From assembly GCA_027487315.1 (NCBI GenBank), contig JAIYDW010000255.1:1-52931 (forward strand): a DNA stretch of 52,931 bases. Direction: 5' to 3'. A program made the position numbers and the translations under genes. Shown piece by piece: positions 1 through 52,931 of the stretch. Origin of the DNA: Verrucomicrobiaceae bacterium. Its GTDB lineage: Bacteria > Verrucomicrobiota > Verrucomicrobiia > Verrucomicrobiales > Verrucomicrobiaceae. The first letter of the stretch is position 1. The number at the start of each line of letters is the position of its first letter. Below the pieces are notes generated by a model, which was given only the letters and a program-made list of their open reading frames with translations, searched no databases and was not told the origin of the DNA.

Positions 1-2544
1 AATCCTGGGACGAATGTGAGTCTTTCGGTGACCGCCGTTGGCGCGACGACGTACACTTGGAGAAGAGACGGGCAAACGGTGCAGACGGGTCCATCCAACG
101 TATTGGCGCTGACCAACCTAACGGAAACGAATCAAGGGACTTATGTTGTTGAGGTTAGCAATGCGGCGGGTTCGGTGTTCAGTGATGACGCTGTTTTGGA
201 GATCAACGACGCCGTTGTAATCTTGGTGCCACCTCAAGGTTTCCAGGTTCCAAGGGGAACGGTTGTCACCTTCACTGTATCGGCGGCAGGGACGGGCCCA
301 TTGACCTATCAGTGGTTCCGGGGGACAACGGCGGTAGGAACCAACAGCCCGAACCTTGAGGTAACAGCGGCGGTCGGGACCTTTGGAAGCTACACGGTGC
401 GGGTCAGCAATGTGGTGGGACCCGTCACGAGTGCGGCAGCGAGTTTGGTTGAGGTGGGTGGTCAGGTAAACATTGTCACTCAGCCGACACCTCAAATTGT
501 TCCGGTTGGAGGCACTCTGACCCTAACCTGTCTGGCTTCTGGCGGGTTGCCGCTCAAGTACCAATGGCGACTTAATGGGAAGAACATCAGCGGGGCGACC
601 GCCGCGACGTTTACGGCGACTAACGTTTCGACCTCCCGTGCGGGAAGCTACAGCTGCTTTGTGAGCAATGTGATTGGAACGGGTCCTTCGAGCGCGACAA
701 CCGCTTCTGTTGACGTAGGTGTGGTGAACACGGCGGCGAGAAGGCTAGTTCTGCAGCAGGGGACGACCACAACGCTCAGTGTGACGGCCGCCGGGAATGT
801 CAGCTATCAATGGTTCAAGAATGCCGGTTCTGGCGAAACTGAGCTGTCAGGGTCGACCTTGCGCACGCTAACGCTGCCGAATTTGGCCGTTGGCGACAAG
901 GCAAACTATTACTGCCGGGTGAAGCTCGTGAGCGCGGCGAACACCCTGGATGGAGGGATGAATGACTTGACCGTCTTTAACGCGGTTCCGGACATCAACA
1001 TGCCTGGCAACTTCACACCGACGATTGTCAGTGAGCTGTATAGCTTCCAAGTGCCCCTGGCGGAGGGTCTGAACCCGCCTGCGCCAGACCCAGCTAGGAC
1101 GCCGACAAAGTGGGTGGCGGCAGGACTGCCACCGGGGTTGACGATCAACAGTGAGGGACTGGTGTCCGGTCGTGCAACTGCTGTGAAGTTGTTTCCGAAA
1201 GGACATCCACAAGAGGGGCAGGTGGCACCCTATTTGGTTCGGGTTACAGCCTCGAATGCGATTGGATCCGACTTTGTGGTGGATCGGGAGTTGGTGGTCC
1301 AACCCCTGCCAGGCGGCGTCGTGGGAGTGTTCACGGGCAAAGTGGCGAGGGCGCCGGCATTGACGCCTCCTGCGACCGGTTTTGTGGGGACTAACTTCGG
1401 TCTCGGAGGAAGAATTGATGTGACGACCACGACTAAAGGGTCGTATTCCGGGAGTCTGCTGCTTGGGGCGACAACTTATCGTTTCAAAGGGGTGCTCAAC
1501 ACCAATTCGATCAGCCCCAACCAGTCGACTGCCACGACGACGATCGCGCGGAGCAAGATGACTCCTTTGACTCTGTCGTTCACTTTGGATGCCGTCGATA
1601 ACTTGTTGAAGCTTGGGACAGTCAGTGACGGGACGGTGACGGCAGCGATTGACGGATGGCGCAGTACCTGGGTGAAAACGAGTTTGGTGCCTGCACCGGC
1701 GGCAGCCTATCAAGGCTACTACACCTTTGGCCTGGACATTCCCAACGGCTTAAGTGGCACCTTGGCGAACCCCAATATTCCACAAGGTTCGGGCTATGGA
1801 AGTTTCACGGTAGCGGGAACCACCGGGAAACTAACAGTTTCGGGTAGGCTTTCGGACGGAACGACCTATACCTCGGCGACCTTTGTTGGCCCAAATGGGC
1901 AAGTGCTTGTTTACCGCACCCTCTATGCGACGAACGCAAGAGGTTCGATTTTGGGGCAGCTGGGGATCTCGCTCGGAACGTCTAACGAATTGAACACGCT
2001 GGGTGGAACCGTGAATTGGTGGCGTCCGGCGACTCCAGGGACATCGGGCAGGACGTATGCTGCGGGATTTGACCCGATGGACTTGGCGGCGGTTGGGAGC
2101 CGCTACGTGCCGCCGGTTTCCCCGAACATTGTGCTGAACATCACTAATGTGGCAGCGAACACCGCAAACAGCCGGATCAACTGTGTGGAGGCAAATGTGG
2201 AGAACGCGCTGCCGGTTCCGAGCTTTGTTGACTTTAATGTCAGCCCGGCCCACAGGGCCTTGGCAATCAGTTCGAACGGACGGGGAGTCACGCTTCGGAT
2301 CACGCCGAGTACTGGTGTGATCACGGGTGCTTTCAAGTTGTCGCAGCCGCATCCAGATGCGGTCAACGGTGGCACGCCGGCGATCATTAATCGGTCGGTG
2401 AGTTATTTTGGTTTGATTGTGAAGGATAACCTGGGAGAGCAGGGGATCGGTTATTTCATGCTTCCGCAACTGCCCACGAGCGCGGCGCAAAGTAACTCCA
2501 AGACGCCGATCTTGAGTGGTCAGGTCACGTTCACCAAGCTTTAG
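1..2544 (+). CDS. Secreted Ig-like repeat protein, 5' end outside window
   Basis: The reading frame is open from base 1, so the true start and any signal peptide lie upstream. About 847 residues are visible. Four Ig-like domains follow each other (roughly bases 1-210, 215-465, 466-715, 716-985), each with the pattern YxW...G.Y...VSN typical of bacterial Ig folds. Next comes a putative-Ig/cadherin-like segment (about 985-1310) containing GLPPGLTIN, as in He_PIG domains. The last 410 residues are a beta-rich domain that recurs in the genes at 2607 and 13040. The protein is probably cell-surface or extracellular and may act in adhesion or binding; nothing in it looks catalytic. No PEP-CTERM or LPXTG sorting signal is visible at the C-terminus. 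The function is inferred only from architecture. Confidence 0.85.
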   Translation, partial: NPGTNVSLSVTAVGATTYTWRRDGQTVQTGPSNVLALTNLTETNQGTYVVEVSNAAGSVFSDDAVLEINDAVVILVPPQGFQVPRGTVVTFTVSAAGTGPLTYQWFRGTTAVGTNSPNLEVTAAVGTFGSYTVRVSNVVGPVTSAAASLVEVGGQVNIVTQPTPQIVPVGGTLTLTCLASGGLPLKYQWRLNGKNISGATAATFTATNVSTSRAGSYSCFVSNVIGTGPSSATTASVDVGVVNTAARRLVLQQGTTTTLSVTAAGNVSYQWFKNAGSGETELSGSTLRTLTLPNLAVGDKANYYCRVKLVSAANTLDGGMNDLTVFNAVPDINMPGNFTPTIVSELYSFQVPLAEGLNPPAPDPARTPTKWVAAGLPPGLTINSEGLVSGRATAVKLFPKGHPQEGQVAPYLVRVTASNAIGSDFVVDRELVVQPLPGGVVGVFTGKVARAPALTPPATGFVGTNFGLGGRIDVTTTTKGSYSGSLLLGATTYRFKGVLNTNSISPNQSTATTTIARSKMTPLTLSFTLDAVDNLLKLGTVSDGTVTAAIDGWRSTWVKTSLVPAPAAAYQGYYTFGLDIPNGLSGTLANPNIPQGSGYGSFTVAGTTGKLTVSGRLSDGTTYTSATFVGPNGQVLVYRTLYATNARGSILGQLGISLGTSNELNTLGGTVNWWRPATPGTSGRTYAAGFDPMDLAAVGSRYVPPVSPNIVLNITNVAANTANSRINCVEANVENALPVPSFVDFNVSPAHRALAISSNGRGVTLRITPSTGVITGAFKLSQPHPDAVNGGTPAIINRSVSYFGLIVKDNLGEQGIGYFMLPQLPTSAAQSNSKTPILSGQVTFTKL
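1312..2541 (+). repeat. Shared C-terminal domain, copy A
   Basis: This is the most diverged of four copies of a domain of about 380 residues. It opens with a GVFTGKV motif, continues through alternating beta segments, and has the landmarks PQGSGYGSF, NWWRP and a late FGLIVKD segment that align with the other copies. I judged the homology by eye; a profile alignment is needed to confirm it. Confidence 0.5.
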
Positions 2545-2606
2545 TCCTCATACCTCGATCCGGTTGTCTGGCGGAAGGGTGGTAAATTGAACTCACTTTT
2601 TTCAAC

Positions 2607-5600
2607 ATGAAACTCCACTATGCTTTTTGTCTGGCGATAGCCATTTTGAGTTGGGCAGCTCAGGTTAATGCGCAGATCGTAGTCACGAATGCAGCGGATG
2701 CGGGTGCAGGCTCCTTGAGACAGGCGATTCTGGACACAAGTCCGGGAGGGGTGATCACCTTTGCTTCATCGCTTTCGGGGCAGACGATTCGGCTTACGAC
2801 CGGAGCGCTGGTGATAGGGAAGAATTTGACCATTAATGGCTCCGCACTTGCTGGTGCGGTGAGTGTTTCAGGAGATGCTGACGGGGAAGGTGAACCTTCG
2901 GTCGAGGACTCACGAGTGTTTGAGGTTTCGGCCGGAAACACAGTCGTTTTTGATTCGATTCGGATTGTTCGTGGCAAGGCGCCTGATGGCACTAACGGTG
3001 GTCATGGAGGAGATGGTGGCGGGATTTTAAACAATGGGAACCTGACGATCAGGAATTCAACGGTCACATTGAGCTCGGCCGGCAAGGGAAATGGTACCGG
3101 GCGAGGAGGGCATGGAGGAGGGATTTTCAATGGCGGGACGTTGACTTTGGAGCGAGTTGTGTTGAGTCAGAATAAGGCAGGAGATGGCGGGTTTGGGGGG
3201 GCGGATTCGGGAGGGGATGGAGGTGGCCTACACAATGCGGGATCACTGAGTGTTAATGAGGTGACATTTGAGGGAAACAATGCGGGTGATGCTGGCAATA
3301 ATGGAGGGACAGGTGGGTTTGGGGGCGGTCTTTATCATGCGGATGGCTTTCAGGGAGCGATCAGAAACTCGACTTTCAGTGGCAATTTAGCAGGGTCGGG
3401 GGGGCTAGGGACGGGCAATGGAACCGGGGGATTTGGGGGAGGTATCTACTCAGCCGGTACGCTGTTAATGGAAAACTCGACGTTTTCTGGGAATCAGGGA
3501 GGGGTTGGAACCGCTGGTGGATCTTCGGTTGGGACAGGAGGTAGCGGAGGAGGCATTGCCAATGTTGGTGCTTTGACTTTAGCGAGTGTGACGGTGGTAG
3601 GTAATTCCTCCGGTGTTGGGTCGGACGATGCCGGAAGCGGCGGGGGGGTTTTCAATGACCTACTGACAGGTGTTATCTCGCTAAACCACGTGATTGTAGC
3701 CGGGAATAGTCTGCCGACCTCACCCGGGGGAGCTGGAGGTCCGGATCTGTTCAGGAAGGGGTTTTCCGCCATTAATCGGTCCGGGGTGAATCTGATCGGA
3801 ACGAATAGCTCTGTAAGTGTTGAATTCCCTGCGCCTGCGGTCGCGGGGCAGCCGAATGTGAATGGTGATTTGGTGGGGACGAATGCAAGCCCGCTTAATC
3901 CGAAATTAGCGCCGCTGGCTTTGTATGGAGGGGTAACGGCGACGCGGGTGCCACTTTCTGATTCTCCAGTGATTGATCCCGTCGGCGGTGTCACTTTGTC
4001 GGTTCTGAGTCGTGATCAGAGAGGGTTGAATCGTGTTGGAGACGGTAATGCAACAGCGGGCGCCGTGATGGATATTGGGGCGGTTGAATTCGAGAAGGAG
4101 GTGGATGTGGCCGCTGGAACATTGAGGTTTGCGAGGCAGCCAAGTTCGATCCTTGAGGGGGTTGGTGTGGGCCAGGTTGGGATATCCCGAGTCGGAGGTG
4201 CAAGAGGGGCGGTGTCTGTCCGTGTTTCCACTGGTTTTGGGCCAGGGTTTGGTCCCGGTTTTGCAACTGATGCTGACTTCAATCCTTTCTCCAATCTATT
4301 GGTGACTTTCGCACATGGAGAGACGCTAAAGTTTGTGCCTGTGACCGTCATATCTGATAGGACACAAGTAGAGGTGAACGAAGTCTTTGAGTTGTTCATG
4401 TCAACACCATTGGGTGGCGCGACCATATCGGGTCCCAACCCGGGGACCGTGCGTATTGTTGATGCGGTGGATGCGTCCAGTCCGGGTTTGACGGTCACGT
4501 CTCCCACGAGCAGTTTATTGATTCTTGAGGCGAATGGCCCAGTTGTGAACTTGACTGGTCAGGCCACTGACAATCAGGGGATTGAGCGAGTTGAAATGTC
4601 GCTTGATGGTGCTGCGTATCAGGAGATCAGCGTCACATTCTCGACCGATTTCAAGAGTGCAACGTTCAACGTCCCGATGACGGTCAATCCTGGTTTGCAC
4701 AGTGTGGCGGTCAGAGCCATTGACACCCGAGCGAGAAGTTCAGCCATTGTTAGGCGTTCTTTCACCTATCGGGTGGAGCGATCCTTGAGTGTGGGGGTCA
4801 ATGACCCGGCGTTTGGGGGGGTGAGTGCCGGCTTTTTGCCGAGTTCGATTAGGAACGTAGGATTTCCATATTCGATCACTGCAACGCCGAGGACAGGATA
4901 TGTTTTTGATGGATGGACGGTGAATAACATAGCCGGGACCGGGGTGACTTTAGCTTTGGCGGAATTGCCGAGACTGAGCTTTCTGATGCAGCCGGGTTTG
5001 TCTTTGACTGCAAATTTCCGGTTGAATCCTTTTGTGCCGGTTTTGATTGGTTCCTTTGAGGGGTTGGTGTTGCCGGATGTGGGGCAGACTCCAGGGGTAG
5101 AAACCGTGGGGCATTTGACTGCGACGGTGAGTGGCAAAGGGGGGGTGACAGGGCGTCTGAGGGTTGATGGTTCGAATCTGAGCTATGCGGGGACTTTGGA
5201 TAACTCTGGATTTGCGCGATTCGGAACGATAAGGTCCAAGATTTTGACGATCAAAAGGAATGGGAAGGCCGATTTGGAACTGGAATTGAGTTTGGATATG
5301 TCTGGGGCCAGTAAGGAGGTCTCTGGCACACTGACCCGAAGATTGAATGGGACGATATTGACGGTTTCAAAGATCGCGGCGAAACGGGCTCATTATAGCA
5401 ACGCTCTGAAAGCGGATGCCTCGTTAGCGGGTGCGGTTAGTCAGCGGTACAATCTGATACTGCCAGCCAAGGCACAAGTGCCGGTCTTGGCGACCAACCT
5501 TTTCCCACAGGGGGTGGGCATCGGTAGTTTGGTAGTGAAACCGGATGGCAGTGTGAGTTGTGCGGTGACGCTGGCCGATAACACGGTGATGCCGACGTGG

Positions 5601-6188
5601 GCGGCGAAGTTGACGGAGGCGAACACACTGGTGGTGTTTGGAGCACTTTATTCAGCGAAGGGCTGTTTTGCGGCGGAAGTGAAGCTGGATCCCTTGCAAG
5701 CGGCGACGGATGCGGCGGGGGTGGATGCGCTTTGGTGCCGCCCGGCGATCTCGACATCGCAATGGTATCCCGCCGGTTGGCCTATGGGGCTCAATGTGGA
5801 CGTTTTTGGTTCCAAATTGAGTGTGGTGACGGGGAGCAGTGTCGTGCCTGCGTTGGGTGCTGAAAACTTGGTTAATGGCAATGTGGATTTGACCTTTGCG
5901 GGTGGACTGACTCCGGGAATTGCAAAGCTAGTGAGTGTTTCTGTTGCCGATAAAGTGACGCGTGTGCCAACAACGGATGCGAGTTTTACTGCTGCCATTA
6001 CGCGCACGACCGGAGGGGTAAGGGGGACGGTTGTTCATCCCACAACGGCTAAAGCTGTGAGTTGGCAGGCCATTTTGTTCCAGAAGGCGGGTGTTCATCA
6101 GGGCGGGCATGGCTTTTTTCTTTCGCCATTGCCAAAACCTGTGACGGGCCTGGGCGAGAGTGGGGCGGTGCTATTCAAAGCCAAATAG
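2607..6188 (+). CDS. Secreted parallel beta-helix / Calx-beta surface protein
   Basis: The product has 1193 residues. Residues 1-22 form a Sec signal peptide ending VNA|Q. Residues 23 to about 496 are very Gly/Asn-rich, with repeated NSTFSGN and GGGI elements, and end in DQRGLNR...DIGAVEF. That is the signature of PMP-like parallel beta-helix proteins with a choice-of-anchor Q end. A Calx-beta domain (about 502-622), a bacterial Ig-like domain (625-725), an InlB-type B-repeat (725-806) and the shared C-terminal domain (807-1193) follow. The gene starts 62 bases after the previous one and may be co-transcribed with it. A role at the cell surface, such as adhesion or carbohydrate contact, is an inference. 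The final four-domain block is repeated in order at the C-terminus of the gene at 13040. Confidence 0.88.
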   Translation: MKLHYAFCLAIAILSWAAQVNAQIVVTNAADAGAGSLRQAILDTSPGGVITFASSLSGQTIRLTTGALVIGKNLTINGSALAGAVSVSGDADGEGEPSVEDSRVFEVSAGNTVVFDSIRIVRGKAPDGTNGGHGGDGGGILNNGNLTIRNSTVTLSSAGKGNGTGRGGHGGGIFNGGTLTLERVVLSQNKAGDGGFGGADSGGDGGGLHNAGSLSVNEVTFEGNNAGDAGNNGGTGGFGGGLYHADGFQGAIRNSTFSGNLAGSGGLGTGNGTGGFGGGIYSAGTLLMENSTFSGNQGGVGTAGGSSVGTGGSGGGIANVGALTLASVTVVGNSSGVGSDDAGSGGGVFNDLLTGVISLNHVIVAGNSLPTSPGGAGGPDLFRKGFSAINRSGVNLIGTNSSVSVEFPAPAVAGQPNVNGDLVGTNASPLNPKLAPLALYGGVTATRVPLSDSPVIDPVGGVTLSVLSRDQRGLNRVGDGNATAGAVMDIGAVEFEKEVDVAAGTLRFARQPSSILEGVGVGQVGISRVGGARGAVSVRVSTGFGPGFGPGFATDADFNPFSNLLVTFAHGETLKFVPVTVISDRTQVEVNEVFELFMSTPLGGATISGPNPGTVRIVDAVDASSPGLTVTSPTSSLLILEANGPVVNLTGQATDNQGIERVEMSLDGAAYQEISVTFSTDFKSATFNVPMTVNPGLHSVAVRAIDTRARSSAIVRRSFTYRVERSLSVGVNDPAFGGVSAGFLPSSIRNVGFPYSITATPRTGYVFDGWTVNNIAGTGVTLALAELPRLSFLMQPGLSLTANFRLNPFVPVLIGSFEGLVLPDVGQTPGVETVGHLTATVSGKGGVTGRLRVDGSNLSYAGTLDNSGFARFGTIRSKILTIKRNGKADLELELSLDMSGASKEVSGTLTRRLNGTILTVSKIAAKRAHYSNALKADASLAGAVSQRYNLILPAKAQVPVLATNLFPQGVGIGSLVVKPDGSVSCAVTLADNTVMPTWAAKLTEANTLVVFGALYSAKGCFAAEVKLDPLQAATDAAGVDALWCRPAISTSQWYPAGWPMGLNVDVFGSKLSVVTGSSVVPALGAENLVNGNVDLTFAGGLTPGIAKLVSVSVADKVTRVPTTDASFTAAITRTTGGVRGTVVHPTTAKAVSWQAILFQKAGVHQGGHGFFLSPLPKPVTGLGESGAVLFKAK
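5026..6185 (+). repeat. Shared C-terminal domain, copy B
   Basis: This is a complete copy. It starts at NPFVPVLIGSFEGL and carries the landmarks FPQGVGIGSL, LWCRPA and YPAGWPMGL. It ends in a ...FQKAG...GHGFFLSP segment. It directly follows an InlB-type repeat. Confidence 0.6.
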
Positions 6189-6287
6189 AACTCGGAGAGC
6201 GGTCTGGATCAGGTTTTGCGACTGATGATACCCGATCGAAAAGGCATTTTTTAGGTGACAGAGGGGAAACGCCTGCTTTGATGGCCC

Positions 6288-7751
6288 ATGGGCGAAATAC
6301 CTTCTTTAGCACTCAGTTTTGACGATGTATTGGTGCTTCCTGGGCTGAGCCAAGTGCTGCCTTCCGAGGTGCATTTGGACGCTTGTCTTGGTGCGGTTAT
6401 TCCTTTGAACATTCCGGTTTTATCCTCGGCGATGGATACGGTGACGGAGTCGGAGTTGGCGATTGCTCTGGCTCGAGAGGGTGGTTTGGGGGTCATTCAC
6501 CGGAATGCGCCGATTGATCATCAAGCGGAGCAGGTGGCGAAGGTGAAGCGCTCGGAAAACACGGTGATTCAGAGTCCCCACAGCGCCCGGCCGGAGACTC
6601 GGCTGGGGGATTTGAATCGGCTGATGCACGAGAAGGGGGTGAGTGGATTCCCGGTCGTTGACCCCGATGGAAGATTGGTGGGCATGGTGACGAGTCGGGA
6701 CATGTGGTACATCGAGGACGAGAATACGCCGGTTTCAGAAATCATGACGCCATTGGATCGATTGATCACGGCGGCTCCGAACACGAGTTTTGATGAGGCT
6801 CTGAAGATTCTTTACACCCACCGGATTGAGAAGCTGCCTTTGGCGGATGCCGATGGTAAGCTTGCGGGTCTGATTACGAAGCAAGACATCATTAAGCGCC
6901 AGATGTATACCAGCGCGGCGAAGGATGGAAACGGGCAATTGCGGGTGGGAGCTGCGGTTGGGGTCGGTGATGATTGTGTGGAGCGGGCCTTGGCGCTGAA
7001 GGCGGCAGGGGCAGATGCGGTGTTTATTGACGCGGCGACGGGGCATACGACCCGTGTGATGCAGGTGGTGGAACGTTTGCGCGGGGCATTGGGGGATGGG
7101 TTCCCGGTGGTAGCGGGGAATGTCGTGACGGCCCAGGGGGCATTGGATCTGATGTCGGCAGGTGTGACTGCTCTGAAGGTAGGGGTGGGGCCGGGGTCGA
7201 TCTGTACGACTCGGGTTATTTCGGGAGTGGGAATGCCGCAGTTCACAGCGGTGCAAATGGTGGCTGAGGTGTGCCGTCCGCGGGGCGTCACCGTGATCGC
7301 GGATGGCGGGATCCGGTATTCCGGCGATATTGTCAAGGCTTTGGCAGCGGGTGCGGACTGTGTGATGCTTGGGTCATTGCTTGCAGGAACTGCGGAGAGC
7401 CCAGGGAACATGGTGAAGTCACAGGGGCGGACTTTTAAAGAGTATCGGGGCATGGGTTCGTTGAAGGCCATGCGCAAAGGGTCGGGCGATCGCTATGGTC
7501 AGAATTCGTCTGGCAAGTTGGTGCCGGAGGGTGTGGAAGCGCGGGTGCCATTTAAGGGGCCGCTTTCTGATGTGGTGTTTCAATTGATGGGTGGACTGCG
7601 ATCTGGAATGGGATATGTGGGCGCTCATAATCTGGATGAACTTCGTGCCAAGGCCCAGTTTGTTCGCATAACGGCTGGTGGGCTCAAAGAGAGCCATCCG
7701 CACGATGTCGTGATCACCGAAGAACCGGTGAACTATGAACCCGCTAGTTGA
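6288..7751 (+). CDS. guaB: Inosine-5'-monophosphate dehydrogenase
   Basis: The enzyme oxidises IMP to XMP with NAD+, the committed step of guanine nucleotide synthesis in the cytoplasm. At 487 residues it has the usual length. The TIM barrel is interrupted by two CBS domains (about residues 90-205), which usually bind adenine or guanine nucleotides. The catalytic loop GPGSICTTR places the nucleophile at Cys306. The phosphate-binding segment ADGGIRYSGD and the flap region YRGMGSLKAM are present. The start at 6288 gives MGEIPSLALSFDDVLVLPG, a standard N-terminus; a nearby ATG at 6281 is in another frame. guaA follows 23 bases after the stop, so the two form an operon. Identification is firm. 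Confidence 0.97.
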   Translation: MGEIPSLALSFDDVLVLPGLSQVLPSEVHLDACLGAVIPLNIPVLSSAMDTVTESELAIALAREGGLGVIHRNAPIDHQAEQVAKVKRSENTVIQSPHSARPETRLGDLNRLMHEKGVSGFPVVDPDGRLVGMVTSRDMWYIEDENTPVSEIMTPLDRLITAAPNTSFDEALKILYTHRIEKLPLADADGKLAGLITKQDIIKRQMYTSAAKDGNGQLRVGAAVGVGDDCVERALALKAAGADAVFIDAATGHTTRVMQVVERLRGALGDGFPVVAGNVVTAQGALDLMSAGVTALKVGVGPGSICTTRVISGVGMPQFTAVQMVAEVCRPRGVTVIADGGIRYSGDIVKALAAGADCVMLGSLLAGTAESPGNMVKSQGRTFKEYRGMGSLKAMRKGSGDRYGQNSSGKLVPEGVEARVPFKGPLSDVVFQLMGGLRSGMGYVGAHNLDELRAKAQFVRITAGGLKESHPHDVVITEEPVNYEPAS

Positions 7752-7774
7752 TTCTTTTTCTCTTTTTTGATCTC

Positions 7775-9295
7775 ATGAATGACAACGAAGTTGCCGTGCT
7801 CGATTACGGCTCACAGTATACTCAACTCATCGTCCGCCGGGTGCGGGAACTTGGTTTTTTGGCCCATCTTTATGCTCCAACGCAATTGGCGGGGTTGAAG
7901 AATCCAGGGGCGATTATTCTTTCGGGGGGACCGCGAAGCACATCGGAGGTGGATGCGCCTGATGTGGACTTTGAGGCTTTGATGGCTTTTGGGGTGCCGG
8001 TGCTCGGGGTGTGTTATGGTATGCAACTCCTGAACATTAAGCATGGTGGCACGGTGCGTCCGGGAGTGACTCGGGAGTATGGTCCAGCGAAGCTGATCGT
8101 CAGTGAACCAGGGACGCTGTTTGAAGGCATTTCACATGAGTCTCAGATCTGGATGAGTCATTCGGATACGGTGAGTGCCTTGCCAGAAGGGGTGTCGGTG
8201 ATCGCGACGAATGAGGATGCGGTGCCGGTGGCACTGCAGTTTGGGGAGCGATGCTGGGGGATTCAGTTTCACCCGGAGGTGACGCATTCCCATGAGGGGG
8301 CAGAGATTTTGAAGAATTTCCTAACGCGATCCGGGGCCAAGTTGGCGCCTTTTGATATTCAGGCGTTTAAGGCGGAGATGCTGAACCAGATTCGTGCGGA
8401 TGTGGGGGATCGGGAGGTTGTTTGTGGTGTGTCAGGTGGGGTGGATAGTACCGTTTTGGCGGTGCTGTTGCATCGTGCGGGAGTGAAATTGCGGTGCATC
8501 TACATCGACACGGGTTTGATGCGGAAAGGGGAGACTGCTGAAGTGATCAAGCAGTTTATTGAAGTGGGAGTGCCGATTGAGGTGGTGGACGCTAGTGCGG
8601 CGTTTCTGGGGAGGCTGGCTGGAGTGAGTGATCCGGAAGAGAAGCGGAAGATCATCGGGGGGGAATTCATCGAGCAGTTCTGGGGAGTGGCGGACAATGT
8701 GGAGTTGCTGGCTCAAGGGACGCTTTATCCTGATGTGATTGAGAGTGCTTCGAGTGGTTCGGCGGCGTCGAAGATCAAGACACACCACAACCGGGTTGAT
8801 CGAATTTTGGAACTCAAAAAAGAAGGGAAGGTTCTCGAGCCTTTGGCGGAGCTGTTTAAGGATGAGGTGCGGGCTTTGGGCGCGAGTCTTGGGATTCCAC
8901 ATGAAGCGCTGTGGCGTCATCCGTTTCCCGGGCCTGGGCTAGCGGTGCGAGTGCCGGGGGCGTTGACGCCCGAGAAACTGGAGATTGCCCGTGAGGCAGA
9001 TGCGATCTTCATCGCCGAGCTTCGCCGGAGTGGTTGGTATGAGAAAGTTTGGCAAGCCTATGCGGCTTTGCTGCCAGTCAAAACGGTCGGAGTGAAGGGA
9101 GACGAACGGTCGTATGAGCAGGCAATCTCTCTTCGTGCGGTGGTAAGTGAAGATGCCATGACGGCCGATTGGGTGGAGTTGCCTTATGAGGTGCTGCGTG
9201 CAGCGTCAAACAAGATTCTGAACTCGGTCAAAGGCATCAATCGGGTGCTTTACGATATCTCAACCAAGCCGCCAGCGAGCATCGAGTGGGAGTGA
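7775..9295 (+). CDS. guaA: GMP synthase (glutamine-hydrolysing)
   Basis: The enzyme converts XMP to GMP using ATP and ammonia from glutamine. I chose the ATG at 7775 (MNDNEVAVLDYGSQYTQLI, 506 residues) over a TTG at 7748 that overlaps guaB, because the family starts at this point. The class I amidotransferase domain has the triad Cys80 in GVCYGMQLL, and His166 and Glu168 in QFHPEVTH. The ATP pyrophosphatase P-loop SGGVDS is at 220-225. The C-terminal dimerisation domain ends DISTKPPASIEWE, as in the family. It is downstream of and surely co-transcribed with guaB. Nothing in the sequence departs from a normal GuaA. Confidence 0.97.
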   Translation: MNDNEVAVLDYGSQYTQLIVRRVRELGFLAHLYAPTQLAGLKNPGAIILSGGPRSTSEVDAPDVDFEALMAFGVPVLGVCYGMQLLNIKHGGTVRPGVTREYGPAKLIVSEPGTLFEGISHESQIWMSHSDTVSALPEGVSVIATNEDAVPVALQFGERCWGIQFHPEVTHSHEGAEILKNFLTRSGAKLAPFDIQAFKAEMLNQIRADVGDREVVCGVSGGVDSTVLAVLLHRAGVKLRCIYIDTGLMRKGETAEVIKQFIEVGVPIEVVDASAAFLGRLAGVSDPEEKRKIIGGEFIEQFWGVADNVELLAQGTLYPDVIESASSGSAASKIKTHHNRVDRILELKKEGKVLEPLAELFKDEVRALGASLGIPHEALWRHPFPGPGLAVRVPGALTPEKLEIAREADAIFIAELRRSGWYEKVWQAYAALLPVKTVGVKGDERSYEQAISLRAVVSEDAMTADWVELPYEVLRAASNKILNSVKGINRVLYDISTKPPASIEWE

Positions 9296-9303
9296 GGATG
9301 GTG

Positions 9304-9319
9304 TCCGACTTTGGTCGGA
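9304..9319. repeat. Short perfect palindrome after guaA
   Basis: TCCGAC, a four-base loop TTTG and GTCGGA form a perfect 6-bp hairpin just after the guaA stop codon. A near-identical element lies at 10531-10546 on the other side of the next gene. No T-run follows it, so a simple intrinsic terminator is unlikely. It may be a REP-like intergenic element. Confidence 0.45.
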
Positions 9320-9379
9320 GAAGAGCCTCAGAAGAGCGAATGCCGCTTGCGCTTGGGCGAAGTGAGGTGTTTTTGAGAG

Positions 9380-10525
9380 ATGACTTGGGTCCGAAAAAGT
9401 CGGGCGGCGTTGCGTCGCGAATTGCAATCGCATCCGAAGCTGACAACCTTTGGCAGCGGATGGATTAGTGGCGTGGTAGGGCTGTTACTTGGGTTTGGAT
9501 CGTTGGGATTGGTCTTGGTGCTGCGTTTTCCGGGCGTTTTTGGAACCGAAGAGTTAAAGGCTTTTCGGGAGGCTGGTTCGTTTCGGGGAGTGGTGTTCGG
9601 GCTAATGGTGATTGCGTATCTGAGTTCGTTGCTGAGTTTGGTGCTTCGTGACAAGAAGCTTTTGGGAGGGTTTGGGTTAGCGCTGACGTTGCTAGCTTCG
9701 ATCTTTGGGGGAAGTCGTGCCACCGCAGTGATGCCAGATTTGACCCCGGTTTCCTTTGGGTTGGATTTCTTTGTTCTACGCATGATTTTAACGGGGCTGT
9801 TGTTCATCCCTCTGGAGAGCTGGTTTCCGAAAAAAGCAGATCAGCCCGTGTTTCGGACGGAATGGAGGGAGGACTTGTTTTACTTCCTGGTCAGCTCGAT
9901 GCTTGTTCAAATCATTACGTGGCTGAGCTTTGGACCTGCCAGAGCGCTGTTTGATGTGACATCAGGCTGGGCTGCGTTTCGGGCTTGGGTATCGGGGTTG
10001 CCGTTTGCCTTGCAAGTGGTGGCGATCATGTTTTTGACTGATTTGGTGCAGTACTGGCTGCATAGGGCTTTCCACCGAATTCCGATTTTGTGGAGGTTTC
10101 ATGCGGTGCATCACTCTGCAAAAGCAATGGATTGGATGGCAGGCGCACGCATGCACTTCTTGGAGATTCTGGCGTTGAGGGGGACGACGGTGCTGCCGAT
10201 GATCATGCTGGGCTTTGCTCAGGAGGCGGTGAACACTTATGTGTTCATTGTTTATCTTTGGGCCACGTTCGCGCACTCCAACATTGGTTGGGGATTCGGA
10301 TGGTTGGACCGTTTTTTTGTGACACCGAAGTTTCATCATTGGCATCACGGCATTGAGAAGGAGGCGATCGATGTGAATTTTGCAATCCATTTCCCTTGGC
10401 TGGACAGACTGTTTGGCACGCATCACATGCCAAAGGATCGGTGGCCGGAAGGCTATGGGATTTCCGGCCATCCAGTGCCCAAGGGCTATTGGAAGCAATG
10501 GTGTTATCCGTTCAAAAGGAAGTGA
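9380..10525 (+). CDS. Membrane di-iron hydroxylase, sterol desaturase / fatty acid hydroxylase family
   Basis: The product has 381 residues and several hydrophobic segments in the first 215. It then carries the His-rich signature of the fatty acid hydroxylase superfamily: HRAFH (228-232), HAVHH (241-245), a His in FAHS near 299, and HHWHH (319-323). These histidines would bind two irons at the cytoplasmic face of the membrane and support O2-dependent hydroxylation or desaturation of a lipid. The N-terminal half, with about four membrane helices, is longer than the minimal family core. The gene starts 84 bases after guaA, with a palindromic element in the gap and a similar one just after its own stop. 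The substrate cannot be told; sterol, fatty acid, sphingoid and carotenoid substrates are all known in the family. Confidence 0.85.
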   Translation: MTWVRKSRAALRRELQSHPKLTTFGSGWISGVVGLLLGFGSLGLVLVLRFPGVFGTEELKAFREAGSFRGVVFGLMVIAYLSSLLSLVLRDKKLLGGFGLALTLLASIFGGSRATAVMPDLTPVSFGLDFFVLRMILTGLLFIPLESWFPKKADQPVFRTEWREDLFYFLVSSMLVQIITWLSFGPARALFDVTSGWAAFRAWVSGLPFALQVVAIMFLTDLVQYWLHRAFHRIPILWRFHAVHHSAKAMDWMAGARMHFLEILALRGTTVLPMIMLGFAQEAVNTYVFIVYLWATFAHSNIGWGFGWLDRFFVTPKFHHWHHGIEKEAIDVNFAIHFPWLDRLFGTHHMPKDRWPEGYGISGHPVPKGYWKQWCYPFKRK

Positions 10526-10530
10526 TGATG

Positions 10531-10546
10531 TCCGACTAAAGTCCGA
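10531..10546. repeat. Short imperfect palindrome, second copy
   Basis: TCCGACTAAAGTCCGA matches the element at 9304 in sequence and size but has one mismatch in the stem. It sits 5 bases after the stop codon of the hydroxylase gene. The two copies bracket that gene. Confidence 0.4.
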
Positions 10547-10584
10547 TAGCGACTTCGAGCGATGGAGGGCAGACTTGTGCCGCA

Positions 10585-10806
10585 ATGAATGCCAATTCTA
10601 CTGATTCCCGTGTTTGCCCTGAAGGTTCGCTGACAATCGATTCAGCGACCCGGGATCCTCTGGCAGTGCTCCTGCTGAGCACCGATATTCTGAGGGAGTA
10701 TGGGGGCCGATTATCTAGCGGAATGCTGAAGGAGCAGCGGGAAGCTATGCACCATGCGGCGGAGCAGTTGACTTCGGCAATGAACGGGAAAGCGATTGAT
10801 CGCTGA
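10585..10806 (+). CDS. Small protein resembling a degenerate histidine-kinase dimerisation helix
   Basis: This is a 73-residue ORF. Its central part, RDPLAVLLLSTDILREYG followed by RLS...KEQREAMHHAAEQL, reads like the first helix and turn of a HisKA domain, which normally begins S-H-E-x-R-T-P-L. Here the phosphoacceptor His position is occupied by Ala or Thr and no kinase catalytic domain follows. It could be a decayed remnant of a sensor kinase, or a small protein that dimerises with a real kinase and modulates it. No signal peptide or membrane helix is seen. The similarity was judged by eye, and expression of so small an ORF is uncertain. Confidence 0.5.
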   Translation: MNANSTDSRVCPEGSLTIDSATRDPLAVLLLSTDILREYGGRLSSGMLKEQREAMHHAAEQLTSAMNGKAIDR

Positions 10807-10839
10807 CCTTTTGTGGTAGGAATCGATCATTCTTTCCGT

Positions 10840-12372
10840 ATGCATTGGGTGCGCCCAATGTTTTCGAAATACTTCCTTTTATTTGTTATTTGTCTCTCCT
10901 CCGTTTGTGCTGAGGAACTGGCAACCGAGTCTGATTTCTATCGCATTACGACCTACACCACGCCAGGCGAAACGGCCTTGGAAGTTGGGTCGGTGGAGTT
11001 GTTGCCTGAAGGGCGATTGGCTTTGGGAACACGAAGAGGAGAGATTTGGACGGTTGAGAATGCCATGGGGGCGGATGCATCCCGGACGAAGTTCACTTTG
11101 TTTGGGTCTGGATTGCATGAGGTGCTGGGTTTGGCATTCAAGGATGGTTGGCTGTATTCGACAACGCGTTATGAGGTGACGCGGATCAGGGACACGACCG
11201 GGGATGGACGTGCGGACGTTTTTGAGCCTGTGACAGATGCCTGGGGAGTGTCGGGCGACTATCATGAGTATGCCTTTGGGTCGCGATTTGATAAGGATGG
11301 AGATCTGTGGGTGGCGCTTTGTCTAACGGGATCCTTTTCGAGTAAAGTGCCATTTCGGGGGTGGGCATTGCGAGTGAAACCGGATGGCAGCCTAGTGCCA
11401 ACGTGCAGCGGGATTCGCAGCCCGGGTGGTCTGGGGTTTGATGCGGAGGGGGCGGTGTATATGACGGATAATCAGGGTCCATGGCGCGGCTCATCGACGT
11501 TGCAGCATTTGGTTCCGGGGAGTTTTCAGGGGCATCCGGGTGGTAATGAGTGGTATGCGATGGCTGCGGAAATGGGACCACGTCCGGTTGATCCGATTCC
11601 CGAGGCATTCAAGGGGACGCTGAAGAGGGGGGAGGTACGTCCTGGTGGCGACCCCGGGCGAATGGTCAAAGAAAGAAAGCGAATTAAGGAACTGCTGCCA
11701 CCTGCTGTCTATCTTGTGCATGGTAAGATTGGGAACTCGCCCACTTTCATTGCCTGTGATGAAAGTGGGGGAAAGTTTGGTCCATTTGAGAAGCAATTGT
11801 TTGTGGGCGATCAAAGCCACAGCAATGTCAGTCGTGTGTTTTTGGAAACGGTGAATGGCATTCGGCAAGGTGCGGTGTTTCCATTTCGGGGTGGTTTTGC
11901 CTCTGGTCTCATTGGGGGGCGAATGAGTCCGGATGGGGTGCTTTTCACTGGAGGAAGTGACCGCGGCTGGGGGGCGCGTGGAGGCAAGCCCTATTGCTTT
12001 GAGAAACTGGAGTGGACAGGGAAAGTTCCGTTCGAAGTTCACGAAATGCGGGCTACGGCGGATGGCTTTGAATTGACTTTCACTCAACCTTTCGATTCGG
12101 CGACTGCAGGGAATGTGGCGAGCTATTCGATGCGTGCATTCACCTATGCGTATCGTGAGGATTATGGTGGGCCGGAGATCGAAGAAGTGATTCCGAAGAT
12201 TGAGGCTGCGGTCGTGTCTGAGGATGGTCAGTCAGTTCGATTGAAAGTGGCCCCCTTGACTCAAGGGCATGTGCATGAGCTGCATCTTGACGGGCTGAGG
12301 AGTGCGAAAGGAGCGGCTCTGCTGCATGCTGTGGGGTATTACACGTTGAATGAGATACCAGGTAGACTCTGA
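10840..12372 (+). CDS. Secreted beta-propeller protein, PVC dehydrogenase-like
   Basis: The product has about 510 residues. I take ATG 10840 as the start; ATG 10858 is equally possible, and both give a Sec signal peptide ending SVCA|EEL. The mature part has propeller-like repeats such as LLPEGRLALGTRRGEIW, GLGFDAEGAVYMTDNQGPWRG and FRGGFASGLIGGRMSPDGVLFTG (split over blades). It also has conserved GDQSHSNVSR and ends in a beta-sandwich-like domain. This resembles the soluble sorbosone/glucose dehydrogenase-like propellers abundant in Planctomycetes and Verrucomicrobia, often fused to cytochrome c; no CxxCH haem motif is present here. A periplasmic role in sugar or polysaccharide oxidation is possible but unproven. 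A strong terminator lies 143 bases downstream. Confidence 0.8.
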   Translation: MHWVRPMFSKYFLLFVICLSSVCAEELATESDFYRITTYTTPGETALEVGSVELLPEGRLALGTRRGEIWTVENAMGADASRTKFTLFGSGLHEVLGLAFKDGWLYSTTRYEVTRIRDTTGDGRADVFEPVTDAWGVSGDYHEYAFGSRFDKDGDLWVALCLTGSFSSKVPFRGWALRVKPDGSLVPTCSGIRSPGGLGFDAEGAVYMTDNQGPWRGSSTLQHLVPGSFQGHPGGNEWYAMAAEMGPRPVDPIPEAFKGTLKRGEVRPGGDPGRMVKERKRIKELLPPAVYLVHGKIGNSPTFIACDESGGKFGPFEKQLFVGDQSHSNVSRVFLETVNGIRQGAVFPFRGGFASGLIGGRMSPDGVLFTGGSDRGWGARGGKPYCFEKLEWTGKVPFEVHEMRATADGFELTFTQPFDSATAGNVASYSMRAFTYAYREDYGGPEIEEVIPKIEAAVVSEDGQSVRLKVAPLTQGHVHELHLDGLRSAKGAALLHAVGYYTLNEIPGRL

Positions 12373-12406
12373 GACGACAGGATTTTTACAAACGAGTGAC
12401 GTCAAG

Positions 12407-12437
12407 TTGACTACTTGATCATCGAATGGAGTAAAAT
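12407..12437 (+). promoter_or_regulatory. Weak promoter-like element, possible small-RNA start
   Basis: TTGACT (12407-12412) and TAAAAT (12432-12437) are good hexamers but the 19-base spacer is long. If used, transcription would start near 12444 and end at the terminator at 12515-12548, giving an RNA of about 100 nt. It may equally be chance sequence in the 3' trailer of the propeller gene. Confidence 0.25.
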
Positions 12438-12514
12438 GTCCGAGAGGTAAAGAGCCTCTAAATTTTCAGAGCGTAATCGTTGCCGGTTTGGCTGTTGGGA
12501 ACAGATTGCAAGTG

Positions 12515-12548
12515 AAAGGCGAACCTTGTTGGTTCGCCTTTCTTTTTG
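12515..12548 (+). terminator. Intrinsic terminator
   Basis: An 11-bp perfect stem, AAAGGCGAACC / GGTTCGCCTTT, with a TTGTT loop is followed by a T-rich tract (CTTTTTGG). This is the clearest factor-independent terminator in the window. It would end transcripts from the propeller gene or from a small RNA starting near 12440. Confidence 0.85.
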
Positions 12549-12607
12549 GTCATTGAGTGAGATTTTCCTCTCGAAGCGATAGAGTTGAACCTTTCAGCAT
12601 TCCTGCG

Positions 12608-12826
12608 ATGCACTATATCAATCCCTCCTTCACCGCTTCGGATCTGTGGCTATTTGATGGTGTTGATTTGGCGGATTGCGCAGGGTTTGGCGACAGCGGC
12701 GATGTTGGCGGCCTCTTTGAAGGTGTATCCAATAGTGGTTTGACCCAGAGAGAGACGCTGAAATCGTTCAGTGTGATGCTTAGCCTGGTTTCGGCGCTGG
12801 GATTGGTGATGCCGTTTGCGGGATAA
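12608..12826 (+). pseudogene. Possible small membrane protein gene with two compensating frameshifts
   Basis: Between the terminator and tRNA-Gly, the frame starting at ATG 12608 begins MHYINPSFTASDLWLF. It then becomes an unusual acidic, Gly-rich stretch. In the adjacent frame from about 12654 to 12743 the same DNA reads LMVLIWRIAQGLATAAM and on to KVYPIVV-stop. That is a good membrane helix with the G-ending codons typical of this genome. The first frame then resumes plausibly with GLTQRETLKSF up to a stop at 12824-12826. This suggests a small membrane protein with one indel at each end of its helix. It could also be chance. The surrounding 12549-12844 holds nothing else I can support. Confidence 0.25.
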
Positions 12827-12844
12827 GGTTCCGTCGGATTGGCG

Positions 12845-12872
12845 TTGACAATGGGCTGGTGATCCGCACAAT
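12845..12872 (+). promoter_or_regulatory. Promoter of tRNA-Gly
   Basis: A consensus -35 box TTGACA (12845-12850), a 16-base spacer and a -10 box CACAAT (12867-12872) lie 16 bases before the tRNA 5' end. The position and match make this a convincing sigma-70-type promoter. Confidence 0.7.
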
Positions 12873-12888
12873 GGGATCCCGTGATTGT

Positions 12889-12962
12889 GCGGGTGTAGTT
12901 CAATGGTAGAACGAGAGCTTCCCAAGCTTTAGACGTGGGTTCGATTCCCATCACCCGCTCCA
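12889..12962 (+). tRNA. tRNA-Gly (anticodon CCC)
   Basis: A complete cloverleaf is present. The acceptor stem is GCGGGTG / CACCCGC. The D-arm is GTTCAATGGTAGAAC. The anticodon stem AGAGC / GCTTT encloses loop TTCCCAA, with anticodon CCC at 12921-12923. The T-arm is TGGGT-TCGATTC-CCA. The 3' CCA is encoded (12960-12962). It decodes GGG, a frequent codon in the G-rich genes here. The antisense strand produces a false ORF across this gene that is often misannotated. Confidence 0.95.
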
Positions 12963-13004
12963 GCTGTTTTCTGAAGATTGGATGTGAAAATGGTGTCGGA
13001 GAGC

Positions 13005-13033
13005 TTGTCACCAAAAGGGACAGGAGTTACAAT
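13005..13033 (+). promoter_or_regulatory. Strong promoter, predicted leaderless start
   Basis: TTGTCA (13005-13010), a 17-base spacer and TACAAT (13028-13033) match the sigma-70 pattern well. The -10 box ends only six bases before the ATG at 13040. Transcription would therefore start at or next to the initiation codon, leaving no room for a Shine-Dalgarno site. Confidence 0.6.
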
Positions 13034-13039
13034 TAACTG

Positions 13040-16000
13040 ATGTTGTTTGATCAGGGGTTCAGGGCGCGGGTTGCGTGCTTATCTGTTTGTCTGGCTTTGG
13101 GATTGTTGGGAAGTGAGGCTTCCGGGTCCTATGAGAAGGGGACTGGCGATCGGGTGCCGTTGTTGCTTTCCGTTTTGCCGCTGGACGGGGGGACGGTGAG
13201 GTTGAGTCCGGCGGCGCCCCTGTCAGATCTTGAGGTGGCGAAGGGGTATGTGTTGACGGCGAAAGCGAGGGCGGGGAAGGTTTGGAATGGGTGGAGTTCG
13301 CCTCAGTTGGTGCTGAGTGAAGCGGAGCGACTGGGGACGAGACTTAGATTTACGATGGCCCCTGGGCTGGCGATCAGTGCGAACTTCGTGGATGATCCTT
13401 TTGTGCCTTCAATCGTGGGATCTTTCAGCGGATTGATCCGGGCGGATGTTGGAGGGGACTCGAGACATGACAGCGAGGGTGCAGTCGCGATTCGGGTGAG
13501 TTCGAGAGGGGAATTCTCCGGGGTGGTGCGAGTTGGTGGGGGGCGTTGGGTGTTGAGGGGGATGTTTGATGCGGATGGGGAGGCGCGATTTGGGGAGGGG
13601 TTTGAGAGGGAGGTTTTTCTTTCACGGGTTCCCCTGGCCGGGTATGTTTTGTCGCTGCGTCTGGATCTTAATCCTGCGGGAGAGCGACGGATTTCAGGAG
13701 AATTGAGACGCCAAACAAGGGAGGGGTCGGTGGTGCTTTCGAGCGTTGAGGCGAATCGCCATGGGTTTGATGGGAGGACGCCAGAGACAACGGCGGCGGC
13801 GTCGCGGTATTCATGGGCGATGCCTGCGCAACCGCAGACGAACGGGATGGAGGTGTCATTGTACCCGCAGGGAGATGGGGTGGGCTTTGTTTGGGTGAGC
13901 AGGAGGGGAGAGGTGCGGCTGGTCGGGGTGCTGGCCGACGGGGCGCGAGTTACGGCGAGCACGAATTTGGACAAGGATTCGAAGTGTCCGCTGTTTTTGA
14001 GTTTGGAGGGTGGCGCAGGAAGTCTGAATGGCTGGATGAAGGTGGATGGGACGCGACCTGATACGGATCTTGCGAGCGAGGATTTGCGTTGGCTTAAACC
14101 GGTGAACATGCAGGCGAAGCGGTACCCGTTTGGGTGGCCCGAGGGATTGGAGTTGAAACTGATTGGGACGCGGTTTGCGGTTGTGGAGGGGGAGAGTGTG
14201 GTTCCAGACTTGAGCGAGGTTTCGGTCAGCAATGCGGTGTTGATTTTCTCACAAGGAGGTTTGACGCAAGAGGTAAAGAAGGAGCTTCGGATTTCGGCTA
14301 AGAATGTGGTGAGTAAACAGCCTGCGTCGGACTCGAGCTATGCTGTGAAATTGAGCGCGGGTCGGGGGCAGTTTGACGGGTGGTTTTTGCATCCGATTCA
14401 AGGGAGGGTGAATTTCACGGGGGTGATCTTGCAGAAGGGGGCGAATCGGAGAGGTTTCGGACTTTTTTTGACCGAGAGATCCCGCAGAGATGATGGGGTG
14501 GGGACCGGCGGGAGGGTCGAGTTGAAGACGAAGTTCAATCCGAGACCGAGGCTGATCCTTTCGGAGTTCATGGCAGGCAATGAAAGGACGATCGCTGATG
14601 AAGACGGAGCGTTTTCGGATTGGATTGAGTTGTACAATCCTGGGGCGGAAGCCGTCGACTTGAGCGACTGGTGTTTGACTGATTCGGCATCCAACTTGGC
14701 GAAGTGGCGATTTCCGGGGGTGACCTTGGGGGGTAAGGAATATTTGATTGTATGGGCTTCGAGCAAGAATCGGCGGGTGGTTGGGCAGCCGTTGCACACT
14801 AACTTTAATCTGTCTGCTGGAGGGGAGTATCTGGCTTTGGTGCGGCCGGATGGGAGCACGGTGGAGCAGGCTTTTTCGCCTTTGTATCCGGCGCAAGCGA
14901 GGGATGAGAGTTATGGGATTGCCTTTTCGAGCCGGAGCCTGGTCGCCCCAGGAGCGAGTGTGCGGTATCAGGTGCCGAGGAATGGAGGATTGGGGACGAA
15001 CTGGACGGCGCGTGACTTCCAGGATGGGTCGTGGGCCAAGGGTAAGACTGGATTGGGATTTGGTGTGGGAGTGCCCGGGTTCACGGTGAGACAGGTGGCG
15101 GCGAGACCGGAGTTTGGCCCGGTGGACAGCATTGCCACTTGTGAGGCGCTGTTGGCGCTACCTAAGGGTAGTCCGTTGATCTTGAGTGAGGCGACTGTGG
15201 TGGCTCCGTTCATTAACTACCTTGGAGATGGCGAGGATGGAAATTACCCAGAGAATGCGGCATTGCCAAATGGGACGGCGGAGCCTTACGCGTTCATTGC
15301 GACCGGGACGATCACGATTCCGGCGACTGGAGATTATGTGTTTGGCTTGAACTCGGATGATGGGGGTAGGATCAAAATTGACGGGGTGGCAGTGATGACG
15401 GATGACAGCAATCATGGGCCCTTGGACAATCTGAGCGCGCCTGTAAATCTTTCGGCTGGGATTCACACGGTTGAGGTGATCATGTGGGAAGGCGGAGGCG
15501 GGGATTGCGTGGAGTTCTTTGCAAAAGCGGGAGCGGATACGGCGTGGAACGCAGATTTTCGGTTGGTCGGCGCACCTGGGGGACTCGCGGTTGTGACGTC
15601 ACCTCTTGGAACAGATGGGGGAGGCGGAGGAGTGGTGGCGACTGATTTGCGGGGGGCGATGCGGGCGAAGAATGCCAGTTGCTTGGTGCGCATGCCGTTC
15701 ACGGTGAGTGGTGTGAATGCCTTGACGGGTTTGACATTGAAGGTGCGATATCAAGACGGGTTCATTGCGTACTTGAATGGCACGGAGGTGGCAAGGCGTA
15801 ACGCGCCTGCAGACGCTCGATTTGACAGCCAAGCGCTAGTGCAACGGTCCGCTGCGGAGGCGCTTAGTGCAGAGTCGATTGATGTGTCGGGCTTTTTGTC
15901 GTTGTTGACGAACGGAAGGAATGTTTTGGCGCTTCATGCGATGAATGATGCGCGGGATGACGGGGCGTTTTTCATTTTGCCTGAGCTGAGTGCGAGGGCG

Positions 16001-19000
16001 GGGTTGGCCGGAAACGAGGTCTTTTTCCGTCCGACGGATACGGTGGTGACGGCGACGCCGGGGGAGGCGAATAGGGTACCTGAGTTTTTGGGGGAGGTGG
16101 CGCCACTGGAGTTCAGTCATCCGCATGGATTTTATGAGAAGGGATTTGCGCTGGCGATTCGTTCGGTCACCCCTGGGATGAGTGTTCGATACACCTTGGA
16201 TGGTTCGACGCCGACGGCGACTAGCGGGAGGCTTTACACGGGACCGCTGCCGATCAGGAGGACGAGCATCGTGCGGGCGGTGGGGTTCAGGGCGGGGTAT
16301 GAGCCAACGGAAGTGATCACGAACAGCTATCTGTTTTTAGATGATGTGATCGTGCAGTCTCGGGGAGGAGCGCCGCCGTCGCGTGAATGGCCTTTGGGGA
16401 CGGTGAATGGCCAAGTGTCCGATTATGGCATGGATCCGGAGATCGTGGACAGTAAGAACACTGCGATTGGGGGCATTGAGCAGGTCAAGTCAGCCTTGAG
16501 AGCGATCCCGACACTGTCGGTGGTGACGGATCTGCCGAATTTGTTTTCGATTGATTCGGGGATTTGGGTCAATCCGTTTGGCCGTGGAGAGGCGTGGGAG
16601 CGGCCGGCTTCAATCGAGATGATTGGAGACAGCGGACCGGGCGGGGGATTTGGCGTGAATTGCGGACTACGACTGCGCGGTGGATTTAGCAGGAGTGGAG
16701 ACAATCCCAAACATTCGTTCCGGTTGTTTTTCAGGAGTCGATACGGGGTGGCGCGGTTGGAGTATCCTTTGTTTGGAGAAGAGGGGGCATCAAGCTTCAA
16801 CAAGATGGATCTTCGAACGGCGCAGAACTACTCATGGTCGTTTGGGGGGGATGGCAACAACACGTTTCTGAGGGAGGAAAGCGCACGAGAGATGCAGGGG
16901 GCGATGGGGCAGCCGCATACGCGGAGCCAGTATTATCATCTGTATTTGAACGGGCAGTATTGGGGGCTTTACGAGACGCATGAGCGGCCTGAGGCGAGTT
17001 TTGGCGAGAGCTATCTGGGGGGGAATGAGGAGGACTATGATACGGTGAAGGGGGAGCAAGATCAGGGCTACATCACCGGGGTAACTGATGGCAATCTGGA
17101 TGCGTGGGAGGCGCTGCGGGTGAAGGCGAGAGCGCACTTTGCGAGTCCGAACGATGCCAGTTTTTTTGCGATGCAGGGGTTGGCGGCGGATGGAAAGACG
17201 CGGACGAATGATCCGGTGCTGCTTGATGCGGAGAATCTGATCGACTACATGCTTCTGACCTTTTGGGCGGGGAATCTGGATGGAGCCACGTCTGCCTTTC
17301 TTGGGGATGAGCGTGCTAACAATTGGTTTGCGGTGCGGAATCGGCTGGGGGTGAGCGGCGGCTTCAAGTTTTTGGCGCATGACTTTGAGCACACGTTTTT
17401 CAATGTGGACGAAGATCGAACAGGGCCCTTTGACGCAGGAAATCGGACGTTGGTCGAAACCTACAATCCGATGTTTTTGCATCATGACTTGCGCCCAAGC
17501 GGGGAGTACCGGATGCTTTGGGCGGACCGGGCGCAGAAGCATTTGTTCGGGGCTGGGGAGTTGCGCGCGGAGGAGATTCAAAGGCGGATGCTGGAGCGGA
17601 AGGCACTTTTAAACAAGGTGATCATCGCCGAGTCGGCAAGATGGGGGGATTCGAAAATGGGCGATGGTGCACCGCTGACGCGATTGGACTGGGTGAACGC
17701 GGTGGATTATGTGATTGACTCGTTTGTGCCTGAGCGAAGTGGGCGTGTGATCGCGCAGCTGCGCGGAGATGGACTTTATCCGAGTTTTGACGCGCCGGAA
17801 CTGAGTCAATATGGAGGACCCATTTCGAGTGGTGCGGAAGTGGTCATTTCAGGAAATGGGGGCGAAGTGTATTTTACGCTGGATGGAAGTGATCCCCGGC
17901 TTGTCGGTGGTGCATTGAATACGAATGCCGAGAATTATGTGAGCAGTTCGGAGACGATTACATTGGTGCCATTTGGTCAGGACTGGAAGTATCTTGGAGA
18001 TGGTAGCGATCAGGGAGTCTCGTGGCGGGCGACGGGTTTTGATGATGCGGAATGGGCTAGTGGGCCAGGTGAATTAGGGTATGGTGACGGCGATGAGGTC
18101 ACGGTGGTTCCTTTTGTAGACGTGGATCCATTGGTGCCAGGGGATCAGAAGAATGCGACAACGTACTTCAGAAAACAGTTTCAAGTATCAGACGTCACAG
18201 GTCTGACTGAGGCTTCGCTTCGAGTGCGGTATGACGATGCGGTCATTCTGTATTTGAATGGAGTGGAGGTGGGTCGTTCGCCAAACATCAACAGCAATCC
18301 GAATTTCGATCAGTATGCGAGTGGAGGAACTCCGGATGAGAATGCTTTTTTCACCTTCAACGTCGATCCTGGGTTGTTCATATTAGGCACTAATGTGTTG
18401 GCCGCTGAGGTGCATCAAGCTGATTCAGGCAGCAGCGATATCAGCTTCAATGCGTCGTTGCGTGTCACTAAGACGAACCGGCCAACGCCTCTTTTGCTGA
18501 CTGGCAATGGGAAAAAAACGCTCAAGGTGAGGGCGCTGCAGTCAGGAGAGTGGAGTGCTTTAGTTGAGGGGGTGTTTGATGTGAAACAGGCGTCTGACAT
18601 GACGGTGAGTCTTTCTCCAAGCAGCTCCTTTATTGCTGGCGCATCTACTAGTTGCGTTGTGACAGCGAAAAATGTTGGGGCGGTAGCGAGTGAGGGAGAT
18701 GTTGAAGTTTCGGTTGAGTTGCCGGAAGGTCTTGAGGCGACGGGAATTAGTGGGAGTGGGTGGACGATTGTTCAGGGGAGAGGGACAAGCGTGCGCGCCT
18801 ATCGAGGTGACGTCCTTGGTGCTGGGGCGAGTTTTCCTGACTTGGTGTTGAATGTGATGATTTCAAAAGCGGCACCTGAGTTTGCAACGGTCATTGCTCG
18901 GGTTGGGGGTGGAGGGGAAATCAACACGAGCAACAATCAGTCGAGTCAGATGACTTTCATAGGTTCGACTGGTATGAGTGAGTTTTCGTTTAGTCGGTCT

Positions 19001-20629
19001 TTTTACGCTGGGCATGAAGCGGAAGAAGGGGTGAATGTAACTGTCTTGAGAACGGGGGTTCGATCAGGGCCAGCTTCCGTTCGAATAACGACGTTGGATG
19101 GTCGCGCGAAGGCTAGCTCGGATTATGGTTTGCAGGATCAAGTGTTGAACTTTTCTGACGGAGAACTCAGCCAAACGGTGAGGATTGATTTGATCAATGA
19201 CGGAGTGTCTGAGTTGCATGAGCGATTTCGGGTTAAACTAAGCGATGTGGCAGGCGCGGCATCGTTGGGGGTGCCTAATGGTGCAAGCGTGACCATCATT
19301 GATCCGGATGAGATCGCGCCTACGGTGTCGGTGTCGACGCCGACTGAGGGGGCAAAGGTAGTTGCAGGTGTTGCGGTTTTGAAAGGAACGGCAAGGGATG
19401 ACAAAGGACTCTTCGAGGTAGAAGCTTCAGTCAATGGAGGTGCCTTTGTTAAGGCTACATTGAGAATTCAAGGAGATGGCAGAACAGGCCGTTATGAGGT
19501 GGCTGTGCCAGCGGTGGCAGGAATAAATGAGGTCAAAGTTCGGGCCATTGACGTTAAAGGTCTGGTGTCAAATGTTGCGACAAGGCGGTTTGTGTTTAAT
19601 CCGCTGCGACCTTTAGAGGTGCTGGTGTTGCCTGGTGCTCAAGCGGGCACTGCGGCCGTGGTTGGCCATGCCAATGCATCGATGATTGAAGTTGGAAAAA
19701 AAGTGCGACTGAAGGCTTCGGCGCGGGTGGGTTTTCGGTTTGAGGGTTGGACTGTTGCAGGGATGTCAGGGACGGAATTGGAGAACCCAGCTATTGAAGT
19801 GTTGATGAGCGAGGGATTGACGGTGACAGCGCGGTTTGTTGCGGATCCTTTTGTGGCGTCGGCTATAGGGGAATATCATGGACTTGTGGTTACGGATGCG
19901 GGAATGGAGCGAAAGTGGGAGAATCACGGGTCGGCGAAAGTGACCGTGAATAAACAAGGAACCTTCACTGGGAGGCTCAAAATAGGTGGGAATGCGGTGT
20001 CCTTTTCTGGCCTATTCAATACGGATGGCGCGTCGAGATTTGGGATGGGCAGGTTGCCCGAAACGACCCTGATGAGGAGTGGTCGGGTTCCATTGGTTTT
20101 GGGTTTGCAGTGGGATTTGAGGCCACCTCATGGAATGACAGGAAGAGTTGGGGAAGTGAAGAGAGACGGGAGTGTACGAGAGGTGGCTTCCTTCACTGCG
20201 GAGTTGCCTCTTGGAAAGCTGAGTGCGGGGTCTCCCTATTTGCAAGGAGGGGGACGTTTTGACCTGAGCTTGTGGCCGAAGGTGCAAATGGGTCTAGATC
20301 TGGAGGACTATCCGCAGGGGCCGGGCATGGGTTTGCTGACGATTTTGAGGAGCGGGCAAGCGAGGGTTGCCATCAACCTAGCAGACGGGATTCGAGTGAC
20401 GGCGGCGATGCCGATTCAACGGACGATGAGGATTCCGTTGTTTGTGCCGCTCTATCAAGCGGCAGCTGGGGGGCTCACTGGCGAAATACGTTTGAGCCAT
20501 GGTGATGCGGAAGGGGATATTCAAGCCACTGATTTGCTTTGGTTCAGGCCCGTGTTAAATCGCGCTCCGTATCCATTTGGCTGGCCAGAGGGGATCACCT
20601 TAGACGGGAGAGCTGATGCGCAGCCCTGA
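13040..20629 (+). CDS. Giant secreted multidomain protein with lamin-tail and CotH kinase domains
   Basis: The product has 2529 residues, with a signal peptide over about residues 1-28. Domains in order (approximate residues): InlB-type repeat 40-120; shared domain copy C 122-484; lamin-tail domain 502-632 (LSEFMAGN...DWIELYNPG); PA14-like 707-840 (FGLNSDDGGRIKIDG); galactose-binding-like 853-990; chitobiase C-terminal-like 1017-1097 (YTLDGSTPT); CotH domain 1157-1567; a second chitobiase-like repeat and galactose-binding-like domain 1577-1810; CARDB-like 1850-1970; Calx-beta 1977-2090; Ig-like 2093-2187; InlB-type repeat 2190-2270; shared domain copy D 2272-2529. CotH candidate residues are Lys1224 (GDNPKHSFRLFF), Glu1312 (YETHERPE) and Asp1448/Glu1450 (AHDFEHTF). 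CotH proteins can be atypical kinases; activity outside the cell is unproven. Copy D lacks its last 115 or so residues, and the stop overlaps the next gene by 14 bases. Confidence 0.88.
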   Translation: MLFDQGFRARVACLSVCLALGLLGSEASGSYEKGTGDRVPLLLSVLPLDGGTVRLSPAAPLSDLEVAKGYVLTAKARAGKVWNGWSSPQLVLSEAERLGTRLRFTMAPGLAISANFVDDPFVPSIVGSFSGLIRADVGGDSRHDSEGAVAIRVSSRGEFSGVVRVGGGRWVLRGMFDADGEARFGEGFEREVFLSRVPLAGYVLSLRLDLNPAGERRISGELRRQTREGSVVLSSVEANRHGFDGRTPETTAAASRYSWAMPAQPQTNGMEVSLYPQGDGVGFVWVSRRGEVRLVGVLADGARVTASTNLDKDSKCPLFLSLEGGAGSLNGWMKVDGTRPDTDLASEDLRWLKPVNMQAKRYPFGWPEGLELKLIGTRFAVVEGESVVPDLSEVSVSNAVLIFSQGGLTQEVKKELRISAKNVVSKQPASDSSYAVKLSAGRGQFDGWFLHPIQGRVNFTGVILQKGANRRGFGLFLTERSRRDDGVGTGGRVELKTKFNPRPRLILSEFMAGNERTIADEDGAFSDWIELYNPGAEAVDLSDWCLTDSASNLAKWRFPGVTLGGKEYLIVWASSKNRRVVGQPLHTNFNLSAGGEYLALVRPDGSTVEQAFSPLYPAQARDESYGIAFSSRSLVAPGASVRYQVPRNGGLGTNWTARDFQDGSWAKGKTGLGFGVGVPGFTVRQVAARPEFGPVDSIATCEALLALPKGSPLILSEATVVAPFINYLGDGEDGNYPENAALPNGTAEPYAFIATGTITIPATGDYVFGLNSDDGGRIKIDGVAVMTDDSNHGPLDNLSAPVNLSAGIHTVEVIMWEGGGGDCVEFFAKAGADTAWNADFRLVGAPGGLAVVTSPLGTDGGGGGVVATDLRGAMRAKNASCLVRMPFTVSGVNALTGLTLKVRYQDGFIAYLNGTEVARRNAPADARFDSQALVQRSAAEALSAESIDVSGFLSLLTNGRNVLALHAMNDARDDGAFFILPELSARAGLAGNEVFFRPTDTVVTATPGEANRVPEFLGEVAPLEFSHPHGFYEKGFALAIRSVTPGMSVRYTLDGSTPTATSGRLYTGPLPIRRTSIVRAVGFRAGYEPTEVITNSYLFLDDVIVQSRGGAPPSREWPLGTVNGQVSDYGMDPEIVDSKNTAIGGIEQVKSALRAIPTLSVVTDLPNLFSIDSGIWVNPFGRGEAWERPASIEMIGDSGPGGGFGVNCGLRLRGGFSRSGDNPKHSFRLFFRSRYGVARLEYPLFGEEGASSFNKMDLRTAQNYSWSFGGDGNNTFLREESAREMQGAMGQPHTRSQYYHLYLNGQYWGLYETHERPEASFGESYLGGNEEDYDTVKGEQDQGYITGVTDGNLDAWEALRVKARAHFASPNDASFFAMQGLAADGKTRTNDPVLLDAENLIDYMLLTFWAGNLDGATSAFLGDERANNWFAVRNRLGVSGGFKFLAHDFEHTFFNVDEDRTGPFDAGNRTLVETYNPMFLHHDLRPSGEYRMLWADRAQKHLFGAGELRAEEIQRRMLERKALLNKVIIAESARWGDSKMGDGAPLTRLDWVNAVDYVIDSFVPERSGRVIAQLRGDGLYPSFDAPELSQYGGPISSGAEVVISGNGGEVYFTLDGSDPRLVGGALNTNAENYVSSSETITLVPFGQDWKYLGDGSDQGVSWRATGFDDAEWASGPGELGYGDGDEVTVVPFVDVDPLVPGDQKNATTYFRKQFQVSDVTGLTEASLRVRYDDAVILYLNGVEVGRSPNINSNPNFDQYASGGTPDENAFFTFNVDPGLFILGTNVLAAEVHQADSGSSDISFNASLRVTKTNRPTPLLLTGNGKKTLKVRALQSGEWSALVEGVFDVKQASDMTVSLSPSSSFIAGASTSCVVTAKNVGAVASEGDVEVSVELPEGLEATGISGSGWTIVQGRGTSVRAYRGDVLGAGASFPDLVLNVMISKAAPEFATVIARVGGGGEINTSNNQSSQMTFIGSTGMSEFSFSRSFYAGHEAEEGVNVTVLRTGVRSGPASVRITTLDGRAKASSDYGLQDQVLNFSDGELSQTVRIDLINDGVSELHERFRVKLSDVAGAASLGVPNGASVTIIDPDEIAPTVSVSTPTEGAKVVAGVAVLKGTARDDKGLFEVEASVNGGAFVKATLRIQGDGRTGRYEVAVPAVAGINEVKVRAIDVKGLVSNVATRRFVFNPLRPLEVLVLPGAQAGTAAVVGHANASMIEVGKKVRLKASARVGFRFEGWTVAGMSGTELENPAIEVLMSEGLTVTARFVADPFVASAIGEYHGLVVTDAGMERKWENHGSAKVTVNKQGTFTGRLKIGGNAVSFSGLFNTDGASRFGMGRLPETTLMRSGRVPLVLGLQWDLRPPHGMTGRVGEVKRDGSVREVASFTAELPLGKLSAGSPYLQGGGRFDLSLWPKVQMGLDLEDYPQGPGMGLLTILRSGQARVAINLADGIRVTAAMPIQRTMRIPLFVPLYQAAAGGLTGEIRLSHGDAEGDIQATDLLWFRPVLNRAPYPFGWPEGITLDGRADAQP
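13391..14530 (+). repeat. Shared domain, copy C
   Basis: This is a complete copy placed at the N-terminus of the giant protein, right after an InlB-type repeat. Landmarks are DDPFVPSIVGSFSGL, YPQGDGVGFV, LRWLKPV, YPFGWPEGL and the closing FTGVILQKGA...GFGLFL. Confidence 0.6.
19843..20629 (+). repeat. Shared domain, copy D (C-terminally truncated)
   Basis: It begins ADPFVASAIGEYHGLV, keeps YPQGPGMGLL, LLWFRPV and YPFGWPEGI, then stops 10 residues later at DGRADAQP. In copies B and C the domain runs on for about 115 residues after this point. The missing part is exactly where the next gene starts. Confidence 0.6.
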
Positions 20630-21668
20630 TGCATTAGGGGGCGATCCGTCTGGTCGAATGGTCTGGGTGGATGGCTATCGGGGGTTAGCCGTGGTGGTGA
20701 TGGTGTGGGTTCATGTTGCGAATACCCTATTAACTGCGGAGGAACAGATGACAGAATGGTACGGGCGATTGACATTCTTTCACGGTCTCGTGGCGCCAGC
20801 GTTCTTTTGGATTGGCGGATTTGTGCGAGGGGTTCGGGTTCCGCAGCCGGGTGGAAAGCGTCCCGGTTTTGGTGCGGTGAAGCGATTGCTCGGAGTGATG
20901 TTGCTAGGCTATTTGATGCATTTTCCTTGGAGGGTGTTTATTCATTTTGAATGGGATGCGACATCAGGAAAAGAAATGATGACAGTCGATGTCCTGCAAA
21001 CTTTGGCCTTCACTGGGCTGGTGATGGTTGGAGTTGAAAGGTTTGTGATTACTCGAAGGATGCAGCAATGGGTGATCGGGGGGCTAGCGGTTGTGTTCGT
21101 GGTATTGGAAAGGTGGGCAGGAGATTGGGGAACGGCGTGGCCGTTTGTGAATGCCTGGCTAAGTCGGCAAACGGGATCTGTCTTCTGTTTGTTTCCTTGG
21201 GTAGGGTTTGGCTTGGCGGGATGGCTGTGCGGAAGTTGGGTGGTGGCTGGAAGAGGCAAAGCGGTTTGGATTTATGCCTGTATTGGGGCCATGCTCGCAT
21301 GGGGTGTGCCGCAATTGGAATGGCTCGGGCGAGGAGAGGCATTTTTTTTGCAACGGCTGGGTTGGGTGATCTTGGTGGCCTTGGTTGTGGCCGGTGTGTT
21401 TCGGATGCCGCAGTGGCGGGCTGGCATGGCTTCTAGCGCCTTGCTGCTAGCTGGGCGTGAATCTCTGGTGATTTATGTCGCGCATTTGACGATTATTCAT
21501 GCGGTACCGTCCCCTTACGGAACCTTAGAGCAATGTCTCGGAAGGACGCAGTCTTTAGGACAGGTAGTTGGTTGGTTTGTATTTATTGCCGCAATAAGTT
21601 GGGGGGCTGCCTGGTGGAATGAACGGCGAAAAGAACGATTGAAGGGTTTAGATGTATTGGGTGGTTGA
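20616..21668 (+). CDS. Membrane acyltransferase-like protein, heparan-glucosaminide N-acetyltransferase type
   Basis: The product is a 350-residue polytopic membrane protein with eight or more hydrophobic segments. The N-terminal signature VDGYRGLAVVVMVWVHVANT matches the start of the HGSNAT/DUF1624 family, whose eukaryotic members move acetyl groups from cytosolic acetyl-CoA across a membrane onto glucosamine. The bacterial members are thought to acetylate envelope sugars, but this is not shown for this one. The start at 20616 overlaps the previous gene by 14 bases. ATG 20658 (MVWVDGYRG) would avoid the overlap and is a fair alternative. The gene lies between a truncated surface protein and a sugar-type oxidoreductase. 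Confidence 0.75.
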   Translation: MRSPDALGGDPSGRMVWVDGYRGLAVVVMVWVHVANTLLTAEEQMTEWYGRLTFFHGLVAPAFFWIGGFVRGVRVPQPGGKRPGFGAVKRLLGVMLLGYLMHFPWRVFIHFEWDATSGKEMMTVDVLQTLAFTGLVMVGVERFVITRRMQQWVIGGLAVVFVVLERWAGDWGTAWPFVNAWLSRQTGSVFCLFPWVGFGLAGWLCGSWVVAGRGKAVWIYACIGAMLAWGVPQLEWLGRGEAFFLQRLGWVILVALVVAGVFRMPQWRAGMASSALLLAGRESLVIYVAHLTIIHAVPSPYGTLEQCLGRTQSLGQVVGWFVFIAAISWGAAWWNERRKERLKGLDVLGG

Positions 21669-21758
21669 ATGGCGATAGGAAGCAGGTTTTGGATCGTTTG
21701 GTTTAATCTTGTCTTTGCAGGCAACTTTCTGCGAGGCTTCCTCCAACAAACCATCAAC

Positions 21759-23168
21759 ATGAATTCTGAATCTTCCAATAGTAGCCCAGCGATCATCGGC
21801 AATTCACGCCGCGAGTTTATCAAAATGGCGACACAGACGACGCTGGGAATGTCCGCCTTGTCGGGAGTGGCATTGCCCCATGTCCATGCAGCAGGGGATG
21901 AGAGCATTCGGGCGGTAATTGTGGGATGTGGCGGACGGGGGACGGGTGCGTCCAGCAACTGTCTGGGTCTCAAAGAGGCGCCGATGCGGATGGTGGCGAT
22001 GGCTGATGTTCAGGAGAATCGTTTGAAGAGCAGCTTTGAGGCGCTTTCAGGCAAACACCCTGATCGGATGTCGGTGTCTGAGGACACGAAGTTCATTGGT
22101 TTTGATGCGTATAAAAAGGCGATTGATCAGCTCAGACCCGGAACGGGTGACGTGGTGATTTTGGCAACGCCGCCAGCCTTCAGGTGGGTTCATTTTAAGT
22201 ATGCGGTCGAAAAGGGAGTCAATGTGTTCATGGAGAAGCCTGTTTGTGTGGATGGTCCGAGTGGGCGGAGGATGTTGGAGATCAATGAAGAGGCCAAGAA
22301 GAAAAATTTGAAGGTGGGGGTGGGTTTGATGTGCCGCCATTGTGATCGCCGTAACGAGCTGTTTCATCGGATTCAAGACGGGGAGATTGGTGATTTGGTG
22401 CTGATGCAGGCGTATCGCTTGCAGGGTCCGGTGGGTTCGTGTTTCACGCTGCCGCGTGATCCGAAGAAGGACCCGAGCGAGTTGCTGTGGCAGTTGCAGA
22501 ACTTCCATTCTTTTCTTTGGGCAAGTGGTGGGGCGTTCAGTGACTTCAACATTCACAACATTGACGAGGCATGCTGGATGAAGAACGACTGGCCAGTGGA
22601 GGCCAAAGCGAGTGGAGGAAGGACTGATCGCGGGGATTACATCGATCAAAACTTCGACAACTACACGGTGGAGTACACCTTTCAAGATGGCACGAAACTG
22701 TTCTTTCAAGGTCGGAATCGGCAAAATGTGCACAATGAGTTTGCGACCTTGGTTCATGGAAGCAAGGGCTGGGCGACGGTCTCTAGTGCCGGGCATTTTC
22801 CTTCCCGTGCGATGACATGCAAAGGCCATAAAAAAGAATCGAAGAACTTGATTTGGCGTGCGGAGCAACCGGAGCCGAATCCTTACGATTTGGAGTGGCA
22901 GCATTTGGTGAGCGCGATTCAGAACAACAAGCCGTTCAATGAAGTTGAGCGTGGAGTGATGGCTAGTGTGGTGACGGCGATGGGTCGATTTGCAGCTCAC
23001 ACTGGTCAATTGGTGACGCTGGAGCAGATGATGAAGTCTGAGATCGAGTTTGCTCCCGGAGTGGACAAGCTGACGATGGACGGACCAGCGCCAATCATGG
23101 CAGACGAGAATGGCAAGTATCCGGTGCCCGTTCCAGGGGTGTTCAAAGATCGCGAGTATGCGATCTGA
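21759..23168 (+). CDS. Tat-exported Gfo/Idh/MocA family oxidoreductase
   Basis: The product has 469 residues. I chose ATG 21759 rather than the upstream ATG at 21669 because it places a twin-arginine signal (NSRREFIKMATQTTLG ... HVHA) at the N-terminus. The Rossmann motif VIVGCGGRGTGAS binds NAD(P), the EKP motif (VFMEKPVCVD) is typical of the family, and the C-terminal half is the alpha/beta substrate domain. Tat export of the folded, cofactor-loaded enzyme is common for this family in Verrucomicrobia and Planctomycetes. It probably oxidises or rearranges a sugar or inositol derivative in the periplasm; the substrate is unknown. A terminator follows. Confidence 0.88.
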   Translation: MNSESSNSSPAIIGNSRREFIKMATQTTLGMSALSGVALPHVHAAGDESIRAVIVGCGGRGTGASSNCLGLKEAPMRMVAMADVQENRLKSSFEALSGKHPDRMSVSEDTKFIGFDAYKKAIDQLRPGTGDVVILATPPAFRWVHFKYAVEKGVNVFMEKPVCVDGPSGRRMLEINEEAKKKNLKVGVGLMCRHCDRRNELFHRIQDGEIGDLVLMQAYRLQGPVGSCFTLPRDPKKDPSELLWQLQNFHSFLWASGGAFSDFNIHNIDEACWMKNDWPVEAKASGGRTDRGDYIDQNFDNYTVEYTFQDGTKLFFQGRNRQNVHNEFATLVHGSKGWATVSSAGHFPSRAMTCKGHKKESKNLIWRAEQPEPNPYDLEWQHLVSAIQNNKPFNEVERGVMASVVTAMGRFAAHTGQLVTLEQMMKSEIEFAPGVDKLTMDGPAPIMADENGKYPVPVPGVFKDREYAI

Positions 23169-23195
23169 AGACCTTTTGAGGTTCTATTGATGGGT

Positions 23196-23227
23196 GGGCC
23201 GGGTTGAGAAACTCGGCTCACTTTTTG
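23196..23227 (+). terminator. Terminator after the oxidoreductase gene
   Basis: GGGCCGGG, an eight-base loop and CTCGGCTC form an 8-bp stem with two G-T pairs, followed by ACTTTTTG. It separates the plus-strand oxidoreductase from the convergent metG. Confidence 0.6.
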
Positions 23228-23248
23228 AATGAGACAAGGGGCACAGAA

Positions 23249-24820
23249 TCATTCTGCGCTTGTTTCGAGGCGTGGGAATAGGGGAATGGGGGTATTGAGC
23301 TGATGGCCGGATTGAAGTATGCCCCATTTTAAGTCATTGAGGACAAATCCGGATGGCATTTCCCATCCAAGTTGGGCGCGGGCGGTGGCCATGGCGGTAG
23401 GGATGATGGGATCAAGCAGGACACTGAGATGGACCCAGGCTTCGGCGAGATGGTAGAGGACACTGTCGAGTCGAGAGGCTTGGGAGGGATCTTTGGCTAG
23501 GGAGAAGGGCTTGGTGCTGTCGACATAGGCGTTTGCATGGGTAACGATCTTCCAAGCGGCTGCGATGCCATCGTGGATAGCCCAAGTGTTCATGCATTCT
23601 GAATAGACTGGAAGTGCGTCGGCCACGGTTTGGCGGAGAGCCGAGTTTTCGGAGTCGTCATAGTCACCGGGAACGAGGAGGCCACTGCGGTATTTTTGAG
23701 CCATGTTGATGCTACGGTTGAGGAGGTTGCCCAAGCCTCCGGCGAGCTCTTTGTTGTAGGACATGAGGATGCGCTCGTCGTTGAAGTCGGAGTCGTAGCC
23801 AGTGGCGATGTCGCGCATGAGGTAGTAGCGCAGGCCGTCGGGTGTGAGTTTATCGGCGAGGGAGTTTGGGTCGACGACGTTGCCGAGGCTCTTGCTCATT
23901 TTTGCGCCTTTGATATTCCACCAGCCGTGGACGATGAGTCTGGGCATTTGTTCGTCGGTGAAACCGAGGGCGTGGAGCATAGTCATCCAGTAGATGGCGT
24001 GGGCAGGAACGAGGATGTCTTTGCCGATGATTTCGGCGTCTGCGGGCCAGAGGTCGGCGAAGTGGGGCAGTCCCTCGTTGCCGCATTCGTCGGCGAGGTA
24101 GCCGGCGAAAGAGATGTAGTTGGTGAGGGCATCAAACCAGACGTAGTTGACGAAGCGCTCGTCGAAGGGGAGAGGGATGCCCCAGGAGAGGCGCTCGGCG
24201 GGCCGTGAGATGCAGAGGTCCTGTCCGCCGGAGGAATCGAGGGCGTTGAGGACGTCAGCGGTGCGGAAAGCGGGGGTGATAAAGTCTGGGTGACTGCGGA
24301 TGTAGTTTTGCAACCATTCGACGTGATCCGAAAGCTTGAAGTACCAGTTTTCCTCCTCGATTTCGACGACCTCTCCCCATTCCTCGCCGAAGTTGCCGTC
24401 AGGGCCGCGTTCTTTATCGGTGAGGAATTGCTCCTGGCGAACGGAGTAATGGCCAGAGTAACTTTTCTTGTAGAGCTGACCGCAGTCGTGCAGTTTTTGC
24501 AGCATGGCCTGGACGACCCTTTTGTGGCGAGGATCGGTAGTGGCGGCCCATCCGTCATAGCGGACATTGAGCTTGTCCCAGAGGGAGGTGAAATGGGCGG
24601 TGATGCCATCGACAAAGGCCTGGGGGCTGAGGCCTGCGGCGTCGGCGCTTTTCTGGACTTTTTGGCCGTGCTGATCGACACCGGTAAGGAAGTAGACTTG
24701 GCGACCTTGCAACCGTTGGAAGCGTGCCATGACGTCGGCCAGCACCTTTTCATAGGCGTGCCCAATGTGGGGCGGCGCATTGGTGTAGTCGATGGCTGTG
24801 GTGATGTAGAACGGCTTCAT
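23249..24820 (-). CDS. metG: Methionyl-tRNA synthetase
   Basis: The enzyme charges tRNA-Met and initiator tRNA with methionine. I took the ATG at 24820 (MKPFYITTAIDYTNAPPHIG, 523 residues) as the start; the open frame extends 36 codons further upstream but the family begins here. The class I signatures are HIGH at residues 18-21 and KMSKS near residue 306. The connective-peptide insert lacks the usual zinc-binding cysteines; instead it has SVRQEQFLTDKE and FGEEWGEVV. The C-terminal EMAP/Trbp111-like tRNA-binding domain found in longer MetRS forms is also absent. It is divergent from the next gene, with 64 bases between the start codons. Identification is firm. Confidence 0.95.
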   Translation of the reverse strand: MKPFYITTAIDYTNAPPHIGHAYEKVLADVMARFQRLQGRQVYFLTGVDQHGQKVQKSADAAGLSPQAFVDGITAHFTSLWDKLNVRYDGWAATTDPRHKRVVQAMLQKLHDCGQLYKKSYSGHYSVRQEQFLTDKERGPDGNFGEEWGEVVEIEEENWYFKLSDHVEWLQNYIRSHPDFITPAFRTADVLNALDSSGGQDLCISRPAERLSWGIPLPFDERFVNYVWFDALTNYISFAGYLADECGNEGLPHFADLWPADAEIIGKDILVPAHAIYWMTMLHALGFTDEQMPRLIVHGWWNIKGAKMSKSLGNVVDPNSLADKLTPDGLRYYLMRDIATGYDSDFNDERILMSYNKELAGGLGNLLNRSINMAQKYRSGLLVPGDYDDSENSALRQTVADALPVYSECMNTWAIHDGIAAAWKIVTHANAYVDSTKPFSLAKDPSQASRLDSVLYHLAEAWVHLSVLLDPIIPTAMATARAQLGWEMPSGFVLNDLKWGILQSGHQLNTPIPLFPRLETSAE

Positions 24821-24884
24821 GGAGGGCCTGTACTTCGGCGAAAGGACGGGTGGATGCAAGGGGAGGCTGGACAATTGGAGGTCA

Positions 24885-25304
24885 ATGTCATTTAATGAAG
24901 TCATGAACCTGATTGACCGAATCATCACCGATGGTGCGAGAACGTTGACTCTTGAGGATCTCGATGCGCTGATGGTGGTGTTGCCGAAGATTCGGGATGA
25001 GCTTGAAGCCGAGGCTGCGCCTGAGGAAGGGATGCTGGATCAGTTCCGTTTTTTACGCCATGTGGCTGAGGATGCTGTGGCGGGCTTGCGACGGGAGACG
25101 TCTTTGGTGGCTTTGGCAGAGGTCACTTTTGCGCTGCTTTACCTTACCAAGAACAATGATTTGATTCCGGATACCCTGCCTCACGAGGGCTGGATCGATG
25201 ATAAAGCGATATTTACCGCGGTATTGAAGCGAAATGAATCGACGTTGAAGGAGTTAGCGATTGTGCGAGGTCATGATTGGGAGATGCTTACCTCGGTTAT
25301 ATGA
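24885..25304 (+). CDS. YkvA-like protein (DUF1232)
   Basis: The product has 139 residues. The start at 24885 is chosen because GGAGG lies four bases before it, one of the clearer Shine-Dalgarno sites in the window. An earlier in-frame start at 24819 would run into the metG start region. The segment ALLYLTKNNDLIPD...GWIDDKAIF fits the short DUF1232/YkvA motif (usually ALxYxxxPxDLIPD...xxDD), though here Thr-Lys-Asn-Asn replaces the common Ser-Pro-x. Members are small, often membrane-associated proteins of unknown function. Its 3' end overlaps the convergent DUF2062 gene by 8 bases. Confidence 0.65.
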   Translation: MSFNEVMNLIDRIITDGARTLTLEDLDALMVVLPKIRDELEAEAAPEEGMLDQFRFLRHVAEDAVAGLRRETSLVALAEVTFALLYLTKNNDLIPDTLPHEGWIDDKAIFTAVLKRNESTLKELAIVRGHDWEMLTSVI

Positions 25305-25908
25305 AAGGGGAGTCTTGGCTGGGTGGAGGCGCATCCTGCGGGTGGGATTGACGTTTGAAATGGAGGCGTTTGGTGAGGGGGATGCGAAGAAGTTTGGCAA
25401 CACCCGTCCAACTGAGCCAACCGAGAGCGTAGCCGATGGGGGTGGAGAGGATGCCGCCGATGATGCCGCCGAGGAACATGGATTGAGCAAAACGAACACC
25501 TTTTTCGACGTCAGGATTTGCGATTTTTTGGAAGGTATCGTTGAGGGGATCCCCGAAAATGCCAAGCAGCCAATCACCGAAGGCCTTCTCAGCGAGACCA
25601 ATGGGTGCGAATGTGACGGGATTGCTGAGCCAAGCGACGACGATCACTGTGGGAATGTTGACACGGAAAATGGCGGCAAGGATGATTCCGAGGGGCAATT
25701 GGCCTGGCATGATTTGGGCGCAGACAAAAAAGCCGACTGCCCAGCCACCTGCAAAAGTGGCCTGGCAGGGGCGCCAGACGCGTTTATCCAGAAAGTGACG
25801 TGCGAACCAGCGCATGGCAGGGCTGGACTTCAAGCGACGGGGATGCTTGAGGTAGCGGTAGGTGCGGAAGACGGCTCTGCGGATGTACCATCGGGTTTTG
25901 TCCAGCAT
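25297..25908 (-). CDS. DUF2062 membrane protein
   Basis: The product has 203 residues from ATG 25908 (MLDKTRWYIRRAV). The core FAGGWAVGFFVCAQIMPGQL, then RVNIPTVIVVAWLSNPVT and two further hydrophobic segments match DUF2062, a family of small integral membrane proteins often found near lipid or envelope genes. The tail is basic and then Pro/Ser-rich. It starts 29 bases after the uppP stop and is probably co-transcribed with it, which hints at an envelope role. The biochemical function of the family is not established. Confidence 0.8.
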   Translation of the reverse strand: MLDKTRWYIRRAVFRTYRYLKHPRRLKSSPAMRWFARHFLDKRVWRPCQATFAGGWAVGFFVCAQIMPGQLPLGIILAAIFRVNIPTVIVVAWLSNPVTFAPIGLAEKAFGDWLLGIFGDPLNDTFQKIANPDVEKGVRFAQSMFLGGIIGGILSTPIGYALGWLSWTGVAKLLRIPLTKRLHFKRQSHPQDAPPPSQDSPFI

Positions 25909-25937
25909 GAAAGGAATAGTGGGAGGCTGGAGAAGGG

Positions 25938-26759
25938 TCAATGAGTGCCTGGCGATTGAGAACTCCAGACGTAGATAAGAAGAGCTGAGCCCATGATCAA
26001 GCGGTACCATGCAAAGCCGTTGAATGTGTGAGTTTGGACAAAACGAATGAGCCAGCGCACGACGACAAAGGCTGAAATGGCTGATACGAGAGTACCGAGG
26101 GCGATCATGCTCCAGTTCTCATTCCCCGCCTCACCATCTTTGATTGCAGAAAGAATTTTATAGAAGCCGGCGGCCATTAGAGTTGGGACACCGAGGAGAA
26201 ACGAGAACTCGGTGGCGGCGGGTCGCGCGATGCCGACGGCCATGGCGGCAAGGATGCTGGCACCAGAGCGGGAGGTGCCGGGGAAGACCGCTGCGAGAAT
26301 CTGGGCAAAGCCTACCACCACGACGACGGTCCAGGTGATTTCGGCCAAGCCCGCATGGTTCTTCTTCCATCTCTCGCAGGCGAAGATAACCAGGGCGCCA
26401 ATCAGTGTTGCCCAGGCGACTGGGGCGATTTCGTGGGGTAGTTCAATGCCAAGCTTTTTGATGAAAAGTCCGCCTACCGCTGTGATCAAAAAGGCTGCGA
26501 AGAGTTTAAAGAGGTAGTCTCGAGTTTCTGGTGAGGAAAGAGTCGTAGCGAAGTGGGAGACCCGCTTTGAGAAGACGGCGAGAACTGCAATCACCGCACC
26601 GCTTTGGATGACAACGTCGAAAAGATCGCTCTGACGTGGAAGCCAGCCCAAATTTTGCGGGATTAGGAGATGGCCGGTTGAGGAGATGGGAAGGAACTCA
26701 GTTACGCCTTCAATGATGCCGAGGATCACAATAGAGAGCCATTCGGGGAGATCAGTCAT
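25938..26759 (-). CDS. uppP: Undecaprenyl-diphosphatase
   Basis: The product has 273 residues and many membrane helices. The enzyme removes a phosphate from undecaprenyl diphosphate so the lipid carrier can be reused for peptidoglycan, O-antigen and other envelope polymers. Both family signatures are present: EGVTEFLPISSTGH (residues 17-30, with Glu17 and Glu21) and PGTSRSGAS (160-168, with the essential Arg164). Length and topology are normal for the BacA/UppP family, which also gives bacitracin resistance when overexpressed. It is upstream of and likely co-transcribed with the DUF2062 gene. Confidence 0.95.
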   Translation of the reverse strand: MTDLPEWLSIVILGIIEGVTEFLPISSTGHLLIPQNLGWLPRQSDLFDVVIQSGAVIAVLAVFSKRVSHFATTLSSPETRDYLFKLFAAFLITAVGGLFIKKLGIELPHEIAPVAWATLIGALVIFACERWKKNHAGLAEITWTVVVVVGFAQILAAVFPGTSRSGASILAAMAVGIARPAATEFSFLLGVPTLMAAGFYKILSAIKDGEAGNENWSMIALGTLVSAISAFVVVRWLIRFVQTHTFNGFAWYRLIMGSALLIYVWSSQSPGTH

Positions 26760-26844
26760 AGGTAAGGGCAGAGGGAGATGATTGCGGGGTGGCAGCTATG
26801 CGGCGGAACCTGGAATTTGCAAGTCCCGCGTCACAATCTGGATT

Positions 26845-29800
26845 TTAAGCCGTCACAGGCAACCGTTTGCCCCTTGATTCGTTTGACCTTTGAAAGCGAC
26901 AGGTGACCGTCACACCGCGCTTCGCTTTGGAAGTGATGTTGAGAGAGCCCCCGATCAAATTGGCTCGATATTCCATGATCTGGAGTCCAATGCCTGCATC
27001 TGGCGACTTATTGAGTCTGGAACCGTCGTTTTCGATTTTCAGGACGCATTCGCGATCAGTGAGAATGCGAAGAGAGATCGTGATTTTAGTGGGTTTGCCG
27101 TGGCGGATTGCATTATTGCATGCTTCCTGCGCAATGCGATAAACGTGGGTTTCCTTTTCGAGGTCGTCGATAGCAATTCCAGGATCCATGAGGAAATGGC
27201 AAGAAGTGCGGTGATTGATTTGGATTGTGTCAGCCAGCAACTTGAGGGCGCCTTCAAGTCCACGGTTCTTCACAGCGGAAGGAGAGAGGCTGTGGGACAT
27301 GCGGCGCACCTCTTGGATTGCCTCACCGACAAGTTCGCGAATGCGCGCGACGCTGTCGTGATGGTCTTCTCCGAGTTCGAATTCGAGCGCAGACATTAGG
27401 GCCGCGACTCCAGTCAAAGTTTGCCCAACCCCATCATGAAGATTGTGTCCGATTCTTGCCTGCTCCTGTTCGGAGACGTTGAGGAGTTCCTTTTGGAGGC
27501 GGCTGCGCTCGGTAAGATCGGTTCCGGTAACGATGATGCGGTCAATACTACCGTCAGCAGATCGAGTGGATATGCTGGAAAGTGAGAAAAGATGATCTTG
27601 TCCTTTCTTGTCTGTCAGAATGGCTTCTCGTGGTGGATTGGAGCCGCCTTTGAGAAGTGATTGAAGTCTTTCGATGGCGCGGACTTTTTCTTCCTGGCTC
27701 ATAATGCCGACGGCCCAGGGGGTTTTGCCAAGGAGTTCTTCGCGACTGAATCCCATGATATCAACTGTGGCTTGGTTGACGTGGACCATGTTTCCCTGGC
27801 GATCGAGTAGAACAATGATTGCGGAAGTGTGGTCCACCAAAGTCTCGTTAAAACGGAGCTCCCGCAGATACCTCATTTCTGCCTGTTTGTGCTCGTCGAC
27901 ATCTTGAAAGGTGCCGATCAATTTGACGACGACTCCGTTTTCGATCACTGGGGAACCCTGAGAGCGAGCCCAGAAAGTCCGTCCTCGCGCGCTTACGACT
28001 TTCAACTCGAGGTCGTAAGCTGCGCCATGATTGATGGCGGATTGGACAGCGGCTGCGATTTTTGGCCGTTCTTCCGGGGCGTAGAAAGCTATCGCATCTT
28101 CGAGAGTCGGTGCACAAAGAGCGTCGACTTCGAACAGGATGCATGTTTCCAAAGACCAGAAAAGTTTTTTGGAATTGAGATCGAGTTCCCAACCTCCGAT
28201 TTTGGCTATCTCACCGGTGCGTTTGAGCATATCGGCCGTATGTGCCAAGGCTGTCTCGGCTTCCTTTCTCGAAGTGATGTCTTTGACGGTTGCCAGAAAG
28301 TTAACAATCTCGCCGTTGCTGTTCTGGACGCAAGACGGGCTTATCATAACGGGGAAGCGTTCCCCCGATTTGCGCTGAAAGTTCAATTCGACATCCCTGA
28401 AATTTCCATTCAGGGTCTCCACGAAAGCAGCGTTGATGCTGTCATATTCTTCCAGAGGCCAGTAGGGGAATGGCGGGGCGGTTCCAATGAGTTCTTCTTG
28501 AGAGAACCCTGTCATTCGACAGAATGCTGGATTGACCACGATATGAATTCCTTGTGCATCGAGCACTGCAAATCCGTCATGCATTGAACTGATCAAGCTA
28601 TGGTTGAATGAAACGGAAGCTTTGAGGGCAAGTTCTGTTTCTCTGCGCTCGGTAATGTCGCGAACGATGGCTTGCAAAAGTACCCTGCCAGCACTTTCGA
28701 CTTTATTGAGAGTTACCTCAGCCGGGAATGAGGTGCCATCCAGCTTCGTGTGTAGCCATTCAAAGAACTGTGGGATACCTGAAAGGGCGGATGAGATTTT
28801 TTCGATCGCGAACTCGATCGAATTGCGACCGTTGGGCTGGTTGGTTGGCGAGAATTTGTATGGTGGGAAGCCAATGATGTCTTCGCGTTTGGAGCAGCCG
28901 AACATTTCCAGGCTCCTAGCGTTGCAGTCAATGAAGCGCTCCCCCTCCAAGATCAGAATGCCATCGCCGGCATTCTCAAAGAGTGTTCTGTAACGCTCAT
29001 CACTATCGCGGCGGGCCGCCTCTGCTGCTTTATGGCTGCCTATATCGGTGAGGAGCGCGACCGCTCCGACATATTCGCCCAGGCCATTGGTGATTGGGTT
29101 GGTAGAAACGAACGCTCCCAGTTTCGAGCCATCCTTACGTATGTAGTCGAACTCGAACTGCTCCGCCACACCCTCTTTCCTGCGCTTGATGAGTTCTCCC
29201 AACCGGGCGCGACCTGCGGCATCCAAGAAATCATCGATAGGGCGTCCAAGCATCTCTTCTGGTGCATAGCCCATCATCGTTGACATCATTGGATTGACAT
29301 AGTCCGTCAAAGATGACGAATTGATTCGCCAGATGCCTTCTTGAGCCGTTTGGACAATTAGGCGGAAGAGTTCCTCGCTCGATTTGAGGGCCTCGATGGT
29401 TAATTTGGTGTCTGATATGTCACTGAAGACCACTCGAGTTTTCTGGTGACCGTTTGTCCGGGTGGTCGAAAGTGCCAGTTGGACCCAGAAAAAAGTGCCG
29501 TTGGGCTTAACCATGCGTAGTTCGCAGGCATTCGGTTCGGAGGATTTGGCGGTTTGGCGACGATAAACCTCTTGATCTGGCAGATAGATAAAACTGGCTA
29601 TTGGTTGGTTGACCAAATCTTTTTGAGGAACCTCTAAAATGGCAGCAGCCTGGGTGTTTGCCTGAACAATGTTACCTGATTCGCTGACGATTACGTAGGC
29701 AAGCGGTGCGAGATCATAAAGTTCGCGATAGTGCGCGACCGAAGCATTGGCCTCAGCCTGCGCGGCGAGTAATCTTTCGATCTGTGTTTTGAAATCAACA

Positions 29801-29925
29801 CGGTGAGCCGACGCTTTTTGCTGTCTCTGCGGCAATTCCTCCTGAGAGGCTGCATCATTCTTTATTGAAGGCTGGCTGGGTGCCTTCGGAATGGTGACTC
29901 TTGGCTTTCCTGGTTCGTGGCTCAT
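26845..29925 (-). CDS. Soluble multi-PAS sensor histidine kinase (HisKA_3 type)
   Basis: The product has 1026 residues and no membrane segment or signal peptide, so it is a cytoplasmic sensor. About six PAS/PAC modules lie in tandem (starts near residues 60, 183, 310, 436, 560 and 690), several with the closing pattern ...GxVxDIT/SxRK. The dimerisation domain is of the NarL-partner type: RIGHNLHDGVGQ puts the phosphoacceptor at His830. The HATPase domain has an N-box at EACNNAIRHG (934-943) and a G1 box at DAGIGL (976 on). Such kinases usually signal to LuxR/NarL-type response regulators, but none is encoded within this window. It is divergent from gltB across a 439-base gap. PAS cofactors and ligands cannot be told from the sequence. 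Confidence 0.9.
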   Translation of the reverse strand: MSHEPGKPRVTIPKAPSQPSIKNDAASQEELPQRQQKASAHRVDFKTQIERLLAAQAEANASVAHYRELYDLAPLAYVIVSESGNIVQANTQAAAILEVPQKDLVNQPIASFIYLPDQEVYRRQTAKSSEPNACELRMVKPNGTFFWVQLALSTTRTNGHQKTRVVFSDISDTKLTIEALKSSEELFRLIVQTAQEGIWRINSSSLTDYVNPMMSTMMGYAPEEMLGRPIDDFLDAAGRARLGELIKRRKEGVAEQFEFDYIRKDGSKLGAFVSTNPITNGLGEYVGAVALLTDIGSHKAAEAARRDSDERYRTLFENAGDGILILEGERFIDCNARSLEMFGCSKREDIIGFPPYKFSPTNQPNGRNSIEFAIEKISSALSGIPQFFEWLHTKLDGTSFPAEVTLNKVESAGRVLLQAIVRDITERRETELALKASVSFNHSLISSMHDGFAVLDAQGIHIVVNPAFCRMTGFSQEELIGTAPPFPYWPLEEYDSINAAFVETLNGNFRDVELNFQRKSGERFPVMISPSCVQNSNGEIVNFLATVKDITSRKEAETALAHTADMLKRTGEIAKIGGWELDLNSKKLFWSLETCILFEVDALCAPTLEDAIAFYAPEERPKIAAAVQSAINHGAAYDLELKVVSARGRTFWARSQGSPVIENGVVVKLIGTFQDVDEHKQAEMRYLRELRFNETLVDHTSAIIVLLDRQGNMVHVNQATVDIMGFSREELLGKTPWAVGIMSQEEKVRAIERLQSLLKGGSNPPREAILTDKKGQDHLFSLSSISTRSADGSIDRIIVTGTDLTERSRLQKELLNVSEQEQARIGHNLHDGVGQTLTGVAALMSALEFELGEDHHDSVARIRELVGEAIQEVRRMSHSLSPSAVKNRGLEGALKLLADTIQINHRTSCHFLMDPGIAIDDLEKETHVYRIAQEACNNAIRHGKPTKITISLRILTDRECVLKIENDGSRLNKSPDAGIGLQIMEYRANLIGGSLNITSKAKRGVTVTCRFQRSNESRGKRLPVTA

Positions 29926-30364
29926 TTGGCGTAATAACTGACAAGTCTACTCCCCTGTTGGTTTTAAGCCAAAATGAAAGGTGAGAGCGAGGCAAAAGTG
30001 AAGGTCTCTTAGGATTTAGCGGGGTTCCCATCCGTCAGTGGTGTTTTAGAGGAAAACGTGGGAGGCGACCCGCTGGGTGGAGAGGACAGGCAGAAGGGGC
30101 GGCTAATGAATTTCAAAGTTTCGATTCGCGGCTAAAGCGAGCAGGGGGTGGGCCTCCGGGGGGAGGAGGATTGTGACCACTAAAAATTCTCAAAAATGAT
30201 AAGGCTAAACCTAATATTTTCATCTCAAAGGTTAGCATCTAGACATCCTGGGGGGGGCGGGGCCACGTTAAATGGTGGCGGAAAGATATCGGCAGGCATG
30301 GCAGAGAGATTGCTGGTTGTCTTGAGCCCGGTCTGTGTCTAAATACCCACCCTCTTGAGCTAAA
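29926..30364. other. Long intergenic region between histidine kinase and gltB
   Basis: This 439-base divergent region has no ORF I can support. On the plus strand there are very G-rich tracts: 30144-30170, with a CCTCC-GGGG-GGAGG hairpin, and a run of eight G at 30250-30257. A weak promoter-like pair, TTGTCT (30317-30322) and TAAATA (30340-30345) with a 17-base spacer, lies just before gltB. Control of gltB and of the kinase gene is likely to reside here, but I recognise no specific operator. Confidence 0.5.
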
Positions 30365-33300
30365 ATGACAAATTACGGACTCCCACCGAAACAAGGCCTT
30401 TATGATCCGAGCAACGAACACGATGCCTGCGGCGTCGGGTTTGTCTGTCATATGAAGGGCAAAAAATCCCACGAAATCGTGGCCAATGCGCTCACGATTC
30501 TTGAAAATCTGGACCACCGCGGTGCCTGTGTGGAAGAGAATACTGGTGATGGAGCCGGTATTCTCATTCAGATACCCGACGCCTTTTTGAAGAAGGCCGC
30601 CGCTGAGGTGGGTATCAACCTGCCGGAACAGGGCAAATATGGGGTGGCCAATTTGTTCTGCTCACCTGATCGCGCCGCTCGTGATGAGGCGCAGGCTATT
30701 TTTGAAAACATTGCCTCTGGAGAAGGGTGCCCTGTGCTCGGATGGCGGGATATTCCGACGGATAACAGCACTCTGGGTAAGTCCGCGAAAGCCAGTGAGC
30801 CGTTTATGCGTCAGGTTTTCATCGCCCGGGGTCAGGCTCTGGCGGATGAAGTCGCCTTTGAGCGGAAGCTTTATGTGATCCGGAAAATGGCCCACATGGC
30901 TATCCGTGCTGCTAAAGTGGACACGTTTTGGTATGCACCAAGCTTGAGTTGTCGGACGCTGGTTTACAAGGGCATGCTGACGCCGCATCAGGTGGGGGCT
31001 TACTTCAAGGACTTGAGAAATCCAGAAATGGACTCGGCTTTGGCGCTGGTTCATTCGCGATTCTCCACGAACACGTTCCCGAACTGGGAGCGTTCGCACC
31101 CGTATCGTTACATTGCGCACAACGGAGAGATCAACACCTTGAGGGGCAACATCTCCTGGATGAAGGCCCGGGAGTCCCTGCTGGCGTCAGAGCTGTTTGG
31201 GGATGACATCCAAAAGATCAAGCCCGTCATCAATGTGGATGGTTCGGACTCGACGATTTTTGACAATGCATTGGAACTGATGGTTTTGGCGGGGCGCTCG
31301 TTGCCCCATGCGATGATGATGATGATTCCTGAGCCGTGGAGCGGTCATGAGTCGATGAGTGAGGCGAAAAAGGCCTTCTATGAGTACCACAGTTGTCTCA
31401 TGGAGCCCTGGGATGGTCCTGCTTCCGTGGCCTTTACGGACGGAACCATGATCGGTGCGACTTTGGACCGCAATGGTCTGCGTCCTTCACGCTACTACGT
31501 TACAAAGGATGATCTTGTGATCATGGGTTCCGAAGCCGGGGTATTGCCTGTCGCTCCTGAAAATGTTGCTCACAAGGGCCGTTTGCAGCCCGGGAAAATG
31601 TTCATTGTGAACATGGTCGAAGGTCGCATCGTTCCGGATGAAGAGATCAAGGAACAAATCGCATCGGAGAAGCCCTATCGCGATTGGTTGGACAAACACT
31701 TGGTGAAGCTTGCGGATGTGAAGGATGCGGTCTCACTCCCCGAGGTGGATCACAAGACTGTGCTGCAGCGTCAACTTGCCTTTGGCTACACGTTCGAAGA
31801 TCTTCGTTTGCTCATGACTCCGATGGCCAGGGATGGGGTCGAAGCCATTGGTTCGATGGGAACAGACACACCGATTGCGGTGCTATCAGACAAATCGAAG
31901 CTGGTTTATGATTACTTTCACCAGTTGTTTGCGCAGGTCACGAACCCTCCCATTGATTGCATTCGCGAGGAGATTGTGACGTCATCCGTCACCACCATTG
32001 GGGCAGAAGGGAACTTGCTCGATCCTCGGCCTGAAAGCTGCCATCTCATCGAGCTGAAGACGCCGATTCTTAGCAACGAAGAACTGGCCAAGCTGAAGGG
32101 AATTGCTCAGGGGCAATTTTCCTCCGCGACATTGGAGATCCTGTTTGATCCGACAGCTGGTGCTGCAGGCCTCGAAAAAGCGATGGACGACCTTTGCGCG
32201 CAGGCTGACAAGCTGATTGCAGACGGTAAGAACATTCTCATCCTGTCTGACCGTGGTGTCGGCAAATCGAGGGCGCCGATTCCAGCGTTGCTTGCTGTTG
32301 GCGGTCTGCACCACCATCTCATCCGGAAGGGCACCCGCACCCGGTGTGATATTGTGCTAGAGTCTGGAGAACCGCGAGAAGTGCATCACTTCTGCACCTT
32401 GATTGGTTATGGTTGTGGAGCCATCAACCCCTACCTCGCGTTTGAAACGCTGGATGACATGATTCGCCAGGGCCTGTTGGTGAATGTGGACCACAAGAAG
32501 GCGGTCTATAACTTCATCAAGGCTGCCACTAAGGGCGTCATCAAAGTTGCGTCGAAGATTGGGATCTCGACGATGCAGAGCTATCGTGGAGCACAGATCT
32601 TTGAAGCCATGGGACTGAATCAGGCGGTGGTGGACAAGTATTTTACGCACACCAGCACCCGAATCGAAGGCGCTGACATCAACGTCATTGCGCAGGAATC
32701 CATTCAGCGTCACAGCCATGCTTACCCAGACCGTGAAGCCAATTCGCCAACGCTGGAAGTCGGTGGCGAGTATCAGTGGCGGAAGGAAGGTGAGGCGCAC
32801 CTTTTTAACCCGCTAACGATCCACACACTTCAAAAAGCCGTTCGCACGGGCAGTTTTGATACCTTCAAGGTCTACAGTAAGCTCGTCGACGAGCAATTGA
32901 AGCAGCAGTACACGCTTCGTGGACTGCTTGATTTTGTGGCACAGACACCCGTGCCGATTGATGAGGTCGAGAGCGTTGAATCGATCATGAAGCGCTTCAA
33001 GACAGGGGCCATGAGTTATGGTTCCATTTCCAGTGAAGCACACGAAGCCTTGGCGATTGCCATGAATCGTGTCGGCGGAAAGTCGAACACTGGTGAGGGA
33101 GGTGAGGATCCGGAGCGCTACACCTGGACCAATGAAAAAGGGGACTCAAAGAATAGCGCCATCAAGCAAGTTGCCTCTGGTCGGTTTGGTGTGACCAGCC
33201 TTTACTTGTCTCAAGCCAAGGAGATTCAGATCAAAATGGCCCAGGGTGCTAAACCAGGTGAAGGCGGGCAGCTGCCTGGAGGCAAAGTTTACCCCTGGAT

Positions 33301-34951
33301 TGCGAAAGTGCGTCATTCCACGCCTGGGGTTGGTCTGATTTCTCCGCCTCCTCACCATGACATTTACTCCATTGAGGATTTGGCCCAGTTGATCCACGAC
33401 TTGAAGAACGCCAACCGGGAAGCGCGTGTGAGCGTGAAACTGGTTTCTGAAGTTGGCGTTGGCACCATTGCTGCCGGTGTGGCGAAGGCTCACTCGGATG
33501 TGGTCCTCATCTCTGGATTTGATGGAGGAACAGGAGCCTCTCCACAGACCTCAGTGAAGCATGCTGGGATTCCTTGGGAACTTGGTCTTGCCGAGACTCA
33601 TCAAACGCTCGTCTTGAATGATCTGCGCAAGCGGATCGTGGTGGAGGCTGACGGGCAAATGAAAACCGGACGTGATGTCGTGATTGCCGCATTGCTGGGA
33701 GCTGAAGAATTCGGATTTGCCACAGCGCCGCTGGTCACTCTGGGGTGCATCATGATGCGGGTCTGCCATTTGAACACTTGCCCAGTCGGGGTGGCTACCC
33801 AGAACCCGGATTTGCGCGCCAAGTTTACTGGTGACCCGCAATACACCGTCAACTTCATGACCTTCATTGCGCAGGAAGTGCGCGAACTCATGGCGCAGCT
33901 TGGGTTCCGGAAGTTGGAAGACATGGTCGGCCGAACGGACATGCTGGAAGCTCGAAAGGCTGTTGATCACTGGAAGGCTAAGGGACTCGATTTCTCCAAC
34001 CTGTTGTTCCGCCCAAAAGTTGGGTCTGAGATTGGACGATTCTGCACGGAATCTCAGGATCATGGCATCGACAAAAGCCTTGATATCACCACCCTGTTGC
34101 CTCTTTGCAAAGATGCCATTGAGAAGGGGGAGAAGGTCAGGGCCGACGTGCCGATTCGGAACATCAATCGCACCGTTGGAACGATTCTCGGCAACGAGAT
34201 CACCAAGCGCCACTGGCATGGATTGCCTGACGATACGGTGCATTTGCATTTCCGTGGCAGTGCGGGGCAGAGTTTTGGGGCTTTTGTTCCCAAAGGTGTC
34301 ACGCTGGAGCTTGAAGGTGATGGGAATGACTACATCGGCAAAGGCCTTAGTGGCGGGCGCATCATCATCTATCCACCGGAGGGAAGCACTTTCCTTGCTG
34401 AGGAAAACATCATTGCTGGCAATACCGCGTTGTATGGTGCCACGAGTGGCGAACTCTTTCTTCGTGGCATGGCAGGGGAGCGCTTTGCTGTTCGAAACAG
34501 TGGGGTGGACACCGTCGTCGAAGGCGTGGGAGACCATGGCTGCGAATACATGACAGGTGGTCGTGTGGTGGTGCTTGGTCTCACCGGTCGGAACTTCGCA
34601 GCAGGCATGAGTGGCGGCATCGCTTACGTTCTCGATGAAAAGGGTGACTTCGCGACGCGGTGTAACAGCGGCATGGTGGATCTCCTCACGCTCGACGACA
34701 AAGAAGAAATCGACGAGCTCTACGAACTCATCAAAAAGCACGCCGACCTGACCAAAAGCCAACAGGCGTTTAAGGTTGTCGCTCTATGGGAGGAGATGCT
34801 GCCGAAGTTTGTGAAGGTCTTGCCTCGAGACTACGCCCGCGTTTTGAAAGCTCTCAAGAAGGCCAAAGACGATGGATTGGTCGGGGATGATGCCCTCAAT
34901 GCGGCTTTTGAAGCCAATGCTCGCGACGTCGCCCGGATTGGGGGCGGTTAG
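30365..34951 (+). CDS. gltB: Glutamate synthase (NADPH) large subunit
   Basis: The enzyme transfers the amide nitrogen of glutamine to 2-oxoglutarate; with GltD it makes two glutamates and so closes the GS-GOGAT cycle of ammonium assimilation. The product has 1528 residues, a full-length alpha subunit. The nucleophile Cys22 (HDACGVGF) becomes the N-terminus after removal of a 21-residue propeptide. The glutaminase domain is followed by the central domain, the FMN-binding domain ([23 protein letters not shown]) and the GXGXG beta-helix. The 3Fe-4S cluster ligands are Cys1128, Cys1134 and Cys1139, with the standard spacing. gltD follows 55 bases later. Identification is firm. Confidence 0.97.
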
Positions 34952-35006
34952 GATACTGACAGGCGGCATTAAAAAATAGAAATCACCTTTTTAAAGATAA
35001 GAGATC

Positions 35007-36485
35007 ATGGGAAAACCAACAGGCTTCATTGAATTCGAACGCGAACTACCTTCAGACCGCGATCCGCTTGAGCGGGTCAAAGACTGGAAGGAAATCCACC
35101 TGCACCTACCCGAGGACCGGCTCAAAAAGCAAGGTGCGCGGTGCATGGATTGCGGCATTCCTTTTTGTCATAGCGGATCGCTCATCAGTGGGATGGCCAG
35201 TGGTTGTCCGATCAACAATCTGATCCCTGAATGGAATGACCTGGTGTTCCGCGGCCTTTGGCAGGAGGCGCTTGACCGCCTGCACAAGACCAACAACTTC
35301 CCAGAATTCACGGGCCGTGTTTGTCCTGCTCCGTGCGAGGGTTCCTGTGTGCTTGGAATCAACAATCCACCTGTCACGATCAAGAACATCGAAGTCTCGA
35401 TCATCGACAAGGGTTGGGAAGAGGGCTGGGTCAAGCCGGAGCCTCCGCAGAAGCGCACGGGTAAGAAGGTCGCCATCATCGGTTCGGGTCCTGCGGGCCT
35501 CAGTGCCGCTGCCCAGCTAAACAAGGCGGGTCACTTGGTTACTGTTTTTGAGCGCGCTGATCGTCCTGGTGGTTTGCTCATGTATGGGATTCCAAACATG
35601 AAACTGGATAAGAACGAAGTGGTGCTCCGCCGAGTGAAGTTGCTGGAGGATGAGGGTGTGATTTTCAAGTGCAACGTCAACGTCGGCACTGACATCACTG
35701 CTGAGCAACTCCGCAAAGATTTCGATGCCATCATTGTTGCCACAGGAGCTACGAAAGCTCGTGATTTGCCGATTCCGGGCCGTGAATTGAAGGGCATCCA
35801 TGTCGCCATGGACTTCCTTACGGCCAATACCCGGGCGGTTCTTGACGCCGATGCCACGGGTATCACGGCTGCTGGAAGAGATGTGGTGATCATTGGTGGG
35901 GGTGATACGGGCACGGACTGTGTTGGAACGAGCCTGCGCCATGGTTGCAACAGTGTCACCCAGCTAGAGATCATGGCGAAGCCGCCTCTTGTCCGTGCCG
36001 CCAACAATCCCTGGCCTGAGTGGCCGAAGACTTACAAGATGGACTACGGCCAGGAAGAGGCTGCGGCACGATTTGGCGATGACCCACGGGTCTATCTTAC
36101 CACCGCGACGCATTTTGAAGGAGACGAGAACGGCAACGTTAAAGCTGTTCATGTGGTCAATGTTGAGTGGAAGAAGGACGAGAATGGCAACTTTGGGCCG
36201 CAAAAGGTTCCTGGCACGGAGAGAGTTCTTCCTGCGCAACTCGTTTTGCTGGCCATGGGCTTCCTGGGACCAGAGCAACCCCTGCTTGATGCGCTCAATG
36301 TCGAGCGCGATGCCCGAACCAACATCAAAGCTGAGCACGAGAAGTACACCACAAGTCTCCCCGGAGTCTTTGCCGCTGGGGATTGCCGTCGGGGTCAGTC
36401 GCTCGTTGTTTGGGCGTTCAACGAAGGCCGTGGTGCGGCCCGAGAGTGCGATCGCTTTCTGATGGGTCAAACCGACCTGCCATAA
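35007..36485 (+). CDS. gltD: Glutamate synthase (NADPH) small subunit
   Basis: The product has 492 residues. It takes electrons from NADPH through FAD and passes them via two 4Fe-4S clusters to GltB. The N-terminal part has the cluster cysteines ([30 protein letters not shown]). An FAD Rossmann motif ([15 protein letters not shown]) and an NADPH Rossmann motif ([12 protein letters not shown]) follow. The C-terminal end has [16 protein letters not shown], normal for the family. It lies 55 bases after gltB in one operon. Nothing departs from the family norm. Confidence 0.97.
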
Positions 36486-36516
36486 AGGGGAGAGACGGTT
36501 GATTTGTCAAATGGGG

Positions 36517-36545
36517 TTGCCGCATCACTCGGGTTGTAGCACAAT
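36517..36545 (+). promoter_or_regulatory. Promoter-like element before the methyltransferase-like gene
   Basis: TTGCCG (36517-36522), a 17-base spacer and CACAAT (36540-36545) lie eight bases before the ATG at 36554. The layout resembles the elements at 12845 and 13005 and would give an mRNA with almost no leader. Confidence 0.4.
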
Positions 36546-36553
36546 CCGGGTCA

Positions 36554-37726
36554 ATGACTGACATTCCTAGCAATCGATTTACTTTTGGCGATGGAACTCC
36601 TAGCGTGGGGTCGGAAGGGGTTGACTTGGGGCTCATCAGTCCGATGGAAGCGGTGGCAGCACTGTATTCAACGGATAAGGAAGCATTGGCTGATGCCATT
36701 CTTTCAAGCTTGAGTCAGGTGGTTTTTGGCGTGCGCGCCCCGAAACCTGCGAGTCTGCCACAAAGGGTCATGGCTCGTTTGAGCTACCGTCTTTTGAAGC
36801 GGACGACCGTGCGAGAGAAAGCGGGCAGTGAGGGCGACTCGATTAAGGTGAGGAATCGTCTATTGGAGCGGTCACAGCATCCGTATGCGAAATCACTTTT
36901 GGCGTCTTCGAGCAAGGAAACGGAGGCGCTGGTGGAAGGGGGGGATCCGATGAATGGACCCTACATGATGATTGTTCCCGAGATTCGGGCGAGTGCGGTT
37001 CTTTGGGACAAACTCTTTTTCAATTCGGTGCAGGGCAAGGATGTGCAATTGCGATTCATTTTGGAGACCAAGGCGACCTACCTTGAGGCGAAGGCGAGGC
37101 TGGACAAGGGGATGAACATCCGAATTAAGGCCCTCGCGGCGGGGACGGGATTGAGTTTGATTTTGGCTTATGATCAACTGATTCGCGACGGCTATGATTC
37201 CGAGCGAATCTTTGCGCGGATCACGGATCGCGACGAGTCGAACACTGCAAAGTCGAGTCGACTTCTTGGCAAACTGGCGGTCAAGCGAGGCTGGAGGCTA
37301 GGGGGGGGTAAGGAACCGGGAATTGGGGCTGAAACAGAGGACATTTTTCATGAGGCTGCTTTGGGGGTCGACAGAGGAAATCCCTTCGATGTCGTGACGG
37401 CGGTGGGGATTCTTGAGTATTTGCAGGGATCGACCTGTGAGACGACGGAACAGCGTCATGAGATCGAGGAGATGGAAGAGCCAGCGACGGCTCTGCATCT
37501 AGTGGCGAGGCTGTGTGACATGACTCGCCGAGACGGGTCTCTGATTGTGAACACGTACCGACCTCATTCGAGCACACGGATTTTGGAGTTGTTTGGAAAG
37601 CGTTTTGACTACCGGCATGTGATGAACATGAACGCGCTATTGTCCGGGACGCAGTTTTCTATTCCGATTTTGGTTGGTTTCGGTCATATCTATGACGTCA
37701 AGATTTACAAGAAAGAGGTTCAGTAG
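36554..37726 (+). CDS. Putative class I SAM-dependent methyltransferase-like protein
   Basis: The product has 390 residues and no signal peptide. The first 130 or so residues are helical and charged. The second half has a Rossmann-like order: IRIKALAAGTGLSLILA as a motif I candidate, an acidic end of beta-2 (RITDRDES), FDVVTAVGILEYLQG as motif IV, and GSLIVNTYR near motif VI. That is the pattern of class I methyltransferases, although motif I is degenerate (AAGTG rather than GxGxG). A run of eight G lies in the coding sequence at 37301-37308. The gene is the first of two between gltD and the polyketide synthase and could serve that cluster, but the 166- and 95-base gaps leave this open. Confidence 0.6.
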   Translation: MTDIPSNRFTFGDGTPSVGSEGVDLGLISPMEAVAALYSTDKEALADAILSSLSQVVFGVRAPKPASLPQRVMARLSYRLLKRTTVREKAGSEGDSIKVRNRLLERSQHPYAKSLLASSSKETEALVEGGDPMNGPYMMIVPEIRASAVLWDKLFFNSVQGKDVQLRFILETKATYLEAKARLDKGMNIRIKALAAGTGLSLILAYDQLIRDGYDSERIFARITDRDESNTAKSSRLLGKLAVKRGWRLGGGKEPGIGAETEDIFHEAALGVDRGNPFDVVTAVGILEYLQGSTCETTEQRHEIEEMEEPATALHLVARLCDMTRRDGSLIVNTYRPHSSTRILELFGKRFDYRHVMNMNALLSGTQFSIPILVGFGHIYDVKIYKKEVQ

Positions 37727-37892
37727 AAGGCAGGCTCGCAAGGAATTGGTTGGAATTCGCATGCGATTTGGTTCTTGCCGGGGGCTTTTGATAAATCTGG
37801 CTAGCGGTCTGAAGAAGCGGGCGTAGCTTGTTCAAGGTTGAGCAAAGATTGTCACGATTGAACGTTATTACAGCTAGTCACGTCTTAAGGGT

Positions 37893-38654
37893 ATGCGTTT
37901 ATTTCAATGGATAGGTTTGATTTCGGTGTTGGTTCTTCCGGGGCTGACTTTGGCTGAGGATACGGTCGCCGCCCTCATGAAGCAGGGGAACGCGCACGAC
38001 GAGAAATTTGAGCCGAAGGAAGCCTTGGGCTTTTATTTGGAGGCAGAGAAGATCGAGCCAGAGAACGTCCAACTGCTTCTTTGCATAGCGAGGCAGTATC
38101 GGCACTGGGCGGCGGATTCGGGGACGCTTGCCGAAAAGATCAAACTGAGCCAAACGGGTAAAGACTATGCGAAGCGGGCGCAGGCCCTGGCACCTGGAGA
38201 CGCTGAGGCGCATTTGTCGGTGGCAATTAGTCATGCCAAAATGGCTCCGATTCTGGATAATAAGGAGAAGGTTGAAGCATCACGTGAAGTGCGTGCGGCA
38301 GTGGACAAATCGATCGAATTGGATCCGAAAAAGGATTTCGCTTGGCATATCTTGGGGGGATGGCATCAGAGGCTCGCCGAGTTGGGAACGGTGAAGCGGG
38401 CACTGGCTAAAATGCTGTATGGGGAGATGCCACCTGCCTCAAACGAGGAGGCGGTAAAGTGCTTTGAGAAAGCGATCGAACTCAACCCGAATCGTTCGAT
38501 TCACCATATCGAATTGGGGCGAACCTATGCGCAGATGGGCAAGTCTGAGGAGGCTAGGAAGTGCATTGAGAAGGGATTGGAGATGCCCAATACGGGCAAA
38601 GATGACCAGGAAGTCAAGCAGCGCGGGCGAGAGACACTGGAAGGGCTGAAATAG
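37893..38654 (+). CDS. Secreted TPR protein of the RMD (regulator of microtubule dynamics) type
   Basis: The product has 253 residues with a Sec signal peptide ending LTLA|EDT at residue 21. The rest is helical TPR repeats. The segment WHILGGWHQRLAEL...ALAKMLYGEMPPAS followed by EEAVKCFEKAIELNPN strongly recalls the core of eukaryotic RMDN proteins, which also have WHxLGxW and FGxPPxAT-like motifs. Bacterial homologues are seen in Bacteroidetes and PVC bacteria as secreted TPR proteins of unknown role. Here it would sit in the periplasm and bind a protein partner. It lies 95 bases before the polyketide synthase gene on the same strand. Confidence 0.7.
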   Translation: MRLFQWIGLISVLVLPGLTLAEDTVAALMKQGNAHDEKFEPKEALGFYLEAEKIEPENVQLLLCIARQYRHWAADSGTLAEKIKLSQTGKDYAKRAQALAPGDAEAHLSVAISHAKMAPILDNKEKVEASREVRAAVDKSIELDPKKDFAWHILGGWHQRLAELGTVKRALAKMLYGEMPPASNEEAVKCFEKAIELNPNRSIHHIELGRTYAQMGKSEEARKCIEKGLEMPNTGKDDQEVKQRGRETLEGLK

Positions 38655-38749
38655 AAGGTCCAGGTGAAACCGGGCCGAATCCGAAAGAATGGTTGTTTTG
38701 GCCGACTTTTGACGGCAATATCGACACCCCGTTCAGTCGGATCTATTTT

Positions 38750-41700
38750 ATGCAAAAAGAAGGCATCGCAATCATCGGAATCGGTTGTCGGTTCCCAGGA
38801 GGAATCAACGACACAGAGTCTTTCTGGAAATTATTAATCGAAGGAAGGGACGCTGTAACCGAGGTGCCGGCTGATCGGTGGAATGTTGAGCGGTTTTATG
38901 ATGCTGAACCTGGAATTATTGGGAAATCGATCGCCAAGCGTGGGGGCTTTCTGGACTCGATCGATCAGTTTGACCCTCAGTTTTTCGGGATCTCGCCTCG
39001 TGAGGCTCCATATATTGACCCTCAGCAACGATTGCTCCTTGAGACGGCGTGGGAGGCGATTGAGGACGCGGGGGTGGTGTTGGATTTGGAAAATGGGACG
39101 GACATTGGGGTGTTCATGGGGGTGTCTCACAATGACTACCAGAACATTCAAGGGGGTTCTTCAGACAGATCGGGGATCAGCTCGCATTCACCGACAGGGT
39201 GCGCGCACAGCATCGCGGCGAATCGGATTTCCTATTGCTTCAATTTGAAGGGCCCAAGCATGTCGATGGACACGGCGTGCTCTTCTGCGCTGACGGCGGT
39301 CGCAGTAGCGTGCGAGCAACTGCGTTTGGGACGCTGCCAAATGGCGATGGCGGGTGGGGTGACGATCATGATCACGCCCGATGGGTTCATTGGGTTTTCG
39401 CAAGCGGGGATGCTTTCGCCGGATGGTCGATGTGCCGCGTTTGATGCTTCGGCGAATGGGTTTGTAAGAGGTGAAGGAGCGGGTGTGGTTTTGTTGAAGC
39501 CCTTGGAGCAGGCTCTGGCGGATGGTGATCCGATTCACGGAATCATCGTTGGAACCAGCATGAATCAGGATGGGCATACGAATGGGATATCGTTGCCATG
39601 TCCGGATGCGCAGGCGCGATTGGTTAAGGATGCGTGTGCTGATGCGGGGATTGATCCTGCCCAAATTGGGTATGTGGAGGCTCATGGAACGGGGACTGCG
39701 GTGGGGGATCCGATTGAAGCGACAGCACTGGCCGAGGCGTTGTGCGAGACCCGGAAGGTGCCGTTGGCGATGGGTTCAGTGAAAACAAACCTGGGCCATT
39801 TGGAGACCGCTGCTGGAGTGGTCGGTTTGGTCAAGGGATTGCTGGTGCTGAAGCATCGTCAGATTCCCGCGAGTCTGCACTTTGACACGCCGAGTGAGCA
39901 CATTGATTTTGAGGCTTTGAAGCTGCGGGTGCCGACGAGTTTGGAGGCATTCCCAGAAATTCCCGGGCCGTGTCTGGTGGGGGTGAATTCGTTTGGATTT
40001 GGTGGTGCGAATTCGCATGTGATCTTGCAGGAAGCGCCTGCACTGAAGAACGTGAAGCATGAGCCGGTGTCGGCCTCAAGACCTTGGCCGTTTGTGTTTT
40101 CGGCGCGGTCTGAGAAAGCTTTGGCTGATGGAGCCTTGCGGCTGAGCGAGTGGATTGAGGATCACTCGAAGAGCAATGGCAAATCGCCAATGTTGCCAGC
40201 CCTGGTTTACAACCTGGGAGCGCGGCGCAATCATCATGCGTATCGAATCACTTCACTTGCGAGGACGACGGAGGAATTGGTGCAGGAGTTGCATGCCTAT
40301 GCGGCGGATCCGTCGAGCAGTCCGTTCACCAGTTCGTTCACGCCTCGCCCCGAGCGTGCGTTGCGAGTTGGTTTTGTGATGAGTGGTCAGGGGCCGCAAT
40401 GGTGGGGGATGGGCCGGGAATTGATGGTCCATGAGCCGGTGTTTCGGCGGACGATGGAGGCATGCGCGGCGGCGATGAAGCCGTATGCAAGCTTTTCACT
40501 TTTGGAAGAACTTGGGAGGGATGAGGCGGATTCGAGGATGCAGCAGACTGAGATTGCGCAGCCGGCGATTTTTGCGATGCAGCTGTCTTTGGCGGAGCTT
40601 TGGAAATCGAAGGGGGTTCAGCCCGCGGCGATTGTTGGGCACAGTGTGGGAGAGATTGCCGCGGCGTGTGCGGCGGGCATGTTGAGTCTTGAAGAAGGTG
40701 CGCGTGTGATTGTGCTGCGGGCGCGCTTGATGCATGAGTGCGCGCGTGGAGACGGCACCATGCTGGCGGTTGGTTTGACTGAAGAGGATGCGTTGGCGGT
40801 GATTGCCAAACATGATCGCACGGTGAGCATTGCTGCTTTCAATGGACCGAAGTCCTTGACCTTGTCGGGGCCAAAGAGCTCTCTGGAGGCGATCCAGGCG
40901 GAGCTTGAAGGGCGGTCGGTTTTTGCCCGATTCGTGCGGGTGGATCATCCTTTCCACCATGCGATGATGCAGCCAGCGGCGGATGCTTTGACGGCGGCGT
41001 TAAAGGACTTGAAGCCGGAAGCTGAGACGGTGCCCTTTTTTAGCACGGTGAGTGGTCAGCGTTGCTCCGGGGCGGAGTGTGTGGCGGCGCATTGGGGGCG
41101 CGGCATTCGGCAGGCGGTTCAATTTGTGTCAGCGGTCAATGCGGTGGCTGATTTTGGAGTGGATGTGTGGTTGGAAATCAGCTCGCATCCGGCGCTTTCC
41201 ATGTCGATCCAAGAGTGTCTTGGAGCGCGCAATCAAAAAGCCCCGGTGACGGCTTCGGTTCGCCGTGAGCGCGAGTTCGAGACCTTTTTGGATGCGGTTC
41301 TGGCGCTGCATCGCGCGGGAGTGGTGGTGGATTTTGCAGCGATGACGCCGTCGCGTGAGTTGCTTTCTTTGCCAGCCTATGCGTGGGATCGGAGCCGTTG
41401 GTGGCACGAGTCGAGTGAATTGAGGGACGGGCGTTTGTCTCCTGGAGGGAAGGGGCTTTTGGATTCGCGGATGCCGAGGGCAACGCCGACATGGGTGACT
41501 CGCTTCGACAGCCGACACATGTCGTATTTGCGCGACCATAAGGTCGACACGCACATTGTTTTTCCAGGGGCTGGATTTGTTGAGATGGCCTTGGAGGCGG
41601 GAGTGCAGTTGTTTGAGGGGCGGCCCTTTGCGATTGAGGATTTTGAAATTCGCAAACCTCTGATTTTGCCGGATCCACCGACGGGTTTGACGATGGAACT

Positions 41701-44700
41701 GACCTATGAGCCGAACGAGCGGACGTTTACGATTCAAAGCAAATTTGAGCAGGCGGCGTCCTGGTCTGTGCATGTCGTTGGTTCGATGAGAAGTGAGCGA
41801 ACCGAGTCCACGTTTGCTCAAACGGTCTGGCAGGCGCCGGGCGCTGACGAGGAAGCGGAAGGGGTTGGGCAATTCTATGGTCACATGAGCGACCTGGGAC
41901 TGCGCTACGGGGAAGAGTTTCGGGCAGTGAGGGAATTGGCTGCTGGGGGAGGGAAGTCCACGGGCAAGGTGGCGTTGACGGAAGCAACTGGAAAGCGAGC
42001 CGCCGAGTATGCCTTGCATCCGGTGCTGCTGGATGCCGCGCTGCACGTGTTTTCCGCAGGTGCGAAAACGGTGGAAGATCGCAAGGCGAAGATGAAGCTG
42101 CCTGTTCGATTTGCGAAGATCCTTTTCCTGCGTTCGCCAGGGGCGTCGAGCCGGGTCAATGCGCGGGTTTTGCACTTCAACGAGGAACTGATTGAGGGGC
42201 GGATTGCGCTCTATGATGACGCGGGTCAGCCTTGCGTTCTTGTGGACGGGTTCCGTGCGATCAGCATGGCGGCGGCCCGTCGCCCGGGGGCTTCTGGAGG
42301 TGGGCGTGACTTGCTGTATCACGTGGATTGGGAGCGGTCGCAATCGACGACTGCCCCTTCGAAGATTGCTCCCGTTCCGCTAAAACAACTGCACAACACG
42401 GCGACTGCCACTCTTGAAGAGATTTTGAGTGTCCGCGGGCGTGAGGAGCTTGAGGGGGTTTTGAGGGCGGAGGATGAACTGGCTGCGGCGCAGATTGCGT
42501 CCGGGTTGGCGGCGATGGGTGTGAGTGAAAAACTCAAGGCTGGATTCAGTGCGGAATCGCTGGGTGTTGCGCCGGGTATGCAGACGGTATTCGGGCGGTT
42601 GATGTCGAAGCTGGTGGGACGCGGTCTGTTGACGGGCAAAGGAGGCAAGTTCAAGGCGACGGCCGCCTTTGGACAGGCTGCCGAGTCGGCGAATGGACTG
42701 TTGAAGTACTTTGTTGAGAATCATCCGGGGCATTTGCCTGAAGGATTGTTGTGTGAATCCACTTGCGCGGAATTGGGTCCGATCCTGCGGGGCGAAAAAG
42801 ACGCTGTGCAGATTTTGTTCAGCGGGCCCGGGGCCGAATTGCTGGATCAGTTTTATGGTGACGGGCTTCTGGCAAGTCACTGGATGGCAGCGATTACGAG
42901 CGCTGTTCAGGAGTCGGCCCGTCAGTTGCCTGAGGGGCGTGGATTGCGGATTCTGGAGGTTGGTGCCGGCACGGCGGGTCTGGCAGCGCAATTGCTGCCG
43001 CTCATTGAGCGCGGAGTGCACCACTACACGTTCACCGATGTTTCTGCCGGGTTCTTCCCCAGTGCCAACCAGAAGTTGGCGGCGTATCCCGAGGTCGATT
43101 ACAAGATCTTCGATTTGGAGAAGTCGCCCATTGATCAGGGATTTGAGGAGGGGAGCTATGATTTCATTGTGGGAACCAATGTGCTGCATGCCGTGGCGGA
43201 TGTGCGGGTGACCCTGGCTGGGCTGCTTGAAGTGTTGAAGCCTGGTGGGACTTTGATGTTCATGGATGTGGCGACGCCGCAGCTTTGGACGGAAGCGGTG
43301 TTTGGATTGACGAGTGGCTGGTGGCATCTCACGGACCGTGACTTGCGGCCCGAGCAACCGCTTTTGCAGCGGGCTCAATGGGAGGCGGTGCTGCGCGAAG
43401 TGGGCTTTGCAGAAACGCTTTCGATGCCAGGTCTGATGGGACCTGATGGCGAAGGACAGATTGCGATTCTTGCCCGGAAGGCTGAATTGGTCGGCGATGC
43501 CGATGTGCAAGCGGTTGAGACCGATGCAGGTGTTGAGTCATCGTGGGTGGTGTTTGCAGACGAGGGCGGTGTGGGTGCCCAATTGGCGGCTCGCGTGAAA
43601 GCGGCAGGGGCACGTTGCCGAGTTGTTCAGCGTGGCAAGTCTTTCAAGCAGGTGGGCGATTTGTACACGCTGCGTTCCGATCAGGTCGAGGATTACAAGA
43701 AGTTGTTCGCCGAGATGTTGGTGGACGCGCCACCTGAGCATCTGGTTTATTTGTGGTCGCTGGATGAGAAGACGGGAATGGGTGCGGACGATTCCTTGAT
43801 GGGGATTGACGCCTTGTTGCATCTGACGCATGCCCTGGAGGAATCCATGGCGGTGGCGAAACTGCGGATGGATCTGGTCACTCGGGGTGCGCAACCGGTT
43901 GGGGCGGAGATGGGGGCGACGGCCGTGGCGCAAGCGCCAGCGATTGGGATTTTCCGGGTGATTTTGGGCGAGCACCCGAACTTTGCCTGCCGCGGCATTG
44001 ACCTGCCACCTGTGGCGGCTGATTCGGATTTGGAATTGCTTTGGAATGAGTTGCTGATGGAGAACTCAGAACGGGAAGTGGCGTTGAGGGGCGAAGCACG
44101 TTATGCGCAACGTCTGTCGCGCGGGCTTTCAACGCGTGAGCAACGGTTGGACGCGTCGGTGCCGCTGCGTTTGGAATCGAAAGAGCGGGGATTGCTAGAC
44201 AGCTTGAAGTTCACGGCGTTCCCAATGCCGGTTTGTTCTCCAGATGAGGTGCTGATCAAGGTCAAGGCAGCCGGGATGAACTTCCGGGATGTGCTGAAAG
44301 CCTTGGCGCTTTATCCTGCTGAGACCATTGATGCGCGCATTTTTGGTGACGAGATTGCCGGGGAAGTGGTGGCAGTGGGTTCGGAAGTGAAGCACCTCGC
44401 GCCAGGGGATCGTGCCTTTGGTCTGGCGGTGTTTGGCTTGGCAACCCACAGTTTAGCGCGTGCGGCAGACGTGAGGCCGATTCCGGGTGACTTGACATTC
44501 GAGGAGGCGGCGACGCTTCCGGTTGTGTTCATGACGGCATGGCACGCACTCAAGACGGTGGCACGGATGAAAGCAGGAGAGGTGATCCTGGTGCATGCGG
44601 GCGCAGGTGGTGTAGGCATGGCGGCGATTCAGATTGCGCACCATTTGGGCGCTGATGTGATCGCTTCTGCGGGTAGTGCGACGAAGCGTGCTTTGTTGAA

Positions 44701-46405
44701 GACCCTGGGTGTCAAATATGTGATCGATTCCAGAAAGGGAGACTTTACGGAGACGGTGATGGATCTGACAGCGGGACGGGGTGTCGATGTGGTGCTGAAT
44801 GCGCTGGCGTCGGAAGCGATCCCGATGGGACTGTCTTGTTTGGCCGAGTTTGGGCGGTTTATTGAAATCGGCAAACGTGACATCTATCAAAACTCTCGTC
44901 TGCCGCTGTGGGCGCTGCGTCGCAATGCCTCGTTCCATGTGGTAGCGATGGATGCGGTGTTTGCTGGGGACGCGGAGCAGACCCGCGAATTGATGGCGGA
45001 GATTTCCGGATTGGTGGAGCAGGGAGCGTTGACAGCGCTGCCGTATCGCTCATTCCCTGCAAGTCGGATTGATGCGGCATTCCGGTTGATGGCGGGAGGC
45101 AAGCACACTGGGAAAGTGGTGGTGGCGTTTGCCGACTCGTTTGTGCAGCACCGAGGGGAGCCGCCCCTGCCTCCATTTGAAGTGAAGGCGGATGGAGCTT
45201 ACCTGATCACGGGTGGCTTTGGTGGGTTTGGCAAAGTGTTGTCCGAATGGTTGGTGGAATGCGGAGCGAAGCATTTGGTGTTGTCGAGTCGAAGCGGAGC
45301 GTCCACACCTGAGGCCCAGGCCTTTGTGGACAAGCTAACGGCTGACGGGATCAAGATCACGGTGATCAAGGCCGATATTGGTGTGCCAAAGGATGTGAAG
45401 AGCCTGATCAAGAAGGCTGCATCAGGCAAGATTCCTCTGAAAGGGGTGTTCCATCTGGCCATGGTCATTGATGACGCGCCATTGTCCGCGCTGACCCCTG
45501 AGCGGTTGCGAGTGGTGATGGCTCCGAAAGCTCATGGGGCGTGGTTGCTCCATGAGGAGACGAAGGCGATGAATCTGGATTGTTTTGTGATGTTCTCGTC
45601 GGTTTCGAGCATCTTTGGGAATCCGGCCCAGGGCAATTATGCGGCGGCGAACGCGTTCCTTGATTCGCTGGCTCATCATCGACGTGCGCTTGGACTTCCG
45701 GCTTTGGCGATCAACTGGGGTGTGTTGGGCGGCGAAGGCTATGTGGCACGCAACGGGCGTGTGGCGGAGTTCCTGGCGCGTCAGGGCACGGCGGCATTGA
45801 CTCCGAAGGAGGTGACCTCTTTGATGGAGTCGTTCCTGACAGCGAATGCGACTCAGATGGCGGCGATCCGAGTGGATTGGGCCAAGTGGCGTCAGTCGTT
45901 CCGGGGGATGCAGGACAATCCGCTGGTGCAGCGCATTTTTGAATCGGGAGTTGAGGTTCAGGAGTCGGGCGGCGGCAGCAGTGACTGGCGTCAGAAGATT
46001 CAGTCGGCGGGTCCAGATGAGCGTGAAGACGTGATTGGGCAAGCGGTTCGGGATGTTGTGGGGTCGGTTCTTCGGGTGAAACCTGACAGTCTGCGCAATG
46101 ATCAACCGCTGACGGATCTCGGATTGGATTCGTTGATGGGGGTCGAGATTGAAAACCTACTGGAGAGTTCGGTGGGTGTGGCCTTGCCGCCAACGAGTTT
46201 GATGCGAGCGAGGACGATTGGGCAGATTGCGTCGCTCATGTCGGAGCACCTTGGCGGTGCGGATGCGGGTGCGACAGCGGCGAAGCCGGTCGTGGTGGAG
46301 TCTGCTCCAGTTGCCGAAGTGGATCTGGATGCGCTTTCCGATGAGGAGATCGACAACCTTCTAGGTGGGGCACTTGGAGACGAGGTGGAGGCAGCACGCG
46401 CCTGA
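38750..46405 (+). CDS. Single-module highly reducing type I polyketide synthase with C-methyltransferase
   Basis: The product has 2551 residues from ATG 38750 (MQKEGIAIIGIGCRFPGG); a TTG frame start 19 codons upstream is unlikely. Domains (approximate residues): KS 5-427, with Cys177 in DTACSSAL plus HGTGT and NLGH; AT 539-829, with Ser632 in GHSVGE and an HPFHH motif closer to malonyl than methylmalonyl ATs; DH 904-1174, His930 and Asp1095; cMT 1310-1577, with ILEVGAGTAG near 1401; a structural KR-like linker; ER 1804-2127, with AGAGGVG and Tyr1855; KR 2144-2347, with GGFGGFG, Tyr2297 and an Asp-containing IDDAPL motif; ACP 2421-2502, with pantetheine Ser2461 in LGLDSLM. All catalytic residues are present. 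There is no thioesterase and no docking domain. It likely works iteratively to build a saturated, methyl-branched acyl chain. The next gene, 3 bases on, is the candidate release enzyme. Confidence 0.93.
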   Translation: MQKEGIAIIGIGCRFPGGINDTESFWKLLIEGRDAVTEVPADRWNVERFYDAEPGIIGKSIAKRGGFLDSIDQFDPQFFGISPREAPYIDPQQRLLLETAWEAIEDAGVVLDLENGTDIGVFMGVSHNDYQNIQGGSSDRSGISSHSPTGCAHSIAANRISYCFNLKGPSMSMDTACSSALTAVAVACEQLRLGRCQMAMAGGVTIMITPDGFIGFSQAGMLSPDGRCAAFDASANGFVRGEGAGVVLLKPLEQALADGDPIHGIIVGTSMNQDGHTNGISLPCPDAQARLVKDACADAGIDPAQIGYVEAHGTGTAVGDPIEATALAEALCETRKVPLAMGSVKTNLGHLETAAGVVGLVKGLLVLKHRQIPASLHFDTPSEHIDFEALKLRVPTSLEAFPEIPGPCLVGVNSFGFGGANSHVILQEAPALKNVKHEPVSASRPWPFVFSARSEKALADGALRLSEWIEDHSKSNGKSPMLPALVYNLGARRNHHAYRITSLARTTEELVQELHAYAADPSSSPFTSSFTPRPERALRVGFVMSGQGPQWWGMGRELMVHEPVFRRTMEACAAAMKPYASFSLLEELGRDEADSRMQQTEIAQPAIFAMQLSLAELWKSKGVQPAAIVGHSVGEIAAACAAGMLSLEEGARVIVLRARLMHECARGDGTMLAVGLTEEDALAVIAKHDRTVSIAAFNGPKSLTLSGPKSSLEAIQAELEGRSVFARFVRVDHPFHHAMMQPAADALTAALKDLKPEAETVPFFSTVSGQRCSGAECVAAHWGRGIRQAVQFVSAVNAVADFGVDVWLEISSHPALSMSIQECLGARNQKAPVTASVRREREFETFLDAVLALHRAGVVVDFAAMTPSRELLSLPAYAWDRSRWWHESSELRDGRLSPGGKGLLDSRMPRATPTWVTRFDSRHMSYLRDHKVDTHIVFPGAGFVEMALEAGVQLFEGRPFAIEDFEIRKPLILPDPPTGLTMELTYEPNERTFTIQSKFEQAASWSVHVVGSMRSERTESTFAQTVWQAPGADEEAEGVGQFYGHMSDLGLRYGEEFRAVRELAAGGGKSTGKVALTEATGKRAAEYALHPVLLDAALHVFSAGAKTVEDRKAKMKLPVRFAKILFLRSPGASSRVNARVLHFNEELIEGRIALYDDAGQPCVLVDGFRAISMAAARRPGASGGGRDLLYHVDWERSQSTTAPSKIAPVPLKQLHNTATATLEEILSVRGREELEGVLRAEDELAAAQIASGLAAMGVSEKLKAGFSAESLGVAPGMQTVFGRLMSKLVGRGLLTGKGGKFKATAAFGQAAESANGLLKYFVENHPGHLPEGLLCESTCAELGPILRGEKDAVQILFSGPGAELLDQFYGDGLLASHWMAAITSAVQESARQLPEGRGLRILEVGAGTAGLAAQLLPLIERGVHHYTFTDVSAGFFPSANQKLAAYPEVDYKIFDLEKSPIDQGFEEGSYDFIVGTNVLHAVADVRVTLAGLLEVLKPGGTLMFMDVATPQLWTEAVFGLTSGWWHLTDRDLRPEQPLLQRAQWEAVLREVGFAETLSMPGLMGPDGEGQIAILARKAELVGDADVQAVETDAGVESSWVVFADEGGVGAQLAARVKAAGARCRVVQRGKSFKQVGDLYTLRSDQVEDYKKLFAEMLVDAPPEHLVYLWSLDEKTGMGADDSLMGIDALLHLTHALEESMAVAKLRMDLVTRGAQPVGAEMGATAVAQAPAIGIFRVILGEHPNFACRGIDLPPVAADSDLELLWNELLMENSEREVALRGEARYAQRLSRGLSTREQRLDASVPLRLESKERGLLDSLKFTAFPMPVCSPDEVLIKVKAAGMNFRDVLKALALYPAETIDARIFGDEIAGEVVAVGSEVKHLAPGDRAFGLAVFGLATHSLARAADVRPIPGDLTFEEAATLPVVFMTAWHALKTVARMKAGEVILVHAGAGGVGMAAIQIAHHLGADVIASAGSATKRALLKTLGVKYVIDSRKGDFTETVMDLTAGRGVDVVLNALASEAIPMGLSCLAEFGRFIEIGKRDIYQNSRLPLWALRRNASFHVVAMDAVFAGDAEQTRELMAEISGLVEQGALTALPYRSFPASRIDAAFRLMAGGKHTGKVVVAFADSFVQHRGEPPLPPFEVKADGAYLITGGFGGFGKVLSEWLVECGAKHLVLSSRSGASTPEAQAFVDKLTADGIKITVIKADIGVPKDVKSLIKKAASGKIPLKGVFHLAMVIDDAPLSALTPERLRVVMAPKAHGAWLLHEETKAMNLDCFVMFSSVSSIFGNPAQGNYAAANAFLDSLAHHRRALGLPALAINWGVLGGEGYVARNGRVAEFLARQGTAALTPKEVTSLMESFLTANATQMAAIRVDWAKWRQSFRGMQDNPLVQRIFESGVEVQESGGGSSDWRQKIQSAGPDEREDVIGQAVRDVVGSVLRVKPDSLRNDQPLTDLGLDSLMGVEIENLLESSVGVALPPTSLMRARTIGQIASLMSEHLGGADAGATAAKPVVVESAPVAEVDLDALSDEEIDNLLGGALGDEVEAARA

Positions 46406-46408
46406 TTC

Positions 46409-47794
46409 ATGGAGGAGCAGGACAACCGGGCGAAACTGAAACAGTGGCTGGCGAGCGGAGAAATTCGGCTTCAGCCACTGTCATTCTCGCAGCGCGAATT
46501 GTGGGAGACGTCACCGGTGCCGGTGGGAGACCCAGCGAATCACATTTGCGCATTCATCGAGATCACAGGGGGCATCACACCTGAAGAGTGCGAAGGGGCA
46601 CTGCGGAGGGTGATGGAACGCCAGGAGGCGCTTCGGGTGTCGTTTTTGCCGGGGAAGGATCGGACATTGGAGATGATCCGGACGACTTCCACGCCGCAGT
46701 TGGGGTATCGGGAGTTATCGACGGCTGAAGCACGGCCGGAGGCCCTGGAAGAGGTGCTCAAGGAGACCTACCAGAAGCCTTTCGATTTGGTTCAGGGGCC
46801 GCTTTACCGCGTGGACATGTTGAAGCGGCGAGCGGGGGATCATGTTTTGGCGTTTTCGGTGCATCACTCGATCGCTGATGGATGGTCTTTGGGGGTCTTT
46901 GTCCAGGATTTGTCGACAGCGTATGTGATGGGGCTGAAGGGGATGCGCAAAGCGGTGGCGACGGGGGTGATGGGGCTTTCGGATCAGTTGCCGCCTGTGC
47001 CTCAAACCTACAGTGAATGGTCCGCGTCAGAGCGGGCTTTCTGGCAGCCAGCGGAGATTGAAAAGAGGGCGGGATTTTGGAGGGATCAGCTGCAGGGGGC
47101 TCCGCAGGTTTTCAACGGGTGCACAGAGGTGGTGAGGAATAAAGGACCATTGCAGCGTCTGGTTTCGTCGATGAATCCGAGGTTGACCAAAGCGGTGAGG
47201 GAATTGGCGCAGAAGAATGGGGCCACTCTTTACAGCACTTTGCTGGCGGCTTTTCAGGTGACACTCTGGAAGTGGAAGGGGACGGAAGATTTGGTGGTGG
47301 GAAGTCCGGTGGCGAATCGCAACAAGGCGGCATCACATCAAACCATGGGTTACTTTGCTGGTGTGGTGCCGATTCGAGGGCAGGTGGACCCGGGAAGGGC
47401 GTTTGCGGATCATTTGAAGGAGGTGCACCTCAGAGCGGTCGATTGTTTTGCGAATGCCATGCCATTTGCCGAGATAGCGAAGGTGGTGGGAGAGCGACCT
47501 TCCGGAGTGGTGCATCCGCTTTTTGATGTGCGGTTTGCATTGCAGAATCATCCCGTTCCGGACGTGGTATTGCCGCGAATTTCGACCAAACTGCGCATGC
47601 GTTCCACGGGCACGGCGCGCTTTGATTTGGGGTGTGAAATCACCGAGACGGGTTCTGAATTAGAGGTTGTCTGGCTGTTCCGGCGTGATATGCTTGGGGA
47701 GGCTGAAATACAAGCGTTAGACGCGATGTTTCGTGAGGTAACGACTGACTTGTGCAGCCACCCTGACCGCCGACCCACCGACCTCAAACTATGA
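46409..47794 (+). CDS. Stand-alone condensation-domain acyltransferase
   Basis: The product has 461 residues, a single NRPS-type condensation fold with no A, PCP or TE domain. The catalytic motif HHSIADG lies at 152-158, with His153 as the expected base; RFDLGCEIT near the end corresponds to the usual RFDL-like motif. Free condensation proteins such as mycobacterial PapA5 move acyl chains from a carrier protein to an alcohol or amine. The gene starts 3 bases after the polyketide synthase and ends in a 4-base ATGA overlap with the desaturase, so the three are translated together. By context it releases the ACP-bound chain as an ester or amide. The acceptor is unknown. Confidence 0.88.
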   Translation: MEEQDNRAKLKQWLASGEIRLQPLSFSQRELWETSPVPVGDPANHICAFIEITGGITPEECEGALRRVMERQEALRVSFLPGKDRTLEMIRTTSTPQLGYRELSTAEARPEALEEVLKETYQKPFDLVQGPLYRVDMLKRRAGDHVLAFSVHHSIADGWSLGVFVQDLSTAYVMGLKGMRKAVATGVMGLSDQLPPVPQTYSEWSASERAFWQPAEIEKRAGFWRDQLQGAPQVFNGCTEVVRNKGPLQRLVSSMNPRLTKAVRELAQKNGATLYSTLLAAFQVTLWKWKGTEDLVVGSPVANRNKAASHQTMGYFAGVVPIRGQVDPGRAFADHLKEVHLRAVDCFANAMPFAEIAKVVGERPSGVVHPLFDVRFALQNHPVPDVVLPRISTKLRMRSTGTARFDLGCEITETGSELEVVWLFRRDMLGEAEIQALDAMFREVTTDLCSHPDRRPTDLKL

Positions 47795-48831
47795 CCACTA
47801 CGAGTCCAAAGGATGATCCTCAGGAAGTCGAAGTTTCACCTACTGCAGGGAAGTCCAGAGCACGAGTTCGGGATGAAGAAGATCACGGTAACACGCATTG
47901 GGTGAGTCGGGCGGCGTTTCCGTTGATCGGGCTGGGATTGGTCAGCTCTCAAGTGGCCCTGGGATGGGTGGTTTATCATCAATGGTATTGGTTGGCGGTG
48001 CCATTGGTTGTCTTGGTGAGTCATTTCATGCACGGGGCGTTGATCGGGTTTCATGAGGCATCCCATGGTTTGCTGCGGAAGAACAAGTTTCTGAATGAAG
48101 TGGATGGTGTTCTGGCTGGCGTGTTGAGTTTCATGAGTTTCACGCTTTATCGAGCGGCGCATCAAACGCATCACATGCATTTGGCGACGGAGAAGGACGA
48201 GGAGCTTTGGCCGTTTGTGAATGTGGATACGCCACGTTGGGCGCGTCAGTTGGCGGCTTTCATTGAGTTGAATGCGGGGCTATTGTTTACGCCGTTTCTT
48301 TTTTGGAGGATGTTTTTTCGCAAGGGTTCCTTCATTCGGAGTCGCAAGGTGCGGCGGAAGATTTGGGGTGAGCTGATTTTGATGGTGGTGTTTTGGACGA
48401 TTGTTTTGGTTGCCGTCCAATGGTTTCAGGTTTGGTCCTATTTCCTGTGGTGCTTTGGGGCGCCAGCAGTGATTGCGGGAAACCTGCAAAGCTGGCGGAA
48501 GTATGTCGAGCACATTGGGTTGCACGGGCACACAGCGAAGAGCGCGACGCGGAGCATTATTGCGGATACTTGGTCTGGGAAGTTGCTATCGCTAACGCTT
48601 TTGCATGAGCCGTTTCATGCGGTCCATCATTTGCGGGCGGGCTTGCACCATTACGAGTTGCCACTGCACGCGGATTCGTTGCAGCCGGAGTTTGAAGGTG
48701 AAGTCACTCCGTTTCCGAACTATCGAAGCGCGATCAAACATCTTTTGGGTGAGTTGCGCGATCCAAGGGTTGGGAGTCACTGGCCCGATGACCGGGTTGG
48801 GCACTCGGACAGGGTGGGAATGGCGTCTTGA
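47791..48831 (+). CDS. Membrane fatty acid desaturase family protein
   Basis: The product has 346 residues with a charged N-terminal tail of about 40 residues, then at least four membrane segments. It has the three His boxes of the PF00487 family: HEASH, HQTHH followed by HMH, and HAVHH, with a further HEPFH just before the last. These bind a di-iron centre for O2-dependent desaturation or hydroxylation. Overlapping the condensation gene by ATGA, it most likely acts on the polyketide-derived lipid after or during its assembly. The family also includes sphingolipid and carotenoid enzymes, so the exact reaction is open. Confidence 0.88.
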   Translation: MTTTSPKDDPQEVEVSPTAGKSRARVRDEEDHGNTHWVSRAAFPLIGLGLVSSQVALGWVVYHQWYWLAVPLVVLVSHFMHGALIGFHEASHGLLRKNKFLNEVDGVLAGVLSFMSFTLYRAAHQTHHMHLATEKDEELWPFVNVDTPRWARQLAAFIELNAGLLFTPFLFWRMFFRKGSFIRSRKVRRKIWGELILMVVFWTIVLVAVQWFQVWSYFLWCFGAPAVIAGNLQSWRKYVEHIGLHGHTAKSATRSIIADTWSGKLLSLTLLHEPFHAVHHLRAGLHHYELPLHADSLQPEFEGEVTPFPNYRSAIKHLLGELRDPRVGSHWPDDRVGHSDRVGMAS

Positions 48832-48845
48832 TCCAATCCAATCCA
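48831..48845 (+). repeat. Pentanucleotide repeat (ATCCA)x3
   Basis: Three tandem ATCCA units fill the whole gap between the desaturase stop codon (48829-48831, sharing its last base) and the ATG of the ABC ATPase at 48846. A change in copy number would alter the spacing of these two genes by 5 bases. Confidence 0.7.
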
Positions 48846-49559
48846 ATGAATGAGGCTTCCAAAGGTGTGGGATCGGTGGTTTACGAAGCCCGTGGACTCA
48901 AGAAGAACTATGACGGGGGACAAGTCGCTGCGCTGAGGGGGGTGGACTTCGATATCAGGGAGGGTGAGTTTGTGGCGATTGTTGGACCAAGCGGTTGTGG
49001 GAAGAGCACGTTGCTGCAGATGCTGGGTTCTTTGGACAAGCCGAGCGAGGGGTCGCTTTCATATCGCGGGCGGTTGATTTCTGCTCTTGAAGATCCTTCA
49101 GATTATCGGTCGACCGAGATTGGATTTGTTTTTCAGTCGTTTCATTTGCTGCCGACTTTCACGGTTTCTGAGAATGTGCAGATTCCGATGTTTGAGACGG
49201 GTCTTTCGCGGGGAGAAAGGGAAGTGAGGGCGCATGAGTTGTTGGTGTCTGTGGGCTTGTCACATCGATTGAAGCATTTTCCTTCGGAGCTCTCTGGAGG
49301 GGAGCGGCAGCGGGTGGCGATCGCGCGCAGTTTGGCGAATCGGCCATCGGTGTTGTTGGCGGATGAACCGACGGGGAATCTGGACAGCGAGAATGCGGCG
49401 CATGTGGTTGAGTTGCTTTTGAAGCTGCACCAGGAGCTTGGGATGACGCTGGTGCTGGTGACGCATGACCTGGGGATTGCGGCGCTGGCGACGAGGACGA
49501 TTCGAATGAAGGATGGTCGGGTCGTTGATGAAACCACACCTTTAACGCACGCCTCCTAA
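48846..49559 (+). CDS. ABC transporter ATP-binding protein, LolD/MacB family
   Basis: The product has 237 residues from ATG 48846 (MNEASKGVG). A TTG six codons upstream overlaps the desaturase and is less likely. It has Walker A GPSGCGKST, Q-loop FVFQSFHLLP, signature LSGGERQRVAIAR, Walker B VLLADEPTGNLD and the H-loop VTHD. The subfamily drives mechanotransmission transporters such as LolCDE and MacB, which extract lipoproteins or substrates from the periplasmic face of the inner membrane rather than importing or flipping small solutes. It precedes its permease by 4 bases in the polyketide operon. Confidence 0.92.
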   Translation: MNEASKGVGSVVYEARGLKKNYDGGQVAALRGVDFDIREGEFVAIVGPSGCGKSTLLQMLGSLDKPSEGSLSYRGRLISALEDPSDYRSTEIGFVFQSFHLLPTFTVSENVQIPMFETGLSRGEREVRAHELLVSVGLSHRLKHFPSELSGGERQRVAIARSLANRPSVLLADEPTGNLDSENAAHVVELLLKLHQELGMTLVLVTHDLGIAALATRTIRMKDGRVVDETTPLTHAS

Positions 49560-49563
49560 CGCC

Positions 49564-50679
49564 ATGACCTTTTTTACCGTAGTCGTTCGAGGATTGATTC
49601 GCCGCCCGGTGCGGACGGGGTTGACGTTATTGGGCATTTCGATTGGGATCGGTGCGGTGGTGACTTTGGTGGGTATGTCCTGGGGTTATGAGAAGAGTAT
49701 TGGTAAGCAATTGGATGTCATCGGGATCGACGTGGTGGTGAGCAACATGAGTGGCGGACTGATGCCCAAGGTGTTTGATGAGACTTTGCAAGACAAGGTG
49801 GCAGCCCTGCCAAAGGTTGCCGATACGACGACTGTGTTGATGCTGATGCTCAGCATTGAAGATGCGCCGATGATGATGGTTTCGGGTCGTGAGTGGGGAG
49901 GGTTTACGTGGGAGAAGTTGGAGGTTTTGGAAGGGCGATTGCCGAAGGATGACAAAGAGTTTGCGGTGGTGCTGGGGAAGTTGGCGGCGGAGGTGCTCAA
50001 GAAGAAGGTGGGTGATACGGTTCAGATCGAGGCAGATGAGTTGCCGGTGGTGGGAATTGTAGATGGTCACGCGGTGGTGGAGAATGGGGCGGTCATCCTT
50101 TCGCTTTCGGTGCTGCAGGAGATCTCAAGCAATCAGGGGAAAGTCAATTTTATTGATGTGCGGGTGCCGGAGGGGACACCTGAGAAAGAGGTGATGGAGT
50201 TATGCGAAACGGTGAATGGCCTTTTCCCGGAGGGCCGGGCGAAGCTAGCGAGCGAGGTGGTGGGAACAAGCCAGGGTTATCGACTGGCGCGGGCGATGAG
50301 TTGGAGCACGTCATTGCTGGCGATCATTGTCGGGGTGTTGGGCGTGATGAACACGATGCTGATGACGGTGTTTGAGCGTACGCATGAGATTGGGATTCTT
50401 TTGGCGGTGGGATGGAAACGCCGAAGGATCCTTTATATGGTGCTGTGTGAGTCGGCGTTGCTTGGATTTTTGGGGGGAGTGACGGGAGTGGGGCTGGGGG
50501 CGTTGGGGTTGAAGATTTTGGAGTTCACGCCGGCGATTCGGGGGCTCTTGGAGCCGGATTTGAGTCCTAAGTTGTTGCTGACGTCCGTGGCGATTGCTGT
50601 TGTTGTTGGAGTGGTCAGTGGATTGTATCCGGGGTGGCGGAGTTCCCGCTTGTCTCCGAGCCGGGCTCTTAACTTGTAG
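49564..50679 (+). CDS. ABC transporter permease, MacB/FtsX type
   Basis: The product has 371 residues. One N-terminal membrane helix (about 18-40) is followed by a periplasmic MacB_PCD-like domain (about 45-240) and three C-terminal helices with the FtsX-domain motif FERTHEIGILLAVGWKRRRI. It ends PSRALNL, the usual close of this family. This four-helix topology is shared with LolC/LolE and MacB. It pairs with the ATPase immediately upstream and precedes a LolA-like gene. In context, it should extract a lipidated product from the inner membrane and hand it on. A general lipoprotein role cannot be excluded. Confidence 0.9.
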   Translation: MTFFTVVVRGLIRRPVRTGLTLLGISIGIGAVVTLVGMSWGYEKSIGKQLDVIGIDVVVSNMSGGLMPKVFDETLQDKVAALPKVADTTTVLMLMLSIEDAPMMMVSGREWGGFTWEKLEVLEGRLPKDDKEFAVVLGKLAAEVLKKKVGDTVQIEADELPVVGIVDGHAVVENGAVILSLSVLQEISSNQGKVNFIDVRVPEGTPEKEVMELCETVNGLFPEGRAKLASEVVGTSQGYRLARAMSWSTSLLAIIVGVLGVMNTMLMTVFERTHEIGILLAVGWKRRRILYMVLCESALLGFLGGVTGVGLGALGLKILEFTPAIRGLLEPDLSPKLLLTSVAIAVVVGVVSGLYPGWRSSRLSPSRALNL

Positions 50680-50685
50680 TCTTTG

Positions 50686-51495
50686 ATGATCATGAATGCC
50701 TTTTTTCAATCGATGGTTGGTCTGATGTGGCGGTCTTCCGCGGTGGTGGGTTTGGGGCTGGTCTTGACGTGTTCGGCCCAAGAGGGCGAGCTTTCGGCCA
50801 AGGCGCTGGCAGAAAAGATGAGTGCTGCAGTTCTGGACAATGCTTCCAGTGTGCGGTTGAAGTTGGAATTCACGCCAGCGCAGGGAGGCGAAAAGGTGGT
50901 GTTGCAGTTGCAAGCGAATGCCAATCGGACTGCTGCTGCTTCGGATATCCTTTACAAGGTTCTTTGGCCGAAAGAGCGGAAGGGTGAGGGCTTCGTGTTG
51001 CGGAAGGCGGCGAACCAAGCTGCGACGGGTTCGGTTTTGACCCTGCCGGATACGGTGACGCCTTTGACTGGGAGCGGAATGAAAGAGGGTATCTTTGGTA
51101 GTGCGTTGTCGTATGACGATTTGGTGGGGAACTTTTTTGGTTGGGCCTCGCAAGAGATCGTTGGGACAGAAGTGGTGAACCGTGTGACCTGCCAGATTTT
51201 GGAGTCGAAGCCGGGGAAAGGGGATTACTCGAGTTATGCGAGTGTGCGCAGTTGGATTGATGCCAAACGGATGGTGCCGATCCGCATTGAGAAGTTTGGG
51301 GGCGGTGGAGCCATGGTGAGTCGGATTGTGACGACGCGGGTGGCGAAGGATGATACGAATCGGCAGGTGCCGGCGAGTTTTACCGTGCAGCGTGCGGGGG
51401 AAGAGGCGGTGACGGTGATTGAGGGGTCAAACAGCAAGCATGACGTCACGTTCACGGCAGCGGATTTTTCGATTGAAGCTTTGAAGGCGCCTTGA
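50686..51495 (+). CDS. Periplasmic LolA-like (outer membrane lipoprotein-sorting-like) protein
   Basis: The product has about 269 residues. ATG 50686 and ATG 50692 are both possible starts. A Sec signal peptide ends near TCSA|QEG; Thr before the Cys makes a lipobox unlikely. The mature part has the half-barrel pattern of the LolA-like family, with SYDDLVGNFFGW, an EVVNRVTCQILESKPGKGD strand pair and SWIDAKRMVPIRIEKF. This form is closer to the LolA-like proteins found next to RND or MacB-type transporters than to classical LolA. It begins 6 bases after the permease stop and closes the operon. It is inferred to accept a hydrophobic product from the permease and carry it across the periplasm. 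Confidence 0.82.
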   Translation: MIMNAFFQSMVGLMWRSSAVVGLGLVLTCSAQEGELSAKALAEKMSAAVLDNASSVRLKLEFTPAQGGEKVVLQLQANANRTAAASDILYKVLWPKERKGEGFVLRKAANQAATGSVLTLPDTVTPLTGSGMKEGIFGSALSYDDLVGNFFGWASQEIVGTEVVNRVTCQILESKPGKGDYSSYASVRSWIDAKRMVPIRIEKFGGGGAMVSRIVTTRVAKDDTNRQVPASFTVQRAGEEAVTVIEGSNSKHDVTFTAADFSIEALKAP

Positions 51496-51519
51496 TGGCA
51501 GCCTTGCAATTGCTACAAT
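51492..51519 (+). promoter_or_regulatory. Promoter-like element after the lipid operon
   Basis: TTGATG (51492-51497), a 16-base spacer and TACAAT (51514-51519) would start transcription near 51526. That would serve the small gene that follows. The -35 box overlaps the stop codon of the LolA-like gene. Confidence 0.4.
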
Positions 51520-51580
51520 CCGTCCGCATTGGAACGGGAAGCATTTGCTCTGGAGTGGTTCCGCAAGTATGTGGAAGAAC

Positions 51581-52054
51581 ATGGGATTTTTAAGTTTTCT
51601 GCGCAAAGCACCGGCCGTTCATTCGCCTGATGTGGCGGATTTTTTGGCGTTGCTGGGCCTGACGGCTTCGGCGAAGGATTTTGCCCATGCTTTTTATCAG
51701 AAGCACTATGTTGTGATCGACGAGGCGCTGAGTTTGTGCGCGGCGATTCGGGTGCGACGTTCGGGTTTGGCGCGGATTCTGGACTTCACGCAGATTTCGC
51801 CAGAGGAGACGGCGGCGAAGATTCGGGTGGCGTTGAGTGATTCGGTGCTGGATGCGGAGTTGGCGGAGATGCTGGATGCGCGGATGCCGGGGCTTTTGAT
51901 GAAGATTGGAGTGTTGCTGCAGGACAGCAGTTGTCCGGACCGGCTAAAGATGTGCCAATGGATGGCTGAGGGTCTCGAGTGGGATGCGATTGCAGAAAGG
52001 CGAGAGATATCTCCTGTGGAGATCTATTCAGTTGGCGACTCGAGTGCCGGCTGA
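51581..52054 (+). CDS. Small protein of unknown function
   Basis: The product has 157 residues from ATG 51581 (MGFLSFLRKAPAVHSPD), preceded by GGAAG at a usable distance. ATG 51569 is the alternative. I do not recognise a family. It is soluble and mostly helical by composition, with a basic N-terminus and segments DFLALLGLTASAKDFAHAF and LARILDFTQISPEETAAKI. The end, EGLEWDAIAERREISPVEIY, could be a small helix-turn-helix, but this is only an impression. It has its own promoter-like element and ends just before the convergent tRNA-Cys. Confidence 0.65.
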   Translation: MGFLSFLRKAPAVHSPDVADFLALLGLTASAKDFAHAFYQKHYVVIDEALSLCAAIRVRRSGLARILDFTQISPEETAAKIRVALSDSVLDAELAEMLDARMPGLLMKIGVLLQDSSCPDRLKMCQWMAEGLEWDAIAERREISPVEIYSVGDSSAG

Positions 52055-52058
52055 AGAA

Positions 52059-52133
52059 TGGAGGCGAGGGCGGGAATCGAACCCGCGCATACCGGTTTTG
52101 CAAACCAGTGCATTACCACTTTGCTACCTCGCC
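52059..52133 (-). tRNA. tRNA-Cys (anticodon GCA)
   Basis: On the minus strand, the acceptor stem is GGCGAGG / CCTCGCC and the D-arm contains AGCAAAGTGGTAATGC. The anticodon stem CTGGT / ACCGG encloses loop TTGCAAA, giving GCA. The T-arm is GCGGGTTCGATTCCCGC. The discriminator is T and the 3' CCA is encoded (complement of 52059-52061). Confidence 0.95.
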
Positions 52134-52155
52134 AGGCGCGTTGTGTGCGAGGAGG

Positions 52156-52183
52156 AACCTAGTGCGGGTTTGGGGGATGTCAA
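52156..52183 (-). promoter_or_regulatory. Promoter of tRNA-Cys
   Basis: On the minus strand, a consensus TTGACA (complement of 52178-52183), a 16-base spacer and TAGGTT (complement of 52156-52161) lie 22 bases before the tRNA 5' end. Confidence 0.55.
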
Positions 52184-52238
52184 CTGGGTGAAGATGTTGC
52201 TGGCGCGGGGCGATGTTTGAGGCATGATCTGGGCACTT

Positions 52239-52586
52239 ATGAGTACCGCTTTTTATCACTATCTGCACCTTGTTGGCGTTCTTTTGGTTTTCGCGAGTGT
52301 TGGTGGGATGCTGGCGGTGGCGGGTGGGGTGACCGGGGCGAAGAAATTGGTGGGGATGTTGCACGGGATCGGGTTGGTGATCCTTTTGATTGCGGGCTTT
52401 GGATTTTTGGCGAAGGCGAAGCTGCCGATGACCGGCTGGGTTTGGGTGAAGGTGGGGATCTGGCTGGTGCTGGGGGTGCTGCCTGTGCTTGTGCGGAAGC
52501 GGGTGGTGCAACCGGGCGTAGGTGTGGGCCTGGGGATTTTGCTGGGAGCGGTGGCGGCTTACCTGGGGTATTTTAAGCCGTTTTGA
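52239..52586 (+). CDS. Small four-helix membrane protein
   Basis: The product has 115 residues from ATG 52239 (MSTAFYHYLHLVGVLLVFAS). ATG 52224 would add five residues. There are four hydrophobic segments separated by short loops with KK, KAK and RKR. The start FYHYLHLVGVLLVFASVGG and the later WVWVKVGIWLVLGVLPVL recall SirB-like or other small DUF membrane proteins, but I cannot place it firmly. The position of charged residues suggests inner-membrane insertion. It stands alone between tRNA-Cys and a convergent gene. Confidence 0.7.
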   Translation: MSTAFYHYLHLVGVLLVFASVGGMLAVAGGVTGAKKLVGMLHGIGLVILLIAGFGFLAKAKLPMTGWVWVKVGIWLVLGVLPVLVRKRVVQPGVGVGLGILLGAVAAYLGYFKPF

Positions 52587-52592
52587 TGGGGA

Positions 52593-52618
52593 GTCACCTG
52601 GGGGGTGACGGCCACTTT
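52593..52618. terminator. Weak hairpin, possible terminator
   Basis: GTCACC, loop TGGGG and GGTGAC form a 6-bp hairpin, followed by a short TTTT (52615-52618). It lies between two convergent genes. The T-run is poor, so this is uncertain. Confidence 0.3.
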
Positions 52619-52640
52619 TGGGGAGCGATCGACGTTGAGA

Positions 52641-52931
52641 TCAACTGATCGGCTGAAGCCTTGATTCGAGCGCTGGTGCTTGGGTGATCGGGGCTTTGAG
52701 GCGGGGGAGGAATAGGGTGTTCCATTCGGCATTGAGCCAGATTCCGATGCCCTGGCGGAGGATTTTGAACATGGGGCCGATGGTGGGGACGAAGCCGCCT
52801 TTGACGAGGTAGCGGTGATTGGTGTTGTGGGCGCCGTAGGTGCCTGCTGCTGTTCGGCGCTGGGCGATGTGGGCGAGGCGGCGATTGTAGAAGCGCATGA
52901 AGCGGGCGAAGAGGGCGCCGGCGGGGCCTGA
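52641..52931 (-). CDS. C-terminal end of an unknown protein, 5' part outside window
   Basis: The minus-strand frame is open to the right edge, so the ATG near 52898 is internal and the gene continues beyond the window. The visible 96 residues are basic and contain the strongly patterned RRTAAGTYGAHNTNHRYLV and GGFVPTIGPMFKILRQGIG, then IWLNAEWNTLFLPRLKAP. These look like conserved family motifs rather than random sequence, but I do not recognise the family. Confidence 0.6.
   Translation of the reverse strand, partial: SGPAGALFARFMRFYNRRLAHIAQRRTAAGTYGAHNTNHRYLVKGGFVPTIGPMFKILRQGIGIWLNAEWNTLFLPRLKAPITQAPALESRLQPIS

Follow-up and report, generated by a model that had tools for sequence, protein, structure and literature searches.

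What does a bacterium build with a polyketide synthase that is encoded in one tight run with a condensation protein, a desaturase-like enzyme, an ABC transporter and a LolA-like carrier, and where does the product go? Positions 38750-51495 of the window (the whole 52,931-nucleotide stretch of DNA that was analysed, contig JAIYDW010000255.1 of a Verrucomicrobiaceae bacterium) raise this question. ORF calling places six genes there on one strand, separated by junctions of +3, -4, -4, +4 and +3 bases, and the gene positions, order, overlaps and domains listed in an initial annotation were all recovered by ORF calling and Pfam searches. We give a probability of roughly 0.62 to the reading that this locus is a dedicated pathway making and exporting an envelope lipid. 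The six genes and two neighbours are as follows.

36554-37726, plus strand: class I SAM methyltransferase-like protein (homologue distribution, fold comparison)
37893-38654, plus strand: TPR protein, with the methyltransferase on one side and the synthase on the other (Pfam, region alignments)
38750-46405, plus strand: type I polyketide synthase, single module, KS-AT-DH-cMT-ER-KR-ACP (Pfam, motifs, nearest solved relative)
46409-47794, plus strand: free-standing condensation-domain protein (Pfam, solved-structure matches, HHSIADG motif)
47791-48831, plus strand: PF00487 membrane desaturase/hydroxylase-like protein (Pfam, histidine boxes)
48828-49559, plus strand: ABC ATPase of the LolD/YbbA/MacB group (Pfam, family-model scores, motifs)
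49564-50679, plus strand: single-subunit permease with MacB_PCD and FtsX domains, of the type VII ABC kind (Pfam, family models, tree)
50683-51495, plus strand: LolA-like periplasmic carrier, PF17131 (Pfam, predicted structure)

The mechanical reading frame of the synthase opens at a TTG at 38693, and the ATG at 38750 gives a protein beginning MQKEGIAIIG. Pfam assigns it ketoacyl-synthase, Acyl_transf_1, PKS_DH_N/PS-DH, Methyltransf_11/12, ADH_N/ADH_zinc_N, KR and PP-binding domains; the other five proteins match, in order, Condensation, FA_desaturase, ABC_tran, MacB_PCD with FtsX, and LolA_like (PF17131). The genes had been proposed to form one transcription unit. Because a scan of the locus for sigma-70 promoter and terminator consensus sequences gave no more matches than shuffled sequence, we infer a single transcript from the spacing and the conserved gene order, which do speak for it.

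The six families do occur together beyond this genome. In a protein search, 35 of 115 related genomes proved to have an orthologue of the condensation protein with at least 48% identity; 32 of them belong to the window's own family (host counted), one to family f3 and two to family f4. A clear gap divides these orthologues from NRPS condensation domains at about 30% identity. When 36 regions of relatives were retrieved and all window proteins aligned to each, 30 held all six families together, some split by frameshifts or contig ends, and this repeated order argues that the grouping is not due to chance. Cassette proteins are near 50% identical among relatives, junctions are mostly shorter than 40 bases, flanking genes vary between genera, and the six proteins' pairwise identity matrices show correlations of 0.73-0.90 with one another. 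The set is kept despite rearrangement in genera g2 and g3, where the order is synthase, condensation protein, desaturase, carrier, ATPase, permease, methyltransferase.

Contig ends account for the incomplete sets in L043, L068 and L069. No carrier adjoins the permease in L048 (from G009, a genome 75% complete), the synthase of G039 is cut down to its C-terminal part, and the cassette of G073 is split, with carrier and methyltransferase about 1.6 kb apart on another contig (L058). One region of G026 (L060) has synthase and condensation genes only, without desaturase or transport genes; the same genome has a second, complete cassette. In a phylum-wide draw of 388 genomes, condensation orthologues were found in five, all of the window's own family, along with two 29-32% matches inside long reading frames of another family, and a contig search with the same protein returned two congeners only. 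Among the matches listed from PLSDB plasmids, the sole cross-phylum sample, condensation proteins were only about 28-31% identical and permeases 36% at best. Since the majority of related genomes sampled are without it, the cassette is accessory. By these comparisons it is, on solid grounds, a real, conserved and undescribed unit with a proposed function.

The initial annotation overlooked a seventh member. Homologues of the 390-residue protein encoded at 36554-37726 are found in 15 of the 115 genomes, all of them cassette carriers, and lie 3' of the carrier or permease gene in most relatives that have one. All 15 genomes fall in one of two deep lineages of the permease tree. Pfam and NCBI family models gave no significant match for the window protein, and some homologues weakly match methyltransferase families. 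Its structural model, of moderate confidence (pLDDT 70.7), has a predicted class I SAM methyltransferase fold; the best fold matches include the polyketide C-methyltransferases CurJ, PsoF and DszA (Z 15-16 over about 240 residues) and AprA, with other methyltransferases tied. C-methylation in trans by this separate enzyme is possible. Whether the TPR gene at 37893-38654 belongs to the cassette is uncertain: it is common to congeners, and a 53% identical match lies upstream of a synthase in L060. Elsewhere in the window, positions 13040-20629 encode a protein of 2529 residues that combines CotH kinase, Calx-beta, lamin-tail, PA14 and InlB-repeat-like domains; HGSNAT_cat and GFO/IDH/MocA domains are encoded by the genes after it.

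What the synthase would make can be read in part from its domains. The active-site motifs of KS, AT, DH, ER, KR and ACP, and the SAM motif, are kept in 28-37 orthologues, and between DH and ER the window synthase and 32 orthologues have a methyltransferase domain with the conserved SAM motif ILEVGAGTAGLA. Pfam, motifs and conservation together sustain the central claim of a fully reducing, C-methylating synthase joined in one unit to a condensation protein, a desaturase-like enzyme and carrier-type export. The nearest solved relative is the mycocerosic acid synthase MAS, which uses methylmalonyl-CoA and is not known to have an active C-methyltransferase. The conserved SAM-motif domain speaks against a MAS/Pks2-type synthase; among the named NCBI families Pks2 (sulfolipid-1) scores high, but its 1235 bits are far short of the cut-off of 2400. 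The acyltransferase motif HPFHH, conserved in 30 sequences, is unlike YASH, the signature of methylmalonyl-type acyltransferases, so that malonyl units followed by SAM-dependent methylation would fit, and the domain may prefer malonyl. The synthase most likely acts iteratively. On Paraburkholderia and Pseudomonas plasmids (L086, L088), related type I synthases occur among capsule genes and genes for a class I/II-fold aminotransferase and an LTA synthase family protein, a setting that suggests another polyketide envelope-lipid or capsule-anchor locus.

Pfam detects no thioesterase domain in the synthase, and release by the free condensation protein is therefore the most likely route. This protein matches PF00668 and no other Pfam family, and is the sole PF00668 match in the host genome; with no other condensation domain there, the host gives no sign of NRPS. 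An HHxxxDG motif is kept in nearly all orthologues (HHSIADG in the window protein). It had been labelled PapA5-type, after the acyl-transferring protein of PDIM synthesis, which has a condensation fold. That label does not fit: the protein resembles NRPS condensation domains, and its 52 solved matches at E<=0.001, among which PapA5 is absent, are annotated as NRPS or PKS-NRPS condensation-domain proteins. On a plasmid of Deinococcus sp. KNUC1210 (L087, 7950-21117), a related type I synthase is followed directly by a separate condensation-domain protein, with a thioester reductase and an aminotransferase nearby. The next protein of the window cassette carries the histidine boxes HEASH, HQTHH and HAVHH, conserved in its orthologues, and could be either a desaturase or a hydroxylase.

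ATPase and permease together have the hallmarks of a type VII ABC transporter, namely a MacB-like periplasmic core, an FtsX-type C-terminal domain and an ATPase of the LolD/MacB class. The earlier LolD and LolCDE labels express likeness only, and the pair is not a LolCDE equivalog. Against the LolD model (cut-off 308) the ATPase reaches 242 bits, and it also scores against the MacB and DarD models. The permease reaches 40 bits against the lolCE model (cut-off 362), is matched better by the MacB and ADOP models, has PF12704 (1.9e-18) and PF02687 (1.5e-19) domains, and finds its best solved match in MacB. A MacAB-TolC pump was rejected as an identity, since ATPase and permease are separate genes and no MacA-like protein was recognised among the recurring neighbours. 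Plasmid pACIX901 of Granulicella tundricola (L089, 7388-14435) encodes a permease with 36% identity to that of the window, near an ABC ATPase, an outer membrane lipoprotein-sorting protein, an adenylate-forming enzyme, an SDR oxidoreductase and a nucleotide-sugar-binding-domain protein; this may be the same export device, combined in Acidobacteriota with a different set of biosynthetic genes.

The last gene was correctly named as encoding a LolA-like carrier: it scores 67.1 bits against PF17131 (gathering cut-off 30), and its model (pLDDT 86.6) shows a predicted LolA-type half-barrel. The model aligns to 4z48 at Z 27.3, to 3bk5 of V. parahaemolyticus at 26.6 and to LolA3 of P. gingivalis (9tp6) at 26.3, as compared with 13.6 for P. 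aeruginosa LolA and 10-14 for classical LolA/LolB. LolCDE-LolA lipoprotein sorting was rejected as the identity of the system, because the LolD and lolCE scores are below cut-off and the carrier matches PF17131 only, not PF03548. Elsewhere the host genome encodes a canonical PF03548 LolA and two permeases that score 245 and 217 bits for lolCE, where the cassette permease scores 31 in the same comparison; the cassette therefore looks like a separate route and probably does not serve as the housekeeping Lol system. Its operon in the window has no gene for a LolB-like receptor.

The same proteins might be arranged into a different pathway, in which a secreted natural product (a lipopeptide-like molecule or antibiotic amide) is expelled by a MacB-type efflux or self-resistance pump, with the LolA-like protein as periplasmic adaptor. 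MacB-type exporters are frequent in natural-product clusters. The ATPase's scores against MacB and DarD and the kinship of the condensation protein to NRPS domains would also suit such a product. However, neither a MacA-like adaptor nor a TolC-like gene was recognised as a recurring neighbour in the relatives' regions, and the host's single condensation domain gives no hint of NRPS. A LolA-fold carrier suits a membrane lipid more than a soluble product, and the set is kept whole across many genera, unlike antibiotic loci, which are typically patchy. We consider a secreted product unlikely, though it is the strongest of the alternatives to an exported envelope lipid.

The distribution of the permease bears on a second alternative, that the transport trio works for lipoproteins or for envelope lipids in general and just happens to be linked with a synthase whose product remains in the inner membrane. 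A paralogous trio of ATPase, permease and PF17131 carrier, with no synthase beside it, lies at 17148-19880 of contig C94 in genome G000 (L075). This second permease type, 41-49% identical, occurs in eleven genomes including the host; outside G000 it is present in ten relatives, of which a few have no adjoining carrier. Borrelia, too, has a homodimeric MacB-like transporter and a LolA-like protein without a synthase (PMC13078400). The type of transporter is therefore modular, and conservation of the transporter by itself, which would have told against the initial annotation, is seen for the paralogue. It is not seen for the cassette permease, whose orthologues (at least 57% identity) are present in the 35 condensation-positive genomes plus G047 and G109 among the 115. 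Those two are cut by contig ends: in G047 desaturase, ATPase, permease and carrier run into the end, and in G109 the contig begins inside the permease. In the tree, cassette permeases and the stand-alone type form the two sides of one branch with support 98. The cassette permease is thus a lineage apart, tied to the synthase locus in the sampled genomes, and a merely linked transporter is a little less probable still than a secreted product.

An alpha/beta hydrolase gene lies in or beside the cassette in about ten regions (L057, 16780-18564; L047, 11624-13231), recalling the YbbAP-TesA pairing, and an asparagine-synthase-like amidotransferase is a divergent upstream neighbour in about 19 (e.g. 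L056, 2-1477). Acylated proteins are LolA cargo, and these two genes recur beside the cassette in some genera, but the idea that the synthase's fatty acid is attached to a protein or glycan and delivered as an acylated macromolecule is quite improbable, because both genes are missing from the window and no conserved neighbour was recognised as an acceptor protein, protein acyltransferase or glycosyltransferase.

For the preferred reading, an exported envelope lipid, we propose the following course. The synthase would iteratively add malonyl units, which its own cMT domain would methylate and its KR, DH and ER domains reduce, leaving a methyl-branched acyl chain on the ACP. The condensation protein would free this chain by passing it to an acceptor with an amino or hydroxyl group. 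While bound to the membrane, the product would then be desaturated or hydroxylated by the PF00487 enzyme; the separate methyltransferase may also methylate it in one of the two lineages. ATPase and permease, probably as a homodimer, would use the mechanical mode of type VII transporters to extract the lipid from the inner membrane, and the LolA-like carrier would take it up and shield the chain on its way across the periplasm to the outer membrane. Iterative action, the preference for malonyl units, the freeing of the chain by the condensation protein, and the identity, direction and destination of the cargo are the inferred parts; the carrier could instead move a lipoprotein. Counting against this reading are the lack of a LolB-like gene in the operon, the paralogous trio that stands alone, the incomplete sets of L060, L048 and G039, and the moderate confidence of the methyltransferase model. 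More tentatively, and at somewhat below even odds, the outer membrane of Verrucomicrobiales may hold a new class of methyl-branched polyketide lipid delivered by a dedicated route of type VII ABC transporter and PF17131 Lol-like carrier.

How lipids other than lipoproteins cross the periplasm is poorly understood, and the envelope lipids of Verrucomicrobiota have been little studied. Carrier-based lipid export linked to a synthase has until now been proposed only for a few, very different lipids. With one synthase, one transporter and one carrier in a compact cassette, the locus would make it possible to test directly whether polyketide lipids are carried by LolA-type proteins. It would also point to a lipid useful in the chemotaxonomy of part of a widespread environmental family. 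The modular trio, which an acidobacterium also has next to other enzymes, hints that the export device may be a general one.

A search of the open-access literature brought up no described pathway with this gene set, and the systems nearest to it share different parts. Both the aryl polyene cluster, which also has an RND transporter and a LolB-like protein (PMC8253772), and flexirubin loci (PMC11885536) have been proposed to include dedicated LolA-like carriers. Like the cassette, both place acyl-chain genes beside a LolA-like carrier and a membrane transporter, and the product is, or is thought to be, in the outer membrane (PMC8253772; PMC11885536). The aryl polyene ketosynthases, dehydratases and ACPs are dissociated and FAS-like, whereas in the cassette a single type I synthase stands with a condensation protein and a type VII ABC transporter, and a LolB-like protein is lacking. 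Membership in the aryl polyene clusters is ruled out by the single type I synthase and the ABC transporter, and no RND gene was present among the window genes scanned. The PDIM locus (mas, pps, papA5, drrABC, lppX, mmpL7) includes MAS, the synthase's nearest solved relative, and a condensation-fold acyl-transferring protein. PDIM export depends on an ABC transporter, an RND protein and the LolA-fold lipid carrier LppX, so that here, too, exporter and carrier belong to one lipid pathway (PMC11539658). The gene sets are not identical; the DrrABC exporter is type V-like (PMC11539658), and MmpL7 is an RND protein.

The remaining systems resemble the transport half. In E. coli YbbAP-TesA, whose type VII transporter has been proposed to extract hydrophobic molecules (PMC12646458), ATPase and permease belong to the same superfamily, whereas the partner is a hydrolase, not a carrier, and no synthase is linked. 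LolCDE-LolA shares the FtsX-type permease, LolD-like ATPase and LolA-fold carrier; it differs in its PF03548 carrier, where the cassette has a PF17131 carrier and one permease gene. Borrelia BBJ23-29 is a similar transport set without biosynthetic enzymes (PMC13078400) and includes an Omp85-family protein. None of these systems has a type VII transporter and a PF17131 carrier alongside both a type I synthase and a condensation protein. The aryl polyene and flexirubin clusters and the mycobacterial PDIM locus are the closest precedents, and the cassette would be, like them, a case of synthase-coupled lipid export rather than a new category.
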